NCBI GenBank assembly: GCA_022760435.1
Contig: JALEFY010000025.1
Span: 1-64,000 of the forward strand
Length of the DNA stretch: 64,000 nt
Direction: 5' to 3'
Origin: Neomegalonema sp.
GTDB lineage: Bacteria > Pseudomonadota > Alphaproteobacteria > Rhodobacterales > Rhodobacteraceae
Shown: in pieces, positions 1 to 64,000 of the stretch
Numbering within the stretch: position 1 is the stretch's first letter
Layout: each line of letters opens with the position of its first letter
Notes under the pieces: model-generated
Told to the model about the DNA's origin: nothing
Databases searched by the model: none
What the model saw: the letters and a program-made list of their open reading frames with translations, nothing else
Position numbers and translations under genes: made by a program

Positions 1-621
1 ACAGTGCGCGGGTGAGGGCTGCCGCGCGAAGGGGCGACTGTAGGATGGCAGTAGTGGCTGGCTGTTGCCCCTCAACTCCCGCTGTCGCCCTCGGGCTCGT
101 CCCGAGGGCCCATGCCTCGACCCGCCGGGTGTTGGGGGGCGGGGTGCGGTGGGGGGTCCTGAGATCCCGGCCCCATGCCCACGGTTCGCGCTCGCTGCAT
201 GACGGATCCTCGGGACGAGCCCGAGGATGACGGTGTGTAGGATGAAGGCCGCTCGGATGGGGCGACCGGGCGATGGTTGTGCTTGCAGGGTCGCGCCGCC
301 TCCTCCCACTGTCGCCCTCGGGCTTGTCCCGAGGGCCCATGCCTCGACCCGTCGGGTGTTGGGAGCGGGGTGCGGTGGGTGCTTTGAAGATCCCGTTCCC
401 ATGCCCACCGTTCGCGCTCGCTGCATGATGGATCCTCGGGACGGGCCCGAGGATGACGGTGTGTGGGATGAAGGCCGCTCGGATGGTGCGAGCGGGCGAT
501 GGATGTGCTTGCAAGGCGACACCGCCTCCTCCCGCTTGCCATTGCGTGCGGACCTAGTTCCGCCCCATACTCTGACCATAAAATGTGCCGCTCAGGCCGT
601 ACCTTATGGGAGGATGGTGTC
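1..621. other. Gene-free leader with repeats
   Basis: No credible gene is seen here. Most of the stretch is two tandem copies of a 227-bp repeat, annotated separately. The last part (about 538-621) is upstream sequence of the acyl-CoA synthetase gene and ends in its GGGAGG ribosome-binding site at 608-613. Open frames on both strands simply cross the GC-rich repeats and show no family signature. Confidence 0.6.
84..537. repeat. Two tandem 227-bp palindrome-bounded repeat units
   Basis: Copy 1 (84-310) and copy 2 (311-537) align with a constant offset of 227 bases and few differences; for example CTCGGGCTCGTCCCGAGG in copy 1 matches CTCGGGCTTGTCCCGAGG in copy 2. Each unit begins with the palindrome CCCTCGGG-N5-CCCGAGGG (88-108 in copy 1). 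About 120 bases later it carries the reverse complement of that palindrome (207-229 in copy 1). The unit is therefore two inverted REP-like palindromes flanking a spacer. Similar TCGGGCTTGTCCCGAG palindromes are common in alphaproteobacterial intergenic DNA, from memory. A fragment near 40-48 (TGTAGGATG) may belong to a third, decayed copy. Confidence 0.85.
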
Positions 622-2565
622 ATGGGATCCGAAGCCGTATCCGAACAGCGCGCGGAGCGTTGCAGGCCGCGTTTTGCCTCTCTCGCCGACAAGCAGTCGC
701 TTGAGGCCGTGCCCGACCTAGAGCGCTACACCGCGCGCTCGACCCGCGACATGCTCGATGAGGCCGCGGCCCGCTTTGGCGACAAGACGGCCCTGAGCTT
801 CCAGCTCACGGGCGATCCGCAGGACACTGTCCACACGATGAGCTTTGCGCAATTGCAGGCGCAAGTGCGGCGTCTGGCCAATGGCCTTTATGCGGCGGGC
901 GTTCAGCCGGGGGAGACCATCGCCCTGATGCTCCCCAATCTGCCTGAGACACTGGTGGCGATCCTCGCGGCTCAAAGCCTTGGGGTGGTCACCCCGATCA
1001 ACCCGATGCTCGAGCCCAAGATCATTGCCGGCATCCTGCGCGAGACCGGGGCCACGACGCTGATCACCCTCGCGCCGCTGCCCAAGACCGATATCGCGCA
1101 AAAGGCCGCCGAGGCATTGCGCGCGGCCCCCGGGGTCGGGCGGGTGATCTGCGTGGATCTGGCGCCTTACCTGCCACTGCTCAAGCGCCTGATCGTGCCG
1201 TTGATCCGCCCGAAGGTCTCCTGGCCGGTGCGCCATCTCGCATGGAGCGCCGTGATCGGCAATCAGCCTGCGGATCGGCTCCTCTTCCAGCGCCCGCTCG
1301 GGCCGCAGATGCCGGGAGCCTATTTTCATACCGGAGGCACCACCGGGACACCGAAGATTGCGGTGCATGATCATCGCTGCATGGTCCATAATGCCTGGCG
1401 CGCGCATTTCCTGCTTTTTGGTGCAGAGGATGTGCTCATCTGCGCGCTGCCGCTGTTTCACGTCTTTGGCACTTATTCCATGGCCCTGCCTGCTCTGGCG
1501 GCGGGGGCGCATCTGGTGATCCTGACCCCTTCCGGTTTTCGCGGCGAGGGGGTGGTGGCAAATTTCTGGAAGCTGATAGAGCGCTATCGCTGCACCTTCT
1601 TTGCCGCGGTGCCAACGGCGCTTGCCGCGCTCGATCAGCGCCCGGTCGATGCCGATCTGTCGAGCCTGCAATATCTGTTCTCGGGCTCGGCACCGTTGCC
1701 GCAAGCCTTGTTCAAGCGATTTGAGCAAAATACCGGCTGCAAGATCCTCGAAGGCTATGGGCTCACCGAAACCACCTCGGCGGCTTGTTGCAATCCGCCG
1801 GAGGGCGATCGCCGGATCGGCTCGGTTGGGCTGCCGCTGCCCTATACCGAGCTGTGCATCGCCACGCGCAATGCGGATGGGGCGATGCGCAAGGCCGAGG
1901 CGGCCGATACGCTTGGCGAGATCTGCTTTCGGGGTGCTTGCGTCTTTCCCGGTTTTCTGGAGGCGGATCGCAATGCCGGGATTTTCGTTGATCTGGGTGA
2001 TGGCGGCGGGGAGTGGCTGCGCACCGGCGATCTGGGGCATCTCGACCCCGATGGGTATTTGTGGATCACCGGGCGGGCGAAGGATGTCATCATTCGCGGC
2101 GGGCACAATATAGATCCCGGTATGATCGAGGAAGCGCTGGCCGAGCATCCGGCGGTGGCGGTGGTCGGGGCGATCGGTCAGCCCGATAGCTATGCGGGCG
2201 AGTTGCCCTGCGCCTATGTCGAGCTGCGCGAAGGGATGACGGCGAGCGCGGAGGAGCTCAAGGCCTTTGCCGCCGAGCGTGTGTCCGAGCGTGCGGCGCG
2301 GCCGGTCAAGGTGGTGATCATGCCGGAAATACCGAAAACATCGATCGGCAAGACCTTCAAACCGGCGCTGCGCGAGCTTGCGATCCAGCGGGTGCTGGAA
2401 AAGGCGATGTCCGATAAGGGGATCGAAGTGGGAATTTCCGTGCGCCAAGATCCCAAGCTGGGAATGGTGGCCCTGCTCAAACCGGCAAAAGATTCGGGTG
2501 ATTCTCAAGCCATACAAGCAGTGATGGATGGTTACGCCGTTGCATGGCGGCTTGAAAATCAATGA
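622..2565 (+). CDS. Acyl-CoA synthetase (AMP-binding enzyme)
   Basis: A 647-residue adenylate-forming enzyme, expected to activate a carboxylic acid, probably a fatty acid, to its acyl-CoA via an acyl-adenylate in the cytoplasm. The P-loop HTGGTTGTPK lies near residues 236-245, the adenine-contact motif GYGLTETT at 378-385, RTGDLGHLDPDGY from about 467 and the hinge GRAKDVIIRGGHN from about 484. The C-terminal catalytic lysine is K577 in PKTSIGKT. The ATG at 622 was chosen because GGGAGG ends eight bases upstream. An in-frame ATG at 499 lies inside the repeat and lacks such a site. Length and motif order fit the roughly 630-residue acyl-CoA synthetase subgroup of Proteobacteria. The chain length of the substrate cannot be read from the sequence. 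Confidence 0.9.
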   Translation: MGSEAVSEQRAERCRPRFASLADKQSLEAVPDLERYTARSTRDMLDEAAARFGDKTALSFQLTGDPQDTVHTMSFAQLQAQVRRLANGLYAAGVQPGETIALMLPNLPETLVAILAAQSLGVVTPINPMLEPKIIAGILRETGATTLITLAPLPKTDIAQKAAEALRAAPGVGRVICVDLAPYLPLLKRLIVPLIRPKVSWPVRHLAWSAVIGNQPADRLLFQRPLGPQMPGAYFHTGGTTGTPKIAVHDHRCMVHNAWRAHFLLFGAEDVLICALPLFHVFGTYSMALPALAAGAHLVILTPSGFRGEGVVANFWKLIERYRCTFFAAVPTALAALDQRPVDADLSSLQYLFSGSAPLPQALFKRFEQNTGCKILEGYGLTETTSAACCNPPEGDRRIGSVGLPLPYTELCIATRNADGAMRKAEAADTLGEICFRGACVFPGFLEADRNAGIFVDLGDGGGEWLRTGDLGHLDPDGYLWITGRAKDVIIRGGHNIDPGMIEEALAEHPAVAVVGAIGQPDSYAGELPCAYVELREGMTASAEELKAFAAERVSERAARPVKVVIMPEIPKTSIGKTFKPALRELAIQRVLEKAMSDKGIEVGISVRQDPKLGMVALLKPAKDSGDSQAIQAVMDGYAVAWRLENQ

Positions 2566-2881
2566 TTTTTGCCGGTTTTGCGATCGCGAGAACGTGATTT
2601 TGCACTTGCGAAGGCTCGGTGCAAGCAAAAATGCGCCAATCGCGGCCTTCTGACACCGCTGCTCATGATATCTCAAGAAAATTTCGAAATGGTCCTTGGC
2701 TTACAAGAGCACCGTGTGGCACGAGCTTTGAAAGAGGCGTCCTGGCCGATGGCCGTGAGAGATGTCTCAACCTGACAACGATTTGTCCAGGTTGGAGCTG
2801 CGCCGCATGGAGCGGCTTGGTCTGGTCGCGAGGCGGTAGGTCGCCTGGCGATGGCTCGTTTGTGGGAACAGGGGTGACGGT
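2566..2881. other. Intergenic region upstream of ugd
   Basis: These 316 bases hold no convincing gene. At 2769-2793 there is a hairpin-capable inverted repeat, AACCTGACAA and TTGTCCAGGTT with one bulged C around CGATT. No T-run follows, so it looks more like an operator or mRNA leader structure than a terminator. AGGGGTG just before 2882 is the ugd ribosome-binding site. Confidence 0.4.
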
Positions 2882-4222
2882 ATGCGCGTTGTAATGTTGG
2901 GCACTGGTTATGTGGGTCTGGTCTCGGGGGTTTGCTTCTCCGATTTTGGCCATGACGTGGTTTGCGTCGACAAGGATCCGAACAAGATCGAGAAACTTCT
3001 CAATGGGGAAATCCCGATCTATGAGCCGGGCCTTGATCGTCTGCTTGACCAGAATGTCAAAGCTGGGCGTCTGAGCTTCACGCTCGATCTGAAAGAAGCC
3101 GCCAAGGGCGCGGACGCGGTGTTCATCGCCGTGGGTACGCCGACCCGTCGTGGTGATGGCGGCGCCGATCTGACTTATGTTTTCGCTGCTGCGGAAGAGA
3201 TTGCAAACACCTTCGATAACGGCGTCACCGTCGTTCTGAAATCGACGGTTCCGGTCGGTACCAACCGTGCCGTGCGCGATCACATCAAGAAAACCAACCC
3301 GAATTTCGAGTTCTACATGGCGTCGAACCCGGAATTCCTGCGCGAAGGCGCGGCCATCGAAGACTTCATGCGTCCTGATCGCGTTGTCGTCGGCTGCGAC
3401 AGCGAGGAAGCAGAATACACCCTGCGCCAGCTCTACCGTCCGCTCTACCTGCGCGAGACGCCGATGCTGTTCACCACCTTCGAGACCGCAGAGATCATCA
3501 AATACGCCGCGAACGCGTTCCTGGCGACCAAGATCACCTTCATCAACGAGATCGCCGATCTGTGCGAGAAGGTGGATGCGGATGTGCAGCAAGTCGCCAA
3601 GGGCATTGGCCTTGACGGCCGTGTCGGCTCCAAGTTCCTGCATGCAGGCCCGGGCTATGGCGGCTCGTGCTTCCCGAAAGATACCCTGGCTCTGGCCAAG
3701 ACCGCGCAGGAAAACAAGGCTCCTGTGACGATCGTCGAGAGCGTGATCAAGGCCAATGACAACCGCAAGGTGAAAATGGCCGAGAAGGTCATCGCGTCTT
3801 GCGGCGGTTCGGTCGAAGGCAAGAAAATCGGCATCCTCGGCGTGACCTTCAAGCCGAACACCGATGATATGCGCGATGCGCCGAGCCTCGTGATCCTGCC
3901 GACCCTGATGGAGCGCGGCGCGACCGTCGTCGCTTACGATCCGGAAGGCCGCCGCGAAGCCGAGCACATGATGCCGGGCGTGAACTGGGCAGACGACGCC
4001 TATGACGTCGCTCAGGACGCCGATGCGATCGTCGTGATCACCGAGTGGAACCAGTTCCGCGCGCTCGATCTCGAACGCCTCAAAGGCATGATGAAATCGC
4101 CGCTGCTGGTCGATCTGCGCAACATCTACGATCCGAACATCGTTGCGGAGAAAGGCTTCTCCTATGTGCCGATCGGCAAGCCGGCGCGCATGCTGCCGGA
4201 CGCACAGCCGGTAGACGCATAA
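2882..4222 (+). CDS. ugd: UDP-glucose 6-dehydrogenase
   Basis: Oxidises UDP-glucose twice with NAD to UDP-glucuronate, a precursor for capsule, exopolysaccharide and lipid A sugars. The 446-residue length is normal for the single-domain-swapped bacterial enzyme. The N-terminal Rossmann motif GTGYVGL is at residues 7-13. NPEFLREG, then KYAANAFLATKITFINE, then the catalytic loop GPGYGGSCFPKD with nucleophile C263 follow in the expected order. AGGGGTG precedes the ATG. It is followed by pgi and galU on the same strand, and the three enzymes connect fructose-6-phosphate to UDP-sugars except for phosphoglucomutase, which is not in the window. The capsule-type exporter at 58-61 kb is a plausible consumer (inference). 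Confidence 0.96.
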   Translation: MRVVMLGTGYVGLVSGVCFSDFGHDVVCVDKDPNKIEKLLNGEIPIYEPGLDRLLDQNVKAGRLSFTLDLKEAAKGADAVFIAVGTPTRRGDGGADLTYVFAAAEEIANTFDNGVTVVLKSTVPVGTNRAVRDHIKKTNPNFEFYMASNPEFLREGAAIEDFMRPDRVVVGCDSEEAEYTLRQLYRPLYLRETPMLFTTFETAEIIKYAANAFLATKITFINEIADLCEKVDADVQQVAKGIGLDGRVGSKFLHAGPGYGGSCFPKDTLALAKTAQENKAPVTIVESVIKANDNRKVKMAEKVIASCGGSVEGKKIGILGVTFKPNTDDMRDAPSLVILPTLMERGATVVAYDPEGRREAEHMMPGVNWADDAYDVAQDADAIVVITEWNQFRALDLERLKGMMKSPLLVDLRNIYDPNIVAEKGFSYVPIGKPARMLPDAQPVDA

Positions 4223-4335
4223 TCCTACCATCCTTCCGCCCCGTTCGTTCGTGATTTTGCGCGCGGCGGGGCGGAAGTCCCCCTGTTCCTCCTGAAATTT
4301 GTCTGCCACCAGAGTTGTTTTTGTCGGGGGCCTTT

Positions 4336-6012
4336 ATGGATCGTCAGGCTGAAGTCATCCACGCACTGAATAATTTGCAGGCACATTGGTCGACTCTGAC
4401 CAAGACCAGCATTCGCGCCCTTCTGGAGGCAGATCCGGAGCGCAGCGATCGGTTCACGATCCAGTTCGACGATCTTCTTTTCGATTTCTCGCGCCAGAAG
4501 ATGACGGATGAGACCATCCGCCTTCTGTCGCATCTGGCGGATGTCGCGGAGCTGCCGCAGGCGGTGGAGCGTCTTTTCTCCGGAGAGCCCGTCAACAGCA
4601 CCGAAGGGCGCCCGGCCCTTCATATGGCCCTGCGTGCGCGCACCGGGCATTGGCCTGCGCCGGATGGCGGCTGTGCGCGTGAGCGCGCGCAAGCGGTGCG
4701 TGAGCGCATGCGCAGCTTTGCCGAACGCCTGCGCGCCAACATGCTGCTCGGCGCCACCGGTTCGGCGATCAACCATGTGGTCTCGCTCGGCGTGGGCGGC
4801 TCGGATCTGGGGCCGCATATGGCCAGCCAGGTCTTCCAACCCTTCGCCAATGGGCCCAATGTCCATTACATCTCCAATGTCGACGGCATCGAATTGCAGG
4901 AGACCCTGGAGAAGCTGCATCCGCGTAATACGCTGGTCCACATCGCCTCGAAATCCTTCACGACCCTCGAGACGATGGAGAACGCCACGACCGCCAAGGC
5001 CTGGCTTGAGGCGACGCTCGGGCAGACCGGTGCGAAAAAACATATGTCCGCTGCGACCACCAATGTTCAGGCGGCGCGCGATTTCGGCATCAACGAGGAT
5101 TATATCTTCGAATTCTGGAACTGGGTCGGCGGGCGCTACTCGCTGTGGTCCTCGGTCGGGCTGAGCTTGCCGATCATGATCGGCTGGCAACGGTTCGAAG
5201 AGTTCCTCGATGGCGCCGCCGAGATCGACCAGCATTTCCGCTCGGCGCCGATCACGGAAAACATTCCGATGATGCTGGCGATGATCGGGATCTGGAACCG
5301 CAACATCCTCGGCCACGCATCGCTCTCGCTTAACCCCTATGACCATCGCCTGCGCCGCTTCCCGGCCTATCTCCAGCAACTGGAGATGGAGAGCAATGGC
5401 AAGCGCACCAACCGCGCCGGGGGGCTGGCGATGATGGCGACCTCGCCGATCCTGTTCGGCGAGCCGGGGACCAACTGCCAGCACAGCTACCTCCAGCTTC
5501 TGCATCAGGGCTTCGAGATTTCGCCGGCCGATTTCTTTCTCGCCGCCCAGACCATTGGCGGCACTGAGCGCCAGCACCATCTTCTCGCCGCCAACTGCTT
5601 CGCGCAACTTGAGGCGCTGGCCCTTGGCCTCACCGAGGAAGAGGCGCGGGAGATGCTGGCCAAGGATGGTAAGGACCCGGCCCGGATCGATCAGATCGCG
5701 CCGCATATGGCCTGCCCGGGCGATCGTCCGGCCTCGCTGTTCCTCTATCGCCGCCTCGATCCGCGCACACTGGGCCGCCTGCTGGCGATCTATGAGCACA
5801 AGGTCTACGCGCAAGGCGTGATCTGGGACGTTGAAAGCTTCGATCAATGGGGCGTTGAGCTGGGCAAGCGCCGCGCCAAGATCCTGGCGCCGATGGTCAG
5901 CGGTGAGGCAGAGACGGAAGAAGCTCATCCGTGCAGCCACCGCTCGCTCAAGCATTACCGGTCGCTGCAATTCGAGGTCGAGGCCGGGGCGCCCAATCAG
6001 AAATTGGGGTGA
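4336..6012 (+). CDS. pgi: Glucose-6-phosphate isomerase
   Basis: Interconverts glucose-6-phosphate and fructose-6-phosphate. The 558-residue protein has the first family signature in GGRYSLWSSVGL. The active-site set can be placed: glutamate E352 in QLEMESNGK, histidine H383 in CQHSYLQLLHQG and lysine K511 in QWGVELGK. The sugar-phosphate binding stretch GVGGSDLGP and the SKSFTTLETM loop are also present. The ATG at 4336 is preceded by GGGGG; a TTG 21 bases upstream is a poorer start. It sits between ugd and galU on one strand with gaps of about 110 and 80 bases, so co-transcription is possible but not shown. Confidence 0.96.
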   Translation: MDRQAEVIHALNNLQAHWSTLTKTSIRALLEADPERSDRFTIQFDDLLFDFSRQKMTDETIRLLSHLADVAELPQAVERLFSGEPVNSTEGRPALHMALRARTGHWPAPDGGCARERAQAVRERMRSFAERLRANMLLGATGSAINHVVSLGVGGSDLGPHMASQVFQPFANGPNVHYISNVDGIELQETLEKLHPRNTLVHIASKSFTTLETMENATTAKAWLEATLGQTGAKKHMSAATTNVQAARDFGINEDYIFEFWNWVGGRYSLWSSVGLSLPIMIGWQRFEEFLDGAAEIDQHFRSAPITENIPMMLAMIGIWNRNILGHASLSLNPYDHRLRRFPAYLQQLEMESNGKRTNRAGGLAMMATSPILFGEPGTNCQHSYLQLLHQGFEISPADFFLAAQTIGGTERQHHLLAANCFAQLEALALGLTEEEAREMLAKDGKDPARIDQIAPHMACPGDRPASLFLYRRLDPRTLGRLLAIYEHKVYAQGVIWDVESFDQWGVELGKRRAKILAPMVSGEAETEEAHPCSHRSLKHYRSLQFEVEAGAPNQKLG

Positions 6013-6092
6013 ATTGTTAAATTGGGGGCGGCGCGCCGAAGAGCGATCCTCGGCGCGTTCGCATGTTCGAGACTGAAAGCCGAGGGGTGATT

Positions 6093-6956
6093 ATGACCGC
6101 TGTTAAGACCGCCGTTTTTCCTGTTGCCGGCATGGGCACGCGTACGCTGCCTGCGACCAAAGCGATCCCGAAAGAGCTGTTGACCATCGTTGACAAGCCG
6201 GTGCTGCAACTGGCGGTTGAGGAAGCGCGCGCCGGTGGTATCGAGCGGTTCGTTTTCGTGACGTCTGGCATCAAGACCGCGATCGCCACGCATTTCCGCC
6301 GCGATATCGCGCTCGAGAAAAAGCTCGAAGCCAAGAACAAGATGGACATTCTGGACGCGGTGAAGGGTGCCGCAATCCCGGAAGGCGACCTGCTCTTTGT
6401 CGAGCAGCATGAGGCGCTGGGTCTGGGCCATGCAGTCTGGTGCGCGCGCCACGCGGTTGGCAACCAGCCCTTCGCAGTCTTGCTGCCTGATGACGCCATC
6501 CAGGGCGAAAGCTCGATCAAGGAGATGCTCGCGCATCACACCGATCCCAAGCAGCAAAGCATCGCCGTGATGGAAGTGCCGCTCGAAGACACCAAGAAAT
6601 ACGGTGTTCTGGACGTGGAAACCGATGATGGCAAGGTTGCCACCGCGAAAGGCATGGTCGAAAAGCCCGATCCGTCGGTCGCGCCGTCGCGTCTCGCTGT
6701 TGTGGGCCGCTACATCCTGCCGCCGGAGATCTTCCACCCGCTCAACGAGAAGAAGCTCGGCGCGGGTAACGAGATCCAGCTCACCGATGCGATCGATGCG
6801 ATCAAGGGCGAATGCCCGATCCGCGGCATCCGCTTCAGCGGCCGCCGTTTTGATTGCGGCTCGAAAAAAGGCTTCGTCGAAGCGAATGTCGCTTATGGCA
6901 TGGCCGATCCGGAAGTGCGCCCGGTGATCGAAAACCTGCTCAAGACCCTGGGCTGA
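6093..6956 (+). CDS. galU: UTP-glucose-1-phosphate uridylyltransferase
   Basis: Makes UDP-glucose from glucose-1-phosphate and UTP. The N-terminal nucleotide-binding motif GMGTRTLPATKAIPKELL is intact, followed by EQHEALGLGHAVWCARH, LLPDD, KYGVLD and FDCGSKKGFVEANV in the order typical of GalU. The product is 287 residues, close to other bacterial GalU proteins. The ATG at 6093 has GAGGGGTG in front of it; an in-frame ATG at 6063 lacks a clear site and would add ten unconserved residues. The gene ends with an imperfect duplication of GGGCTGATCCCGG around its stop codon. A strong terminator follows at 7019-7051. Confidence 0.95.
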   Translation: MTAVKTAVFPVAGMGTRTLPATKAIPKELLTIVDKPVLQLAVEEARAGGIERFVFVTSGIKTAIATHFRRDIALEKKLEAKNKMDILDAVKGAAIPEGDLLFVEQHEALGLGHAVWCARHAVGNQPFAVLLPDDAIQGESSIKEMLAHHTDPKQQSIAVMEVPLEDTKKYGVLDVETDDGKVATAKGMVEKPDPSVAPSRLAVVGRYILPPEIFHPLNEKKLGAGNEIQLTDAIDAIKGECPIRGIRFSGRRFDCGSKKGFVEANVAYGMADPEVRPVIENLLKTLG

Positions 6957-7018
6957 TCCCGGACCTTGGGCTGATCCCGGCGCGCTTGCCTTCTCTGGCG
7001 TGCTAGCCTGCAAAAAAG

Positions 7019-7051
7019 AAAAGCCGCACCCGAGCTTGGGTGCGGCTTTTT
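7019..7051. terminator. Bidirectional intrinsic terminator, galU / response regulator
   Basis: AAAAGCCGCACCC (7019-7031) pairs perfectly with GGGTGCGGCTTTT (7038-7050) around the loop GAGCTT. The stem ends in A and T runs on opposite sides, so it can stop transcription from galU on the plus strand and from the response-regulator gene arriving on the minus strand. Confidence 0.92.
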
Positions 7052-7076
7052 GCATTTGGGGCAGGGGCGGCCTGGG

Positions 7077-8528
7077 TCAGGCGCTCTCGCGCACTTCGAG
7101 GCCCAGCTCGCGCACCTTACGATAGAGCGTGGAGCGACCGATGCCGAGCCGACGCGCAACTTCGGACATGCGCCCGTCATATTTGCGGATCGCCATCTCG
7201 ATCATCTCGCCCTCAACTTCGGCCAGGGTGCGCATATGGCCCTCGACATCGAAAGGTGAGAAGCCTTCGGCCATGGGCGGGCGCGGATGCAGCCCTTCGC
7301 CATCGAGCGTGGCGCTTGACGGGGTGATCGGCTCGGTCAGAGAGCCAGCCTGCGCGACCAGTTGCGGGAAGTCATGCAAGGTCAGCAACTCGCGATCCGA
7401 CAGGACCACCGCGCGGTAGATGATATTCTCGAGCTGGCGCACATTGCCCGGCCAGGGGTATTCGCTGAGCAATTGCAGCGCGGAGGGCTCGATGCCACTG
7501 ACATTGCGCCCTTCCTCGATCGCGAATTTGCGGATGAAATGCTCGATCAGCTCGGGGATATCCTCGCGCCGGTCGCGCAGGGTTGGCAGCGACAGCGGGA
7601 AGACATTGAGCCGGTAGAACAGATCCTCGCGGAACTTGCCCTCATCGACCAGTTGCTGAAGGTCCTTGTTGGTCGCCGAGATCAGACGGATATCGACCTT
7701 CACCGGCTTCTTGCCGCCGACCGGGTCAACCTCGCCTTCCTGGATCGCCCGCAGGAGTTTCACCTGGATGTCGAGGGGGAGCTCGCCGACTTCATCTAGG
7801 AACAGCGTGCCGCCATTGGCCTCCTGAAACTTGCCCAGTCGCTTTTCGGTCGCGCCGGTAAAGGAGCCTTTTTCGTGCCCGAAGAGAATCGATTCAACAA
7901 GATTCTCGGGAATGGCACCACAGTTCACCGCGACAAACGGGCGGCCGACCCGCTCGGAGCCCCCCTGAATCGCCCGCGCCATCACTTCCTTGCCGACCCC
8001 TGATTCGCCCTCGATCAGGATCGGGATATTTGACTGCGCGGCGCGCTCGGCCAGCTTGATCGACTGGCGCATGACCAGCGAGCGGGCGATGAGATCTTCA
8101 AAGCGCAAGGTGCCGTCGGCCTTGCGTTTGAGCCGGGAGACCTCTCCGGCCAAGACATTGATCTTCAGCGCGTTACGGATGGAGACTTGCAGGCGTTCGG
8201 GGCTCGCTGGCTTGACGATAAAGTCATTGGCGCCCGATTGCATCGCCTGCACGACCGTGGTCACAGAACCGTTTGCGGTCAACACGATAACCGGCAGATC
8301 CGGGCGCTCCGGACGGATTTCCGCGAGCACATCCATTCCGCTCTTGCCCGGCATTACCAGATCGAGCAGCATGACATCGACCGATTTCTTCTGTGGATCG
8401 CGCAGAATCGTCAGGGCTTCGATCCCGTCCTGGGCGGTGACGGTGGTGTAGCCCTGGGCTCCGACAACGGATTGTAACAGGCGCCTTTGTGCGGGATCGT
8501 CATCGACGATCAGAATCGTTTGTGGCAT
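7077..8528 (-). CDS. Sigma-54-dependent response regulator, NtrC family
   Basis: A 483-residue three-domain transcription activator. The N-terminal receiver has the acidic pocket D9-D11, phospho-acceptor D56 in LLDLVMPG and lysine K106 in IVKP. The central AAA+ domain has Walker A GESGVGKE (174-181), the sigma-54 contact loop as GSFTGA (221-226, serine for the usual alanine) and the GGTLFLDEVGELPLDIQ Walker B region. The C-terminus has a Fis-type helix-turn-helix, EVARRLGIGRSTLYRKV. No histidine kinase is adjacent, so it may be an orphan or partnered elsewhere. Its target genes cannot be told. It is divergent from the OmpA-like gene across a 384-base gap. Confidence 0.93.
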   Translation of the reverse strand: MPQTILIVDDDPAQRRLLQSVVGAQGYTTVTAQDGIEALTILRDPQKKSVDVMLLDLVMPGKSGMDVLAEIRPERPDLPVIVLTANGSVTTVVQAMQSGANDFIVKPASPERLQVSIRNALKINVLAGEVSRLKRKADGTLRFEDLIARSLVMRQSIKLAERAAQSNIPILIEGESGVGKEVMARAIQGGSERVGRPFVAVNCGAIPENLVESILFGHEKGSFTGATEKRLGKFQEANGGTLFLDEVGELPLDIQVKLLRAIQEGEVDPVGGKKPVKVDIRLISATNKDLQQLVDEGKFREDLFYRLNVFPLSLPTLRDRREDIPELIEHFIRKFAIEEGRNVSGIEPSALQLLSEYPWPGNVRQLENIIYRAVVLSDRELLTLHDFPQLVAQAGSLTEPITPSSATLDGEGLHPRPPMAEGFSPFDVEGHMRTLAEVEGEMIEMAIRKYDGRMSEVARRLGIGRSTLYRKVRELGLEVRESA

Positions 8529-8912
8529 CGCTTGCTCTTCTCCTCGCCAAGCGGTTGGTTAACCATTTGCCTCATGCTCTTCGGACATCCCTGCTCGGGG
8601 TTGCTTGTGTATTGGCATGGAACACCGGCATGCATTAATAATGTGATACAAGCGCGAGCAGTTTTGCCAAAGGGTTAATTCGCGCCTGTCAGAGCGTGTC
8701 TTATTGACCCCATCGTGACATCGGGGTGTTGTTTACGCGCTACGCCGTTTAAAAACGAAACTATGGTGAGGGGATTCGCAGGCTTTCGCGTTGCTTGGAA
8801 CCAAGGGCCATGCGAATAGGTTGTAAGTCTGCGAGAGCGGAGTTGGAGATTTGGCGGCATTTGCTGCCGAGCGACACGCGCAGAAGCGCGATTGATAAGG
8901 ATGGAGTGAGGG
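8529..8912. other. Divergent intergenic region
   Basis: These 384 bases separate the minus-strand response regulator from the plus-strand lipoprotein gene and should hold both promoters. No gene was recognised. ACCCC and GGGGT flank ATCGTGACATC near 8708-8728 as a short dyad, and the sequence becomes AT-richer around 8740-8765. No confident -35/-10 pair or sigma-54 site was identified by eye. Confidence 0.35.
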
Positions 8913-9755
8913 ATGAAAGCGATTTTTCGCATGATCGTCGCCGGCGGTGCTCTGGCACTGGCTGGTTGTTCGAGTCTGCCCGGTGCAAACCTGGGCGACA
9001 CTTTCACGATGGAAAGCTTCCTGAACCGTGATCTGCCGGGCGGTTCGTACACCAACGAACTGGCGAAAGCCTATCAGGCCGAAGCAGCTCTGGAAGTCAG
9101 CAAAGACACCAACTGGTACGACGCCACCGCATTCAAGGCAAAAGCCGAAGCGGCTGCTGCTGGCGAAACCGTCATGCCTTGGGATCCGGCAGCTTACGGC
9201 CTCGACGGTCAGATCGCCACCGGCTACCAGGAAACCCTGTCGGCTCTGAAATTCAAGGAAGCACGTCCGGCCGCTTGTGCCCGCATGGTCGCTGCATTTG
9301 ACCACTGGGTCGAGCAGTCGCGCGAAGGTTCGCACTCGATCACTCCGGCTGGCACCGCGCAAGGCGCATGGGCCGGCGCTCACTACGAGTGCACCGGCGG
9401 CATCGCCCCGATGGCAGCCGTTGCGAAAAGCTGGACCGTCTATTTCGGCTTCGACCGTTCGAACCTGACCGCGCAAGCACGCTCGGTCCTGAACGAAGTC
9501 GTCGAGTCGGTTCGCGGCCTGTCCTCGCCGCTGCTGTCGATCGTTGGTCACACCGACACCGCCGGTTCGGTTGGCTATAACCAAGGCCTGTCCGAGCGCC
9601 GCGCCAACACTGTCGCCAACGCTCTGTCGGCCGCTGGTGTTGACATGGGTACCGCCACCCTGGCGGGCCGTTCGGAAAAGCAACTGGCCGTTCCGACTGC
9701 TGACGGTGTTGCAGAGCCTCTGAACCGCCGCGTTGAAATCCAGCTCGGCAAATAA
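8913..9755 (+). CDS. OmpA-family outer-membrane lipoprotein
   Basis: A 280-residue lipoprotein. The signal peptide ends in the lipobox LAGC, with C19 the expected lipidated residue. Roughly residues 25-170 are a family-specific region. The C-terminal OmpA-like peptidoglycan-binding domain follows, with FGFDRSNLT, VGHTDTAGS, LSERRANTVANAL and LNRRVEIQL. It probably anchors the outer membrane to peptidoglycan. Codon use leans to GGT, GCT and CTG more than the neighbours, as in strongly expressed genes. AAGGATGGAGTGAGGG precedes the ATG. It is flanked by its own terminator at 9783, so it is likely monocistronic. Confidence 0.9.
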   Translation: MKAIFRMIVAGGALALAGCSSLPGANLGDTFTMESFLNRDLPGGSYTNELAKAYQAEAALEVSKDTNWYDATAFKAKAEAAAAGETVMPWDPAAYGLDGQIATGYQETLSALKFKEARPAACARMVAAFDHWVEQSREGSHSITPAGTAQGAWAGAHYECTGGIAPMAAVAKSWTVYFGFDRSNLTAQARSVLNEVVESVRGLSSPLLSIVGHTDTAGSVGYNQGLSERRANTVANALSAAGVDMGTATLAGRSEKQLAVPTADGVAEPLNRRVEIQLGK

Positions 9756-9782
9756 TGCCGACAGATTTCTGCTGATACTTTC

Positions 9783-9812
9783 GAAAGCCGCTCCTCTCGG
9801 GGCGGCTTTCTT
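9783..9812 (+). terminator. Intrinsic terminator after OmpA-like gene
   Basis: GAAAGCCGCTCC and GGGGCGGCTTTC form a 12-bp stem with one G-T pair around the loop TCTC, followed by TT and a T-containing tail. It lies about 27 bases past the lipoprotein stop codon. Confidence 0.85.
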
Positions 9813-9892
9813 GCTTTGCTGCTGGCGATACGATGTTTAGCGCGGTGAGTGCCGCCCGAATATTGCCGCGAAGCTATGGCTTTGCTGACCGC

Positions 9893-10258
9893 ATGAAAGC
9901 ATTCGCATCCCCCCGCCGATCCGCCGCGTCAGGGCAACCCTTGCGCTCCCGTTCCTTTGCCGGTCTGCTCGCGGCTGGCTTGCTGCTCGGCATGGGTGGC
10001 TCGGCGCTGGCTGAAGAGGAGCAGGTGCCGCCGCAAATCCCGCCGATCCCGCATATCGATGAGGAAGAGCTCTCGCGCGCGGCGCGCGAGTCGATCGAGC
10101 GGTTCATGGAGGTGATCGGCCCGATGATCAGCCAGTTCGGAGCGATGATCAACGGTCTGCCGCGCTATGCGCCGCCCGAGGTCATGCCCAATGGCGATAT
10201 CATCATCCGCCGTCTGCCCAGCCCGGCCGATCAGCAGCGCGAACGCGTCGATACCTGA
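9893..10258 (+). CDS. Small secreted conserved hypothetical protein
   Basis: A 121-residue protein with a signal peptide: basic start, hydrophobic GLLAAGLLLGMGGSALA, cleavage before EEE. The mature part is about 80 residues: a proline-rich segment, an amphipathic helix (residues with SRAARESIERFMEVIG), then a C-terminal motif PNGDIIIRRLP. From memory this C-terminal motif marks a family of short periplasmic proteins in Rhodobacterales, some misannotated as AAA+ ATPases; no nucleotide-binding motif is present. The start at 9893 gives a normal signal peptide; an ATG at 9833 would add 20 residues. No function is assigned. Confidence 0.75.
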   Translation: MKAFASPRRSAASGQPLRSRSFAGLLAAGLLLGMGGSALAEEEQVPPQIPPIPHIDEEELSRAARESIERFMEVIGPMISQFGAMINGLPRYAPPEVMPNGDIIIRRLPSPADQQRERVDT

Positions 10259-10364
10259 CGCCGCTTGTGCGTGCGGGCGACGATCGCACCGCGAGCACCC
10301 TGTTCAAGCGGCGCGCGGTCCCTTATGTGTCGGCGACATGCTCGATGTCTGAGGAGACCAGCCG

Positions 10365-12212
10365 ATGATCCGCACCGCCGCCGCCCGTTTCGATGCCCGC
10401 GAAACCCATGTTTCCGATCCGCAGCTTGGTGATCTGCCACTCTGGGATTTCTCGGGCCTCTACGCGGAACCGGCCGATGAGGCGGTGTCCGCGGATATCG
10501 CGGCAGCCGCCGAAGAGGCAAAGGCCATCGCTGCCGATTACGAAGGCAAGATGGCGGACCTGACCGGCGATCAGCTTGCCGAGGCCATCGCCCGCTATGA
10601 GCGCATCGACAGCCGGCTGGGCCGGGTGATGTCCTATATCGGCCTGCGCTACTATCAGAACACCACCGACCCGGCCCGCGCCAAGGCGCTCGGCGATGCC
10701 CAGGGCAAGAGCACCGAGGCAACCACGCCGCTGGTCTTCTTCACCCTCGAGCTCAACAAGATCGACGAAGCCGCGCTGGAGGCGAAACTGGCGCAAAGCG
10801 AGGCGCTGCGCCGCTACAAGCCTTGGCTCGACCGGCTGCGCGCGCTCGCCCCGCATCAGCTTTCCGATGAGCTCGAGCGCTATCTGCACGACACATCCGT
10901 CGTCGGCTCCGCGGCCTGGAACCGGCTGTTCGACGAGACCATGGCAGACCTGAAGTTCTCCGTCGCCCTGCCCGAGGGCACGCAGGAGCTTTCCATCGAG
11001 CCGACCCTGACCCTGCTCACCGATGCTAGTCGCGAGAAGCGAGCGGCGGCCTCGGCGGCGCTTGATGCGGTGTTTGCACAGAATATCCGCCTGTTCACGC
11101 TGATCACCAATACCCTGGCCAAGGAAAAGGAGATCGACGATCGCTGGCGCAAGCTGCCCAGCCCGCAGGCGGCGCGGCATCTGTCGAACCAGGTTGAGCC
11201 CGAGGTGGTGCAGGCGCTGCGCGATGCGGTGGTGGCGGCCTATCCGCGCCTGTCGCATCGCTATTACCGGCTGAAAGCGGGTTGGCTCGGCCTTGAGAAG
11301 ATGGCGCCCTATGATCGCAACGCGCCGCTGCCGCAGGTCGAGGATCGCAAGGTTGGCTGGGATGAGGCGCGCGACACGGTGCTCGGCGCCTATGGCGATT
11401 TCGCGCCGAAAATGGCGGAGATGGCCGAGACCTTCTTCGCCCGCAATTGGATCGACGCGCCGGTGCGCCCCGGCAAGGCGCCGGGGGCCTTTGCCCATCC
11501 GACGGTCGCCGATGCGCATCCGTTCGTGATGCTCAACTATCTGGGCAAGACCCGCGACGTGATGACCCTCGCCCATGAGCTTGGGCACGGCGTCCATCAG
11601 ATCCTCGCCGCCGGGCAGGGGGAGCTGCTCTCGCGCACCCCGCTGACCCTGGCCGAAACCGCGTCCGTCTTCGGCGAAATGCTGACCTTCAAGCGCATCC
11701 TGAAGGCGCAAACCGATCCGGCCAAGCGCAAGGCTCTGCTCGCGGGCAAGGTCGAGGACATGATCAATACCGTCGTTCGGCAGATCGCGTTCTACGAGTT
11801 TGAATGCCGCGTGCATGCCGCCCGCCGTGAAGGCGAACTCACCGCCGATGATTTGGGCGAGATCTGGATGGCGGTTCAGACCGAAAGCCTTGGCGACGTG
11901 TTCGACTACCATGAGGGCTACAAGAATTACTGGTCCTATATCCCGCACTTCATCCATTCGCCGTTCTATGTCTATGCCTATGCTTTCGGCGACGGGCTGG
12001 TGAATGCGCTTTATGCGGTCTATGAGAGCGGTCAGGTCGAGAATTTCGAGGGCAAGTATTTCGATCTTCTCGCCGCTGGTGGCACCAAGGGGCATAAGGA
12101 ATTGCTGGTCCCCTTCGGCCTCGATGCGTCGGATCCGGCCTTCTGGCAAAAGGGGCTGAGCGTGATTGAGGGCATGATCAGCGAGCTCGAAGCGCTCGAC
12201 GCGACAGTTTGA
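10365..12212 (+). CDS. M3-family oligoendopeptidase (PepF-like)
   Basis: A 615-residue cytoplasmic zinc peptidase that should cleave short peptides. The zinc motif HELGH is at residues 404-408 in LAHELGHGVHQIL, and the downstream glutamate is in TLAETASVFGEM. FECRVHAARREGELTADDLG and the C-terminal HFIHSPFYVYAYAFGDGL block are characteristic of the clostridial/oligoendopeptidase F branch of M3. GAGGAGA precedes the ATG. No signal peptide is seen. It is followed at 130 bases by an unrelated isomerase-type gene. Confidence 0.92.
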   Translation: MIRTAAARFDARETHVSDPQLGDLPLWDFSGLYAEPADEAVSADIAAAAEEAKAIAADYEGKMADLTGDQLAEAIARYERIDSRLGRVMSYIGLRYYQNTTDPARAKALGDAQGKSTEATTPLVFFTLELNKIDEAALEAKLAQSEALRRYKPWLDRLRALAPHQLSDELERYLHDTSVVGSAAWNRLFDETMADLKFSVALPEGTQELSIEPTLTLLTDASREKRAAASAALDAVFAQNIRLFTLITNTLAKEKEIDDRWRKLPSPQAARHLSNQVEPEVVQALRDAVVAAYPRLSHRYYRLKAGWLGLEKMAPYDRNAPLPQVEDRKVGWDEARDTVLGAYGDFAPKMAEMAETFFARNWIDAPVRPGKAPGAFAHPTVADAHPFVMLNYLGKTRDVMTLAHELGHGVHQILAAGQGELLSRTPLTLAETASVFGEMLTFKRILKAQTDPAKRKALLAGKVEDMINTVVRQIAFYEFECRVHAARREGELTADDLGEIWMAVQTESLGDVFDYHEGYKNYWSYIPHFIHSPFYVYAYAFGDGLVNALYAVYESGQVENFEGKYFDLLAAGGTKGHKELLVPFGLDASDPAFWQKGLSVIEGMISELEALDATV

Positions 12213-12341
12213 TCGTTCAAGCGGTTTTGCGACGTGAGGATTGTCACGTCGCGAACCTGTCGCAACAACCCTGCGCTTCACCCGGGCGCGGGGATCCTCT
12301 AGTCGTGAAGGGAGACGACAACCAGCCGGGAGGACATCGCC

Positions 12342-13235
12342 ATGCCAATCACCAAGGTAGGACTGACCACCGGAGATTTCGCCAATTCCCTCTCGGCCTT
12401 GCCCGATTGCCTCGACAAGTTCGAGGCGCTGGGCGTCGATAGTGTCGAGCTGATCCTCGCGACGCTTGATGTGGTCTCGGGCACGCGGATCCTGCCTGCG
12501 CAAATGCGCAAGCTCAAGGCGATCTGTGCCGACCGCCCCTTTGGCTTCACCCTGCATGGTCCGATCAGTGGCACCTTCATGGACCGGGCGCATCTGCAAA
12601 TGCAGATCGATACTTGCCGCGCCGCTCTCGAGGTCGCCGGGGAGATCGGTGCCAATGCGCAGGTGCATCATGGCGGCTCGGCGCCGACCGGCAGTCAGGA
12701 CGAGATCGATACGCTGATGGGGCTCGAGCGCGAGACCCTGGCCGCGATCGCGCCGGTGGCGCAGGATCATGGCGTGGTGCTGTGCGTGGAGAATATCTTC
12801 GGCGATGGCGCGCGCTGGTTCGCCTCTCCGGCCGAACTGGCAGCGCAGATCCGCGCGGTCGATCACCCCAATATCCGAGGCACGATCGATTTCAGCCATG
12901 CCGCGATCAATGCCACCGTGCGCGGCTTTGATCTGATGGAGAGCCTGACCGCGATGGCGCCTCTCGCCGGGCACTTGCATATCCATGACAGTTTCGGCAA
13001 GCCGCAGACCTTCAAGCCCTTCACCTATGGCGAGGCGATCAATTACGGGCTCGGCGATCTGCACTTGCCGCCCGGCTGGGGCGGGCTGAACTGGGATGCC
13101 TTCGCGCGTCTGCCCTTTGCCGAGGATGTCGTTGCCAATCTGGAGCTTTCCACCCGCTGGGATGATGCGCTGGAGGAGAGCATCGCGCTGGTGCGCGGGA
13201 TGATCGCGACCAGTCTCGGCCTTGCGGCTGCGTGA
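12342..13235 (+). CDS. Sugar phosphate isomerase/epimerase-type TIM-barrel protein
   Basis: A 297-residue protein of the xylose-isomerase-like TIM-barrel superfamily (AP endonuclease 2 fold). Likely metal ligands are in QVHHGG, CVENIFGDG (glutamate), GTIDFSHA (aspartate, histidine) and HLHIHDSFG (histidine-x-histidine). GGGAGGACATCGCC precedes the ATG. The substrate is unknown: members of this family act on sugars, inositols or hydroxypyruvate. Neighbours give no pathway context. Confidence 0.8.
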   Translation: MPITKVGLTTGDFANSLSALPDCLDKFEALGVDSVELILATLDVVSGTRILPAQMRKLKAICADRPFGFTLHGPISGTFMDRAHLQMQIDTCRAALEVAGEIGANAQVHHGGSAPTGSQDEIDTLMGLERETLAAIAPVAQDHGVVLCVENIFGDGARWFASPAELAAQIRAVDHPNIRGTIDFSHAAINATVRGFDLMESLTAMAPLAGHLHIHDSFGKPQTFKPFTYGEAINYGLGDLHLPPGWGGLNWDAFARLPFAEDVVANLELSTRWDDALEESIALVRGMIATSLGLAAA

Positions 13236-13330
13236 AATTCTCGCGACATTGCGTCGACTGACTTTCGGCAAGCGGCGCAAAGGGCTATGGCTGTCCCAGT
13301 TTTGCGTCGAAAGCGAAGGGGAGTGAGATC

Positions 13331-13939
13331 ATGTCGAACACGCAATGGTATTGCCAGATTGGTCAGGAGCGGCAGGGGCCGTTCACCGTTCAGCAGATGC
13401 GCGAGCTGATGCAAAGCGGGCAAATCGATCAATTCGCACTGGTCTGGAGCGAGGGGCAGGGGGATTGGGCGATCCTGCGCGACTCGGCTCTGGCGAGCGA
13501 ATTGGGCAGTGTCGCCGGTGGGGAGGAAATCCAGCCGGGTGAGCGCTACTCGCTCTGGCAGCATTTCAAGCGCTGCTTCTCGCCGAAATTCTGGCAGTTC
13601 TCCGGTCGCTCGCGTCGGCCCGAATTCTGGGGCTTTGTGCTGTTCTCGGTCCTGACCATCTTTGGCTTGGGCCTCTTGGGTGGTGTGATTGCGGGTGTGC
13701 TCAACGCCCAGCCCTCGCCAACCGGCGAGCCCAACCTGCTTGGCTTGCTTGGGATGGTGCCCTTTTTCTTGTTTTTGCTGGCCCAGATCATTCCGTCTAT
13801 CGCGGTCACCGTGCGGCGCGGGCATGATATCGGTTTGCCGGCCTGGGCGACGATCATCATCGCGATTCTGGGGGGGAGCATCGTCATCGGCCTGATCCCG
13901 AGCCAGAAGAAGCCGAACAAATACGGCAATCCGGTTTAA
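13331..13939 (+). CDS. GYF_2 / DUF805 membrane protein
   Basis: A 202-residue protein with two recognisable parts. Residues 1 to about 55 look like the GYF_2 domain (WYCQIGQERQGPFTVQQM, then LVWSEGQGDW), which in other proteins binds proline-rich peptides. From about residue 68 it is a DUF805 membrane domain starting SGRSRRPEFWGF, with three or four hydrophobic helices and the family's RRGHDIGLPAW loop. GGGGAGTGAGATC precedes the ATG. It converges with xerD, 23 bases between stop codons. Function unknown. Confidence 0.85.
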   Translation: MSNTQWYCQIGQERQGPFTVQQMRELMQSGQIDQFALVWSEGQGDWAILRDSALASELGSVAGGEEIQPGERYSLWQHFKRCFSPKFWQFSGRSRRPEFWGFVLFSVLTIFGLGLLGGVIAGVLNAQPSPTGEPNLLGLLGMVPFFLFLLAQIIPSIAVTVRRGHDIGLPAWATIIIAILGGSIVIGLIPSQKKPNKYGNPV

Positions 13940-13962
13940 GCGCGGCGCGCCTGGCCCGTCAT

Positions 13963-14928
13963 TCAGCTTGCCTCGCCAGAAGTCGTGCGGCGCGAGAGCG
14001 GGTGGCGGGTGAAGACGAGCTGTTTGAGATGGTTCTGGTTCAGATGCGTATAGATCTCGGTCGTGCCGATGCTGGCATGGCCGAGCAATGTCTGGATCAC
14101 CCGCAGATCGGCACCGTTCTCCAGCAGATGCGTGGCGAAGGCATGCCGCAAGCTGTGGGGTGAGATCACTCGCGGATCGAGCCCGGCTTCGGCCGCCAAT
14201 CCCTTGATCAGTTGAAACAGGCGTTCGCGGGTCAGATGGCCGCTCTTGCTGCGCGACGGGAACAGGAAGGGGCTGTCCTTGTCCGGCATCTGATCGCGCA
14301 GAGCGAGCCATGCGCGCAGCGCTTCTGCCGCGCGGGGGGAGAGCGGGACCATGCGCTCGCGCTGGCCCTTGCCGCGCACGGCGATCATCTCACGGCGTCC
14401 GCGTGCTGCGCGCACCGGCAGGCTGACCAACTCACTGGCCCGCAATCCCGAAGCATAGAGCATTTCGATCAGGCAATGCAGGCGCAACCCGGATGCCGAG
14501 CTTTCTGCGTGCCGCGCGGCCGCGCTGAGCAGCGCCTCGACGGCTTGCGGGCTGAGCGTGCCGGGCAGGGCGCGCGCGGGTTTGGGATTGACGAGGCTGG
14601 CGGTCGGATCATCGCCGCGCAAACCGTCCTCGAACAGGAAGCGGTGGAGTTGCCGCACGGCGCTGCTGCGGCGGGCGCAAGTGGTCGCGGCGAGCCCTTG
14701 CGCGCGCCAGGCTGCGCGTATGCTCTCGATCTGCGCGGCGCTTACGCTGGCCAGATCGCTGCCCTGACTTTTCACGCCGCTGGCATAGGCGTCCAGATCG
14801 CGGCGATAGGCGAGCAGGGTATTGTCCGCAGCCCCGCGCTCGGCGGCGATCGCATCGAGAAAGCGGTCCACCCAGCAGGTGAACTGCATGGGCTCGCGGC
14901 TCGGATGCTGGGTGGGTCTCTCGGTCAT
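13963..14928 (-). CDS. xerD: Xer-type tyrosine recombinase
   Basis: Site-specific recombinase expected to resolve chromosome dimers at dif with a partner Xer protein. In the reading that starts at the ATG at 14934 (323 residues), the catalytic set is R165 (YASGLRASELV), K189, H260 and R263 (SPHSLRHAF), H286 (LLGHASIGTTEIY) and nucleophile Y295. Starting at 14928 lowers these numbers by two. Neither ATG has a strong ribosome-binding site. The N-terminal SAM-like DNA-binding domain covers roughly 17-105. Length and chromosomal context, beside aroK/aroB as often seen in alphaproteobacteria, argue for the housekeeping recombinase rather than a phage integrase. XerC cannot be excluded. A TTAA-N7-TTAA site lies just upstream. 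Confidence 0.85.
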   Translation of the reverse strand: MTERPTQHPSREPMQFTCWVDRFLDAIAAERGAADNTLLAYRRDLDAYASGVKSQGSDLASVSAAQIESIRAAWRAQGLAATTCARRSSAVRQLHRFLFEDGLRGDDPTASLVNPKPARALPGTLSPQAVEALLSAAARHAESSASGLRLHCLIEMLYASGLRASELVSLPVRAARGRREMIAVRGKGQRERMVPLSPRAAEALRAWLALRDQMPDKDSPFLFPSRSKSGHLTRERLFQLIKGLAAEAGLDPRVISPHSLRHAFATHLLENGADLRVIQTLLGHASIGTTEIYTHLNQNHLKQLVFTRHPLSRRTTSGEAS

Positions 14929-14958
14929 GCTCATGCCGCCGAGAGTGCCCGCCGCAGG

Positions 14959-14973
14959 TTAAGGCGCCTTTAA
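14959..14973 (-). promoter_or_regulatory. Candidate CtrA box upstream of xerD
   Basis: TTAAGGCGCCTTTAA fits the full CtrA consensus TTAA-N7-TTAA known from alphaproteobacteria. It sits 25-31 bases upstream of the xerD start codons, where a regulator would overlap the promoter. Its core AAGGCGCCTT is a perfect palindrome, so another dimeric regulator is also possible. Binding is inferred, not shown. Confidence 0.45.
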
Positions 14974-14998
14974 GGACAGATGCGCCGGCTGGGCCCGA

Positions 14999-17521
14999 TC
15001 ATGAGCCCAGTATAATCGCCTCCACCGCGATTTCGCGTGCATCGGCTTCAAGGCCGAGCGCGACCAGAATGCTCAGGCTTTCAAAGAGCGTGCGCGCTGG
15101 TACCGAGGCGCCTTTGCGCAGGGCCGCAAGGGCCTCGAAGGCGGCGAGCGCCGGGCTCTCGCCCGGGGAGAAGGCCGCGGCATCGCGCAAGGCGAACAGG
15201 CTCGGCTGGGGGGCGATCTGCCGCAGCGCGATCAGGGCGGCGACGCGGCGCCCGGCGTCTTGTTCCCCGCGCACGGCCCGGGCCAGCAACTCATCGACAT
15301 CGGCGCTTGCCTGAGGCGGCACATAGCGCGGATCGGCGATCCGTTGCAGCACCCGCTCTTCGGCGCTGCTGGCGACATCGGTGCCGAGCATGGCGACCCC
15401 GACTTCCCGCGCACGGCCAACCAAGCGCAAGGCATCGCGTGCGCTCTCATCGCTGGCGACCTGACCAATCAGCGGTGCTCGGTAGCCAAGAATGCGAAGC
15501 ATCGAGCCGCGCCGCCCGGCGGTATCGGCACGCTCATAGGCCTGGGTGAGCGAACGATCGAGCCCATCCGCCCCGGCATTGAGCGTCTGTTTGAAGGCTT
15601 CGACCCGGCCCCAGACCCCGCCCGATTCGGCCGAAGAGGCGGAGGCAAAGGCTTCGGCAAGCGCATCGCTGCTCAGCGCGCCGGAAATCTCCAGCCGCTC
15701 GAGGATCTCCAGCAGGTTGCGCGGCGGGATCGGGGCGTTGCTATCGGGCAGGGAAAGCGCCGCGAGATGGGGGAGCTGCGCCTTCGAGACGAAATCCGTC
15801 GGCAGAGCGATACCGGCGCGGCGCAGGGCGGCGATCTGCAAGGCGCTCATCTTGTCGAGCCGCTTGGGCAAGCGAGTGATCTCGGCCAGCAGCGGATCGG
15901 CGGCGGCGGCGAGCAACTCAAGGGTCTCGGCATCGCCATCGCCAAGGCTGCGCGCGGCCTCGATGGTCAATTGCGCGGCCAGCAAATCGCCCGAGGCGAT
16001 CTGGCAATAGGGCAGCAGCCCCGGATCGATCTGCCGGGCACGGCGCGGCTGGTCGAAGAGCAGTCGGCACATGCGCTCATCTTCGCCCTTGAGCAGAGCG
16101 GCATCGACGGTGCCGACTGCATCGAGCGCGGTCTTGCGCGGGGCGGCCTCGCCAAGGCTGGCAGCGGCGTCAATAGCGCCGAAATCGAGCAGCGCATGCA
16201 GGCGCGCATCGAGGAAGTCATGGGGGGCAATCTTGTCGCTGGGCACATCGCGCGGCGCTTCATATGCGGCGGAGAGCAGCCGGATCGCGAGGGCATTGAC
16301 GCTGCGCAGATCGGTGGGCCGCAAGGAACGGATCGCCTTCACTGCCGCTGTCGGGCTTGCATCGCGCCAGGCATCGACGGGCAGGCCGGTCGATCGCGCA
16401 GAGGCAATGCCGACCGAGGCGCCGGACACGCGGGTTGGCACGGCCGGAACCACGCGGACAGGTTCATTGGGGCCCGGCGGAATGAGCGCGTCATTTTGTG
16501 GAGCGATGGCGAGCGGATCCTCGCTGATCGCGGTTTCGGGCTGGTTCTGCGGCTGCGCGCCGGGCGGTGCGGAGATGTCGGAGGCGATATCCGCCGAGGG
16601 CTGTTCGGCGCTCTCAGCGCTGATTGCAGGCTCTGAAGGGCCCGAAGGCGCTGCTTGCGGATCGGCGGCGTCAAGAGCCGGAACCTCGATCGCAACTTCG
16701 GCGGCGGCCGCTTGTGCGCCGCTTGGACCGGGGGTGCCAGAGATGAGCGGCCCCGATCCCAGCGGATCGTCGCCAACTGTACTCGCTTGCGCATCCGCCG
16801 CGAGCGGTGCTTGTGAACCGAGCGGGGCCGAAGCGGTATCGGCACTTGCGCCTGGGTCTGAGGCAGGAGCCGCAGCGTTGTCGGTGGAGGGGATCACCGG
16901 ATCGGGCACCGCCTGCTCGCTGCTTGCTGCGTTGCCAAGGGTCGGGTCCGGCACGCTGCTGCGTTTTTGGGTGGTCCAGGTCTGCCGCGTCGCCTGCTCT
17001 GGATTAAGGAGCGGGCCGATCGGGTTGCCTTGCGTAGCCTGCTCGGCGCTCTGGCCGGGATCCGCGGGCAGGATGCCGCCATTGGCGGCGCGGCTTTCAT
17101 GGGCGCGGTTGAGCCAGCCGATCACCCCGCGCGGGCTTTCGGATTGCACCGGGATCGGCGCCGCGCCGCTATCGCTCGCCCCCGTCTGACTGGATGCTGC
17201 GCCCGGATCGAGTGGCGCTTGCGTGGGCAGCAATTGCGTTTCAATCGCCTCACCTCGCTGCGGCGCGACCGGATTCGGTTCGACCTCACCGGGGCTCACT
17301 TGAGCGGGGGCCACTTGCGCTGGCGCGGTCTGGCCGCCATTCAGATAGAGATCGGCATCCACGCCCTCAAAAGGGACCTGCTGGGCAAGCGCGGGACTAG
17401 CGGCGAGTGACAGCAGCGCTGCGCATAGCGGGGTGAGGGCGGTCATCCCCAGCAGGCGGCCGCGCAAGGGGGCATCCTCGAGCATGGGGGCATCCTCGAG
17501 CAAGGGGGCGTCCTCGAGCAT
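14999..17521 (-). CDS. Large secreted low-complexity protein
   Basis: An 840-residue protein I do not recognise. After a hydrophobic signal segment (LTPLCAALLSLAASPALA, cleavage before QQVPFEG), about 300 residues are rich in Ala, Pro, Gln, Ser and Gly and look disordered. The remainder is alpha-helical, alanine- and leucine-rich, resembling repeat-helix scaffolds. The start is ambiguous. The ATG at 17521 is preceded by AAGGA at seven bases, and was chosen. ATGs at 17485 and 17446 and a TTG at 17602 are also in frame. With the TTG, six hexapeptide repeats would be encoded; with 17521, three. It lies downstream of the 44-residue ORF and upstream of xerD on the same strand. Confidence 0.7.
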   Translation of the reverse strand: MLEDAPLLEDAPMLEDAPLRGRLLGMTALTPLCAALLSLAASPALAQQVPFEGVDADLYLNGGQTAPAQVAPAQVSPGEVEPNPVAPQRGEAIETQLLPTQAPLDPGAASSQTGASDSGAAPIPVQSESPRGVIGWLNRAHESRAANGGILPADPGQSAEQATQGNPIGPLLNPEQATRQTWTTQKRSSVPDPTLGNAASSEQAVPDPVIPSTDNAAAPASDPGASADTASAPLGSQAPLAADAQASTVGDDPLGSGPLISGTPGPSGAQAAAAEVAIEVPALDAADPQAAPSGPSEPAISAESAEQPSADIASDISAPPGAQPQNQPETAISEDPLAIAPQNDALIPPGPNEPVRVVPAVPTRVSGASVGIASARSTGLPVDAWRDASPTAAVKAIRSLRPTDLRSVNALAIRLLSAAYEAPRDVPSDKIAPHDFLDARLHALLDFGAIDAAASLGEAAPRKTALDAVGTVDAALLKGEDERMCRLLFDQPRRARQIDPGLLPYCQIASGDLLAAQLTIEAARSLGDGDAETLELLAAAADPLLAEITRLPKRLDKMSALQIAALRRAGIALPTDFVSKAQLPHLAALSLPDSNAPIPPRNLLEILERLEISGALSSDALAEAFASASSAESGGVWGRVEAFKQTLNAGADGLDRSLTQAYERADTAGRRGSMLRILGYRAPLIGQVASDESARDALRLVGRAREVGVAMLGTDVASSAEERVLQRIADPRYVPPQASADVDELLARAVRGEQDAGRRVAALIALRQIAPQPSLFALRDAAAFSPGESPALAAFEALAALRKGASVPARTLFESLSILVALGLEADAREIAVEAIILGS

Positions 17522-17576
17522 GGGGGCGTCCTTGTGCAAGGGGCCGACCTGGAAAAAAGGGCCGCCCTGGAAAAAG
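17468..17576 (-). repeat. Six 18-bp tandem repeats (hexapeptide coding)
   Basis: Units are 17468-17485, 17486-17503, 17504-17521, 17522-17539, 17541-17558 and 17559-17576. The first four follow GGGGGCATCCTCGAGCAT with few changes. The last two follow GGGCCGCCCTGGAAAAAG. On the minus strand they read in frame as FFQGGP, FFQVGP, LHKDAP, MLEDAP, LLEDAP, MLEDAP. Each unit spans a possible start region of the large secreted protein and three units contain or abut ATG. Confidence 0.9.
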
Positions 17577-17579
17577 GGG

Positions 17580-17714
17580 TTACTCACCAGCGATCTCCTC
17601 AAGCGAAACGGGTTGCTCGATCGTCCGGCTCGTCGGCGGCAGATCTATGACGGCGATGGCAATTGCGCCTGCAATCATGCCCAGAACCAGCAATCGGAAT
17701 AGAAATTTCAGCAC
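17580..17714 (-). CDS. Small single-pass membrane protein (44 aa)
   Basis: A GTG-started 44-residue frame reading VLKFLFRLLVLGMIAGAI and on, with one hydrophobic helix at about residues 2-22 after a Lys/Arg-containing start. A short polar tail ends in EEIAGE. AGGGAG lies ten bases before the GTG. Its stop lies just upstream of the large secreted protein on the same strand, so the two may be co-expressed. No homologue is recognised and its short length keeps confidence low. Confidence 0.45.
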   Translation of the reverse strand: MLKFLFRLLVLGMIAGAIAIAVIDLPPTSRTIEQPVSLEEIAGE

Positions 17715-17927
17715 CTGATGCCGTCTCCCTATTGGACTTTTCTGCCGTTTGACAGGGATCTCCTTAACGATGTCGGGCGCGTCGAGCAACGTAAAGCCTT
17801 GACGCCCGAGGCCGCGCTCGGGGAGACTGCGGAGCTTCGGGCATAAGTCAGGTGCCGGTTTTGGGTCCCGAAGATCTTGGGTTGCGAATATATTGGGCCC
17901 CGAAGGATGGTTGGGTAGGAGTGGTGT

Positions 17928-19013
17928 GTGTCTGAGGATGACGGTGCCGATGGCAAACGCGAGGGCGCGGCAAAAGGATCCGGTCCCCGTCCGAAAGGCG
18001 CCAGCAAAGCCGCCTCGGAGGGCGCGACTGAAGCGTCCGCGCGGCCTTCTGCCTCTAGCCGACGCCGGGCCCGCAGGCGCCGGGCTCGTCAGCAGGCCCA
18101 AAAGCGTGATGCGGCCCGGCAGAACTCGGTGCAGAATGCTGCGCAGGACAGCTTACAGACCCCTTCACCGGACAGCGGCAAGCGTGCGAACAACGCGCCG
18201 GTTGCCAGAAATGTTGGCTCGGCCCATAAACGCGCTGCGGGGGGCAAGCGGCCTGTCTCGACTGCGCAAGGCGGATCAGCATCGAATGAAGGCAATCAGG
18301 GCAAGCGCGGGCGCGCCATTTCGGGCGGCCCCACCGATCTCAAGCGAAACCGGCGCCGCACGGCGCGTCGATCGCACTCGGGCAGCAAGCGCAAGGGCGG
18401 GGATCAGCCCTTGATGAACAACTGCGTTCTCAAGCAAACCCGGACGGTTGCCCTTGTCGGTCTGATGGGCGCGGGCAAGAGCGCCATCGGACGCCGCCTG
18501 GCCAATGTGCTGCACGCCCCGTTTCGCGATGCCGATGATGAGATCGTGCGCGCTGCCGGTATGAGCATCGCCGAGATCTTCGAGCGCTTTGGCGAGCCGT
18601 ATTTTCGCGAAGGGGAGCGCCGGGTGATTGCGCGGTTGCTGGCCGATCCGGTGCATGTGCTGGCAACGGGAGGCGGCGCGTTCATGGATCCGCAAACCCG
18701 CGATGCGCTGAGCGCGCGGGCGATCACCGTCTGGCTGAAGGCCGATCTGGATACACTGGTCGAGCGCTGCTCGCGCAGAGATGGCAAGCGTCCGTTGCTC
18801 AAGAATGGCGATGTGCGCGAGACCTTGTCGCGCTTGATGTCGGATCGCTATCCGATCTATGAGCAAGCCGATGTTACGATCTCCACCGGGCAGGAGAGCC
18901 ATGGCGAGACCGTCCGGCGGTTGCTCGATGCGCTCGATGGCCGGGCGATCGAGGGCTGGAATGCGGCTTGCAGCGAAGATCTGGATCGCGATCCGGGGGC
19001 GGAGCCGGTATAG
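17928..19013 (+). CDS. aroK: Shikimate kinase with long basic N-terminal extension
   Basis: Phosphorylates shikimate with ATP in aromatic amino-acid synthesis. The kinase domain occupies about residues 163-340: Walker A GLMGAGKS (178-185), shikimate-binding DADDEI, GGGAF and the lid region RPLL. Ahead of it are about 160 residues rich in Ala, Arg, Lys, Ser and Gly, probably disordered and strongly basic. The GTG at 17928 is preceded by GGAG at six bases, which supports the long form. The alternative ATG at 18414 would give a normal-sized AroK of about 200 residues but has only a distant GGGG. aroB follows on the same strand, as usual. Confidence 0.85.
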   Translation: MSEDDGADGKREGAAKGSGPRPKGASKAASEGATEASARPSASSRRRARRRRARQQAQKRDAARQNSVQNAAQDSLQTPSPDSGKRANNAPVARNVGSAHKRAAGGKRPVSTAQGGSASNEGNQGKRGRAISGGPTDLKRNRRRTARRSHSGSKRKGGDQPLMNNCVLKQTRTVALVGLMGAGKSAIGRRLANVLHAPFRDADDEIVRAAGMSIAEIFERFGEPYFREGERRVIARLLADPVHVLATGGGAFMDPQTRDALSARAITVWLKADLDTLVERCSRRDGKRPLLKNGDVRETLSRLMSDRYPIYEQADVTISTGQESHGETVRRLLDALDGRAIEGWNAACSEDLDRDPGAEPV

Positions 19014-19036
19014 CGGCGGGCTCGACTCAGGGCTGC

Positions 19037-19174
19037 GGCGAGCGATCCAAGTGGCGAGCGATCCATGTGGCAAGCGACCCATGCGGCGCGTGATCCTCAT
19101 CCCCGGTGGTCTTGGTAATAGGCGACCTTGGCAGTAGGCGACCTTGGCAATAGGCGATCTTGCGAGAAAGATCG
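19037..19174. repeat. Two adjacent 16-bp tandem arrays between aroK and aroB
   Basis: Array A: GGCGAGCGATCCAAGT (19037), GGCGAGCGATCCATGT (19053), GGCAAGCGACCCATGC (19069) and a decayed fourth unit (19085-19100). Array B: CTTGGTAATAGGCGAC (19111), CTTGGCAGTAGGCGAC (19127), CTTGGCAATAGGCGAT (19143) and a decayed fourth unit from 19159. The two arrays have different units but the same 16-base period. They fill most of the 246-base gap between the two genes. Confidence 0.85.
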
Positions 19175-19259
19175 GTTGAAACAGGCACTTATATTGGCGC
19201 CCGGCGCAGCTCAGGCCCTCAGGGGACAGGCGGCGATCGGGCGGGAAAGCGAGGCAGGG

Positions 19260-20396
19260 ATGAGCAGCGAAACTCTTCAGGCGCGGCGCGAGATCGTCCC
19301 GGTTGCGCTCGGTGCGCGGTCTTATGAGATCCATATCGGTCCGGGGCTGCTCGATGATGCTGGCGCTCTGATCGCGCCCTTGCTGCGCCGCAAGCGGGTG
19401 GCGATCGTCACCGATGAAACGGTGGCGGGCCTGCATCTTCAGACCTTGCAAGCCGGTCTGGCCAGCGCCGGGATCGAGAGCGAGGCGGTGGTCGTGCCTC
19501 CCGGTGAGGCGAGCAAGAACATGGGCCAGCTCGCCGCGTTGGTCGAACAGCTCCTGGCGCTGAAGGTGGAGCGCGATGATGTGGTGCTCGCGTTCGGCGG
19601 CGGGGTGATCGGCGATCTGGCGGGCTTTGCCGCCGCGGTGCTGCGCCGGGGCGTGCGCTTCGTGCAGATCCCGACCACGGTGCTGGCGCAGGTGGACAGC
19701 TCGGTCGGCGGCAAGACCGGCGTCAACACCCCGCAGGGCAAGAACCTCGTTGGCGCCTTTCACCAGCCCAGCCTGGTGCTGGCCGATACCGATGTGCTGG
19801 GCACGCTCACGGGGCGCGAGTTCATCGCTGGCTATGGCGAGGTGGTGAAATACGGCCTGCTCGGCGATGCGGCGTTTTTTGACTGGCTCGAGGATAACGC
19901 CCCGAGCCTTGCGGCGGGGGATGAGGCGGCGCGGATCCATGCCATCAAGACCTCTTGCGAGGCCAAGGCGGCGATCGTGGCGCGCGATGAGACCGAGCGC
20001 GGGGATCGGGCGCTGCTCAATCTCGGCCACACCTTCGGCCACGCGCTCGAGGCCGCGACGGGGTATTCGGATCGGCTGCTGCATGGCGAGGGAGTGGCGA
20101 TCGGCATGGCGCTCGCCTTCGAGGCGTCGCAGCGGCTCGGCCTGTGCGCGCAGGAAGCCCCGAGCCGGGTGCGCGCGCATCTGCGTACGATGGGGATGAA
20201 GACGGATCTCACCGACATCGACGGCGCTCTGCCCGATGCCGATGGGCTGATGGCGCTGATGGCGCAGGACAAGAAGGTGCAGGACGGCAAGCTGACCTTC
20301 ATCCTGGTGCGCGCGATCGGCGAGGCCTTCCGCACTCAGGATGCCGATCTGCAAGTGATCCGCACCCTGCTGGCGGAGGAGCTGGGCAAGCGGTGA
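19260..20396 (+). CDS. aroB: 3-dehydroquinate synthase
   Basis: Converts DAHP to 3-dehydroquinate with NAD and a divalent metal, the second step of the shikimate pathway. The NAD/substrate region GGGVIGDLAGFAAAVLRRG and QIPTTVLAQVDSSVGGKTG is intact. The metal ligands lie in NLGHTFGHALEA and HGEGVAIGM. From the ATG at 19260 the product is 378 residues, normal for the family; GAGGCAGGG precedes it. Further upstream in-frame starts would read through the 16-bp repeats and are rejected. Downstream of aroK, with the two shikimate genes likely sharing a transcript despite the repeat-filled spacer. Confidence 0.95.
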   Translation: MSSETLQARREIVPVALGARSYEIHIGPGLLDDAGALIAPLLRRKRVAIVTDETVAGLHLQTLQAGLASAGIESEAVVVPPGEASKNMGQLAALVEQLLALKVERDDVVLAFGGGVIGDLAGFAAAVLRRGVRFVQIPTTVLAQVDSSVGGKTGVNTPQGKNLVGAFHQPSLVLADTDVLGTLTGREFIAGYGEVVKYGLLGDAAFFDWLEDNAPSLAAGDEAARIHAIKTSCEAKAAIVARDETERGDRALLNLGHTFGHALEAATGYSDRLLHGEGVAIGMALAFEASQRLGLCAQEAPSRVRAHLRTMGMKTDLTDIDGALPDADGLMALMAQDKKVQDGKLTFILVRAIGEAFRTQDADLQVIRTLLAEELGKR

Positions 20397-20421
20397 TCCG
20401 CTCGCCCGCAGGCTGAAGGGC

Positions 20422-20859
20422 TCAGCGCAGGCGCTGGACGTTCAGGCGTTCGGCGCTGGCGGCGCAGATCAGTTTTTTGCCATCGGCCGTGTTGGCTTCA
20501 TAAATCGCGAGTGCCGAGCGCATATGGCTCCCGGCATCCTCGCTGCCAAAAACGGCGACAGAGCCGCCCGCGCTGCCGACACCGCCCCATTGCAACTGAT
20601 CCATGCTATCCGAGCGCCAGCGCAGCAAGGGGCTGCCATCGAGAAAGCACACGACCTCGCCCGGTGACAGGCTTGGTGCGGCGCTTTGGTTCTGGCTCTG
20701 GGGAGCCGGGGAGGGGGTGGCGGCACCTTCTTCACCACCGGCTCTTGCGGCATGAAACAGCAATCCACTGATCACCATGCCGCCCAATACCACGCTCAGC
20801 CCCATCCCGAGCGTTGCGATCGCGCCACCTCTGCCCCCGATTGCGGTCAAAACTCTCAT
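20422..20859 (-). CDS. Small membrane-anchored hypothetical protein
   Basis: A 145-residue protein with an N-terminal hydrophobic helix (about residues 14-38) that acts as anchor or signal peptide. A Pro/Ser/Gln-rich linker follows, then a compact domain from about residue 65 with two cysteines (VVCFLDG and KLICAAS) that could form a disulfide if periplasmic. AGGAGG sits seven bases before the ATG at 20859, so translation is well supported. It is divergent from secG and converges on aroB. No family recognised. Confidence 0.65.
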   Translation of the reverse strand: MRVLTAIGGRGGAIATLGMGLSVVLGGMVISGLLFHAARAGGEEGAATPSPAPQSQNQSAAPSLSPGEVVCFLDGSPLLRWRSDSMDQLQWGGVGSAGGSVAVFGSEDAGSHMRSALAIYEANTADGKKLICAASAERLNVQRLR

Positions 20860-21007
20860 CGCTGCGCCTCCTGTTGCACTTTACCGGCCCGCCTCTCTCG
20901 ACAGACCCGAGCGGCTGCGCTAAGCCCTCGCGGTCTGCGCTGCGAGCCCCTATCTGCCTCATTGCGCAATTTGCTGCTTTCACACAACCGAACTGGTCGT
21001 TCTCGCC

Positions 21008-21415
21008 ATGGAAAATGTCGTTCTCATCATCCACCTGATCCTCGCGCTGCTGCTGATCGGCGCGATCCTGTTGCAGCGCTCGGAGGGCGGTGCGCTCGGG
21101 ATGGGCGGTGGCGGCGGTGGCGGCGGCGGCGGCGTGATGTCGGGCCGGAGCGCGGCAACGGCGCTGTCGAACGGCACCTGGATCCTGGCCGCGGCCTTTG
21201 TGGTGACCTCCTTGCTGCTCACCCTTTTTGCCACGCAATCGGTGCGCGATACTTCGATCATCGAGACGCCGCCAGCGGCCGAAGGTCCGGCGGGTACCCC
21301 GGCACCGGGCCTGACGCCCGATGATATTCCGCTGGCACCGCCGAGCCGACCGGCGCCGGTGGACCCGACCATCCCGCCCGCCGGGGACAACCCGACGATC
21401 CCACCGGCTGAGTAG
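21008..21415 (+). CDS. secG: Preprotein translocase subunit SecG
   Basis: A 135-residue inner-membrane subunit of the SecYEG channel. Helix one is VVLIIHLILALLLIGAILL, followed by QRSEGGALGMG. A run of about ten glycines comes next, then SGRSA and helix two, WILAAAFVVTSLLLTLF. The C-terminal 45 residues are a Pro/Ala-rich tail, longer than in E. coli SecG. No Shine-Dalgarno sequence is visible before the ATG at 21008, unlike most genes here, so it may be leaderless or weakly initiated. Its order upstream of pyrG resembles Rhodobacterales, but here five glycosylation-type genes lie between. Confidence 0.88.
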   Translation: MENVVLIIHLILALLLIGAILLQRSEGGALGMGGGGGGGGGGVMSGRSAATALSNGTWILAAAFVVTSLLLTLFATQSVRDTSIIETPPAAEGPAGTPAPGLTPDDIPLAPPSRPAPVDPTIPPAGDNPTIPPAE

Positions 21416-21531
21416 CGCCGGGCGCAGGGGGGCAGTGGGCGACGCTGAAGTTTGATGCGCCCAATGCCCCGGACGCAGGCGCCTTTGGCAAGAAGTGCCG
21501 GGGATATGGGAGGGGATCACGGGAGGGGATC

Positions 21532-23349
21532 ATGGCTCGATCGAAAGCGGGGAATGCGGCTGGTTCGGGGCTGATCGGCTGGCTGCAACGCATCAGCGGC
21601 GCAACCCAGGGCGCCTTTGCTGCCTGGGCATCGGACCGGCAATGGCGGCGCATCCTGCTGATTGCGCTTGTCGCACTGGCGATCTTCGTGCCCGGTCAAT
21701 GGAGCCACGGCCCGACCGATCGCGATGAGGGCCGCTTCATCCAGGCTTCCAAGCAGATGCTGGAGAGCGGCGATTTCATCGATATCCGCTTTCAGGATGA
21801 GCCGCGTCACAAGAAACCTGTCGGCATTTACTGGTTGCAAGCCGCCTCTGCGAGCCTGTTTGGCGGGGCAGAGGCGCCGGTGGGCGCTTTCCGCATCCCC
21901 TCATTGATCGGCGCGGTGCTGGCCAGTTTGCTCGGGGTCTGGGCGCTGCGCCCGTTGATCGGCGCGCGTGCGGCGCTGCTGGCGGGGGTGATGATCGCCG
22001 GGCTGCTGATGCTCAATGTCGAGGCGCGGATCGCCAAGACCGATGCGTTCCTGCTCGCCTGCGTCGTTGCGAGCATGGGCGCGCTGGCGCGATTGTGGTT
22101 CGGGCTCAAGGACGACCCGCGCGAGCATGCCTGGTATGTCTTCTATTTCTGGACCGCGCTGGCGGTGGGCACCTTGATCAAGGGGCCGATCGTGTTCTTG
22201 CCGGTGCTCGGGGTGATCTTGTGGCTGTGCATTCTGGAATGGAATTGGCGCGGGCTCACCCGGCTGGGCTGGAGCTGGGGCGTGATCTGGTTCGCGCTGA
22301 TTGCGCTGCCCTGGTTCGTGGCCATCGGGGTGAAGACCGAAGGCGCGTTCTTCTTTGCCTCGGTGGGCGAGGACATGATGAGCAAGGTCGCCAGTGGTCA
22401 GGAGGCGCATGGCGCCCCGCCGGGCTTTTATCTGCTGGCGCTTTGGGGGACGTTCTGGCCGTGGACGGCGCTGCTGGCGCTGGCGGTGCCCTGGGCCTGG
22501 CGTTGGCGCCGTGCGCCTGAGACCGCGTTTCTGCTGGGCTGGATCATCCCGGTCTGGATCCTGTTCGAGCTGGTGCCGACCAAGCTGCCGCATTACGTGC
22601 TCCCGGTCTATCCGGCGCTGATCGCGCTGGCGGCGGCAGCGGCGCTGGACGGGTCCGGACGCCCGCGCGGCGGGCTGTTCTGGATCTGCGCGGTGCTCTG
22701 GGCGATCCCTGCGCTGGTACTGCCGATCGGGATCGCGGGCTTGCCCTTTGCGCTCGAACAAGAGCTCGTCCCCGGCGCCCTGCTCCTCTCGGCCTTCGCG
22801 TTGCTCAGCCTGATCCTCGCCTGGCGCTGGCTGCTCCAGGGCGCTTGGATCGGCTATTTGCGCGGCGCGCTGATCGGGGCCGGGCTCACCTATGCGAGCG
22901 CCTTTGCTTTCGCCTTGCCTGCGCTCGACACGGTCTGGATTTCCGAGCGGATCACCGAACAATCCGCGCCCTATCGTGCCTGCGCCGCCGAGCTCGGCCT
23001 GCCAGCGCCTTTCTTTGCCTCCGCCGGGTATCGCGAGCCGAGCCTTGTGTTCCTGATGGGCACGGACACCGCGCTCATTTCTCCCGAGCGCGCGGCTCCC
23101 TGGCTCATGGAGCAACGCGGCCCTGCCGGTGTCTGGATCAAGCAGCGCGATCGCGCGCGCTTTGAGGCCGCGCTTCCCGAGGGGCCGGAGGGTATCGTCG
23201 AGGTGAGCCGACTGACCGGCTTCAATTACAACCGCGGCAAAGAAATCACCGTTGCGCTGGTGCTGCGCGCCGATGACCCGGCGCTTGCTTGCACGCAGGC
23301 CCGGTTCAATGCGATGCAGAGCGCCGAGCGGCCTTCGACCGCGCAATAG
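21532..23349 (+). CDS. GT39/ArnT-like glycosyltransferase
   Basis: A 605-residue multi-pass membrane protein of the PMT/ArnT type, which moves sugars from polyprenyl-phosphate carriers to lipid A or other envelope acceptors on the periplasmic side. The first periplasmic loop holds the acidic catalytic motif D63-x-D65-E66 (PTDRDEGRF). RHKKPVGIYWLQ is the matching ArnT-like block. Around ten hydrophobic helices follow, then a periplasmic C-terminal part. The ATG at 21532 is preceded by a duplicated GGGAGGGGATCA ribosome-binding region. A GT2 and a LAB_N protein follow directly, a trio consistent with making and using a polyprenyl-phosphate sugar donor. The sugar is unknown. Confidence 0.88.
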   Translation: MARSKAGNAAGSGLIGWLQRISGATQGAFAAWASDRQWRRILLIALVALAIFVPGQWSHGPTDRDEGRFIQASKQMLESGDFIDIRFQDEPRHKKPVGIYWLQAASASLFGGAEAPVGAFRIPSLIGAVLASLLGVWALRPLIGARAALLAGVMIAGLLMLNVEARIAKTDAFLLACVVASMGALARLWFGLKDDPREHAWYVFYFWTALAVGTLIKGPIVFLPVLGVILWLCILEWNWRGLTRLGWSWGVIWFALIALPWFVAIGVKTEGAFFFASVGEDMMSKVASGQEAHGAPPGFYLLALWGTFWPWTALLALAVPWAWRWRRAPETAFLLGWIIPVWILFELVPTKLPHYVLPVYPALIALAAAAALDGSGRPRGGLFWICAVLWAIPALVLPIGIAGLPFALEQELVPGALLLSAFALLSLILAWRWLLQGAWIGYLRGALIGAGLTYASAFAFALPALDTVWISERITEQSAPYRACAAELGLPAPFFASAGYREPSLVFLMGTDTALISPERAAPWLMEQRGPAGVWIKQRDRARFEAALPEGPEGIVEVSRLTGFNYNRGKEITVALVLRADDPALACTQARFNAMQSAERPSTAQ

Positions 23350-23379
23350 CCGGGCGATTTCTCGAGCCCTTGCCCTGCA

Positions 23380-24198
23380 ATGACGTCTGTATCGGATCCC
23401 GTGATGAGCGAGCCTTCAATCTTTGCCCCGTCCGACAATGGTCTCGCGCCGCGTATCACGGTGATCGCGCCGATGAAGAATGAGCGCGAAGCGGTGGCGG
23501 ATCTCGCGCGCGAGATCGGGGAGGCTTGCGCGGCGCTGGCGCCCTTCGAGGTGATCTTTGTCGATGATGGCTCGGATGACGGCACCGATGCCGAGATCGA
23601 TCGTTTGCACGCGCAGATGCCCTGGCTGCGCCGGATCAGCCACGCGCAGAGCTGCGGCCAGTCGGCGGCGGTGCTCACCGGCGTGCGCCATGCGCGCGCC
23701 CCGATCTGCTGCACGCTCGATGGCGATGGCCAGAACCCGCCGAGCGAGATCCCCAATCTCGTGGCACCGCTGCTGAGCGATGCGAGCGGGCGGCTGGGGC
23801 TGGTGGCCGGGCAGCGGGTGGGGCGGCAGGATACCTGGGGGCGACGTCTGGCGTCGCGCATGGCCAATGGTTTACGATCCTGGATGCTCAAGGACGACAC
23901 CCGCGATACCGGTTGCGGGCTCAAGGCGTTTCGCCGCGATGCGTTTCTGGCGCTGCCATTCTTCGATCATCTGCACCGCTATCTTCCGGCGCTGTTTCAT
24001 CGCGAGGGCTGGGAGATCGCCCATATCGATGTGAGCCACCGGGCACGCGCGCAGGGCAGCTCGAAATACACCAATATCGGCCGGGCGCTGGTCGGGATCA
24101 CTGATCTGTTCGGGGTCTGGTGGCTGATCAAGCGCCGCAAACTGCCGGAGCTGCGCGATACGGTGCGCGCGGGTCCGGATCAAGGAGCCGTCGAATGA
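23380..24198 (+). CDS. Family 2 glycosyltransferase (DPM1/ArnC-like)
   Basis: A 272-residue GT-A enzyme, probably making a polyprenyl-phosphate-linked sugar from a nucleotide sugar. The N-terminal strand TVIAPMKNER is followed by VDDGSDDGT, the metal-binding DGDGQNPP, and the DTGCGLKAFRRD acceptor loop typical of dolichol-phosphate-mannose synthase relatives. No C-terminal transmembrane pair is seen, so it is probably cytoplasmic or peripheral. The ATG at 23380 or the one at 23404 (MSEPSIF) could be used; neither has a strong site. Its stop overlaps the next start as ATGA. Confidence 0.88.
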   Translation: MTSVSDPVMSEPSIFAPSDNGLAPRITVIAPMKNEREAVADLAREIGEACAALAPFEVIFVDDGSDDGTDAEIDRLHAQMPWLRRISHAQSCGQSAAVLTGVRHARAPICCTLDGDGQNPPSEIPNLVAPLLSDASGRLGLVAGQRVGRQDTWGRRLASRMANGLRSWMLKDDTRDTGCGLKAFRRDAFLALPFFDHLHRYLPALFHREGWEIAHIDVSHRARAQGSSKYTNIGRALVGITDLFGVWWLIKRRKLPELRDTVRAGPDQGAVE

Positions 24199-24524
24199 GC
24201 GAATGGATCTTCTGGGCGCTCGGCGTGGACAGCATGGCCAAGGCGGCCTGGGTCGGCTTTGGCCTGCTCGGCCAGATGTTGTTCATGGGCCGGTTTCTGG
24301 TGCAATGGATCGCCTCGGAGCGAGCCGGGCGGGTGGTGATCCCCGTCGCCTTCTGGTGGTTCTCGATCGGCGGCGCGCTGATTCTGCTGTCCTATGCGAT
24401 CTATACCGGGGACCGGGTGTTCATCATCGGCCAGTCGACCGGGATGATCATCTATATCCGCAACCTGATGCTGCACCAGCGGGAAAAACGTGCGCTGGCG
24501 CAGCCGGCCGAGGTGGACGGCTAG
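24195..24524 (+). CDS. LAB_N domain membrane protein
   Basis: A 109-residue protein with three hydrophobic helices, matching the lipid A biosynthesis N-terminal (LAB_N) family: RFLVQWIASE, IPVAFWWFSI and IIGQSTGMIIYIRNLML. Such proteins occur beside GT2 and GT39 genes and are thought to assist envelope-lipid glycosylation; the biochemical role is not settled. AAGGAG precedes the ATG at 24195, and the start overlaps the upstream stop codon, showing translational coupling with the GT2 gene. Confidence 0.87.
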   Translation: MSEWIFWALGVDSMAKAAWVGFGLLGQMLFMGRFLVQWIASERAGRVVIPVAFWWFSIGGALILLSYAIYTGDRVFIIGQSTGMIIYIRNLMLHQREKRALAQPAEVDG

Positions 24525-24614
24525 GCCTTCGCGCGCTAAGCCCGGCCATGGTCAATGAAACAGAAGGCAGCGGACATCGGATCCGCGCCCGATCAGCCTT
24601 GAGTATCGAGACAG

Positions 24615-27600
24615 ATGGCACAAGCTTCCGTGAGTGATATTGCAAACAGCCTGCTTGGCTCGGTTTCATCCATGCTGCGGCGGCGGCAAGCGGGCGATGG
24701 TTTCGCGGCGCTGACCGGGGCCGAGGATGTGCGGGCGCTCTATCGGGTGATCCTGGGGCGCGAATGCGCACCGACCGATATTGCCGAGAAGGGGCAGCAG
24801 CCGCTTGGCGTGGTGGCGCGGGCGATGTTCGGCTCGCAGGAATTTGCCGAGCGGATCTGGCCCTCCCTGAGCGAGGGCGGCGATCTGCTGCATGAAAAGC
24901 GCCTCGATGGGCAAGCCTTTGCGCAGACCCAGGCCTGGATGGCTCAGCGCTTGAGCGGGCATGCCCCGCATAACTGGCGTCAGGCGCTTGGGGCGCTGGG
25001 CGCGGCGCATCCCGAACTCGGGGCGGCGATCGCGGGCGTGCCGGTGGAGAAGGCGGTGCAGATCCTTACGGCTGCGCGCGATGATCGGCCGGTTGAAAAG
25101 CCGGTCGAGCCGACGCTCAGCGAAGAAGAGATCGCGCTATGCGATCAGGCCGGTGGGCTTTTCGCGCTCATACTGGGACGCAAGCCCGAAGCGGAGCTGG
25201 ACCTTCTCTCACGCGCCAAACGCCCCTGGCAGGACGAGATCCGCGAATTGCTGTGCTCCGATGAGTTCTCCCATAACGTGATCGATCGGCTGATCGAGGG
25301 GCGCAAGCTGCCGCATCAGGGGCTATCGTCGGTGCCCGATCCGGTGCTGCTTGGTCGGGCCGCGGACCGGGTCGAGGGGGCGCTCCCGCTGCGTGGCTTG
25401 CCACTGGAAAGCTGGCCGCTGCTGATCGGTTCGATGCTGGAACTGGCGCCGCTGCGGGCGTTGATCGAAGAAGGCGCGGCCGAGGATCCGGAGCGGCTCG
25501 GCGCCGAGAAAGCACGGCTGGAAGCGGCGATTGCCAATGCGACCGGGCGCGTGCAGGCGGTGCGCATCCTGCGCGCGCAGATCGTCGAGCGTCAGAGCCT
25601 TGAGATCAGCGTGAGTGCGATCCCTCCCCAAATGGCGCCGCTCGCGGTGAGCCTGCATACGGATCTGGACGGGGCGGCGCTGGCGCAAACCGAGATCAAT
25701 TGGCCGGAACTGGCCGAAGCGCCGGTGGCGTCTTCCGAGCGCGAGGATGCGGGCGCAGAACCCTTGCAGACCGAGGTCACGCTGGCGCTCTCTCCCTTTG
25801 AAACAGTGCCCGAGCGCCTGTTCGTTCGGGCCGCGATTGGCTCGAACGCGGCGCTGCCGCTGGTTGTGCAAACCAGCCTGCCGGGTGCCGAGCGTGAGGC
25901 GGTGCTGGCGCGCATTGCTCATCTGCTGGTGCGCGATGAGCGGCAACGGGCGCAAAGCGAGTTGACCGCCTTGCAGCGGCGCTTGCCATTTGATGCCGAG
26001 ATCGCGGCCCTGCGGATCGAAGAAGCCTTCTGGGCAGGCGAGAATGATCGGGCGCAGTCGCTGTTTGAGCAATGGCAAGGCGCGGGCGCGGCGATAGCGC
26101 GGGTCGCGGCCCGGCGTGCCGCTGATCAACGTGATTGGCCCCGCGCTGCGAGCCTTTTGCAAACGCTGCTTGATACATCGGCGATGGAGCGTGCCTTGCT
26201 CGGGAGCGGTGCTGCGCCGACCTTGGTCGCGCCCCTGCTCGATGGCGCGCCGAGTGCTGCGCCCTCGGGCCTTGCGCGTGCGCTCGGGCGTGAGGATCTG
26301 GACAATAACGCCGCCGCGATCGAGGCGATGATCACGCTGTTCGTGCCGCCCGCCCGTATCGCCGTCTGGATCGAGCATCTGCCCAGAGCCCATAAGGGCG
26401 CGCTGTTGCAGTACCTGGCCCGGTCCGGCTCGCCAGCGGCGCAGCCGATCTTCTCCCATCTCGCGCCGCGCAAGGATCTGCCTTGCCTGATGCAACTGGG
26501 CATTGCCCGCTTTGCCAGCGATGACGGACGCCCGGATGTGGCGATGGCCTGGATCGAGACCGCGATGGCCGGCAAGCTAACGCGGGACCAGAAGATCCGC
26601 GCCGCCTATACCGCCCGCCACACCCGCAGCTTTGCGGGGCAGGCGCTTGCCTCGGATCTGTTCGCGCAAGTGAATGCCAAGAGCCCGGCCCGCAATATCG
26701 AGGAACTGGTGGCGCGTCTGGAGATCGATCTGTGCAAGCGCGACCCGCTGCGCGATCGCAAGCGCGGCGCGCAGGCCAGCAGCCGTTTGCGCGAGCTCTG
26801 CGTGCGCGAGCTTGAACGCGATCCGACGGATCCGGAGAAGCGGCATCGGCTTGCCAAGGCGCTGATCCTTCAGGGGCAACTGTCCGAGGGGATTTCGATT
26901 CTCGAATCGCTGCACGAGATTGATCCGGACAAGCGCAGCGTGCTGCTCGACCTCATCCAGACCCGCGCGCAGGTGAGCGAGCCCGAGACGCTGATCTCGC
27001 TTTGCGAGCGTTATCTGGCCGGCGGCTATGATGATCGGGTGGCAATCCACTACATTCGCGCCTTGCGTGCAGAGGACACCGCCGAGAAAGTGGCGCCGTT
27101 CATCGAGGCGCATTGGGAGGAGACCAGCGGCGCGATCCGGGGTGAGTATGCACGCAACTTCTTCTTTGTCGGCGAGTTCGACACCGCCCTGAGCAAGGCC
27201 GAGGCGCTGCTCGAGGCGGATCCGGACAATCGCATGGCGCGCACCGTTGCCATCGCCGCGACCATCGAGCTCGGTCAGCCCGATCGCGCCGCCGAGCATC
27301 TGCGCTTCTTTGATCCCGGCGATGACGAGGTCGTGTTCCTCGAGCAGCAATTGTTCCGCTACGCCATGGCTTACGGCGCCGAGGACAAGCGCGGCTGCCT
27401 GGAGCATCTGAACACGCTGTTCGCGCGCTATGGCTGCCAGCCAATCACCACCTTCCCCGGCCAGAAGCTGAGCTTTGACACGCTCAAGCCTTCGGGGATG
27501 TCGGTGCCCGCCAATGACATTATCGGCCCGGCGCCGGTTTATGACGGGCCTTTGGTCTCGGTGGTGATGACCGCCTATAATGCCGAGGATTACATTTATA

Positions 27601-28343
27601 CCTCGATCCGTTCGCTGCTCGATCAGTCCTATCGCAATCTCGAGATCATCGTTGTCGATGACCTGTCCACCGATAGCACCCCGGATCTGCTGCGCGAGAT
27701 CGAACGCGACGAGCCGCGTGTGCGGGCCTTGCTCAAGACCACCAATGACGGGACTTATGTGTCCAAGAACATGGGTATCTTGCAGGCGCGGGGGCAGTAT
27801 ATCGCGCTGCAAGACAGTGATGACTGGTCGCATCCCGATCGCATCGCAAAATCCGTTGCCGCGCTCGAGGCCTACCCGGAGCTGGTCGGCGTGACCACGG
27901 ATTGGCTGCGCATGGACAGTGACGGCAAGATCGTCATCAAGGCCGGTGGTCAGATCTCGCATACCTGCTGCATCTCGCTGGTGTTCCGCAAGGCCGAGGC
28001 GCTGTCGCGCGCCGGGCTCTATGACAGTGTGCGCATCGAGGCTGATATGGAGTACATCCTGCGTCTGCGCCTGCTCTATGGCGAGGATGCGGTGGCTCGG
28101 CTGCGCTGGCCGCTGCTGCTGGGGCGGGCGCATTCGGCCTCGCTGACCGCCAGCGAGGAATATGGCATCACCCGGACCGGATTCACCGAGCCGCGGCGGC
28201 TCTATCAGGCGTCCTACAAGGCCTGGCACAAGCGCATTGCCGAAGGTAGCGCCGATGGGGCGATGCCCTTCCCGATGCGCGAGCGGCCCTATGTGGCACC
28301 GGGCCTCATGCTGCCCGAACGGATCAAAGAGGCGGAGTCCTGA
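24615..28343 (+). CDS. Giant DUF4214-like / helical-repeat / GT2 glycosyltransferase
   Basis: A 1242-residue multidomain protein. Two DUF4214-like segments sit at about 40-82 (ALYRVILGRECAPTD, GSQEFAERIW) and 181-223 (LFALILGRKPEAE, CSDEFSHNVIDRL). A long alpha-helical middle, about 420-970, looks like TPR/SEL-type repeats. The C-terminal GT-A family 2 domain begins at about 979 with VSVVMTAYNAED, then VVDDLSTDST, and the metal motif DSDDW at 1067-1071. It probably adds sugars to a surface polymer or protein in the cytoplasm. The ATG at 24615 has only a weak GAG. The next gene, another glycosyltransferase, starts four bases after its stop. Confidence 0.8.
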   Translation: MAQASVSDIANSLLGSVSSMLRRRQAGDGFAALTGAEDVRALYRVILGRECAPTDIAEKGQQPLGVVARAMFGSQEFAERIWPSLSEGGDLLHEKRLDGQAFAQTQAWMAQRLSGHAPHNWRQALGALGAAHPELGAAIAGVPVEKAVQILTAARDDRPVEKPVEPTLSEEEIALCDQAGGLFALILGRKPEAELDLLSRAKRPWQDEIRELLCSDEFSHNVIDRLIEGRKLPHQGLSSVPDPVLLGRAADRVEGALPLRGLPLESWPLLIGSMLELAPLRALIEEGAAEDPERLGAEKARLEAAIANATGRVQAVRILRAQIVERQSLEISVSAIPPQMAPLAVSLHTDLDGAALAQTEINWPELAEAPVASSEREDAGAEPLQTEVTLALSPFETVPERLFVRAAIGSNAALPLVVQTSLPGAEREAVLARIAHLLVRDERQRAQSELTALQRRLPFDAEIAALRIEEAFWAGENDRAQSLFEQWQGAGAAIARVAARRAADQRDWPRAASLLQTLLDTSAMERALLGSGAAPTLVAPLLDGAPSAAPSGLARALGREDLDNNAAAIEAMITLFVPPARIAVWIEHLPRAHKGALLQYLARSGSPAAQPIFSHLAPRKDLPCLMQLGIARFASDDGRPDVAMAWIETAMAGKLTRDQKIRAAYTARHTRSFAGQALASDLFAQVNAKSPARNIEELVARLEIDLCKRDPLRDRKRGAQASSRLRELCVRELERDPTDPEKRHRLAKALILQGQLSEGISILESLHEIDPDKRSVLLDLIQTRAQVSEPETLISLCERYLAGGYDDRVAIHYIRALRAEDTAEKVAPFIEAHWEETSGAIRGEYARNFFFVGEFDTALSKAEALLEADPDNRMARTVAIAATIELGQPDRAAEHLRFFDPGDDEVVFLEQQLFRYAMAYGAEDKRGCLEHLNTLFARYGCQPITTFPGQKLSFDTLKPSGMSVPANDIIGPAPVYDGPLVSVVMTAYNAEDYIYTSIRSLLDQSYRNLEIIVVDDLSTDSTPDLLREIERDEPRVRALLKTTNDGTYVSKNMGILQARGQYIALQDSDDWSHPDRIAKSVAALEAYPELVGVTTDWLRMDSDGKIVIKAGGQISHTCCISLVFRKAEALSRAGLYDSVRIEADMEYILRLRLLYGEDAVARLRWPLLLGRAHSASLTASEEYGITRTGFTEPRRLYQASYKAWHKRIAEGSADGAMPFPMRERPYVAPGLMLPERIKEAES

Positions 28344-28347
28344 CGCG

Positions 28348-29451
28348 ATGACCTTGTCCCAATCTTCCTCGCCTGCGCCCACCCTCGCAGCTGCGCCGAT
28401 GACGGTGTTCAACTACACGGTCTATCGCGACAACCCGTATCAGCCGGTGATGTACAGCGCGATCGGCGATCGCTACGCCCTCGAAAAGGGCACGATCGAC
28501 AATGCGATGGACGGCCAGCGTGCGCGCAAGGATGGCACGCATCAGCTTTTCCACATCCATTGGGAAGAGCATATCATTCGCCGCAGCCCGACCGAGGCCG
28601 AGGCGATGGCGGCGGCGAAATACTTCATGGACCGGCTGCGCTTCTTTCGCCGTCGCGGCGGGCGGGTCTTGTGGACCATCCACAATATCGCGCCGCATGA
28701 GCTTGAATATGAAGCGGTTTTCTCCTGGTTGCGCAGCGAGTTGCTCAAATCCGTCGACCGGATCTGCGTGCATAATCTCGAGGCGATCAATGTGCTGCGC
28801 GAGCAAGGCGCGGTGCCGCTGGAGAAGGTCGTCTATCTGCCGCACCCGGCCTATCACGGCTTTTACGAGGATGCCGGCGACGGCGCGGGCGCTCTGACGG
28901 GGCGTGAGCTGCTGGTGTTTGGCAAGGTGCGCCGCTACAAGGCGATCGACAAGCTTCTCGAGCGCTTCGTGAGCGGCTTGACTGCCGGGCAGGATATCGC
29001 CTTGCGCATCGCCGGGGAGCCGCTGGCCAAGGAAGGCTATGGCGAGCAATTGCTGGCCCGTTTCGAGGGCAAGCCGGGCCTCACGCTCGATTTTCGCCGG
29101 ATCCCGGATGAAGAAGTCCCGCAGCTTTTCAGCCAGCATGCGGCGGCGGTGCTGCCTTATGAGCGCTTCTTGACCTCCGGCGCGCTGCTGGCGGCGATGA
29201 CCTGCGGCATGCCGGTGATTGCGCCCAATGTCAGCCAGATCCGCGAGATCGTGCCGGCGGTGAATCACGCCTTTCTGTTTGATCCCGCGCAGCCCGAGAC
29301 GCTGTTCGATCGCGCGCAGGCGCTGCTGGCGCTGGGGGCCGAGGAGCGCCGATCGCTGCGGGCCGAGATCCGCAAACGGGCCGATTATTTCCATCCGGAC
29401 CGGATAAGTTCGCAGCTCGGCGCCGTCTATGACGCGCTGTCGCGGGCGTGA
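28348..29451 (+). CDS. GT-B-fold glycosyltransferase
   Basis: A 367-residue protein. The N-terminal half contains FHIHWEEH and VLWTIHNIAPHE, as seen in GT-B enzymes that act on membrane-linked sugars. The C-terminal half has the nucleotide-sugar fold: LLVFGKVRRYKAIDKLL, then RIPDEEVPQLFSQHAAAVLPYE and TSGALLAAMTCGMPVIAPNV. It lacks membrane helices. GGAG lies about eleven bases before the ATG at 28348. An in-frame ATG at 28399 would begin MTVFNYTVY and is a reasonable alternative. It directly follows the giant GT2 protein and the pair probably act on one glycan. Donor and acceptor are unknown. Confidence 0.82.
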   Translation: MTLSQSSSPAPTLAAAPMTVFNYTVYRDNPYQPVMYSAIGDRYALEKGTIDNAMDGQRARKDGTHQLFHIHWEEHIIRRSPTEAEAMAAAKYFMDRLRFFRRRGGRVLWTIHNIAPHELEYEAVFSWLRSELLKSVDRICVHNLEAINVLREQGAVPLEKVVYLPHPAYHGFYEDAGDGAGALTGRELLVFGKVRRYKAIDKLLERFVSGLTAGQDIALRIAGEPLAKEGYGEQLLARFEGKPGLTLDFRRIPDEEVPQLFSQHAAAVLPYERFLTSGALLAAMTCGMPVIAPNVSQIREIVPAVNHAFLFDPAQPETLFDRAQALLALGAEERRSLRAEIRKRADYFHPDRISSQLGAVYDALSRA

Positions 29452-29555
29452 TCTGAACCAAACCAATCGGGAGCTTTGGAACAGGCTGGACGCCAGCGTG
29501 CGAATCCTTTAGTTCTGAACTCCCGTAGACCACAACATCTGCGGGGAGAGCCGTT

Positions 29556-31208
<1,653 letters not shown>

Positions 31209-31283
31209 GCGAGACGCAAGAAACGGGTGGCGCTGCTCCGGCGAGAGGGGCAGGGTTTCGGGCATCAGCCAACGGAGAGCCCG

Positions 31284-32231
31284 ATGCGCACCACCCCTTC
31301 GATGACCACGGCGCCCCATGCGCAAGTGGCGGCGCCAAGCCCACGAGCCTGGGCGCTGCTGTTGCTGCTTGGGACGATCTGGGGCGGCTCGTTCCTGTTC
31401 ATCGCACTGGCCTTGCGCGGCTGGCCGCCCTTCACGCTGGTGGCGTTTCGGGTGCTGCTCGGGGCACTAAGCCTGTGGGGCTTCATCCTGTGGCGCGGGC
31501 TGCCCTTGCCGCGGCTCAGCTTGCGGCTGCTGGGCACCTGGGCGGTGATGGGGCTGCTCAACAATGCCATACCGTTCTCGCTGATAGTCTGGGGCCAGAC
31601 CCAGATCGAGAGCGGGCTGGCCTCGATCCTCAACGCGATGACGGCGGTGTTCGGGGTGCTGCTCGCTGCGCTGCTGCTGAGCGATGAGCGGATGAGCGGT
31701 GCGAAGCTGGTCGGTACGCTGCTCGGGCTGATCGGGGTGGCGGTGATCATCGGCACGCAGTCGCTGGGCCAGCTTGACCCGCGCCAGCTTGGCCAATGGG
31801 CGGTGCTGGGGGCGACGCTCTCCTATGCGCTGGCCACCGTCTGGGGGCGGGTGGCGCTCAAGGGGCAAATGCCGCTCTTCAATGCCGCCGGGATGCTCGC
31901 CGGGAGCGCGCTGATCATGATCCCGCTGGCGCTGCTGGTGGACGGTGCGCCGAATATCTCTCCGCCGCTCGAGGCGGTGCTCGCCTTGCTGGCGCTGGGG
32001 ATCGGGGCGACGGCGCTCGCCTATCTGCTTTATTTTCGGATCATGGCCGAGGCGGGGGCGGCCAATACCATGCTCGTCACCCTGATCGTGCCGCCCTTCG
32101 CGGTGCTGCTGGGCTGGCTGGTGCTGGGCGAGACGCTCAGCCTCGACGATCTGGCGGGCTTTGCGCTGATCGCTGCCGGGCTGCTGGTGATCGATGGCCG
32201 CGTGCTGGGGGCGTTGCGCGCTGCGATCTGA
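31284..32231 (+). CDS. EamA/DMT-family transporter
   Basis: A 315-residue inner-membrane protein with about ten hydrophobic helices in two EamA halves: the first begins GTIWGGSFLFIALALRGW, the second near WAVLGATLSYALATVWGR. Such proteins export amino acids, nucleobases or other small metabolites; the substrate cannot be predicted. GGAG lies a few bases before the ATG at 31284, which is preferred over a GTG at 31227. It follows pyrG by 75 bases. Confidence 0.88.
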   Translation: MRTTPSMTTAPHAQVAAPSPRAWALLLLLGTIWGGSFLFIALALRGWPPFTLVAFRVLLGALSLWGFILWRGLPLPRLSLRLLGTWAVMGLLNNAIPFSLIVWGQTQIESGLASILNAMTAVFGVLLAALLLSDERMSGAKLVGTLLGLIGVAVIIGTQSLGQLDPRQLGQWAVLGATLSYALATVWGRVALKGQMPLFNAAGMLAGSALIMIPLALLVDGAPNISPPLEAVLALLALGIGATALAYLLYFRIMAEAGAANTMLVTLIVPPFAVLLGWLVLGETLSLDDLAGFALIAAGLLVIDGRVLGALRAAI

Positions 32232-32308
32232 TCAGGATCAAGGAAATTCGCGGCCAAATTGCTTACCCGGGCGTCAGGGGATCCCTGGCCAGCAGGAGGA
32301 AGCAGCCG

Positions 32309-32380
32309 ATGATCAAGCTTGTGAAAGACGCACCGCCCGAAGTGACCTTGCAGACCGTCGCCGCGACCATGCGCGAATAG
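32309..32380 (+). CDS. Possible 23-residue peptide
   Basis: A short frame, MIKLVKDAPPEVTLQTVAAT and three more residues, begins at an ATG preceded by the strong ribosome-binding site AGGAGGA at about seven bases. It is soluble-looking, with no signal or membrane segment. It could be a real small protein, the surviving start of a longer decayed gene, or a leader peptide before the aminotransferase gene, which begins 113 bases on. No homologue recognised. Confidence 0.35.
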   Translation: MIKLVKDAPPEVTLQTVAATMRE

Positions 32381-32460
32381 AAGCCGGGCCATCGGCCTGT
32401 CAGTCGTCCACCCCGCCACGATGATAGCCGGAGCTTGCACGCCCAGTTGAATGGGCGTAG

Positions 32461-33696
<1,236 letters not shown>

Positions 33697-33872
33697 GCGC
33701 GCGGCGAGATCGTCGCTCAAAATCTGGCGAGGGGGCTCAGCCAAAGCTGGGCCTTCGCTGCCATCGGCGCTATGGTGAGAACTGGCGGCGCTCGGCTCTT
33801 GTCTTGTGCCGCTCACGCGTTTGAGGCCGCGGCGCGGTTTGAAGGGGCGAACCGGCCTCCGGCAGTCTGGCA

Positions 33873-34769
33873 ATGGGGTGGCGCTTTATCATGGTGGATT
33901 ACGGCGATCGGGGGCCAAGCTCCCATATCGAGGATCGGGACCCGCGCGAATGGGAGAAGACATCTCCCAAGCGCAGCGGTATCGGCGTGATCGCTGGGTT
34001 TCTCGGCGCGCTGGCGATCGGGGTTGGCGGCGTGATGATCGGCGGCGTCAATCAGGTGCTGGAATTCATCGGCATTGAGCGGCAAATTCCGATCCCCGAG
34101 CTCGATGATGCCCGTGCGCTCTCGCTCAAGGACAAGGCCGCGATCCTGCTCGGCGATACTGAACGGGTCTGGGGGCGCGCTTTTGCCGCGCAGGGCAAGA
34201 CCTACGATCCGGTGACGCTGGTGCTCTATGCCGATCAGGCCACCGGGCAATGCGGGGTGGTGACTGGGCGTCAAGGTCCGGTCTATTGTGCCTTTGATCG
34301 CAAGATCTATCTCGATCTCGAGTTCATCAACACGCTCGAGGCCGAGTGGCAGGCCAAGGGCGATTTTCCGATGGCCTTCATCATCGCCCATGAAACCGGG
34401 CACCATGTGCAAAACCTCAATGGCGAGATGGACCGCTATTTCAACGCCTTCAGCGATCCCAATGCCGAGGCGGTGAACCAGTTGCAGGTGCGTCTGGAGC
34501 TTCAGGCTGATTGCTATTCGGGCGTGTGGACCCATCATGCCGAGGCGCAGTTTGGCATTCTGGAGGACGGTGATATCGAAGAAGCCATCGCTGCCGCCTT
34601 CGCCTTTGGTGATGATACCTTGCAGATGCGCACCCGCGGCGTGATCAACGAGGCCGCCTTCACCCATGGCTCGGGCGAGCAGCGCGCCCGCTGGTTCCAG
34701 ATCGGCTTCAAGAGCGGTGATCTGGCCAGTTGCAACACCTGGGATGTCCAGCCCTTCGACAAGCTTTGA
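33873..34769 (+). CDS. Neutral zinc metallopeptidase, YpfJ-like (copy 1)
   Basis: A 298-residue membrane-anchored peptidase of the YpfJ family. A hydrophobic helix spans about residues 37-60. The extracytoplasmic domain has DTERVWGRAF, paired cysteines in GQCG and VYCAFD, zinc motif HETGH (173-177) in IIAHETGHHVQ, and LELQADCYSGVW followed by FTHGSGEQRARWF. The N-terminal MGWR and HIEDRD echo the family's MKWR and NIEDRR. The start at 33873 keeps that block, although no clear ribosome-binding site is seen. It is followed 120 bases later by a paralogue. Confidence 0.88.
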   Translation: MGWRFIMVDYGDRGPSSHIEDRDPREWEKTSPKRSGIGVIAGFLGALAIGVGGVMIGGVNQVLEFIGIERQIPIPELDDARALSLKDKAAILLGDTERVWGRAFAAQGKTYDPVTLVLYADQATGQCGVVTGRQGPVYCAFDRKIYLDLEFINTLEAEWQAKGDFPMAFIIAHETGHHVQNLNGEMDRYFNAFSDPNAEAVNQLQVRLELQADCYSGVWTHHAEAQFGILEDGDIEEAIAAAFAFGDDTLQMRTRGVINEAAFTHGSGEQRARWFQIGFKSGDLASCNTWDVQPFDKL

Positions 34770-34889
34770 GCGGTTTTCGCGCATCGCAAATGCGTTTACC
34801 GCTTCGCTTTGTGCAGGGCTTTGCCTATGGTCGCTTCCGGGAGTGCGCGAGGGCTATTGAGCCCCGAGGCCACAAGGGAGTTTTTCGGC

Positions 34890-35738
34890 ATGAAATGGCG
34901 TGGACGCGAAACCAGTAGCAATATCGAGGATCGGCGCGGCGGCAAGGTCGCCAAGGCAGGGGGCGGGATCGGCGTCGGCTTTATCCTGCTGATCCTCGCC
35001 AGCATCTTTTTCCCCAAGGCGGTTCCGCTGCTCCAGATGTTCGGGATCGGGCAACCCGGTCAGCAGCAGGTGACCACGACCCAGGGTGCCGGGATTCAGG
35101 ACGATCATCGCGAGTTCATCTCGGTCACCCTGCGCGATACCGAGCGGGTTTGGGAGGAAGCCTTCCAGGGCAATTACCGCGAGCCGACCCTGGTCATGTT
35201 CTCCGGGATCACCAATTCGCCTTGCGGCAATGCCAGCGCGCAGACCGGCCCGTTCTACTGCCCGGCCGATGAGAAAATCTATGTCGATCCGGCATTCTTC
35301 ACGGTGATGGAGCGCCAGCTCAAGGCGCGGGGCGATTTTGCGCAGGCCTATGTGATCTCCCATGAGGTCGCCCATCACGTGCAAAAACTGACCGGTGCTC
35401 TGGGCCGCGTGAATGCCGAGCGCCCGAGGATCTCCAAGCTGGAGGCCAACAAACTCACCGTCCGGCTGGAATTGCAGGCCGATTGCTATGCCGGCATCTG
35501 GGCGCGGCGGATGCATGAGAAATATGGCACGCTCGAGGACGGTGATCTTGACGAGGCGCTGGGCGCTGCGCATGCGGTTGGCGATGATGTGCTGCAACGC
35601 ATGTCCGGCCAGCGGGTCGATGAGCGTCAGTTCACCCATGGCACGGCCGAGCAGCGCAAGCGCTGGTTCACGACCGGGCTCAATACCAGCAATCCGCAAG
35701 CCTGCGATACCTTCTCGCCGGGCTATAACCAGCTCTGA
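34890..35738 (+). CDS. Neutral zinc metallopeptidase, YpfJ-like (copy 2)
   Basis: A 282-residue paralogue of the preceding gene and closer to the family norm: MKWRGRETSSNIEDRR at the start, a hydrophobic helix at about 25-48, DTERVWEEAF, FYCPADEKIYVDP, zinc motif HEVAH (158-162) and LELQADCYAGIW, then FTHGTAEQRKRWF. AAGGGAG lies nine bases before the ATG. Both copies keep the two histidines and glutamate of the zinc site, so both should be active. Substrates are unknown. A probable terminator follows at 35751. Confidence 0.9.
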   Translation: MKWRGRETSSNIEDRRGGKVAKAGGGIGVGFILLILASIFFPKAVPLLQMFGIGQPGQQQVTTTQGAGIQDDHREFISVTLRDTERVWEEAFQGNYREPTLVMFSGITNSPCGNASAQTGPFYCPADEKIYVDPAFFTVMERQLKARGDFAQAYVISHEVAHHVQKLTGALGRVNAERPRISKLEANKLTVRLELQADCYAGIWARRMHEKYGTLEDGDLDEALGAAHAVGDDVLQRMSGQRVDERQFTHGTAEQRKRWFTTGLNTSNPQACDTFSPGYNQL

Positions 35739-35750
35739 GTAAAGCTTGAT

Positions 35751-35781
35751 GCCCCTGCGGCCAAAGGTTTGCGGGGGCTGC
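35751..35781. terminator. Probable intrinsic terminator
   Basis: GCCCCTGC (35751-35758) pairs with GCGGGGGC (35771-35778) with one imperfect pair, followed by TGCTTTTA. It lies between the convergent metallopeptidase and DUF1513 genes. The loop is twelve bases, so the hairpin is weaker than those at 7019 and 9783. Confidence 0.6.
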
Positions 35782-35783
35782 TT

Positions 35784-36878
35784 TTATAGGGCGATCAGGT
35801 GATTGTCCCAACTCAGGTCGCGATCGACCGCCAGCGGTGTGAGACCCTCCGGGCCGCCGATCGCCAGCCCCCCCTTCACGGTGATGATCAGCCCTGACTG
35901 ATCGGCGAGCGCAGCCGCTCCGGCGGCCTCTGCCTGTGCGGACCAGCCGAGCGGGGCACCGGTCTGCGCGTCAAAGAACAGCACGGCGCCGCCCTTGGGC
36001 CCGGTGACGCCCAGCACCGCCCCATCGCCCGAAAGCGCGATCGAGCCGGCATAGGTCTTCAACCGCGCATTCTGCGGATGCTCCAGAAATTCAAGTGCTT
36101 CGCCGCGTCGATGCCATGCGGTTAGCGGCGCGTTCTGTAGCGGTGAGCCTTGCCATTGCAGCGCGACCGCGACCCTGCCATCGGGGGTCTGCGCCAGATG
36201 CCGGATCGAGTTGTGATGCAGGTGTGGCGGCGGCGCGACCTGCTCGAGAATCGCGCCCGCCTCGCTCAGATAGGTGAGATTGGGCTGCATGCTCGGCAGG
36301 TTGAGCTTGGCGCGACCGAAATCCGGATGTGTCTGGATGCCGCCATTGGCCACAGCGAATGCGCCCGAGGACAGGCGCAGGATCTGATGCGGGCCCACAC
36401 CGCCCGAGGGCACCTCGCCAATGCGGCGATAGCCATCGCTTGTATCCCAGATGCCGATAATCCCGACCCCTTCGTCAAAGGCGTTCTCGGTGGTCAACAG
36501 CAATGCGCCATCGGCGGTGAAGGCGCCATGGCCGTAGAAATGCCGCCCCGCTGCGGGATCGAGCTGGGCCAGAAGCTTGCCGCTGGCGCAATCGATCACC
36601 ATGGCGAACCGGCCCGGACGGCGGGCGAATGCGATCACCTCGGCGCGCGCCGGATGGGCGGCAGCGGCATGGGCGCGGTCTGGGGTTGGCTGGGCAAAGG
36701 CGATCTTCCCCTCCCGGCTCAGACCAATGATCCAGGTCGCGTTATCGGGGCGGGAGGCCGCTGAGAGCAGCACCGCGCCGCCGCAAGCCGCCCAGGCCGG
36801 GGCGCTGAGCCCTTGTGCCGCAAGCCCCGCAGCAGCGCCCGCCGCGAGAAAACGGCGCCGGTTCAAGCCATGAGCCAT
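35784..36878 (-). CDS. DUF1513 family exported beta-propeller-like protein
   Basis: A 364-residue protein with a twin-arginine signal, NRRRFLAAGAAAGLAAQG, so it is probably exported folded. The mature part has repeating short strands (FYGHGAFTADGALLLTTEN, HQILRLSSGAFAVANGG) as in seven-bladed propellers. It ends the operon di-haem oxidoreductase, imelysin-like, DUF1513, a set tied to iron in other bacteria. GGGGATTGAGC precedes the ATG at 36878, three bases after the upstream stop. A TTG six bases earlier is less likely. Confidence 0.87.
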   Translation of the reverse strand: MAHGLNRRRFLAAGAAAGLAAQGLSAPAWAACGGAVLLSAASRPDNATWIIGLSREGKIAFAQPTPDRAHAAAAHPARAEVIAFARRPGRFAMVIDCASGKLLAQLDPAAGRHFYGHGAFTADGALLLTTENAFDEGVGIIGIWDTSDGYRRIGEVPSGGVGPHQILRLSSGAFAVANGGIQTHPDFGRAKLNLPSMQPNLTYLSEAGAILEQVAPPPHLHHNSIRHLAQTPDGRVAVALQWQGSPLQNAPLTAWHRRGEALEFLEHPQNARLKTYAGSIALSGDGAVLGVTGPKGGAVLFFDAQTGAPLGWSAQAEAAGAAALADQSGLIITVKGGLAIGGPEGLTPLAVDRDLSWDNHLIAL

Positions 36879-36880
36879 GC

Positions 36881-38008
36881 TCAATCCCCATCCGCCGCGC
36901 TAAAGCCGGTATCGACGCCGAGGCCGGGGCCGATATCTTGCGCCAGTTGCAATTGAAGATAGCGGATCTTGGTCTGCACTGCCTCTGCCCGGATCCGGGT
37001 CTGCGGCGCCTTCACCGCCTCGTGCAGCGGCATGCCGATGCGCCCGATCCGTTCATGCGCCTGATCGACCACCCGCAGCACCCAGTTCCGGCTCGGCTCG
37101 ATGATATCGCCCGCCAGACCGAATTCGATCATCTGTCCGATGCCGGTGAGCTGCGCATCGATCAGCGCCAGGGACAGCTCCGAACGCCAAGCCTCGGCGC
37201 GGCGCGGATAGCTGCGGGTTGGCTCGCCCAGCGGACGGGACAAACGGGCTTCGGCAATGCGGATCAGCCCGAAATCAAGCGCGGTATAGATCTGCTTGGT
37301 GAACTCTTCAGCCGAGAGATAGACCGGATTGTCCGGCCCGGCCGAGCGGGCGAGATCGGCCCAGCCTTCGGGAGCGAACCAGTCGTCATAGAGCTCGGCG
37401 GCGATCCGCGTCAGATTGCCGGAAATGCCGGTGAGCGAAGGGCAATCGGGGGTGCTCTCGAGCAGCAGGCGCTCGATCGCCGGAAAGCCCTGAATGGCGG
37501 CGGAGAGATGCGCGATCTCGGCGGGATCGGCGCGGGTCTCGGCGGGAAGGCCGTGCAGCATCGCCAATCCGCGCTTCACAAAGCCTTTCTTGTCGGGCCA
37601 GAAATTCACCGTGAGCGCGGCACCGCGGGCCTCGATCGGGCCAAATTGGTAACTGTCGAGCGGCGCCCAGGCCAGATAGGCGGCGCGATACGCCTCGCTC
37701 ACCGCTTGCGGGGCGGGCGCTGCGCCCGAGGCGGCGCACCAGGCGTCGATCTCTTGCGCCATGCTGGCGGTGCGGTCGCGAAAGGTGCCAAATTGCTGTG
37801 CGAGCACATCCAGCACCCGGCGGCGGATCGCATCGTGATCTGTCTGCCCGGCGCCTTCGGGCTCATAGGGCAAGCCGAGCTCGGCATTGTGGGTCGGCAA
37901 GCCGCGCGCATCGAGCGTCGGCGCTGTCGCACTGCTCTGAGCGAGCGCCGGGGCAGCACAAAACGCCAGAAGAAAGCCTGCGGCGGTAAAGAGAACGGGG
38001 CGCTTCAT
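36881..38008 (-). CDS. Imelysin-like periplasmic protein
   Basis: A 375-residue secreted protein of the imelysin (M75-like) family, with a signal peptide ending PALA before QSS. It is alpha-helical, with paired sequence features in the two halves. The family's GxHxxE motif, implicated in metal binding, appears as GFPAIERLLLE, with proline in place of histidine. It therefore belongs to the divergent second imelysin type found in such operons and may not bind iron the same way. GAGG precedes the ATG at 38008, eleven bases after the upstream stop codon. Confidence 0.87.
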   Translation of the reverse strand: MKRPVLFTAAGFLLAFCAAPALAQSSATAPTLDARGLPTHNAELGLPYEPEGAGQTDHDAIRRRVLDVLAQQFGTFRDRTASMAQEIDAWCAASGAAPAPQAVSEAYRAAYLAWAPLDSYQFGPIEARGAALTVNFWPDKKGFVKRGLAMLHGLPAETRADPAEIAHLSAAIQGFPAIERLLLESTPDCPSLTGISGNLTRIAAELYDDWFAPEGWADLARSAGPDNPVYLSAEEFTKQIYTALDFGLIRIAEARLSRPLGEPTRSYPRRAEAWRSELSLALIDAQLTGIGQMIEFGLAGDIIEPSRNWVLRVVDQAHERIGRIGMPLHEAVKAPQTRIRAEAVQTKIRYLQLQLAQDIGPGLGVDTGFSAADGD

Positions 38009-38019
38009 GGCAAGGGTCC

Positions 38020-39666
38020 TCACAGGGATTCAAGAAAACGGATCAATGCGTCGCGATCTTGCTTTGGCAATGCCCGCACGGCCTCGCGCGCCGCCTCTGC
38101 CTCGCCGCCATGCCAGAGCACCGCCTCGAGCAGTGAACGGGCGCGCCCATCATGCAGAAAATAACTGTGCCCGCTCACCGCCTTCGTCATGCCAATGCCC
38201 CAGAGCGGCGGCGTGCGCCATTCGCGCCCTGTCGCGAGCCATTCGGGGCGGTGATCGGCGAGCCCTTCGCCCATATCGTGCAGCAGGAAATCCGAATAGG
38301 GCCAGATGAGCTGGAAACTCTGCTCGGGCTGATCCTTCAGACGATGGGTAACGAATTTGGGTTGATGGCACTGCGCGCAGCCAAGGCCGTAGAACACCTC
38401 CTTGCCGCGCAGCACCAACGGATCCTCGAGATCGCGCCGGGCGGGCACCGCGAGATTGCGCGCATAAAAGCTGACCAGATCCAGCATTTTTGCCGAGATC
38501 TCCACCGGCTTCTCGCCGTCGTCATAGCCATGCGGCGCTTTCAGGCAAGCTTGCTGATCGGGTGTGCATTCGCCGCCGCCCCCCGGATGCAGCGGATTGG
38601 CGATGCCCATATCCCCGGCAAAGGCTCCGGCTGACTGCTCCTTCACCGTTGGCGCCCCGGCCTTGAGCCCGAAGCGGCCGAGCATCCATTGCCCGAATTC
38701 TGCGCTCCAGACCCGGTTGGGGCGGCCGGAGATCCCGTCGCCATCGCTGTCTTCGGGATCGGCGAGAGCGAGGATATCGCCTTGAGGGATCGCTTCGATG
38801 AGCCCCAGCCCGATCATTTGCGGCGCGATGCGGGGGCTGAGCTGCACCGCAGGATGCAGCGGGCCATAGCCGGTCTCGACGACGCTGTAGCGCGGGCGGC
38901 GCAGGGTTATCACGGAGCCATCGGCGAGGCTGACCGGGACCGGTTCATAGGCGATCCGCATGCGCCCTTCAGGGGCGTGGCCAGCGATGGCGCGGTCCTG
39001 CATCTGCAAGCCATAGACCGGCTCGGGTGCATTCGGCATCTTGTCCAGCACAGAAGCGGGCAGGCTGCTGAGCGACTTGGGAATCGACAGGCGCAGAAAC
39101 ATCGAATCGGCCGCATCCTGCGGGCCATCGGGTGGGTGCCCGCGCCCATCCTTCAAGTGGCAGCGCTGGCAGGAGGCGGTGTTGTAGATCGGCCCGAGCC
39201 CATCCGTTTGGGCATTGGCGCCCGGTGCTGGCTCAAAAACCCGCTCGAACAGGCCATTGCCGAGCTTGAACAGCGCTTCGCGTTCAAAGGGCATATTGGC
39301 CGAAGGCGTCGAGAATGCCTCGCGGCTGTGGAGGCCAAAGCGGGTCGCTTTGCCCGCGGGGTGGGTCTCGAAGCGTTCTGGCCGCGAGAAATCCTCCGCC
39401 AAGGCGCGCACCGCTGCGATCCGGGCCCGTTCCTTGTCGGTCCGCGGGATGATCGCGAGATGCGGCTCGCCCCAGGGGGCGGCATCGCCTTTCGCTTCGG
39501 CATGCGGCGCTTGCTCTGCCGTCGCTCCTGCGGATGCGGCTGGCTTGCTGAGATGTTTGGGGGAAGCGGCTGGCCCGGTTGGGCTGGCTGGAGCGGCGGC
39601 CGGAAGGGCCCATACTCCGCTCGTCAACAACGCCGCGAGGGCGGCGCGCGCGAGTGACGCTGTCAT
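38020..39666 (-). CDS. Di-haem oxidoreductase family protein
   Basis: A 548-residue secreted protein with two c-type haem-binding motifs: CQRCH at residues 166-170 and CAQCH at 430-434. A signal peptide covers about residues 1-25. The DUF1111 (di-haem thiol oxidoreductase) family is recognised from the spacing and blocks such as DGRGHPPDGP and PPLWGIGM. It probably transfers electrons in the periplasm as part of iron handling; the reaction is unproven. AGGA precedes the ATG. It is the first gene of the three-gene minus-strand operon; the canonical first imelysin gene often found upstream is absent. Confidence 0.9.
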   Translation of the reverse strand: MTASLARAALAALLTSGVWALPAAAPASPTGPAASPKHLSKPAASAGATAEQAPHAEAKGDAAPWGEPHLAIIPRTDKERARIAAVRALAEDFSRPERFETHPAGKATRFGLHSREAFSTPSANMPFEREALFKLGNGLFERVFEPAPGANAQTDGLGPIYNTASCQRCHLKDGRGHPPDGPQDAADSMFLRLSIPKSLSSLPASVLDKMPNAPEPVYGLQMQDRAIAGHAPEGRMRIAYEPVPVSLADGSVITLRRPRYSVVETGYGPLHPAVQLSPRIAPQMIGLGLIEAIPQGDILALADPEDSDGDGISGRPNRVWSAEFGQWMLGRFGLKAGAPTVKEQSAGAFAGDMGIANPLHPGGGGECTPDQQACLKAPHGYDDGEKPVEISAKMLDLVSFYARNLAVPARRDLEDPLVLRGKEVFYGLGCAQCHQPKFVTHRLKDQPEQSFQLIWPYSDFLLHDMGEGLADHRPEWLATGREWRTPPLWGIGMTKAVSGHSYFLHDGRARSLLEAVLWHGGEAEAAREAVRALPKQDRDALIRFLESL

Positions 39667-39783
39667 GGTCGGTTCCTGTCGGTCTGCGGTGCGCCCGATT
39701 GGATTCGACGCGCCTGACTACCGTGCGCCTTGAGCTAGCGCGGTCCATGATCGAGATCAACCGCGTTCTCGGCTCATCAAAGG

Positions 39784-39815
39784 GGGTGCGGGGAGGCCTG
39801 CCCCCCGCACCCATT
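39784..39815 (-). terminator. Probable terminator after phoX-like gene
   Basis: GGGTGCGGGG (39784-39793) pairs exactly with CCCCGCACCC (39803-39812) around a nine-base loop. It lies between the PhoX-like stop codon at 39834 and the di-haem gene on the minus strand. The T-run on that strand is short (CCCTTTG), so read-through is possible. Confidence 0.65.
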
Positions 39816-39833
39816 TTCAATGCTCAGCGCCGC

Positions 39834-41387
39834 TTATTTGCGGTAGACCCACAGAGCGTTGTTCTCGTGATTGCTGGTGTCTTCGCCAATGAGGACATCG
39901 CCATTGCCGAGCACGAGCACATTGTCCGGGTTCGAGATCGAGCCGACCGGGCAGGCATTGGGCTTGTTGGCCTTGTCATAGCCGTGACCGGCGACCAGCG
40001 GGACCATTTTCGAGACGTTGAAATTCGCGTCGAGTTTCATCTCGTAGACCACGCCGCATTTGTTTTCGGCCAGATCGATATCGCCTTCGCCATCGCTCAT
40101 GGTTTTGCCGATCGACGACATCGCCATGACCATGAACGGCACCGAGCCGTCCTTGGCACCGGCGAAGTTGATGTTCACGCCTTCCATCTTGCGGAATTCA
40201 CCGGTCGCGCCTTTGGCCACGGCAGCCTTGCGGCTTTCGAGGAAGGCAACGCGGTTATCGGCGGCATCGCCAGCGGCCCAGGCGGCGACTTCTTCGTCGG
40301 TGATGTAGCTGGTCTTGCCGGCTTCGTACTTGTCGGTGCCGATGCCGTCATACTGACGAACCCAGCCTTCGATCTCTGCGTTCGAGCCATGGGCGAGCTC
40401 AATCCAGGAGATTTGCAGCGCGGTGTCCGCGGCAGAGGCGCCAGCCTCGCCCAGTTGCTTGATCTTGGCGGCGAACAGGGTGCCCGCGCTCAGATCGCCC
40501 GCCTTGTCGGCAACGAATTTGAAGAAGACAACGCCGGTGCCGTCATCGGAGAGATAGACGGTCTTGTTATCGGGCATCACCACCGAGTTCTCGTGGCTGA
40601 AACGGCCCATCGAGAAATGCTTGACCGGGCGGACATCGCCGGTCGGGTTTTTCATTTCGATGATATAGCCGTAATCATACGGGTTCGGGAACTGGCCCAG
40701 ATGCGATGCCAGAGCAGCGACATCCTCATGTTCCTTGTACTCGACATTGTTCCACTCGGCGGTGTCGTCGAAATACAGCTCTTCCGAGCTCAGGGGCGTG
40801 TTCCACGGGGAGACGGTGCCGAAGCAGTTGATCCAGGTGCCGTTCACGGCGGAGAAATCGACCATCGAGACCGAGCCTTCGGCCACCGACCAGGTGCCAT
40901 CGGCAGCGCGGCTCAGTTTTGCGCGCGACATGCCGCCCGGGGTGTTTTCCCAGTTGGTGAACAGGAAGCCTTCGTTCTCACCGGTCGGGATGAAGCCGTT
41001 GAAATCCGGGTCGTTCGAGACCAGCAGACCTTCGCCGCCAGCAGTGTTGATCACGCCGACAACGCCCATGTCACCTTCCTGGAGCAGGGTCTGATAGGCG
41101 CCCAGGGTGCTCATGACACCGATCTTCTCGGCATCGGTGCTCGGGGCGGCTTGCTCACCGGCGGCCCAGTTCACATTGGCGATGACGCCGACGGTGGCCT
41201 TGGAATAGGGGCCGTCGATCTTGGCATCCGGGTGCTGGATGTTCATGAACAGGTCCGAGCCGTGCTCGTAAAGACCAGTGATCTCGGCCTTGAGCGGAAC
41301 GGTCAGAACACGGGTCAGGCCTTCGGCCGATGCTGCAACCGGGGTCAGCACCGATGCGGCCAGCAGGCCGGCGATGAGCTTTTTCAT
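39834..41387 (-). CDS. PhoX-like secreted phosphatase
   Basis: A 517-residue secreted protein of the DUF839/PhoX family. The signal peptide is MKKLIAGLLAASVLTPVAASA. The beta-propeller core has FTNWENTPGGMSR, SPWNTPLSSEE, GRFSHENSVVMPDNKTVYLS and a C-terminal DNVLVLGNGDVLIGEDT. PhoX enzymes are calcium/iron phosphomonoesterases that release phosphate from organic phosphate; activity here is inferred from family. Codon use favours CTG, GGC, GGT and ATC as in well-expressed genes. GGAGAG precedes the ATG at 41387. A Pho-box-like sequence lies about 70 bases upstream. Confidence 0.85.
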   Translation of the reverse strand: MKKLIAGLLAASVLTPVAASAEGLTRVLTVPLKAEITGLYEHGSDLFMNIQHPDAKIDGPYSKATVGVIANVNWAAGEQAAPSTDAEKIGVMSTLGAYQTLLQEGDMGVVGVINTAGGEGLLVSNDPDFNGFIPTGENEGFLFTNWENTPGGMSRAKLSRAADGTWSVAEGSVSMVDFSAVNGTWINCFGTVSPWNTPLSSEELYFDDTAEWNNVEYKEHEDVAALASHLGQFPNPYDYGYIIEMKNPTGDVRPVKHFSMGRFSHENSVVMPDNKTVYLSDDGTGVVFFKFVADKAGDLSAGTLFAAKIKQLGEAGASAADTALQISWIELAHGSNAEIEGWVRQYDGIGTDKYEAGKTSYITDEEVAAWAAGDAADNRVAFLESRKAAVAKGATGEFRKMEGVNINFAGAKDGSVPFMVMAMSSIGKTMSDGEGDIDLAENKCGVVYEMKLDANFNVSKMVPLVAGHGYDKANKPNACPVGSISNPDNVLVLGNGDVLIGEDTSNHENNALWVYRK

Positions 41388-41456
41388 GTAAGATCTCTCC
41401 ATTGCTACCGAGTGCCGTTGCGGCACCTTTGGCAGCGCGGACCATAGGAGCGTTCT

Positions 41457-41474
41457 ACGACAAAACGATCACAA
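41457..41474 (-). promoter_or_regulatory. Candidate Pho box upstream of phoX-like gene
   Basis: On the minus strand it reads TTGTGAT-CGTT-TTGTCGT: two 7-base direct repeats 11 bases apart, each matching the Pho-box half CTGTCAT at five of seven positions. The architecture (7-4-7) equals that of PhoB sites. It lies about 70 bases before the phosphatase start. Assignment is by eye only. Confidence 0.4.
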
Positions 41475-41519
41475 GGGCCGGAGCTGGCTGCGCTTTCTCG
41501 CGTAGCCTTGTGCGGATCC

Positions 41520-42731
41520 TCACAGGGAGCTGTGGGCGAGTGCCTCGAAATGCCCACGCGGGTCGGTCGGGCTCAGGGTGCCAGCGACGACTTGCTGGAT
41601 GCTGTGCCGAATGCTCTGGGCGAAACTGCGGTAGCTGGGCCCCGAGGCCGCCCGTTTGGCGAGCGCGATTCGGTCGGACGGGCTGCGTGGCAGGGCGGAG
41701 AATTCGATGAAGGCCTGCGCCAGGCTCACCGGATCTTGCGGATCGAACAGCACCGAGCCGCTCAGATCAGCGAGCTCCGCTCCGGCGCCGGTTGCGGCAA
41801 CGAGAACCGGTTGCCCGAGCCGCGTGGCCTCCAGCACCCAGCGCCCGGTTGCATCGCGCAATTGCGGCAAGATCAGCCCGCGCGAGCGATAGAGCGCGCC
41901 GCGCAGGGTTTCGATATCGCTCAGCGGTGAGGCGGTGACGTGGCGCGATTGCAGAGCCTCCGGGGCCGGGCCGTCGGTGAGAAACAGGTGGAAATGCGCC
42001 CCCTCGAAAGCAGTGCCAAAGCGCTGCATCGCCGCGGACAGGACCTCCAGATTGCCAAGCGGCCCGCCGGGTGCGATCACGATATAGGGCGCACCGCGCT
42101 CGCCCTTGCCTGCGTGTTCTTCGCTCCCCCAGCGGGCTTGTGCTTGCGCGAAGTCAGGGCCAAGGCAGCCGGGCCGAGCGATGATTGCTGGCGCGCTGTG
42201 ATCTTGCGCGAAAAGGCGCTCATGATCGCGCCAAACGGCCTCGGAAGGGCAGACGATCAACGCCGCGCGATCCAGCGAGCGCGCAAGCGTGATGCGCCGG
42301 TTTCGAACCTGATCGCGCTCACCAGTACCTTGATCGCCATGCGAGGGTGCTAGATTTGGCGCGAGCAAGGGGGCGATATCGTGCAGGATCTGCACGTTGA
42401 AATCGAAAGGATGGGCCTTGGCCTGCGGCGCGATGCTCAGCCCGACCAAGGGTTCATCCTCATATTTCGCGATTGCCTTGTCGAGCAGCCCGGTTTGCAC
42501 CAGCCCGGCGCTCAGCTTGCGGCGATGCTCGCCTCCTTCGAAATTTCGGGCGGTCCATTCGATGAAACGCTCCGGGTAGAGCCGTCCGGCGTGATGACAA
42601 TAGACCCGGTCAAACACATCGAGGCATTCTCGCAGGCCGAGCGCCAGGCCGAGGATCAACTCAGCATGCGCGGGCGGGTTCTCGGCACTGCGGCTCTCGA
42701 AAGCCGGGCTGACATCAATGAAGAGTTTCAT
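41520..42731 (-). CDS. GT-B-like glycosyltransferase 5 of the minus-strand cluster
   Basis: A 403-residue protein, last in a five-gene minus-strand run. The C-terminal half is GT4-like: APGGPLGNLEVLSAAMQRFG, then RGLILPQLRDATGRWVLEA and LGQPVLVAATGAGAELADL, which place the E-x7-E type glutamate region. The N-terminal half (MKLFIDVSPAFES, then QILHDIAPLLAP) is an acceptor-side Rossmann domain. No membrane segment. The ribosome-binding site before the ATG is weak. Donor, acceptor and polymer are unknown. Confidence 0.75.
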   Translation of the reverse strand: MKLFIDVSPAFESRSAENPPAHAELILGLALGLRECLDVFDRVYCHHAGRLYPERFIEWTARNFEGGEHRRKLSAGLVQTGLLDKAIAKYEDEPLVGLSIAPQAKAHPFDFNVQILHDIAPLLAPNLAPSHGDQGTGERDQVRNRRITLARSLDRAALIVCPSEAVWRDHERLFAQDHSAPAIIARPGCLGPDFAQAQARWGSEEHAGKGERGAPYIVIAPGGPLGNLEVLSAAMQRFGTAFEGAHFHLFLTDGPAPEALQSRHVTASPLSDIETLRGALYRSRGLILPQLRDATGRWVLEATRLGQPVLVAATGAGAELADLSGSVLFDPQDPVSLAQAFIEFSALPRSPSDRIALAKRAASGPSYRSFAQSIRHSIQQVVAGTLSPTDPRGHFEALAHSSL

Positions 42732-42790
42732 GGCATTCTCATTCGGCAGCGTCCTGCGTGATCCTGTCGGGCTCTTGGCCGTTGTTCGGC

Positions 42791-44116
42791 TCAGGCGGCG
42801 GCGATGGCGGAGCGCGAAGGCAGGGGCGGCGTGGTCCGCGTTTCCTCATCCAGCGATGCTGCGAGAGGGGCGGGGGTGGCGGGCGGCGCATGGGTTGGAG
42901 CTTCTCCCGGGCGGTGCGCTGAGCCCACTCCCATGCTCATTCCCGTGCTCACTCCCATGGCGCTTTGAAGCACGCGAGCCAAAGCCTCATCACCGGCCAG
43001 GTTGGCCACGTGCCGGGCAGCCGCCTGCGCGCGCTCGCGGCGATATCCGTCCGACATCGCTTCAGCGCGGGTAAAGGCTTCGGCCAGCGCACCGCCCGAG
43101 CAGCCCCATTCGCGCAAGCCGCTCACGCCCAAGGGGCTCTGTTCGCGCGGCAAGGCGCGCAGATCCGCTTGAGCGAGGATGGCGGTGTCCTCGGTCGCCA
43201 GATCCGCCAAAACTGTGCAGCCGGGAGTAATGGGCACGCATTGCGCCGCCATCGCCTCGAGCAGCAGGCGATCATGCCCCGCCTGCCGGGCGCAAGGACG
43301 AATGAAAAAGTCGCCCGCGCCGAGCAGGATCGCACGACCGGCATCGCTCAGCGGCTCGGCGATGAAGCCGATCCGGGGGCCATGTTCTCCTGCGATATCA
43401 TCAAGGCCGAGCAGTCCGCGCGCGAGCTTGAAGCTGGCCCGGCTTGGCTCCAGATCGAGCGCAATCAGGAGCTGCCCGCTCTCCAGCGCCCCGGCAGCCT
43501 TCAGCAAGGCTTTGAGCGCCCGTCGCTCGGCAAAGGGATCAAGCGCCGCGATCATCAGCGGACCGGGGCGCTGGGCTCGAAATCCGCTCAGGCGCTCGGG
43601 GCGCATGGCGCCCACGGGCAGGCTCGTCGTCCAGATCGGGGCGGGGAAGTCATCGAGCCCAATGGTGCTATCGGCGGCGGTTGCCGGGGAGGCGGCGCCA
43701 ATCGGTGTTGGCATCAGCACATTGCCGGGGCCCTTGGCGGCGTTCAACAAGCCTTGCGCATGGCTGCTACCGGCCAGAACCAGATTGGCGCGCGAGAGCA
43801 GACGCAACTGGTCGCGCATTGGATCATCGCCGATGGCGCGCCCGCTCAGCGCATGCCACGCCCAGTCGAAAACCACCGCGAGCTGGGTGCCGTAAACGCT
43901 CGCAGCTTGCTCAAGCGGTGCGAGGCAGACATGCCAGCCGGGCTCTGAAGGATCATCCTGCACGAAGACCCGGCGCGCGGCGGCGCTGTCATGGATCGGA
44001 GCGCTGAGCCAGCGCGGCGCGAGGCCCAGTCGCTCGAAAGCAGCCGCAAACGCGTCGGCCCGTTCGCACACGGCCTTGCCTGCGGCCGCATTCGGCATTG
44101 TCACAAACAGCTTCAT
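42791..44116 (-). CDS. Divergent GT-B-like protein with low-complexity tail
   Basis: A 441-residue protein. Its C-terminal Rossmann half includes GAGDFFIRPCARQAGHDRLL, LEAMAAQCVPITPGCTVLAD, recognisable as GT-B-like. The N-terminal half is weakly conserved and no second sugar-donor motif can be placed. The last 55 residues are Pro/Ala/Thr/Gly-rich and contain a 12-bp tandem array (42926-42961), so the C-terminus is probably disordered. GGGG precedes the ATG at 44116. Function inferred from fold-like features only. Confidence 0.65.
   Translation of the reverse strand: MKLFVTMPNAAAGKAVCERADAFAAAFERLGLAPRWLSAPIHDSAAARRVFVQDDPSEPGWHVCLAPLEQAASVYGTQLAVVFDWAWHALSGRAIGDDPMRDQLRLLSRANLVLAGSSHAQGLLNAAKGPGNVLMPTPIGAASPATAADSTIGLDDFPAPIWTTSLPVGAMRPERLSGFRAQRPGPLMIAALDPFAERRALKALLKAAGALESGQLLIALDLEPSRASFKLARGLLGLDDIAGEHGPRIGFIAEPLSDAGRAILLGAGDFFIRPCARQAGHDRLLLEAMAAQCVPITPGCTVLADLATEDTAILAQADLRALPREQSPLGVSGLREWGCSGGALAEAFTRAEAMSDGYRRERAQAAARHVANLAGDEALARVLQSAMGVSTGMSMGVGSAHRPGEAPTHAPPATPAPLAASLDEETRTTPPLPSRSAIAAA
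42926..42961 (-). repeat. Three 12-bp tandem repeats in coding sequence
   Basis: CACTCCCATGCT (42926), CATTCCCGTGCT (42938) and CACTCCCATGGC (42950). On the minus strand they encode repeats of the form SMGV/STGM near the C-terminal tail of the GT-B-like protein. Confidence 0.8.
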
Positions 44117-44235
44117 GTACGCCTAGCCCCATCCCATTCATTGTCGTCCAGAGGGGGGCTCCCCCAAGCTCCATTCCCCCAAGCACCACTCATCTTGCGC
44201 CCCCGATCTTGCGCCGAGTCGCCTCTAGCCCTCTT

Positions 44236-45051
44236 TTAGCCTACGCGGGCGGCGTAAAATTGCGAGAGGGGGGCGGCGTTTCGAGCAAACGCGGCCAAAT
44301 CGTGGCCGGCCTGTTGCAGCAGCGCGTCGTAGTGCCCTTCGCTCCAGATCTCCGGGTCGAATTCCAGTCCCAAAGCCCTGAAGGCGAGCTCGGGGGAGCG
44401 AATCTGCATCGATGCATCCGGCAGGAGAAAACTGGTGTCGGATTCATGCCAGAGCTGCGAGCAGCGAAAGGCGCTGAGCCCGGGCGCGAGCCGCTTGCCG
44501 CGCACTTGCTCCTGAAATTCCTGACCGCTGGCCAGTTCGAGGGCAAGCTCGGCGGCCCGAAGCTCGCCCTGTCGCAAGCGATCGGCGGCGAAGCTCTCTT
44601 CCTCTGGCTCTGGCACCCGCCCGAGAATGTCCTGATAGAGCCCCGCCACGACGCTCTGGGCGGGCAGCCCCAGCGCGCGGGCTTCATCGGGGGTGCAGCT
44701 TGGGCCGCCTTGCCGGGCGAGCGCGGGCAGATTGACCCGGGCCACAAAGTCGCCGATCCGGCTGGTCTCCAGCCGGTCCGTGCCCGGATGGACCTGGCCG
44801 CTATAGGGCGCATAGAGGTAATAGCCGCCCGCCAGCCTGGCGCCGTCCGGGAAGACCACCGTATCGGCCTCCAGCAGCAGGGCATCGCCGCCATGATAAA
44901 GGCAATGCGCGGTCGGATGGCCCGGCAGGCCGACATCTTCGATACGCCCATGCAGATCGAGCAAAAAGAGAATGTCGAGCGCCGCAGAATGGCGCGGATT
45001 GCGAAAGCGGATCCGAAGATCCGGCCCGTCAGCGATCATTTGCTCAAACAT
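44236..45051 (-). CDS. DUF4214-domain protein
   Basis: A 271-residue protein. The centre, about residues 134-182, is a DUF4214 domain: GLYQDILGRVPEPEEES through SGQEFQEQV. This helical domain resembles phycobilisome linkers and is found in surface and glycan-related proteins. The N-terminal part (from MFEQMIADGPDLRIRF) is a beta-rich segment not recognised. The start at 45051 overlaps the upstream gene by eight bases with GGGGGG just before it. The same domain is present twice in the giant GT2 protein at 24615, linking the two clusters. Confidence 0.75.
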   Translation of the reverse strand: MFEQMIADGPDLRIRFRNPRHSAALDILFLLDLHGRIEDVGLPGHPTAHCLYHGGDALLLEADTVVFPDGARLAGGYYLYAPYSGQVHPGTDRLETSRIGDFVARVNLPALARQGGPSCTPDEARALGLPAQSVVAGLYQDILGRVPEPEEESFAADRLRQGELRAAELALELASGQEFQEQVRGKRLAPGLSAFRCSQLWHESDTSFLLPDASMQIRSPELAFRALGLEFDPEIWSEGHYDALLQQAGHDLAAFARNAAPLSQFYAARVG

Positions 45052-46240
45052 GCAAGGCCCCCCGCCAATCGGTCCCAAGCGTCGGTGCCGCGCGCAGTTT
45101 CTCTTCGGCATCGGCGATGATTGTCTGCGCCGCCATCTCCCAGGTGAAATGACGGGCTCGGGTTGCGCCGAGCCGATTGCGCGGCTGGGCGAGAGCGGCG
45201 TCAAACGCCTCGCAGAACTGACCGGCGAATTGTCCGGGCTGATTGGGATCGAAATAGCGACACGCGCCGCCGCCGATATCCGTATTCGCCCCGCCCAGAC
45301 TGGTCAGAACCGGTTTCTCCGCCGCCATCGCGCTGATCAGCCAATGCGGGTCGAGCCCATCGAGATCCGCCCCCACCACCAGAAGCGCCGCGTCAATCAG
45401 GTGCCGAGCGGCGTGATCTTCGAGCCGATCAAGGATCACCACTTGCTCATCGAGCATTGCGCTCAGGCCGAGCCCGTCGAAAAGTCGGCGCCAGTCCTCG
45501 GGGTTCGAGCCTTCGTCAATCACGACCAGATCGAACTGATACTGGCTGCCCGGATCGCGAGCGAGCCAGGCCAGCAAGGGGTTGTCGATGGCCCTTTGCG
45601 GCAGATCGGCCCAGAGCAGGATCAAGGGTCGGATGCCATCATGGACGATCTCGATTGGCGCTGGCGCGGCGGCATCCTCCAGCGCGCCGCCGATGGGCAG
45701 GGCTTTCACATCGCACTGATCCTGCGCATCTAGATATAGCTGCGCCTCGGCCGCTGCGGCGCCGTTGAGGCAAAAGAGCGTGTCGGCATGCCCGAGCGCG
45801 TGCTCATGGCTGTGCAGCATCTCGCGCCGCTTTTGCGGATCGCGCATGCGAAGCAAGGGGGCAAGGCGATCGAGCACGATCGCTTCGGCGGCAAAGAGCC
45901 CGTGCACGAAGCGGGTCGCGGGGAAAAAGCCGTAGCTCTTGGGATCGGCCACCGGCAAGGTGCCGCGCGTGCGCAGACGGTGCGCGGCGGAGGCGAAACT
46001 GGCGGCCTCCATCCCGTTCAAGGCATCGAGCGCAAGGGCGCGGGGCAGTTTCAGATCACCGTGGATGAAGTCAAGCCGCGTGCCCAGCGCCTCGTGCAGC
46101 GCCTTGCCGAGGAGCCGGATGCGCCGCGCTTCCATCTTCTGTGCCTGCGCCGGATCGCTGCCCAGCGCGCTCAGATCATAGGACAGGCGCACGGAGCGCT
46201 CATGGCTCCGGGCGGCGCCGTTCATTTGCAGCGCATTCAT
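45044..46240 (-). CDS. GT-B-like glycosyltransferase 2 of the cluster
   Basis: A 398-residue protein. The C-terminal half is GT4-like: RPLILLWADLPQRAIDNPLL, IDAALLVVGADLDGLDPHW and SAMAAEKPVLTSLGGANTDI. The N-terminal half is helical and poorly recognisable. The ATG at 46240 overlaps the stop codon of the upstream gene as ATGA, so the two are translationally coupled; it in turn overlaps the DUF4214 gene. Substrates unknown. Confidence 0.7.
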   Translation of the reverse strand: MNALQMNGAARSHERSVRLSYDLSALGSDPAQAQKMEARRIRLLGKALHEALGTRLDFIHGDLKLPRALALDALNGMEAASFASAAHRLRTRGTLPVADPKSYGFFPATRFVHGLFAAEAIVLDRLAPLLRMRDPQKRREMLHSHEHALGHADTLFCLNGAAAAEAQLYLDAQDQCDVKALPIGGALEDAAAPAPIEIVHDGIRPLILLWADLPQRAIDNPLLAWLARDPGSQYQFDLVVIDEGSNPEDWRRLFDGLGLSAMLDEQVVILDRLEDHAARHLIDAALLVVGADLDGLDPHWLISAMAAEKPVLTSLGGANTDIGGGACRYFDPNQPGQFAGQFCEAFDAALAQPRNRLGATRARHFTWEMAAQTIIADAEEKLRAAPTLGTDWRGALHV

Positions 46241-47796
46241 GCGAGACGCCCTCGCGCTGGTCCGCGGTGATGGCGGCCCAGAATACTATCGCGGACACGA
46301 TCCAGATCCGTATCGAGGTCGATCGGCCCGGCTTGCGGGTCTCGCGCGCTGCCCAGAAACGGCGCGGTGGGCGCATGGCTGCACAGCGCCGAGCCCTCAT
46401 TGCGCAGATCGCGGCGGGCAATCAGCGGCGGCGAGCCGGTGGTGCCGCCCAAAGGCGGCGCGGCAATATCCTCGCCTGCCAGATGCTCGGTTCCGAGATC
46501 TTTGCTCGTCAGATAGTCCTGGGCGAGGCTCTCGTGATGGCCGCTCGCAGAGTTGCGCTGCGCACTGCCATTCAGGATCTCGTCATCGCCGGGCGCGCCG
46601 AGCCCGGTCTGGCTGTCGCCAGCCAAAACCAAATCGATGCGGTGCATGGCGCTCGGCAGCGAAAAGCGCGCCATCGCGGTATCCATCGCCCGCCCCGAGA
46701 GCGCCGTGAAACTCTCCGGAGAGACCGCCACCGCTTCCTTGCAAGCGGTCGAGACCGCGCGGGCAGTCACTTCGCTTACTCTGATGGCATTGTCGCGTGT
46801 CAGATAGCTCGCTTCGCCCGACAGGAACGGCGCCACTGGCACCACGCCGCTCAGCATTGCCGCTTGTAGGGCGAAATTCTGCGGCAGGCCCTCGGCGGTA
46901 TTGAGATAAAAATCCGAGACCTCGCACAGCCCGGCAAGCAGCGGCTCCGTGATCGGGCCCGGCAAGATCGCCATTTGCGTACAGGCCAGCGGCCCGAGCC
47001 GCTCTGTCAAGGCACCGATTATCTGAGCCGGATGCTGGGCGGCTCGGCGATCCGGGTCGAGCGAGAAAGCGAGCAGCAGACGCGATTGCGGATGATGGGC
47101 GGCATGCAGGGCGAAGCCGCGCATGAGGGCCTCGAGCTCCTCCTTGGGGGCATCCGGATCGATCAGGCTGAGGAACACCCGGTTCGGTCTTTGCACCTCA
47201 CTGGCTTGCTGCGCGTTCGCCAGCCATTGCTCGAGCGGAACCGGCGCGTCATGCCCATGGAGCCAGGCCAGCAAGCCTTTGAGCGCATCGGGCTTTGCTG
47301 CCGGGAGCCAGATCGGGGCGGGGACGTGCTGGGCCTGGGCAAAGCCTGCGGCGCGCAAGGCAATCGCCGCCGGGCGATTCGGGACCCAAAGCGCATGGGA
47401 CCGCTTGGCCAGCCGATGATCAAGCGCATCCCAGGACCCGAGCGCCTCGGTCGGATCGGGCGGCAGCGGCAGCATCAGCACATTGCGGATGCCCCGCAAA
47501 AAGACGGATGGCGCACCCGCCCTCTCGCCCAGTCCGCGGAACCCGAAATGGACAGCAGACAGCGCCGATTGCGCCTTCCCCTCAAGCGAGCCTGTATCGA
47601 GTGAGCCCGTATCGAGCATCGCACGCGGGGCGAATTCGGGATGCGTATAAATCTCGGGATGTGCGAGTTCGACGAAATCGCGCCCCATCTGCTCGAAAGC
47701 CAGCCGATAGCCGTCGAGCGCAAGTTCCAGCCATGCCGCAGGCACAGCCAATTCTGCAAATCCGGAAGCCTCGCTTCCGCGCGAAAAGAACGCCAT
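46237..47796 (-). CDS. GT-B-like glycosyltransferase 1 of the cluster
   Basis: A 519-residue protein, first of the five-gene run. The recognisable region at about 200-390 has NRVFLSLIDPDAPKEELEAL, CEVSDFYLNTAEGLPQNFAL and AMLSGVVPVAPFLSGEASYL, a GT4-like donor-binding half. After it come about 110 residues of polar, probably disordered sequence to the C-terminus, longer than usual. A 15-bp duplication at 47588-47617 gives DTGSLDTGSL near residue 62. GAG lies before the ATG at 47796. It is coupled to the next gene by an ATGA overlap. Confidence 0.7.
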   Translation of the reverse strand: MAFFSRGSEASGFAELAVPAAWLELALDGYRLAFEQMGRDFVELAHPEIYTHPEFAPRAMLDTGSLDTGSLEGKAQSALSAVHFGFRGLGERAGAPSVFLRGIRNVLMLPLPPDPTEALGSWDALDHRLAKRSHALWVPNRPAAIALRAAGFAQAQHVPAPIWLPAAKPDALKGLLAWLHGHDAPVPLEQWLANAQQASEVQRPNRVFLSLIDPDAPKEELEALMRGFALHAAHHPQSRLLLAFSLDPDRRAAQHPAQIIGALTERLGPLACTQMAILPGPITEPLLAGLCEVSDFYLNTAEGLPQNFALQAAMLSGVVPVAPFLSGEASYLTRDNAIRVSEVTARAVSTACKEAVAVSPESFTALSGRAMDTAMARFSLPSAMHRIDLVLAGDSQTGLGAPGDDEILNGSAQRNSASGHHESLAQDYLTSKDLGTEHLAGEDIAAPPLGGTTGSPPLIARRDLRNEGSALCSHAPTAPFLGSARDPQAGPIDLDTDLDRVRDSILGRHHRGPARGRLA

Positions 47797-48317
47797 CGGT
47801 CGATCTCACACATACACGCTTCACCCAAAACACGGGCGATCGCTCAACCATGGGCCCGTTCGTGCTGCGTCTGCGATCCTCTCCCGGCTCTCAGGCATCG
47901 CCCCCTGATTGGTTCGAGGCGAGGATCATTGGCGCAGCATGAAGGCGGGTTTTTCTCGCGTCCCTCACGCCCCTTTTGCCTGCCATGGCGGCTTTGCGCC
48001 GGGCAAGCGGGTGGCGGTTAACACTTTGGTAAGGTTGCAAACATGTCGCAGGTTGTGGCTTTTCGTCCACCGAAATGACCCAGCTTGCGAAAAGGCGGGG
48101 GGCGATTCGTGCGAGTTCAACACAGGCGCAGGGGCTGCTGCTCGGGTCGGGCGGTCGGCGCAATGATTCGAAGGGCGCCCGGCGCCAGCGATGGGGAATC
48201 GGCATGATTCTGCTTATCGCGCGCCGCGCGAGCCCGAGATCGCTTCCGTTTTGAGGCTTGCGCTCTATGCTGCGCTGCGGGAGTTGAGAGCGGGGAAGCA
48301 GTCGGGGTGGCGGAGAA
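47797..48317. other. Divergent intergenic region, glycosyltransferase cluster / gsp operon
   Basis: These 521 bases separate the two divergent operons and should hold both promoters. No convincing gene is present; several short open frames have no ribosome-binding site or family. At 48018-48032 TTAACACTTTGGTAA matches the CtrA box TTAA-N7-TTAA in seven of eight positions. GGCGGAGAA just before 48318 is the gspE ribosome-binding site. Confidence 0.5.
48018..48032. promoter_or_regulatory. CtrA-box-like site
   Basis: TTAA-CACTTTG-GTAA: one mismatch to the TTAA-N7-TTAA consensus. It lies about 220 bases from the glycosyltransferase cluster start and 290 from gspE, in AT-richer sequence. Low confidence because short motifs recur by chance. 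Confidence 0.3.
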
Positions 48318-50069
48318 ATGGCGCGCGATCAGGCGGGTTCTGAATGGACGGCTCAGGAGGCGGTGGCGCATTTGCGCACCACCTTGCTTGCGATGCGCGC
48401 CTGTTCCGCCGATGGTTTCGGCCGCGCCGCCGATCTTGCCCAGCGCGCCTTGTCCGATGGTAACCCACCGCTCACGCTGCTGACCCCCGAACCGGCACGC
48501 ACGCTTGCCGCCCATCGCGAGGCTTTGCTCGAATTGCGGATTTGCGAAGACGACATTCTCGCGCGCGCTCTGGCGCAGATCAGTGGGCAGGCTCGGCTCG
48601 GCTCCGGCGTTTGCGAGGCGGAACGCCCGGCATCGCTGCGCCACGAGTTCTTCACCGCTTTGGGTGCCGAGGTCATCAGCGCTTCCCAGATAGGCCAGAT
48701 CAATCCGTTCGATCCGCGCCCCGCGCAAGGGATGCGTCTGGTGACGGGGACGGCGCCGGAGGTTCTGGTGGCCAGTGCGGCAGAGATCGCCGCCCTGCGC
48801 CGCCGCCGTCTGGGCGATGCCGCCGAAGCCAGCGAAGAGGAAGACGCGGAAAGCCTGCGCCGCCAAGCCGAGGAAGGGCCGGTGATCCGGCAAGTAAATG
48901 CCTTGATCGCTCGGGCGCATGAAAGCGGTGCCTCCGATATTCATCTCGAAGCCCAGCCGGGCGGGTTGACCTTGCGCCTGCGCATTGATGGCGTGCTGCG
49001 CGAGATCCCGGCCCCGCCTGCGGATATGGCAACGGCGATCATTTCGCGGATCAAGATCATGGCCGGTCTCGATATTGCCGAGCGTCGCCGTCCGCAAGAT
49101 GGTCGGGCCCGCGCCGATCTGGGCGCTGATGCCTTGCAAGGCAGCCGGGCGCTCGATCTGCGGATCGCGACCGCCCCGGCGCTGCATGGGGAGAGCGTGA
49201 CGCTCCGGCTCTTGCGACGCGACGGTTCGGTGCCTCCGCTGGAGAGCCTGGGCGCCGATCCCGGTGCCATCGCGCAGATCAATGCCCTGCTTGCCCGCTC
49301 AACCGGCCTGCTGCTGGTCACCGGCCCGACCGGGTCGGGCAAGACCACGACCCTTTATGCGATGCTCGGACGCTTGCGCGGGCCCGAGCGCAAGATCATG
49401 ACCATCGAAGATCCGGTGGAGTATGAGATCGAAGGGTTGACCCAGATCCCGGTGCATCCGGCAATCGGGGTCGATTTTGCCGCCACCTTGCGCACCAGCC
49501 TGCGGCATGATCCGGATGTGGTGCTTGTCGGTGAGACGCGCGATCCGGAGACGGCAAAAACGGCGGTGCAAGCGGCGCTGACCGGGCATCTGGTCCTCAC
49601 ATCGATGCATACCAATGACGCCGCCACCGCGATTGCTCGGCTCGCGGAAATGGGGGTCGAGCCTTATCTGATCCCCTCTACCGTGAGCGCTGCGATCGCC
49701 CAGCGCCTGCTGCGGCGGTTGTGCAGCGATTGCCGAACTCCGGTTGAACGGGCGGACCCGGAACTGGCGCAGCGGCTGGGGCTCGAGGCGGCGCAGGCGC
49801 GTTTGGGGCGCTCATTGCGGTTCTATGAGGCGCCGGGCTGTGCGCATTGCGATCAGACCGGTACCAAGGGGCGCTTTGCGGTGTTCGAGATCCTGCCGAT
49901 GAGCGATGAGATCGCCCATCTGGCGATCAGCAATGCAACTGCCGGGCAGATCCGGCAAGCCGCGCGCAGCGCCGGTATCCGCTCGATGCTGGATGCCGCT
50001 CTGCTCGCCGCGGATGCAGGCGATGTCTCGCTGGACGAGATTGCGCGCGTGCTCGGAGCGGTCCAATGA
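48318..50069 (+). CDS. gspE: Type II secretion ATPase GspE
   Basis: A 583-residue hexameric cytoplasmic ATPase that powers pseudopilus assembly. The N-terminal part carries the GspL-binding and N2 domains. The C-terminal ATPase has Walker A GPTGSGKTTT from G336 with K342, Asp box TIEDPVEYE, Walker B DVVLVGETRDPETA and His box GHLVLTSMHTNDA. A zinc-binding tetracysteine is present: C469 and C472 (CSDC), C508 and C511 (CAHC), typical of T2SS ATPases. GGCGGAG precedes the ATG. It heads an operon of eight coupled genes and overlaps gspH by ATGA. Confidence 0.93.
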   Translation: MARDQAGSEWTAQEAVAHLRTTLLAMRACSADGFGRAADLAQRALSDGNPPLTLLTPEPARTLAAHREALLELRICEDDILARALAQISGQARLGSGVCEAERPASLRHEFFTALGAEVISASQIGQINPFDPRPAQGMRLVTGTAPEVLVASAAEIAALRRRRLGDAAEASEEEDAESLRRQAEEGPVIRQVNALIARAHESGASDIHLEAQPGGLTLRLRIDGVLREIPAPPADMATAIISRIKIMAGLDIAERRRPQDGRARADLGADALQGSRALDLRIATAPALHGESVTLRLLRRDGSVPPLESLGADPGAIAQINALLARSTGLLLVTGPTGSGKTTTLYAMLGRLRGPERKIMTIEDPVEYEIEGLTQIPVHPAIGVDFAATLRTSLRHDPDVVLVGETRDPETAKTAVQAALTGHLVLTSMHTNDAATAIARLAEMGVEPYLIPSTVSAAIAQRLLRRLCSDCRTPVERADPELAQRLGLEAAQARLGRSLRFYEAPGCAHCDQTGTKGRFAVFEILPMSDEIAHLAISNATAGQIRQAARSAGIRSMLDAALLAADAGDVSLDEIARVLGAVQ

Positions 50070-50623
50070 AACAGGGGGCGCGGCGCAGGGAATGGATCGG
50101 GCGGGCGCTGAGCCGCCGCAAAGGGTGGCCGCAAGCGTCCAGACGCGCCGGGGCCACGCTTATCGAGATGCTGGTGGCTCTCGGTCTTCTCGGGGTAATC
50201 GCCGCCATCGCCTTGCCGCGTCTTCTCCCGTCGGATGCGCGGCTTTTGGCGCAGGACAGCGCGGCGGTTCTGCAATTCCTGCGTTCGGGGCGCGAAGAAG
50301 CGCTGGCGCTGGGGGCGCCGCAACGTCTGGTCCTGTTCGCGCAGGAGGGGCAGCTCTCCTGGCGGCCGCTCTACGCGCCGCCTCTGCCGGGCCCGGCCGA
50401 AGCGCGATCCGGGGCGGCGCTCTCGCTGGAGACTCGGACCCGCGCTGCCCTCCATTTGCGCCGTCCAGACGCTGGGCTGGTCTTCTATGCCGATGGTGCA
50501 AGCTCTGGCGGGCAGGTCCAACTCGAGCGCGGGGCTCTTGTGGCGCGGATCGGGGTCGATGCGCTGACCGGGGCGGTGGTCGATGGCGGGGTGCAGCGCG
50601 TGGAGACGGTCGGACAGCGATGA
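50066..50623 (+). CDS. gspH: Type II secretion minor pseudopilin GspH
   Basis: A 185-residue minor pseudopilin. The prepilin cleavage site is G29 before A30 in RRAGATLIEMLVALGLLG, with glutamate E34 at +5; alanine replaces the usual +1 phenylalanine. The hydrophobic helix then leads into a beta domain. The leader of 29 residues is long and basic. The ATG overlaps the gspE stop codon. GspH follows GspE directly here, whereas GspF and GspG normally stand between them. Confidence 0.82.
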   Translation: MKQGARRREWIGRALSRRKGWPQASRRAGATLIEMLVALGLLGVIAAIALPRLLPSDARLLAQDSAAVLQFLRSGREEALALGAPQRLVLFAQEGQLSWRPLYAPPLPGPAEARSGAALSLETRTRAALHLRRPDAGLVFYADGASSGGQVQLERGALVARIGVDALTGAVVDGGVQRVETVGQR

Positions 50624-51057
50624 CAGGCGCGGACAGCCATGATGCTCGCATGGATCACAAGTCAGCAATGCCGGTGATGCGCCGCGCAGGGTCGGTCTTT
50701 CTCGATGCCTTGATCGGAGTGATGCTGCTGGGCGGGGCGATGCTTGCCTTTGCCGAGCATCAGCACGCCGCCATGGGCCTGTCGCACCGGGCGCGGGCCG
50801 AGCTTGCGGCGGCGCGAGTGGCGCGGTCTGAATTTGCCTGGATCGCGGCGTCCAATCTGGCGGCGGGCGAGCGGCACAAGCGTGTTACGCTGCTTGCCGA
50901 TCAGGATGGGCAGATGCTCACCCGGATCACGCCGCGCGCTCTGGCCGGGCTTCGGGCAGTGACGATCGAGATCTCATGGCAGGGGCCGCGCGGGCGGCAT
51001 GTGAGCCGGTTTGAAAGCGCCTTCATCGACGGCGCCTTGAGCGGAGGGGCACCGTGA
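50620..51057 (+). CDS. gspI: Type II secretion minor pseudopilin GspI-like
   Basis: A 145-residue minor pseudopilin. Cleavage is expected at G24 before S25 in RRAGSVFLDALIGVMLL, so position +5 is aspartate D29 instead of the glutamate normal for GspI. Short length and place between H and J fit GspI. The ATG overlaps the gspH stop as ATGA and its stop overlaps the gspJ GTG. Confidence 0.78.
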   Translation: MTGADSHDARMDHKSAMPVMRRAGSVFLDALIGVMLLGGAMLAFAEHQHAAMGLSHRARAELAAARVARSEFAWIAASNLAAGERHKRVTLLADQDGQMLTRITPRALAGLRAVTIEISWQGPRGRHVSRFESAFIDGALSGGAP

Positions 51058-51776
51058 TCGGCTCGCGAAGGACGACCGCTCGCATGAGGCACCGGGCGGG
51101 CTTTACTCTGGTGGAGATGCTGGCGGCTCTGGTGCTGCTGAGCTTGATCGGGGTGATGGCCAGCGCCGGACTGCATCGGGCAGGGATGATGCGCGGGGCG
51201 CAGCTTGATCGCCAGGCGCAGGCCGAGCAGGAGATGGCGGCGCTGCGTCTGGTCGAGAGCAGTCTGGCTCAGGCGCGGGTGGTGAGGCTGCGCAAGGCAG
51301 ATGGCACATTCGGCAGGCTCAGTTTTCAGGGCGATGCCCGGCGCTTGCTCCTGCTGACCCATGCGAGCCGTGGCGGCGGCCCGGCCGGGCATGCGCTGCT
51401 CCGTTTGAGCCTGTCTGCCTCTGGCGATGGACCGGGCGAGGGCAGTGCCTTGCATTATCAGCGCATTGATCTGCCTGCCGCGCATCTGGTGAGCGAGACG
51501 CTGCTCGATCCGAAGGCGCGCGCGCAACTGCCCGCCGCGCGCGAAGCGCGACTGATGATGCCGATGGCGCTGCAATGGCGCTATTACGGGGCGCGCTCGG
51601 CCGGAGAGGTGGCGGCCTGGCATGCCGCATGGCAGGGGGAGCGGGTGCCGCCGCGCCTCGTCGCTCTGTTTGATCTGCGTGAGAACCGGCCGATCCTCAT
51701 CGCGCCGGTTGCGCCCGGTTTGGCCCTGCTATGCGAAACCCGTCCGGAAGCCTATGCCTGCGAGCGTCTGCCATGA
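51054..51776 (+). CDS. gspJ: Type II secretion minor pseudopilin GspJ
   Basis: A 240-residue minor pseudopilin with a canonical class III leader: cleavage at G16 before F17 in RAGFTLVEMLAALVLL, glutamate E21 at +5. Length and position fit GspJ, which with GspI and GspK caps the pseudopilus. It starts with GTG at 51054 preceded by GCGGAGGGG, and overlaps the gspI stop codon as GTGA. Confidence 0.86.
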   Translation: MIGSRRTTARMRHRAGFTLVEMLAALVLLSLIGVMASAGLHRAGMMRGAQLDRQAQAEQEMAALRLVESSLAQARVVRLRKADGTFGRLSFQGDARRLLLLTHASRGGGPAGHALLRLSLSASGDGPGEGSALHYQRIDLPAAHLVSETLLDPKARAQLPAAREARLMMPMALQWRYYGARSAGEVAAWHAAWQGERVPPRLVALFDLRENRPILIAPVAPGLALLCETRPEAYACERLP

Positions 51777-52861
51777 ACCGCGATCTCGGCCCCAACGGCA
51801 CAAGAGCCGACCGGCCTGGGCTTCTGCGAGAGCGGGCAGGCTTTGGCCTGGTCCTGGCGCTGATCCTATGCGCGGGGCTTGCCTGGTTGGCCTTGTCGCT
51901 CGGCAGCTCCGAGCGCGCCGCGGCTCGGCTTGCCTGGCGCGAGCAGATGCGTATCCGAACCGAATTGGCGCTCGATGCGGTTCTGGCGCAGACACTGGCC
52001 GCCCGAGCCAGCCTTGATGTCGCCGAGGATCCAACTGGCCCGCCGCGCCCGCGGCTCGACCCGGGCCTGGCGCGCAAGCTGCGGATGGGAGGGCTGATCG
52101 TGACGCGCGTGCCGGGAGAAGGGGGCATCGGCGATATCCTGGTGCGCATGCGGGTCATGGCGGCGAATGGGCTGATCGATCTCAACATCGCCAGCCCGCA
52201 AGTCCTCGATGCCTTCTACGCGGCGCAAGGGCTCAGCGGCGCTGCCATCGCGATCGAGCGCGATGCACTGCTCGATTGGACTGATCATGATGACGAGCCG
52301 CGCTCTTTCGGTCTCGAAGCGCCAGCTTATCGCGCCATGGGTTTGCCCGAACCGGGCAACCGCCCCTTGCGCTCGGTGGCGGAATTGGCCTGGGTGCACA
52401 CGCGCTCTGCGCCGATCCGCAACCGGTTGGCCGAGATGGCGACGATCTGGGGGAGTACGCGGGTGAACCCGCTCAGCGCGCCATTGCCGGTGCTGGCGTC
52501 GCTGCTGGGGGAGAGCGCCGCGCGTCGGCTCATTGATCTGCGCTCGCAACCGGGGATGGAGGCAAGTGGGCTCGATGCCACTGGGCTCATCGCCTCGGCC
52601 CCGTCTGGCAGCGAGGCTTTGCTCGACAGCGCGCAAAGCCCTATGGTTCTCATTATAGGACAGGCCATCGGCCCCGGGCCGAGCGTCGTGCCCCTGCGCC
52701 TCGTCGCGCATTTGCCGCAGCAAGCGCAAGAGCGGGTCGTCATCGTGGCGCGCAGTCGCAGCGCGGTGGGGCAAGGCTTGCTCGCAGCCCAGAGCCAGGC
52801 AGAAAGGGAGGCGTGGCGGATGGGATTGCAGCAGGCCCAATATGAGAATGGGTGGCGATGA
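51773..52861 (+). CDS. gspK: Type II secretion minor pseudopilin GspK
   Basis: A 362-residue minor pseudopilin, the largest of the set, expected at the pseudopilus tip. Leader cleavage at G23 before F24 in RAGFGLVLALILCAGL; position +5 is leucine, and loss of glutamate there is typical of GspK. GLIDLNIASPQVL and the later helical region match the GspK family. The ATG at 51773 overlaps the gspJ stop as ATGA. Confidence 0.86.
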   Translation: MNRDLGPNGTRADRPGLLRERAGFGLVLALILCAGLAWLALSLGSSERAAARLAWREQMRIRTELALDAVLAQTLAARASLDVAEDPTGPPRPRLDPGLARKLRMGGLIVTRVPGEGGIGDILVRMRVMAANGLIDLNIASPQVLDAFYAAQGLSGAAIAIERDALLDWTDHDDEPRSFGLEAPAYRAMGLPEPGNRPLRSVAELAWVHTRSAPIRNRLAEMATIWGSTRVNPLSAPLPVLASLLGESAARRLIDLRSQPGMEASGLDATGLIASAPSGSEALLDSAQSPMVLIIGQAIGPGPSVVPLRLVAHLPQQAQERVVIVARSRSAVGQGLLAAQSQAEREAWRMGLQQAQYENGWR

Positions 52862-53928
52862 GCGCGCAATTTTTGCTGCTGGGAAAACCTGCCGAGGGGC
52901 TGTGGAGGCGGCTTGGGCGTCTGAGCGCGTGGTGGCGGCGCGAGATCGTCTCGGATGCGCCCAGCCATGCGCTGCTGCTCGAAGATCCACCGCAATTGAT
53001 GAAGGTCGGTTCCGGCGAGGGGGAAGCCTGGCAGCGGGCGCGCCCGGATGAGCCGGGGATCGCGCGGATCCGGCTGGTGCTGCCATCGCAGGCGCTATTG
53101 CCGCTCGATCTGGCGGGCACGCCCAAGCTGAGTGATGGCGAGATTACCCGCGCCATGCGTCTGCGGCTCGGGACGCTCTCGCCGCTGCCTGCCGAGCGCA
53201 GTGCCCTTGCCTTTGAGCGCCTGGAGGATGGCGCGATCCGTCTGGTTCTGGCCGATCGCGATTTGCTGGTGTCCCTGCGCCGGTCCGATGCTCCCTGGCG
53301 GGCGATGCTGACGCAAGGCGATGCAGCGCAGATCAGCGATATCAGCGCCGATCTGGAGGGGCGATGCAGCTTTGACGGGAGCGATGGCGCCGGTCGCGGG
53401 CAGTTCCGTCCGATGCGCAAGGCGGCGCTATGGCTTGCGGGGCTGGCGGCGCTTGTCTTCGTGATCGCTCATGCCGGGAAGGGGCTGCAAGATCAACGGA
53501 TCAATGCGGCTTTGTCCGCCGAAATCGCCCAGATGGAGACGCGCGTGCAGCCGATCCGGCAGAATGCGGCGCGGCTGGCTGCGCTTGAAGCCCAGCAACA
53601 GGCGCAGCTTCGCGCGCGCTCCGGGCGCCGGATCGCCACAGCGGTGCTGTTGGCGCATCTCACCGAGGCACTGCCAGATCATGTCTGGCTCGACCGGCTG
53701 ATCTTGCAGGTGGAGACGCTCACCCTCTCTGGCGCCGCGCCCGATGCGGCCAAGGTGCTCGAGACGCTCTCGCAACAAAGCTATCTGCGCGAGTTGCGCT
53801 TTGGTGCCGCGACCATCCGGCGGGAGGATGGGCTCGAGCAATTTCAGATCCAGGCGCGGCTGATCGATGGGCCCTTGCCGGCGCTCTCGCTCGATCAGCG
53901 CTTGGGCGAGGGGGAGGAGGAACGATGA
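52858..53928 (+). CDS. gspL: Type II secretion inner-membrane protein GspL
   Basis: A 356-residue bitopic inner-membrane protein that recruits GspE. The cytoplasmic N-terminal domain (actin-like) covers about 1-185, one transmembrane helix about 188-205 (LWLAGLAALVFVIAHAG), and a periplasmic coiled-coil plus ferredoxin-like domain the rest (DHVWLDRLILQVETLTLSG). Identity rests on position and topology more than sequence motifs. The ATG at 52858 overlaps the gspK stop. Confidence 0.8.
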   Translation: MSAQFLLLGKPAEGLWRRLGRLSAWWRREIVSDAPSHALLLEDPPQLMKVGSGEGEAWQRARPDEPGIARIRLVLPSQALLPLDLAGTPKLSDGEITRAMRLRLGTLSPLPAERSALAFERLEDGAIRLVLADRDLLVSLRRSDAPWRAMLTQGDAAQISDISADLEGRCSFDGSDGAGRGQFRPMRKAALWLAGLAALVFVIAHAGKGLQDQRINAALSAEIAQMETRVQPIRQNAARLAALEAQQQAQLRARSGRRIATAVLLAHLTEALPDHVWLDRLILQVETLTLSGAAPDAAKVLETLSQQSYLRELRFGAATIRREDGLEQFQIQARLIDGPLPALSLDQRLGEGEEER

Positions 53929-54560
53929 GCGATCCGAGCCGATCGAGCGCGGTCAGCGCGCATCCCGTCCGGGCGCGATCTTTGACCGTCGGCAGCGCGC
54001 CGAGGGATTGGCTTTCGCTTGTTTGGGTTCGGATCTTGCTGGTTGCGGCCCTCTTGCTCGCCTGGGGCGCGCTGATGCTGTGGAACCAAGCGATCCGCGA
54101 TGAACAAGCGCAACTGGCGGCAAGACTGGCGAGCCTGCGGGCGCTGGAGGCGCGCGGGCCGCAGGTGCAGGCGCGGCTTGAGACCTTGCAGCGCTCGGAT
54201 AGTGCCGGGCGCAGTGCGCTGCTGGCGCCCAGTGAGGCGATTGCGGCGGCGACCGCGCAGCGCCATATGCTCGCATTGCTCACCAGCGCTGGCAATCGGA
54301 TCGATACCGTCCAGATCACCGAAGATCAGGAGGGTTCAGACGATCGGGGCAGCTCGGTGATCGCGCTGGATATCACGCTGAGCGGCAGTCTGGAGACTTT
54401 GGCGCTCGGGCTGATCGATCTGGAGACGCAGGAGCCGCCGGTATGGATCCGCACCCTGGAGTTGGCGCATAACGGCCAGCAGGCGCGATCCGGCGATGCG
54501 CCGATCCTGAGGGCGCGCATCGAGGCGCGGATGCGCTGGCAGCAGGCGCGCGGGCAATGA
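53925..54560 (+). CDS. gspM: Type II secretion inner-membrane protein GspM
   Basis: A 211-residue protein with one transmembrane helix (about 35-53), a periplasmic coiled-coil segment (EQAQLAARLASLRALEARG) and a small alpha/beta domain, as in GspM, the GspL partner. Sequence conservation in this family is low. The ATG overlaps the gspL stop as ATGA. Confidence 0.78.
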   Translation: MSDPSRSSAVSAHPVRARSLTVGSAPRDWLSLVWVRILLVAALLLAWGALMLWNQAIRDEQAQLAARLASLRALEARGPQVQARLETLQRSDSAGRSALLAPSEAIAAATAQRHMLALLTSAGNRIDTVQITEDQEGSDDRGSSVIALDITLSGSLETLALGLIDLETQEPPVWIRTLELAHNGQQARSGDAPILRARIEARMRWQQARGQ

Positions 54561-55162
54561 AGGGGCGGTGGATGCGAATCACGCGCGGCGATCTGGTGAT
54601 GCTGGCCCTGGCGCTCCTGACCCTGGCTCTGGTCCTGCCGATGGCGCTGCGGCAGGCTACGGCTTTATGGGCGCCGGTACCGGCGGCGGTGCTTGAGCCA
54701 AGCGCGCCGCGATCCCTCGAAACAGCGGCACCCTCGGGCAGTGAAGCTGCCGCGCCTGGCATGCCCGATGCGTTCACCGAACAGATCATCGCCGCGAGGC
54801 CGCTCTTTACGCCGGGCCGCCAACCGGCCTCTCGTGGTGAGGAACCTGCCGAAAGCCCGTCGCCGCAGCCCTTGCCGCCGCCGCAAGTGACCGTTCAGGG
54901 GATCTTGCTGGGCAGTGATGGCGCGGTGGCGCTGCTCAAACGCGATGCGGGGGCTCCGCTGCGGGCGCGAGCGGGCGATGTGATCGCCGGTTGGCGGATT
55001 ACCCAGATCACCCCGAGCGGCATCACCCTGTCCCATGAAGAGCGCAGCTTGCATTTCAGCTTGCGTGGTGGCGATACCGCCCCCGGCCCGAGGCCGCCTG
55101 CGGCAACCGTGCCGGGCGGGCCGGGGATGAATCGGGTGCTGGAGGGCCTGCCGGCTCAGTGA
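54557..55162 (+). CDS. GspC/GspN-like type II secretion protein
   Basis: A 201-residue protein with one N-terminal transmembrane helix (about 13-31), a Pro/Ser-rich linker with RPLFTPGR, and a PulC-type homology region (about 107-165: VQGILLGSDGAVALL, AGDVIAGWRITQITPSG). This fits GspC, which links the inner-membrane platform to the GspD secretin, or the related N protein; no PDZ or coiled-coil domain follows. It ends the operon and is coupled to gspM by an ATGA overlap. Confidence 0.72.
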   Translation: MKGRWMRITRGDLVMLALALLTLALVLPMALRQATALWAPVPAAVLEPSAPRSLETAAPSGSEAAAPGMPDAFTEQIIAARPLFTPGRQPASRGEEPAESPSPQPLPPPQVTVQGILLGSDGAVALLKRDAGAPLRARAGDVIAGWRITQITPSGITLSHEERSLHFSLRGGDTAPGPRPPAATVPGGPGMNRVLEGLPAQ

Positions 55163-55208
55163 GCGCGGGCACCGCTGCGCCAGCGCGATTTTCTTACAGT
55201 GTTGCGGC

Positions 55209-56858
55209 CTATTTGATTTGCTCGAACGGTTTGCCATTGATGAGCAGCGACCCGTCCTTGAAGTCAAATCGGATCACCGATGCCAAGCCATCAGCGCTCG
55301 GGACCGCGACGCCGCCAATCCAGACATTGGCGATGCCGATGAACATCGGATCCACGAATTGCAGCGTTTGCACATTTTGCAAGAATTGCTGCCAATCCTT
55401 CATGGTGACCTCAACCCAGCCCTCGGGCGCGCTTTTGCCGCTGTTGAGGTCGACCGTCCCATCGGCTTGTGCAAAGAGCTCGAGCAAATCGATCGTGAAG
55501 TCGTTGATCTCGAAGCTTTCCACGCTCATGGGCGAGGCTGTGGTGTCCAGCTCTTGACCGGTCTCCACCAGCAGATCCTCGTGCAGGAAGATATTCATCG
55601 AAATATCGGTAGTGAACGCGCCGGGCTTGCGGTCGATCGCGTTCTGCGGGTCGAGTGCGGCCCAGGTCTCATCATCGAGCACCAGATCGCTGATATTATA
55701 CTGGATCTTGGATTCTTGCAGCGCCGAGGAGGCAAGGGCCGGGAAGAAGAGCGTGGTTGTGGCTGTGCCGATCTGGCCCTTGCGCACGGCATCGGGCAGG
55801 ACGGCCGAGAAATCGATCGCATTGGCGGTTGAGCGCAGCTCGACCTTGTCCTGGCGCACATCCAGCGTGGAGGAGCCACCAGCATAGGCCAGATCCAGAG
55901 CACTGATGCCGGTATCGGCTTCGCCCGGGAAAATGCGGGTCGATCCTGGCCCAATGTTGAGGTCGAGATCGAGCGTGCCACCCGCCTTCACGGCGCGAAT
56001 CGGCACATTGATCAGCGCATCAAGACCGCTGGCAAAATCTTGCGCCGCGATCAGTTCAGCCAGATCGAGCTTGCCATCGGGCAGTACTTCCAGTGCGAGA
56101 TCGAGATCCTTGAAGCGATAGTCGGTCGGCGAAGGCGCGGGGGCCGTGGCGATCAGGCTCGCGGCATCAATTTTCATCCGGATCGCATCTTCATCGCCAT
56201 GAATGCTGCCTTTCAGCGCATCGGCGGCGATTGCGAACTTTTGAACCTGATCCGGGGCCCGGCCCTCGACATTCACTTCGGTGTTCAGACTGTCTGCGGC
56301 GAAGGTGACGTCCAGCAGCCCGTTTTGCGCCGCGCGATCGCGTGACAGCGTGCCGGAGACCTGCGGATTGGTGTAGGAAAACAGCCCGTAGCTGCGGGCA
56401 GCGGCATCGCGCGGGTCAACTGCGATCCGCTTGGCGGAGAGCGCATAGCCCAGCGCATCGCCCTGGAGCCGGGTGATCCGGGCCTCCAGCCCATCGCTCT
56501 CAACCTCGAAGCGCTCGCCCCCCGCGCTCAGGTCGGCGACGGTAAAGTGGTCGGGGAAGGTCAGGATGGTCGTGCTGGTATCGCTGATCGCCACCGCGCC
56601 GCTGGCGCTGGGGAATTGCGCCTCAAGTTCCTGATCGGCGATGCGCGCGGTCAGGTCGGTGAAATTTGCCTGATAGGCAAACGGAAAGCCTGCAATGTCG
56701 AGATCGGCGAAGGTGACTTCGACGCCCTGTCCGCCCAGGTTCGAGAGCGATTGCCGGATGGTCTTTTCCGCCTCGGGGCGCCCGATGAACCACACCGCGC
56801 TCCAGCCGATCACGGCGATTGCGACCACTCCCAGAAGGACCCATAAAGCCTTGCGCAT
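55209..56858 (-). CDS. DUF2125 family protein
   Basis: A 549-residue alphaproteobacterial protein with an N-terminal signal anchor (LWVLLGVVAIAVIGWSAVW, about 5-23) and a beta-rich periplasmic domain resembling AsmA-type or lipid-transfer folds (GFPFAYQANFTDLTA is a family hallmark). It probably sits in the periplasm; function is unknown. AAGGGGAAGTTTC precedes the ATG at 56858. A further in-frame start at 57020 is unsupported. It converges with the type II operon. Confidence 0.85.
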   Translation of the reverse strand: MRKALWVLLGVVAIAVIGWSAVWFIGRPEAEKTIRQSLSNLGGQGVEVTFADLDIAGFPFAYQANFTDLTARIADQELEAQFPSASGAVAISDTSTTILTFPDHFTVADLSAGGERFEVESDGLEARITRLQGDALGYALSAKRIAVDPRDAAARSYGLFSYTNPQVSGTLSRDRAAQNGLLDVTFAADSLNTEVNVEGRAPDQVQKFAIAADALKGSIHGDEDAIRMKIDAASLIATAPAPSPTDYRFKDLDLALEVLPDGKLDLAELIAAQDFASGLDALINVPIRAVKAGGTLDLDLNIGPGSTRIFPGEADTGISALDLAYAGGSSTLDVRQDKVELRSTANAIDFSAVLPDAVRKGQIGTATTTLFFPALASSALQESKIQYNISDLVLDDETWAALDPQNAIDRKPGAFTTDISMNIFLHEDLLVETGQELDTTASPMSVESFEINDFTIDLLELFAQADGTVDLNSGKSAPEGWVEVTMKDWQQFLQNVQTLQFVDPMFIGIANVWIGGVAVPSADGLASVIRFDFKDGSLLINGKPFEQIK

Positions 56859-57228
56859 GAAACTTCCCCTTGCCGTGACCGGCGCTTTGTGCCGGTCGAT
56901 GCCCTGACAGGCGCGTGTCGTGATGGTTTCTCGATACCGGAACTGAGCTTTGCCCGCGAGTCTCAATATTGCGGCCTTCGCTCTTGCATCAATGCTGCCG
57001 CTGCCGACCTGAAGGCGCAAGAAGGGGAGGAGAGGGGGGGGAATAGGGTCCGACGTCGGCTATGGGGTGGGGGCGATAGGGAGCCGACGCCGGACTGCGC
57101 GAGGGATGCGCAACGCTCTTGTGAAGATCGAACAGGGCCGGTCAGCGACTGTATTGAGGCTTGTTTGTGACGCGGCAATTTGTGATCTGCGGCTTGCCAA
57201 ACCGCCGAAAAGCCCGCCAAGATAAGGC
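56859..57228. other. Divergent intergenic region, DUF2125 / DUF2794
   Basis: These 370 bases hold no gene but two inverted repeats. GACCGGC and GCCGGTC form a hairpin at 56877-56897. A longer one at 57048-57095 is annotated separately. A purine-rich run (about 57011-57048, AGGGGAGGAGAGGGGGGGG) lies just before the latter. Promoters for both genes must lie here, none could be read with confidence. Confidence 0.5.
57048..57095. repeat. 14-bp inverted repeat, operator-like
   Basis: GTCCGACGTCGGCT (57048-57061) and AGCCGACGCCGGAC (57082-57095) are complementary at 13 of 14 positions around a 20-base loop. The left arm itself contains the perfect palindrome CCGACGTCGG (57050-57059). It could be a hairpin in the leader or two binding sites for a dimeric regulator between the divergent genes. 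Confidence 0.6.
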
Positions 57229-57600
57229 ATGGATACGCCGATCTTACCTTTCGCGCCAAACGGTGCCGGTCCCGCCCATCCACAACTTTGCGCAGCGCCG
57301 ACAGTGGTCTCGTTTCACCGCAGGGAGCTGGGGCTCATTCTCTCAATCTACGGACGCATGGTCGCGGCGGGGGAGTGGCGCGACTACGCGATCGGGCATG
57401 GCAAGGAGGCTGCGGTGTTCTGCATCTATCGCCGTACTAGCGAGAACCCGCTCTTCCGGGTTGAGAAACGCCCGAAACTGGCGCAGCGCCAGGGGGCTTA
57501 TGCGATCTTGTCCGCCGAAGGTCAGGTGCTCAAACGCGGCCGGGAATTGCCGCAGGTGCTCCAGCTTTTTGAGCGCAAATGGCTGAAGTTGGTGGATTGA
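57229..57600 (+). CDS. DUF2794 family protein
   Basis: A 123-residue soluble protein of the alphaproteobacterial DUF2794 family: VSFHRRELGLILSIYGRMVA, GEWRDYAIGHGKEAAVFCIY, FRVEKRPKLAQRQGAYAI and LPQVLQLFERKWLKLVD. Only the family label can be assigned; function is unknown. AAGG precedes the ATG. A PhnA-like gene follows 54 bases on. Confidence 0.9.
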   Translation: MDTPILPFAPNGAGPAHPQLCAAPTVVSFHRRELGLILSIYGRMVAAGEWRDYAIGHGKEAAVFCIYRRTSENPLFRVEKRPKLAQRQGAYAILSAEGQVLKRGRELPQVLQLFERKWLKLVD

Positions 57601-57654
57601 TGCGCCTTGTGCGGTTAGCAGAGCTCTTGCCAGCAGTGATGGCAGGGGCAGGCG

Positions 57655-58248
57655 ATGAGTGTCGAACAGGATGTAAGAGCGCGCGCACAGGATCTGTGTG
57701 CGTTATGCGGCGGCGCTCAGGGATTGTCGGTTGTCGTACCGGCTCCGGAGCCGGAGGCACCCGAGGCCGATCAGGCGGTCTTGCTCTGTGAAACCTGCGC
57801 TGGCCAGGTCTCTGGAGCCGCGGATCTCGATCCCCACCATCTATTGTGTTTGCACGAAAGCGCCTGGAGCCAGGTGCCAGCGGTGCAGGTTACTGCTTGG
57901 CGGCTGCTGGGCAAGCTGGCGGCGCAGGCCGACGGGGGAGGCTGGGCGCAGGATCTGCGTGAACAGCTTTATCTCGAGCCCGAAGTGCTGGCCTGGGCGC
58001 AGGCTGAGACTGTGGAAGAGGCGACGAGCGACGCGCAGCACCGCGACAGCAATGGCGCCGTGCTGGTCTCGGGCGATACCGTGACCTTGATCAAGGACCT
58101 GCCCGTCAAGGGAGCAGGCTTTACCGCCAAGCGCGGCACGGCGGTGCGCAATATCTCGCCTGTGCCCGACAATCCCGAGCAGATCAGCGGCCGGGTCAAT
58201 GATCAGCAGATCATCATCCTGACCAAGTTCGTGAAGAAATCCGGCTAG
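57655..58248 (+). CDS. PhnA (YjdM-like) domain protein
   Basis: A 197-residue protein. The N-terminal part has two CxxC pairs (CALC and CETC) that probably bind zinc. The C-terminal 70 residues are the PhnA domain: DSNGAVLVSGDTVTLIKDLP, GTAVRNISPVPDNPEQISGR and IIILTKFVKKSG. In E. coli the homologue lies near phosphonate genes, but no phosphonate pathway is here, so a role in phosphonate use is not implied. It converges with kpsM. Confidence 0.88.
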   Translation: MSVEQDVRARAQDLCALCGGAQGLSVVVPAPEPEAPEADQAVLLCETCAGQVSGAADLDPHHLLCLHESAWSQVPAVQVTAWRLLGKLAAQADGGGWAQDLREQLYLEPEVLAWAQAETVEEATSDAQHRDSNGAVLVSGDTVTLIKDLPVKGAGFTAKRGTAVRNISPVPDNPEQISGRVNDQQIIILTKFVKKSG

Positions 58249-58266
58249 CGCGCTGCGCGTTCGCGC

Positions 58267-59052
58267 TCACTGAATCTTGCGGCGGAGCAGGCGTTCGGTC
58301 CAAAGGCCCAGAAAGACCAGAGCGAAGGCCCAGATGCTCATGTAGAGCGGGTCAAGCACGGCCTCGGGATAGGTTGGGTAGAGGCCGCTGCGAAAATAGG
58401 CAATCACATGGAGCAGCGGGTTCCAGGCCAGCATGTCGCGATAGGTGGGCGGCAATGTCTCCGGCAAGAAGAACACCCCCGATAGCAGGAACATGCCCCG
58501 CGTCGCCATCGAATAGATCGCGGCCCAGCCCGAGATGAAATAGTCGATGACCGCATTGAGCAAGCCGATCCCGAAACCGATCGCAGCGGCAATCAGCATC
58601 GCGCCAGCGCAGAGCTGCGGCGCATAGGGAAAGGCATATTCAGACCCGCTCCAGCCCACATAGGCCAGCAGGATGACGCCGATGATGCAATAGACAACCA
58701 GCGTTTCGAGCGTGGTCGCAAGAGCCTTGCCGGTCGTGGTAACCATCGGGTTTCGATTGGCGCGCGCGGTGGCCTGTACCGACATGCCGGCCTTTGACGA
58801 AGCGGTTTGAAACACGCTGAACGGGATCAGGCCGCTCAGCAAAAACAGCATGATATCATCGCCGAGCGGGGCGTGCCGTCCGATCAGGGAAAACAGCAGC
58901 CCGATGACCAGCACACCGGCGGCGTTTTCGGCCAGGGTCAGCACAAAGCCGAGCCGCGCTCCGGCGCGATGGCGCTTGAAGCCTTGGATCAGTAGCGCTT
59001 CGGTCACTCGGATCCGAGTGTTGAGGGCAGCGAAGAATCCGTACTGAGCCAT
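58267..59052 (-). CDS. kpsM: Capsule export ABC-2 permease (KpsM-like)
   Basis: A 261-residue membrane protein with about six hydrophobic helices, of the ABC-2 polysaccharide exporter family. RIRVTEALLIQGFKRHRAGARLG near the N-terminus is the family's cytoplasmic entry segment; FYGFFYLP-type features appear as LLSGVFFLPETLPPTYRDML and WNPLLHVIAYFRSGLY, both typical of KpsM. It would form the channel with KpsT. The ATG at 59052 has GGAG about eleven bases upstream. It is divergent from kpsE. Confidence 0.9.
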   Translation of the reverse strand: MAQYGFFAALNTRIRVTEALLIQGFKRHRAGARLGFVLTLAENAAGVLVIGLLFSLIGRHAPLGDDIMLFLLSGLIPFSVFQTASSKAGMSVQATARANRNPMVTTTGKALATTLETLVVYCIIGVILLAYVGWSGSEYAFPYAPQLCAGAMLIAAAIGFGIGLLNAVIDYFISGWAAIYSMATRGMFLLSGVFFLPETLPPTYRDMLAWNPLLHVIAYFRSGLYPTYPEAVLDPLYMSIWAFALVFLGLWTERLLRRKIQ

Positions 59053-59380
59053 GCGCGGCACTTCTCCGAATTGAGATTGCGATGCGTGTTTACTATAACG
59101 GTCCCCGAAGAAGCGGAAGTGGTTCCCCGGCCAGACAAATCCGGTTAGGACGAAAGAGCGTGACCGTATTGTGACGCGGGCCTCTTTGAGCGCGACGCGG
59201 ATGTGACGCAAGGTGCGCAACGCGGATGTGACACATGTCCGGGCCAGGGCGCGCCTTGCTGGTGCAAGCTGTGTCCGGAGCGCTTTCTTCGGCAGATGCG
59301 CATTTTCGCGCTTTGCCCATATAGTTGCCTGAATCGGGGCGTCTGACGAGGGCAACGGCACAGGAGTGGATCGAGAGCCA
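59053..59380. other. Divergent kps promoter region with repeated GTGAC motif
   Basis: These 328 bases lie between kpsM and kpsE. ACGCGGATGTGACGCA (59195-59210) recurs as ACGCGGATGTGACACA (59220-59235), 25 bases apart, and GTGACGC occurs again at 59171. These may be operator copies. On the minus strand TATAGT near 59093-59098 resembles a -10 box for kpsM but no good -35 is in place. No gene is seen. Confidence 0.45.
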
Positions 59381-60565
59381 ATGGCGTTCACCGATAAAAA
59401 AATGGGCGGCGGCAATGTGCCCGCTCGGCAGGATCCGCTCAAAGCGCAGCGGCAGGCGGCGGAGGACTTTGCCCGCGGCGTGCGTCGTCGGCGCAATTTC
59501 TACGGGTGGATCAGCTTCGCCTTACTGGTGATCCTGCCCACCCTGGCGGGGTTCTGGTACTATGAGACCCGCGCCGCCAATCAATATGAGACGACCTTCC
59601 AGTTCGCTGTGCGCAGCAATAGCGAAATGGTCGCGGCCGACTCGCTGATGGGGATGCTCGGCGGCGGGAGTGGCCTGACAGGCAGCGACAGTTATATTGT
59701 GGTCGAGTATCTCAAGAGTTCCGAGATGGTGCGCTCCCTGGAAAAACGGGTCGGGCTCACCGAGATCTTTGCGAAACCGACGAACGACCCGCTACACGCT
59801 CTGGCGACCCCGGTGCCGATCGAGGATCTGCTCGAATATTGGCTGTGGATGAGCGATGCCGAGTATGATGTGAGCAAGGGGGTGGTCGAGGTTTCGGTCT
59901 GGGCCTTTGCGCCGGAGGACTCGCTGACCATCGCGCAAGAGACGCTGGTTCTGGCGGATGAGCTGGTCAATGAGCTCTCCCGCATTGCCCGCGAGGAAGC
60001 CTTGCAATTTGCTGATCGTCAGGTCGCGACCGCTGCGGATGATCTGCGCCGCTCGCGTCAGGCGATCCAGGATTTTCGCAATGCCGAGAAGGTGTTCGAC
60101 CCGATTGCCGATGCGCAGCGGATCGATCAGCAGATCACCGCGCTTGAGAATGAAAAGATCCAGCTCACCACCGAGCTGGAAACCCGTGTCGCGACCGGTG
60201 GTGAGGGCGGGGCGGCCGTGCAGCAGATCCGGGAGCGGATCGCCGCTGTGGAGCGTCAACTGGTGGTCGTCGAGGACAGTATCGATGATGAAGTGCCCGA
60301 ACAGTCGCGTATCTATGAAGGCTTGCAGGCCGAGTATCAAATTGCGCTTCAGACCTACGCTTCGGCTCTGAGCGCTCGCCAGCAAGCCGAGGCGGTGGCC
60401 ACCCAGCGGCAGGTTTACTTGAGTGTTTACAACCCGCCAAGACTGGCAGAGGCTTCGATTTACCCCGATCGTCCTTATGTCATTTTCATGCTGTGCCTGA
60501 CCTGTATGGGGATCTGGGGCATTGTTTATGTCGTGATGCTCAACATTCGCGATGCGATGATTTAG
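59381..60565 (+). CDS. kpsE: Capsule export inner-membrane protein KpsE-like
   Basis: A 394-residue polysaccharide co-polymerase/adaptor of the KpsE/BexC/CtrB family. It has a short cytoplasmic start, helix one (about 46-66), a long periplasmic part with coiled coil (about 200-350: ADDLRRSRQAIQDFRNAEKV, then EARLAALENEK-like stretches) and helix two near the C-terminus (VIFMLCLTCMGIWGIVYVVM). It links the ABC exporter to the outer membrane. The ATG at 59381 has GAGAG close by; a GTG at 59366 is the alternative. kpsT follows 97 bases on. Confidence 0.9.
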   Translation: MAFTDKKMGGGNVPARQDPLKAQRQAAEDFARGVRRRRNFYGWISFALLVILPTLAGFWYYETRAANQYETTFQFAVRSNSEMVAADSLMGMLGGGSGLTGSDSYIVVEYLKSSEMVRSLEKRVGLTEIFAKPTNDPLHALATPVPIEDLLEYWLWMSDAEYDVSKGVVEVSVWAFAPEDSLTIAQETLVLADELVNELSRIAREEALQFADRQVATAADDLRRSRQAIQDFRNAEKVFDPIADAQRIDQQITALENEKIQLTTELETRVATGGEGGAAVQQIRERIAAVERQLVVVEDSIDDEVPEQSRIYEGLQAEYQIALQTYASALSARQQAEAVATQRQVYLSVYNPPRLAEASIYPDRPYVIFMLCLTCMGIWGIVYVVMLNIRDAMI

Positions 60566-60662
60566 TATCACTCTCGCAAGAGCGGCACGCTGGATGCAAT
60601 GTCGCTCTTGTGGACCTCCCCCGTTCCGGGTCATTGGGGGAGGAGCTTGTGGAGTTCGGTCG

Positions 60663-61406
60663 ATGATATTGCTCAAGAACGTGACGCATTTCGTCAAGGT
60701 GACGCGGCCGATCCTGCATGATGTCAGCGCGGTTCTGCCGGGTGACAAGCGTATTGCCGTGTTCGGAAATCGCGAAAGCGGCAAGACGACGATGGCCAAG
60801 ATCATCAGCGGCGCGCTGCCGCCCAAGATGGGCATGGTCATTCAGAAGCTGCGCGTGTCCTACCCCGTGGGCGCTTATTCCGATTTCTCGCAAAAGGCCA
60901 GCGTGGCGCATAATCTCGCGGATATCGCCCGGTCCTATGGCGTGAACGCACGCGCGCTCACCGAGTTTGTGGTCGAAGCCGGGGATGCGCAGATGTTCTT
61001 GCATCGCCCGATCGCCAAATTGACCTCTACCGAAAAGACCCGGCTGTTCTTCCCGTTGGTCTATGCGCTCCCGTTCGACTTTTATGTCCTTGATGGCCAG
61101 CCCGGTGGGGCGGTGCAGGCCTATAAGGAGCGGTTCGAGGCGCTGTTTCAGGCCCGGATCAAGAACAAGGGCATGATCATGTTCACGAACAAGCCCAAGC
61201 AAGCGCTCAAATACTGCGATACCGGCGCGATCCTGCATAATGGCCGGTTCGTCATCTATAAGAGCTTGAAAGAGGCGGTGCAGATCTATGAGCGGCATAT
61301 CCAGCCGCTTGAGGTCGATCCGGATGCCTCCGCTCCCAAGGCGCTGCCAGCGCCGACGCGCCAGGCCGAGATGCTGACGGCGCCTAAGGAAGGCATCTAT
61401 CTTTAG
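60663..61406 (+). CDS. kpsT: KpsT-like ABC ATPase with altered catalytic motifs
   Basis: A 247-residue ABC ATPase placed with kpsM and kpsE. Walker A GNRESGKTT is intact at 35-43, and SYPVGAY matches the KpsT WPVG block. But the signature, SSGM in E. coli KpsT, reads LTSTEK (120-125). Walker B reads FYVLDG with D144 but G145 where the catalytic glutamate should be. The switch histidine (SH) is TN (T175-N176). The last 30 residues are a Pro/Ala-rich tail. GGAG lies eight bases before the ATG. It may bind ATP but hydrolyse it unusually, or need a partner. Confidence 0.85.
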   Translation: MILLKNVTHFVKVTRPILHDVSAVLPGDKRIAVFGNRESGKTTMAKIISGALPPKMGMVIQKLRVSYPVGAYSDFSQKASVAHNLADIARSYGVNARALTEFVVEAGDAQMFLHRPIAKLTSTEKTRLFFPLVYALPFDFYVLDGQPGGAVQAYKERFEALFQARIKNKGMIMFTNKPKQALKYCDTGAILHNGRFVIYKSLKEAVQIYERHIQPLEVDPDASAPKALPAPTRQAEMLTAPKEGIYL

Positions 61407-61482
61407 CGAGCTTGGCCTTGCGAAGGGCAGAGCGCTGGGCTTTGCAGCGTTCCGGCCTTCGGCTGTTTCGCTGTGTTGCCGC

Positions 61483-62274
61483 CTATTGCAGCTTTAACCG
61501 CCCGACAAAACGGCCGATCGGCGTTGCGATTTCGAGCCGAACCGGGGTCCAGATGTCATTGAGCCGTGCCAGATAGACCACGCGCTGCATGGCGGCTTCA
61601 TCAATATAGCCCGCCGGAGGCGCTTTCGGAAAACCGCCCAGCTCTTGCAAGCGCACCCAGCAGGTCAAGGCTGGCCCGCTATAGCTCCAGGGGCGATCGG
61701 CGGTCAGGGTCTCGAAGCCGCGGGTCTCAACCTCGGCCTTCATCAGGCGTTCGCCGTCCCAAAGATGCGTGCTGGTGTCGCATTTGGTGCCGGCGCTCTG
61801 GTGGATCGCATCATAGACGACGGCGATAAAGCTGAGCGGATCCACCGCTTGGCGCGCCAGATCGTGATCGACGGGGGTTAGAAAGGCCGGATCCATCTTC
61901 GGCGCGACCTGAGCAATCGGATCACCGGTGACGGTCCAGTCAATCTGTGCGCGCAGATGCAAGTCCTTGCTGCGGATATCGCTCAAATAGCGTTTGGGCC
62001 GACGCGTGTCAGAGACACGCTCCCCCGAGCTTTGTATCTGTGCTGACCAGGGGACCAGATTGGCGAAAGGCTCGATGGTCTGGCCGCTGATCTCGATACG
62101 GTAATCGGACGCTTCTTGATAAAAGTAGAGATCCCCGGTTGCCATCGGCACCCCGGTCCAGGTCACCTCGAAGGGAAAGCCGAGATCAATCTCGTCTGAT
62201 CTGGCCGGAGCCCCCGCGAGCATTCCGGCCAGAATCAAAAACACTGCGACGATCGACGCCGATTTCCTGCGCAT
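61483..62274 (-). CDS. DUF3108 secreted protein
   Basis: A 263-residue protein with a signal peptide (SIVAVFLILAGMLAGAPARS, about 6-25). The mature part is beta-rich and matches the DUF3108 family of periplasmic proteins: FPFEVTWTGVPMATGDLYFY, then DPLSFIAVVYDAI and DIWTPVRLEIATPIGRFVG. Two cysteines (KCDTS, TCWVR) could pair. Function unknown. GGAGGG precedes the ATG at 62274. Confidence 0.82.
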   Translation of the reverse strand: MRRKSASIVAVFLILAGMLAGAPARSDEIDLGFPFEVTWTGVPMATGDLYFYQEASDYRIEISGQTIEPFANLVPWSAQIQSSGERVSDTRRPKRYLSDIRSKDLHLRAQIDWTVTGDPIAQVAPKMDPAFLTPVDHDLARQAVDPLSFIAVVYDAIHQSAGTKCDTSTHLWDGERLMKAEVETRGFETLTADRPWSYSGPALTCWVRLQELGGFPKAPPAGYIDEAAMQRVVYLARLNDIWTPVRLEIATPIGRFVGRLKLQ

Positions 62275-62350
62275 CTGTTTGCCCTCCCCGCAACAAAGCG
62301 GTCCCCGCTCGCAAAAGCGGGGCTCTACGCCGATCATTAAGCATCGCCGG

Positions 62351-63217
62351 TCAGGGTTTCAACCGGCGAATGAGGCTGGAAGTGTCCCAGCGCCCGCCGC
62401 CCATGTCCTGCACCTCGCCATAGAACTGATCGACCAGCGCCGTGACTGGCAACCTTGCGCCATTGCGCTTGGCTTCCTCGAGGACGATACCCAGATCCTT
62501 GCGCATCCAGTCCACCGCGAAGCCGAAGTCGAACTCGCCAGCGAGCATGGTCTTGTAGCGGTTTTCCATCTGCCAGGAGCCCGCCGCGCCTTTCGAGATC
62601 GCCTCGATCACCTTTTCGCCATCAAGACCGGCGCATTGGGCGAAATTGATCGCTTCAGAGAGGCCTTGCACCAGCCCCGCGATGCAGATCTGGTTGACCA
62701 TCTTGGTGATCTGACCGGCCCCGGCATCGCCCAGACGGGTGGTGGCGCGGGCATAGGCGGCCATGATCGGCTCGGCGGCGGCGAAATGCGCTTCATCACC
62801 GCCGCACATGATGGTCAGAACGCCATTTTCGGCCCCGGCTTGCCCGCCAGAGACCGGCGCATCGACAAAGCCGCATCCTTGCGCCTTGGCAGCCGCATCA
62901 AGCTCGCGGGCGACCTCGGCCGATGCGGTGGTGTGATCGACCAGAACGGCGCCGGGCTTCATGCCGGCAAGGCAACCGGTCTCGCCCAGCGTCACCGAGC
63001 GCAGATCATCATCATTGCCCACGCAGACCATGACAAAATCCGCCCCTTCCGCGGCCTCGCGCGGGGTTGGGGCGTGTCGCCCGCCGAACTCGGCCGCCCA
63101 TTTCTCGGCCTTGGCGCTCGAGCGGTTATAGACGCAGGTCTCATGCCCGGCCTTGGCCAGATAACCCGCCATCGGATATCCCATCACACCCATGCCGATA
63201 AAAGCCGTCTTTGCCAT
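62351..63217 (-). CDS. Beta-hydroxyacid dehydrogenase family oxidoreductase
   Basis: A 288-residue NAD(P)-dependent enzyme of the 3-hydroxyisobutyrate/tartronate-semialdehyde reductase family. It has the Rossmann motif GMGVMGYPMA (8-17), the substrate loop DAPVSGGQAGAENG and a catalytic lysine in GQITKMVNQ. The substrate is not determined by the sequence; candidates are 3-hydroxyisobutyrate, tartronate semialdehyde or succinic semialdehyde. GGGAGAGACT precedes the ATG. Confidence 0.9.
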   Translation of the reverse strand: MAKTAFIGMGVMGYPMAGYLAKAGHETCVYNRSSAKAEKWAAEFGGRHAPTPREAAEGADFVMVCVGNDDDLRSVTLGETGCLAGMKPGAVLVDHTTASAEVARELDAAAKAQGCGFVDAPVSGGQAGAENGVLTIMCGGDEAHFAAAEPIMAAYARATTRLGDAGAGQITKMVNQICIAGLVQGLSEAINFAQCAGLDGEKVIEAISKGAAGSWQMENRYKTMLAGEFDFGFAVDWMRKDLGIVLEEAKRNGARLPVTALVDQFYGEVQDMGGGRWDTSSLIRRLKP

Positions 63218-63375
63218 AGTCTCTCCCTTTCATCCTTGTTATTCGCCCCGCAGGCTTACCTATGCGAAAGCGGTTGCCGCGTTGCGGGCGAGCTTTGCAG
63301 CCCCGCTTTGCTCGGGCAAGGGGGCTTGCTGGAGAGGTTGGGGCAATACGCAGTGATGGGTAGGGATAGGCGAGT

Positions 63376-64000
63376 ATGTGGCGATTGCTGAGCCGCTTGA
63401 TGCGGTGGGTCCTGATGAGCGTGCTGCTCCTGGCGTTGTTTCTCGGCGGGCTCTCCTACTATTTCCTCTCACGCTCCTTGCCGAGCTACAACACAGCGGT
63501 CACCCTGCCGGACCTGCGCGGCGAGACCGAGATCGTGCGCGATGCGCGCGCGGTGCCGCATATCTTTGCGAAGACCGATTATGACGGCTTTTTCGCGCTC
63601 GGCTTTGTCCATGCGCAAGACCGGCTCTGGCAGATGGAGATGCGTCGGCGCATTGCGCGCGGGCAGATGACGGAACTGATCGGCTGGATGGCAGATTGGG
63701 CCGGACGGCGCGAGTATCTGCTGCGCATTGATGAGACCATGCGGGCGATCGATCTTCAGGGATCGGCGGAGCGATCGCTGGCGCATTTCTCGCCCGAGGC
63801 GCGTCGGCATCTGGAGGCCTATGCCGCCGGGGTGAATGCCTGGCTCGGCGTCGTCAATGACGAGGCACTGGGGCGCGGGGCGCCTGAGCTGATGATGCTC
63901 GGCGCCACCGTTGATCGCTGGACCCCCGCCGATAGCATCGCCGCGCTCAAGCTCACAGCCATGTTGTTGTCGGGCGGCATCTATCAGGAACTGCGCCGGG
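63376..64000 (+). CDS. Penicillin acylase family protein, 5' part
   Basis: The first 208 residues of an N-terminal nucleophile amidase precursor, cut by the window end. A hydrophobic segment at about 9-27 is a signal anchor. DLRGETEIVRDARAVPHIFA and FALGFVHAQDRLWQME are family hallmarks of the alpha subunit. The autocleavage serine lies beyond the window. AGGCGAGT precedes the ATG at 63376. Substrate could be acyl-homoserine lactones or other amides; not determinable here. Confidence 0.88.
   Translation, partial: MWRLLSRLMRWVLMSVLLLALFLGGLSYYFLSRSLPSYNTAVTLPDLRGETEIVRDARAVPHIFAKTDYDGFFALGFVHAQDRLWQMEMRRRIARGQMTELIGWMADWAGRREYLLRIDETMRAIDLQGSAERSLAHFSPEARRHLEAYAAGVNAWLGVVNDEALGRGAPELMMLGATVDRWTPADSIAALKLTAMLLSGGIYQELRR

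Follow-up and report, generated by a model that had tools for sequence, protein, structure and literature searches.

Background

Group 2 capsule systems, which depend on an ABC transporter and are built on KpsM/E/T and KpsS-KpsD-KpsC, need repeat-unit transferases. MshA, PimA, WaaG and WsaF are retaining GT-B enzymes of CAZy family GT4. An EX7E motif is common to GT4 structures, although WsaF is an active enzyme in which the first Glu of the motif is replaced (PMC3898925). In GtfA-GtfB, the O-GlcNAc transferase complex of accessory Sec systems, a GT4 enzyme has an inactive GT-B partner (PMC12809243), and the DUF4214 proteins described in the literature searched have been put forward as extracellular or surface-located (PMC11970703).

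The cassette described here, found in 64,000 nucleotides (called 'the window') of the Neomegalonema sp. contig JALEFY010000025.1, resembles each of these systems in part. Four of its five proteins (A, B, D and E) are homologous, as judged by sequence profiles, to GT4 proteins of this genome and of a second carrier, Rhodobacteraceae MAG.057, whose B homologue keeps EX7E; the window copies, however, lack the full motif and the usual Arg/Lys-bearing loop, and A and D fall below every family cut-off. Both carriers hold KpsM/E/T and KpsS-KpsD-KpsC homologues, as group 2 capsule loci do, but in the window 10.5 kb lie between the start of A and the kpsMET homologues, in MAG.057 the cassette is non-adjacent to the kps genes, and no described capsule region was found with paired degenerate GT4s and a DUF4214-like protein. 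Pairing of a GT4 enzyme and an inactive GT-B protein could by analogy be carried over from GtfA-GtfB, but the cassette would contain two pairs and a fifth protein, and neither accessory Sec genes nor a serine-rich repeat protein were noticed with it on non-systematic inspection. The fifth protein (C) has a recognizable DUF4214-like helical segment, but differs from DUF4214 proteins in that its match is below the cut-off and in having no strong hydrophobic segment.

Layout of the cassette

Genes A to E follow one another on the minus strand at 41520-47796, and encode proteins of 519 aa (A, 46237..47796), 398 aa (B, 45044..46240), 271 aa (C, 44236..45051), 441 aa (D, 42791..44116) and 403 aa (E, 41520..42731). 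A five-gene run had been proposed in the original prediction, and is borne out by intact ORFs, a coding-like codon composition (GC3 0.73-0.76, GC2 about 0.46-0.57, with similar values in neighbouring genes) and the repetition of the gene order in a second genus. The first three genes are coupled by start/stop overlaps, as had also been claimed (4 nt for A/B and 8 nt for B/C, the latter site, ATGTTTGA, being where C starts and B ends), while C and D are separated by 119 nt, and D and E by 59 nt. None of the cassette proteins showed a strongly hydrophobic segment of the kind found in membrane spans. Scans against Pfam and NCBIfam placed none of the five window proteins in a family above cut-off, and a PADLOC scan of the same proteins gave no defence-system match. 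EAD5 and VMAP matches on A and B were below cut-off and were discarded.

Gene C, expected to encode a DUF4214 protein, was DUF4214-like, although its match to the Pfam model (PF13946) reached 19.5 bits against a gathering score of 23.2 (E=0.001), and its MAG.057 homologue gave no DUF4214 match in Pfam. AlphaFold models built from two-sequence alignments were too poor to use for both C (mean pLDDT 43.6) and A (36.4); for C there is a hint of strand-rich structure towards the N terminus and of helices in the DUF4214-like segment. No paper treating both 'DUF4214' and 'glycosyltransferase' was found in the literature searched, which was itself incomplete.

Conservation in a second genus

A clear homologue of B was found in one other genome in a search of 41, that of MAG.057 (G008), in which contig JAHQVS010000163.1 carries A to D and the beginning of E, arranged as in the window. 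Identities between the two loci were 30.8% (A), 30.3% (B), 37.9% (C), 32.9% (D) and 34.5% (E), the MAG.057 copy of E being cut by the contig end. The 8 nt B/C overlap is identical in the two genomes; D and E overlap by 4 nt in MAG.057, unlike in the window, where they are separated by a gap. Searches with A in 198 genomes of the family and with C in 394 gave no carriers beyond these two, nor did the A or C profile in 385 genomes of the class, and no cassette was recovered from GTDB contigs (profile C), IMG/VR (profile A) or plasmids (A, C and D); these absences apply to the sampled genomes at the search sensitivities used. Among the weak matches considered as extra carriers, two (L004, L010) were GT4-type proteins, three (L013, L014, L019) yielded no cassette, and one (L018) consisted of 43 residues interrupted by stops. 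Since a second genus has the same genes in the same order, the cassette is more than a chance arrangement, and the neighbourhood survey suggested for it thus returned a conserved neighbourhood, in one other genus. The cassette is a real, conserved and rare five-gene glycosyltransferase set, probably serving a surface polysaccharide.

Relationship to GT4 glycosyltransferases

The Pfam GT4 models were matched weakly by B and E (for E, Glyco_trans_1_4 at 4.8e-5, below cut-off), while A and D matched nothing useful (no Pfam match for D), and in a sequence search of the PDB convincing matches to GT4 structures were obtained from the B profile only. A reference alignment was built from 17 GT4 proteins of the two genomes, and two-sequence profiles for each gene were compared both with it and with each other, using 60 column-shuffled controls per comparison except for B and E against GT4. 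A scored 46.9 against the GT4 profile (control maximum 21.8), D 37.8 (19.9) and the combined A+D profile 56.2 (16.0), while B and E scored 128.7 and 65.4, respectively, in a run without column-shuffled controls. B and E were confirmed as GT4 relatives by hmmsearch with shuffled-sequence controls; by this method, which is less sensitive than profile-profile comparison, A and D did not rise above the shuffles. The GT4 relationship claimed for four of the proteins is thus upheld, by profile-profile comparison for A and D and by hmmsearch and profile scores for B and E, and A, B, D and E are all, by these predictions, GT4 (GT-B) relatives.

Within the cassette, A scored 43.3 against D (control maximum 19.4) and B 61.4 against E (22.9). 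The B/E alignment spans columns 18-378, nearly the full length, and the partial A/D alignment about 100-346. Because the former is near full length and the latter starts ahead of the C-terminal half, each pair has related N-terminal halves, contrary to the view that the four proteins have unrelated N-terminal halves. The module looks like two diverged putative glycosyltransferase pairs arranged around the DUF4214-like C; duplication of a glycosyltransferase pair would be the simplest history, and separate recruitment is also possible.

Catalytic residues

Among the 17 reference GT4 proteins, both EX7E Glu residues were present in 12, at least one in all 17, and one was missing in 5, the columns being taken from an automatic alignment. 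Not one of the four window proteins has the full pair: neither Glu is in register in A or B (in B the motif is lost), D has kept the second Glu alone, and in E an Asp-X7-Glu replaces the motif. In MAG.057, B is canonical (EGFGLPVLE), and A and D have neither Glu. The cassette sites were located by eye, and the four proteins do not count as independent cases. As WsaF is active without the first Glu, loss of the motif is no proof of inactivity; we nevertheless infer that some cassette members may be non-catalytic. The unusual trait of the cassette, as predicted from its proteins, is a GT4 catalytic pattern that is eroded in paired paralogues around a DUF4214-like protein.

We tentatively favour, at a little under even confidence, a reading in which A to E form one cytosolic glycosyltransferase cassette. 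A would pair with B and D with E, A being related to D and B to E; a B/E-type protein would be the sugar-transferring member, and the A/D-type proteins non-catalytic partners, by analogy with GtfB for GtfA. C might be a scaffold or glycan-contact subunit, and the joint product part of a surface polysaccharide. If so, the cassette would exemplify, in a Gram-negative bacterium, the assembly of a glycan by active GT-B proteins together with inactive partners, and the conserved gene order makes complex formation and the role of the DUF4214-like protein directly testable. A more specific version, in which a five-subunit glycan synthase consists of two duplicated GT4 pairs, mostly pseudo-glycosyltransferases, held by a DUF4214-like scaffold, is unlikely; were it true, DUF4214, a domain of unknown function, would gain a role in glycan assembly.

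The same residues bear on a different explanation, possible though rather doubtful, namely that all four proteins are ordinary, active glycosyltransferases that evolve fast, tolerate an altered EX7E and each contribute a single sugar to a strain-specific capsule, LPS or EPS. The GT4 homology of all four is in keeping with this, as are the 5 of 17 other GT4 proteins that also lack one Glu, the WsaF precedent, and the identity of the cassette between the two genomes, which at 30-38% is below that of KpsC/KpsS (62-63%), as in variable glycan genes. However, A in both genomes and D in MAG.057 have neither Glu in register, where every reference GT4 keeps at least one, and the strict gene order around the DUF4214-like protein suggests joint action. 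Were the genes merely fast-evolving transferases, this would be one more strain-specific polysaccharide locus. The eroded EX7E, together with the very few carrier genomes, could also point to a decaying cassette that has lost its function, but with intact ORFs, coding composition and overlaps conserved in two diverged genomes we consider this very improbable.

Capsule export genes

For the favoured reading, joint assembly of a surface polysaccharide, a possible export route is present in the window. That no known polysaccharide marker is present is correct inside 41520-47796, but not for the window as a whole, in which homologues of KpsM (ABC-2 permease, 58267..59052, minus strand), KpsE/BexC/CtrB (inner-membrane export protein, 59381..60565, plus strand; TIGR01010 E=1.6e-52, below the curated cut-off) and KpsT/VexC (ABC ATPase, 60663..61406, plus strand) are found at 58267-61406, any association with the cassette being putative. 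Their arrangement is the same as in MAG.057 (L065), where KpsT-KpsE occur with a divergent KpsM, in addition to KpsS-KpsD-KpsC. In the Neomegalonema sp. genome, homologues of KpsS, a KpsD/Wza-like export protein and KpsC lie in a row on contig C21 (105000-124999, local 9746-14816), and their order and flanking genes are common to C21 and the corresponding MAG.057 locus (L029). All six homologues (KpsM, T, E, D, C and S) are thus present in both carriers, several of them below NCBIfam equivalog cut-offs.

No glycosyltransferase gene was recognized among the ORFs scanned beside the kps genes of either carrier, so the capsule transferases are probably encoded elsewhere. The cassette is, from these predictions, one candidate among many for this role; the transferase genes could also be others, as 14 places in the Neomegalonema sp. 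genome gave GT4 matches over cut-off. KpsE of the window shares 52-53% identity with its MAG.057 counterpart and at most 36% with those of the other genomes listed, and it is suggestive that the cassette and one KpsE subtype occur together. Shared ancestry may explain it, since more reciprocal best hits of at least 60% were found between the two carriers (15) than with two other genera (5 and 2), in a rough count over sampled stretches, from unequal samples with antisense frames included. Cassette and kps genes are on different contigs in MAG.057, though in so fragmented an assembly linkage is still conceivable; a capsule link is plausible, not syntenic. Taken alone, the proposal that the Kps-type ABC capsule exporter found in both carriers is the likeliest outlet for the product appears possible rather than probable.

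The original prediction of an undescribed glycan-assembly module is supported, within the libraries searched, by the conserved gene set, the GT4 ancestry, the lack of any family above cut-off and the lack of literature found that joins DUF4214 with glycosyltransferases. Its stronger form, that of a new system, goes further than the evidence: the cassette is composed of divergent GT4s plus a DUF4214-like protein, it was found in two genomes only, these may be relatives, and both have a Kps export set as a possible outlet. For the refuting conditions named in the original prediction the outcome was mixed. The neighbourhood proved conserved, and the cassette was not identified with any known capsule or S-layer operon; even so, among specific roles one in capsule formation is the most likely.

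Genomic surroundings

Upstream of the cassette, and divergent from it, is a type II secretion gene set (48318-55162), in which GspE and a PilN/GspL-like protein were identified by Pfam and the others by position. This neighbour raises the possibility that the cassette acts on a secreted or surface protein, such as an adhesin or a substrate of type II secretion, which it would glycosylate in place of building a polysaccharide, and the precedent for pairing among GT-B proteins, GtfA-GtfB, is itself a protein glycosylation system (PMC12809243). We regard this as improbable: the type II secretion genes are not next to the MAG.057 cassette, so that coupling to them was rejected as a conserved feature, and no acceptor gene with Ser/Thr-rich repeats was noticed nearby, in an inspection short of a systematic search. 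Where seen, the flanks of the MAG.057 cassette differ from those in the window.

Downstream of the cassette, a PhoX gene (39834-41426) is followed by genes for di-haem oxidoreductase, imelysin (Peptidase_M75) and DUF1513 proteins (35784-39666), a row that is iron-uptake-like. A second group of glycan genes is present at 21532-29451 of the window, with an ArnT/PMT_2-like protein, an ArnC-like GT2, a GT4, and a 1242-aa protein whose C-terminal domain is a GT2. On contig C25 of the Neomegalonema sp. genome (272039-278314), three GT4 matches were found in neighbouring, very long ORFs (open frames of 774-1123 aa), which are probably multi-domain glycosyltransferases.
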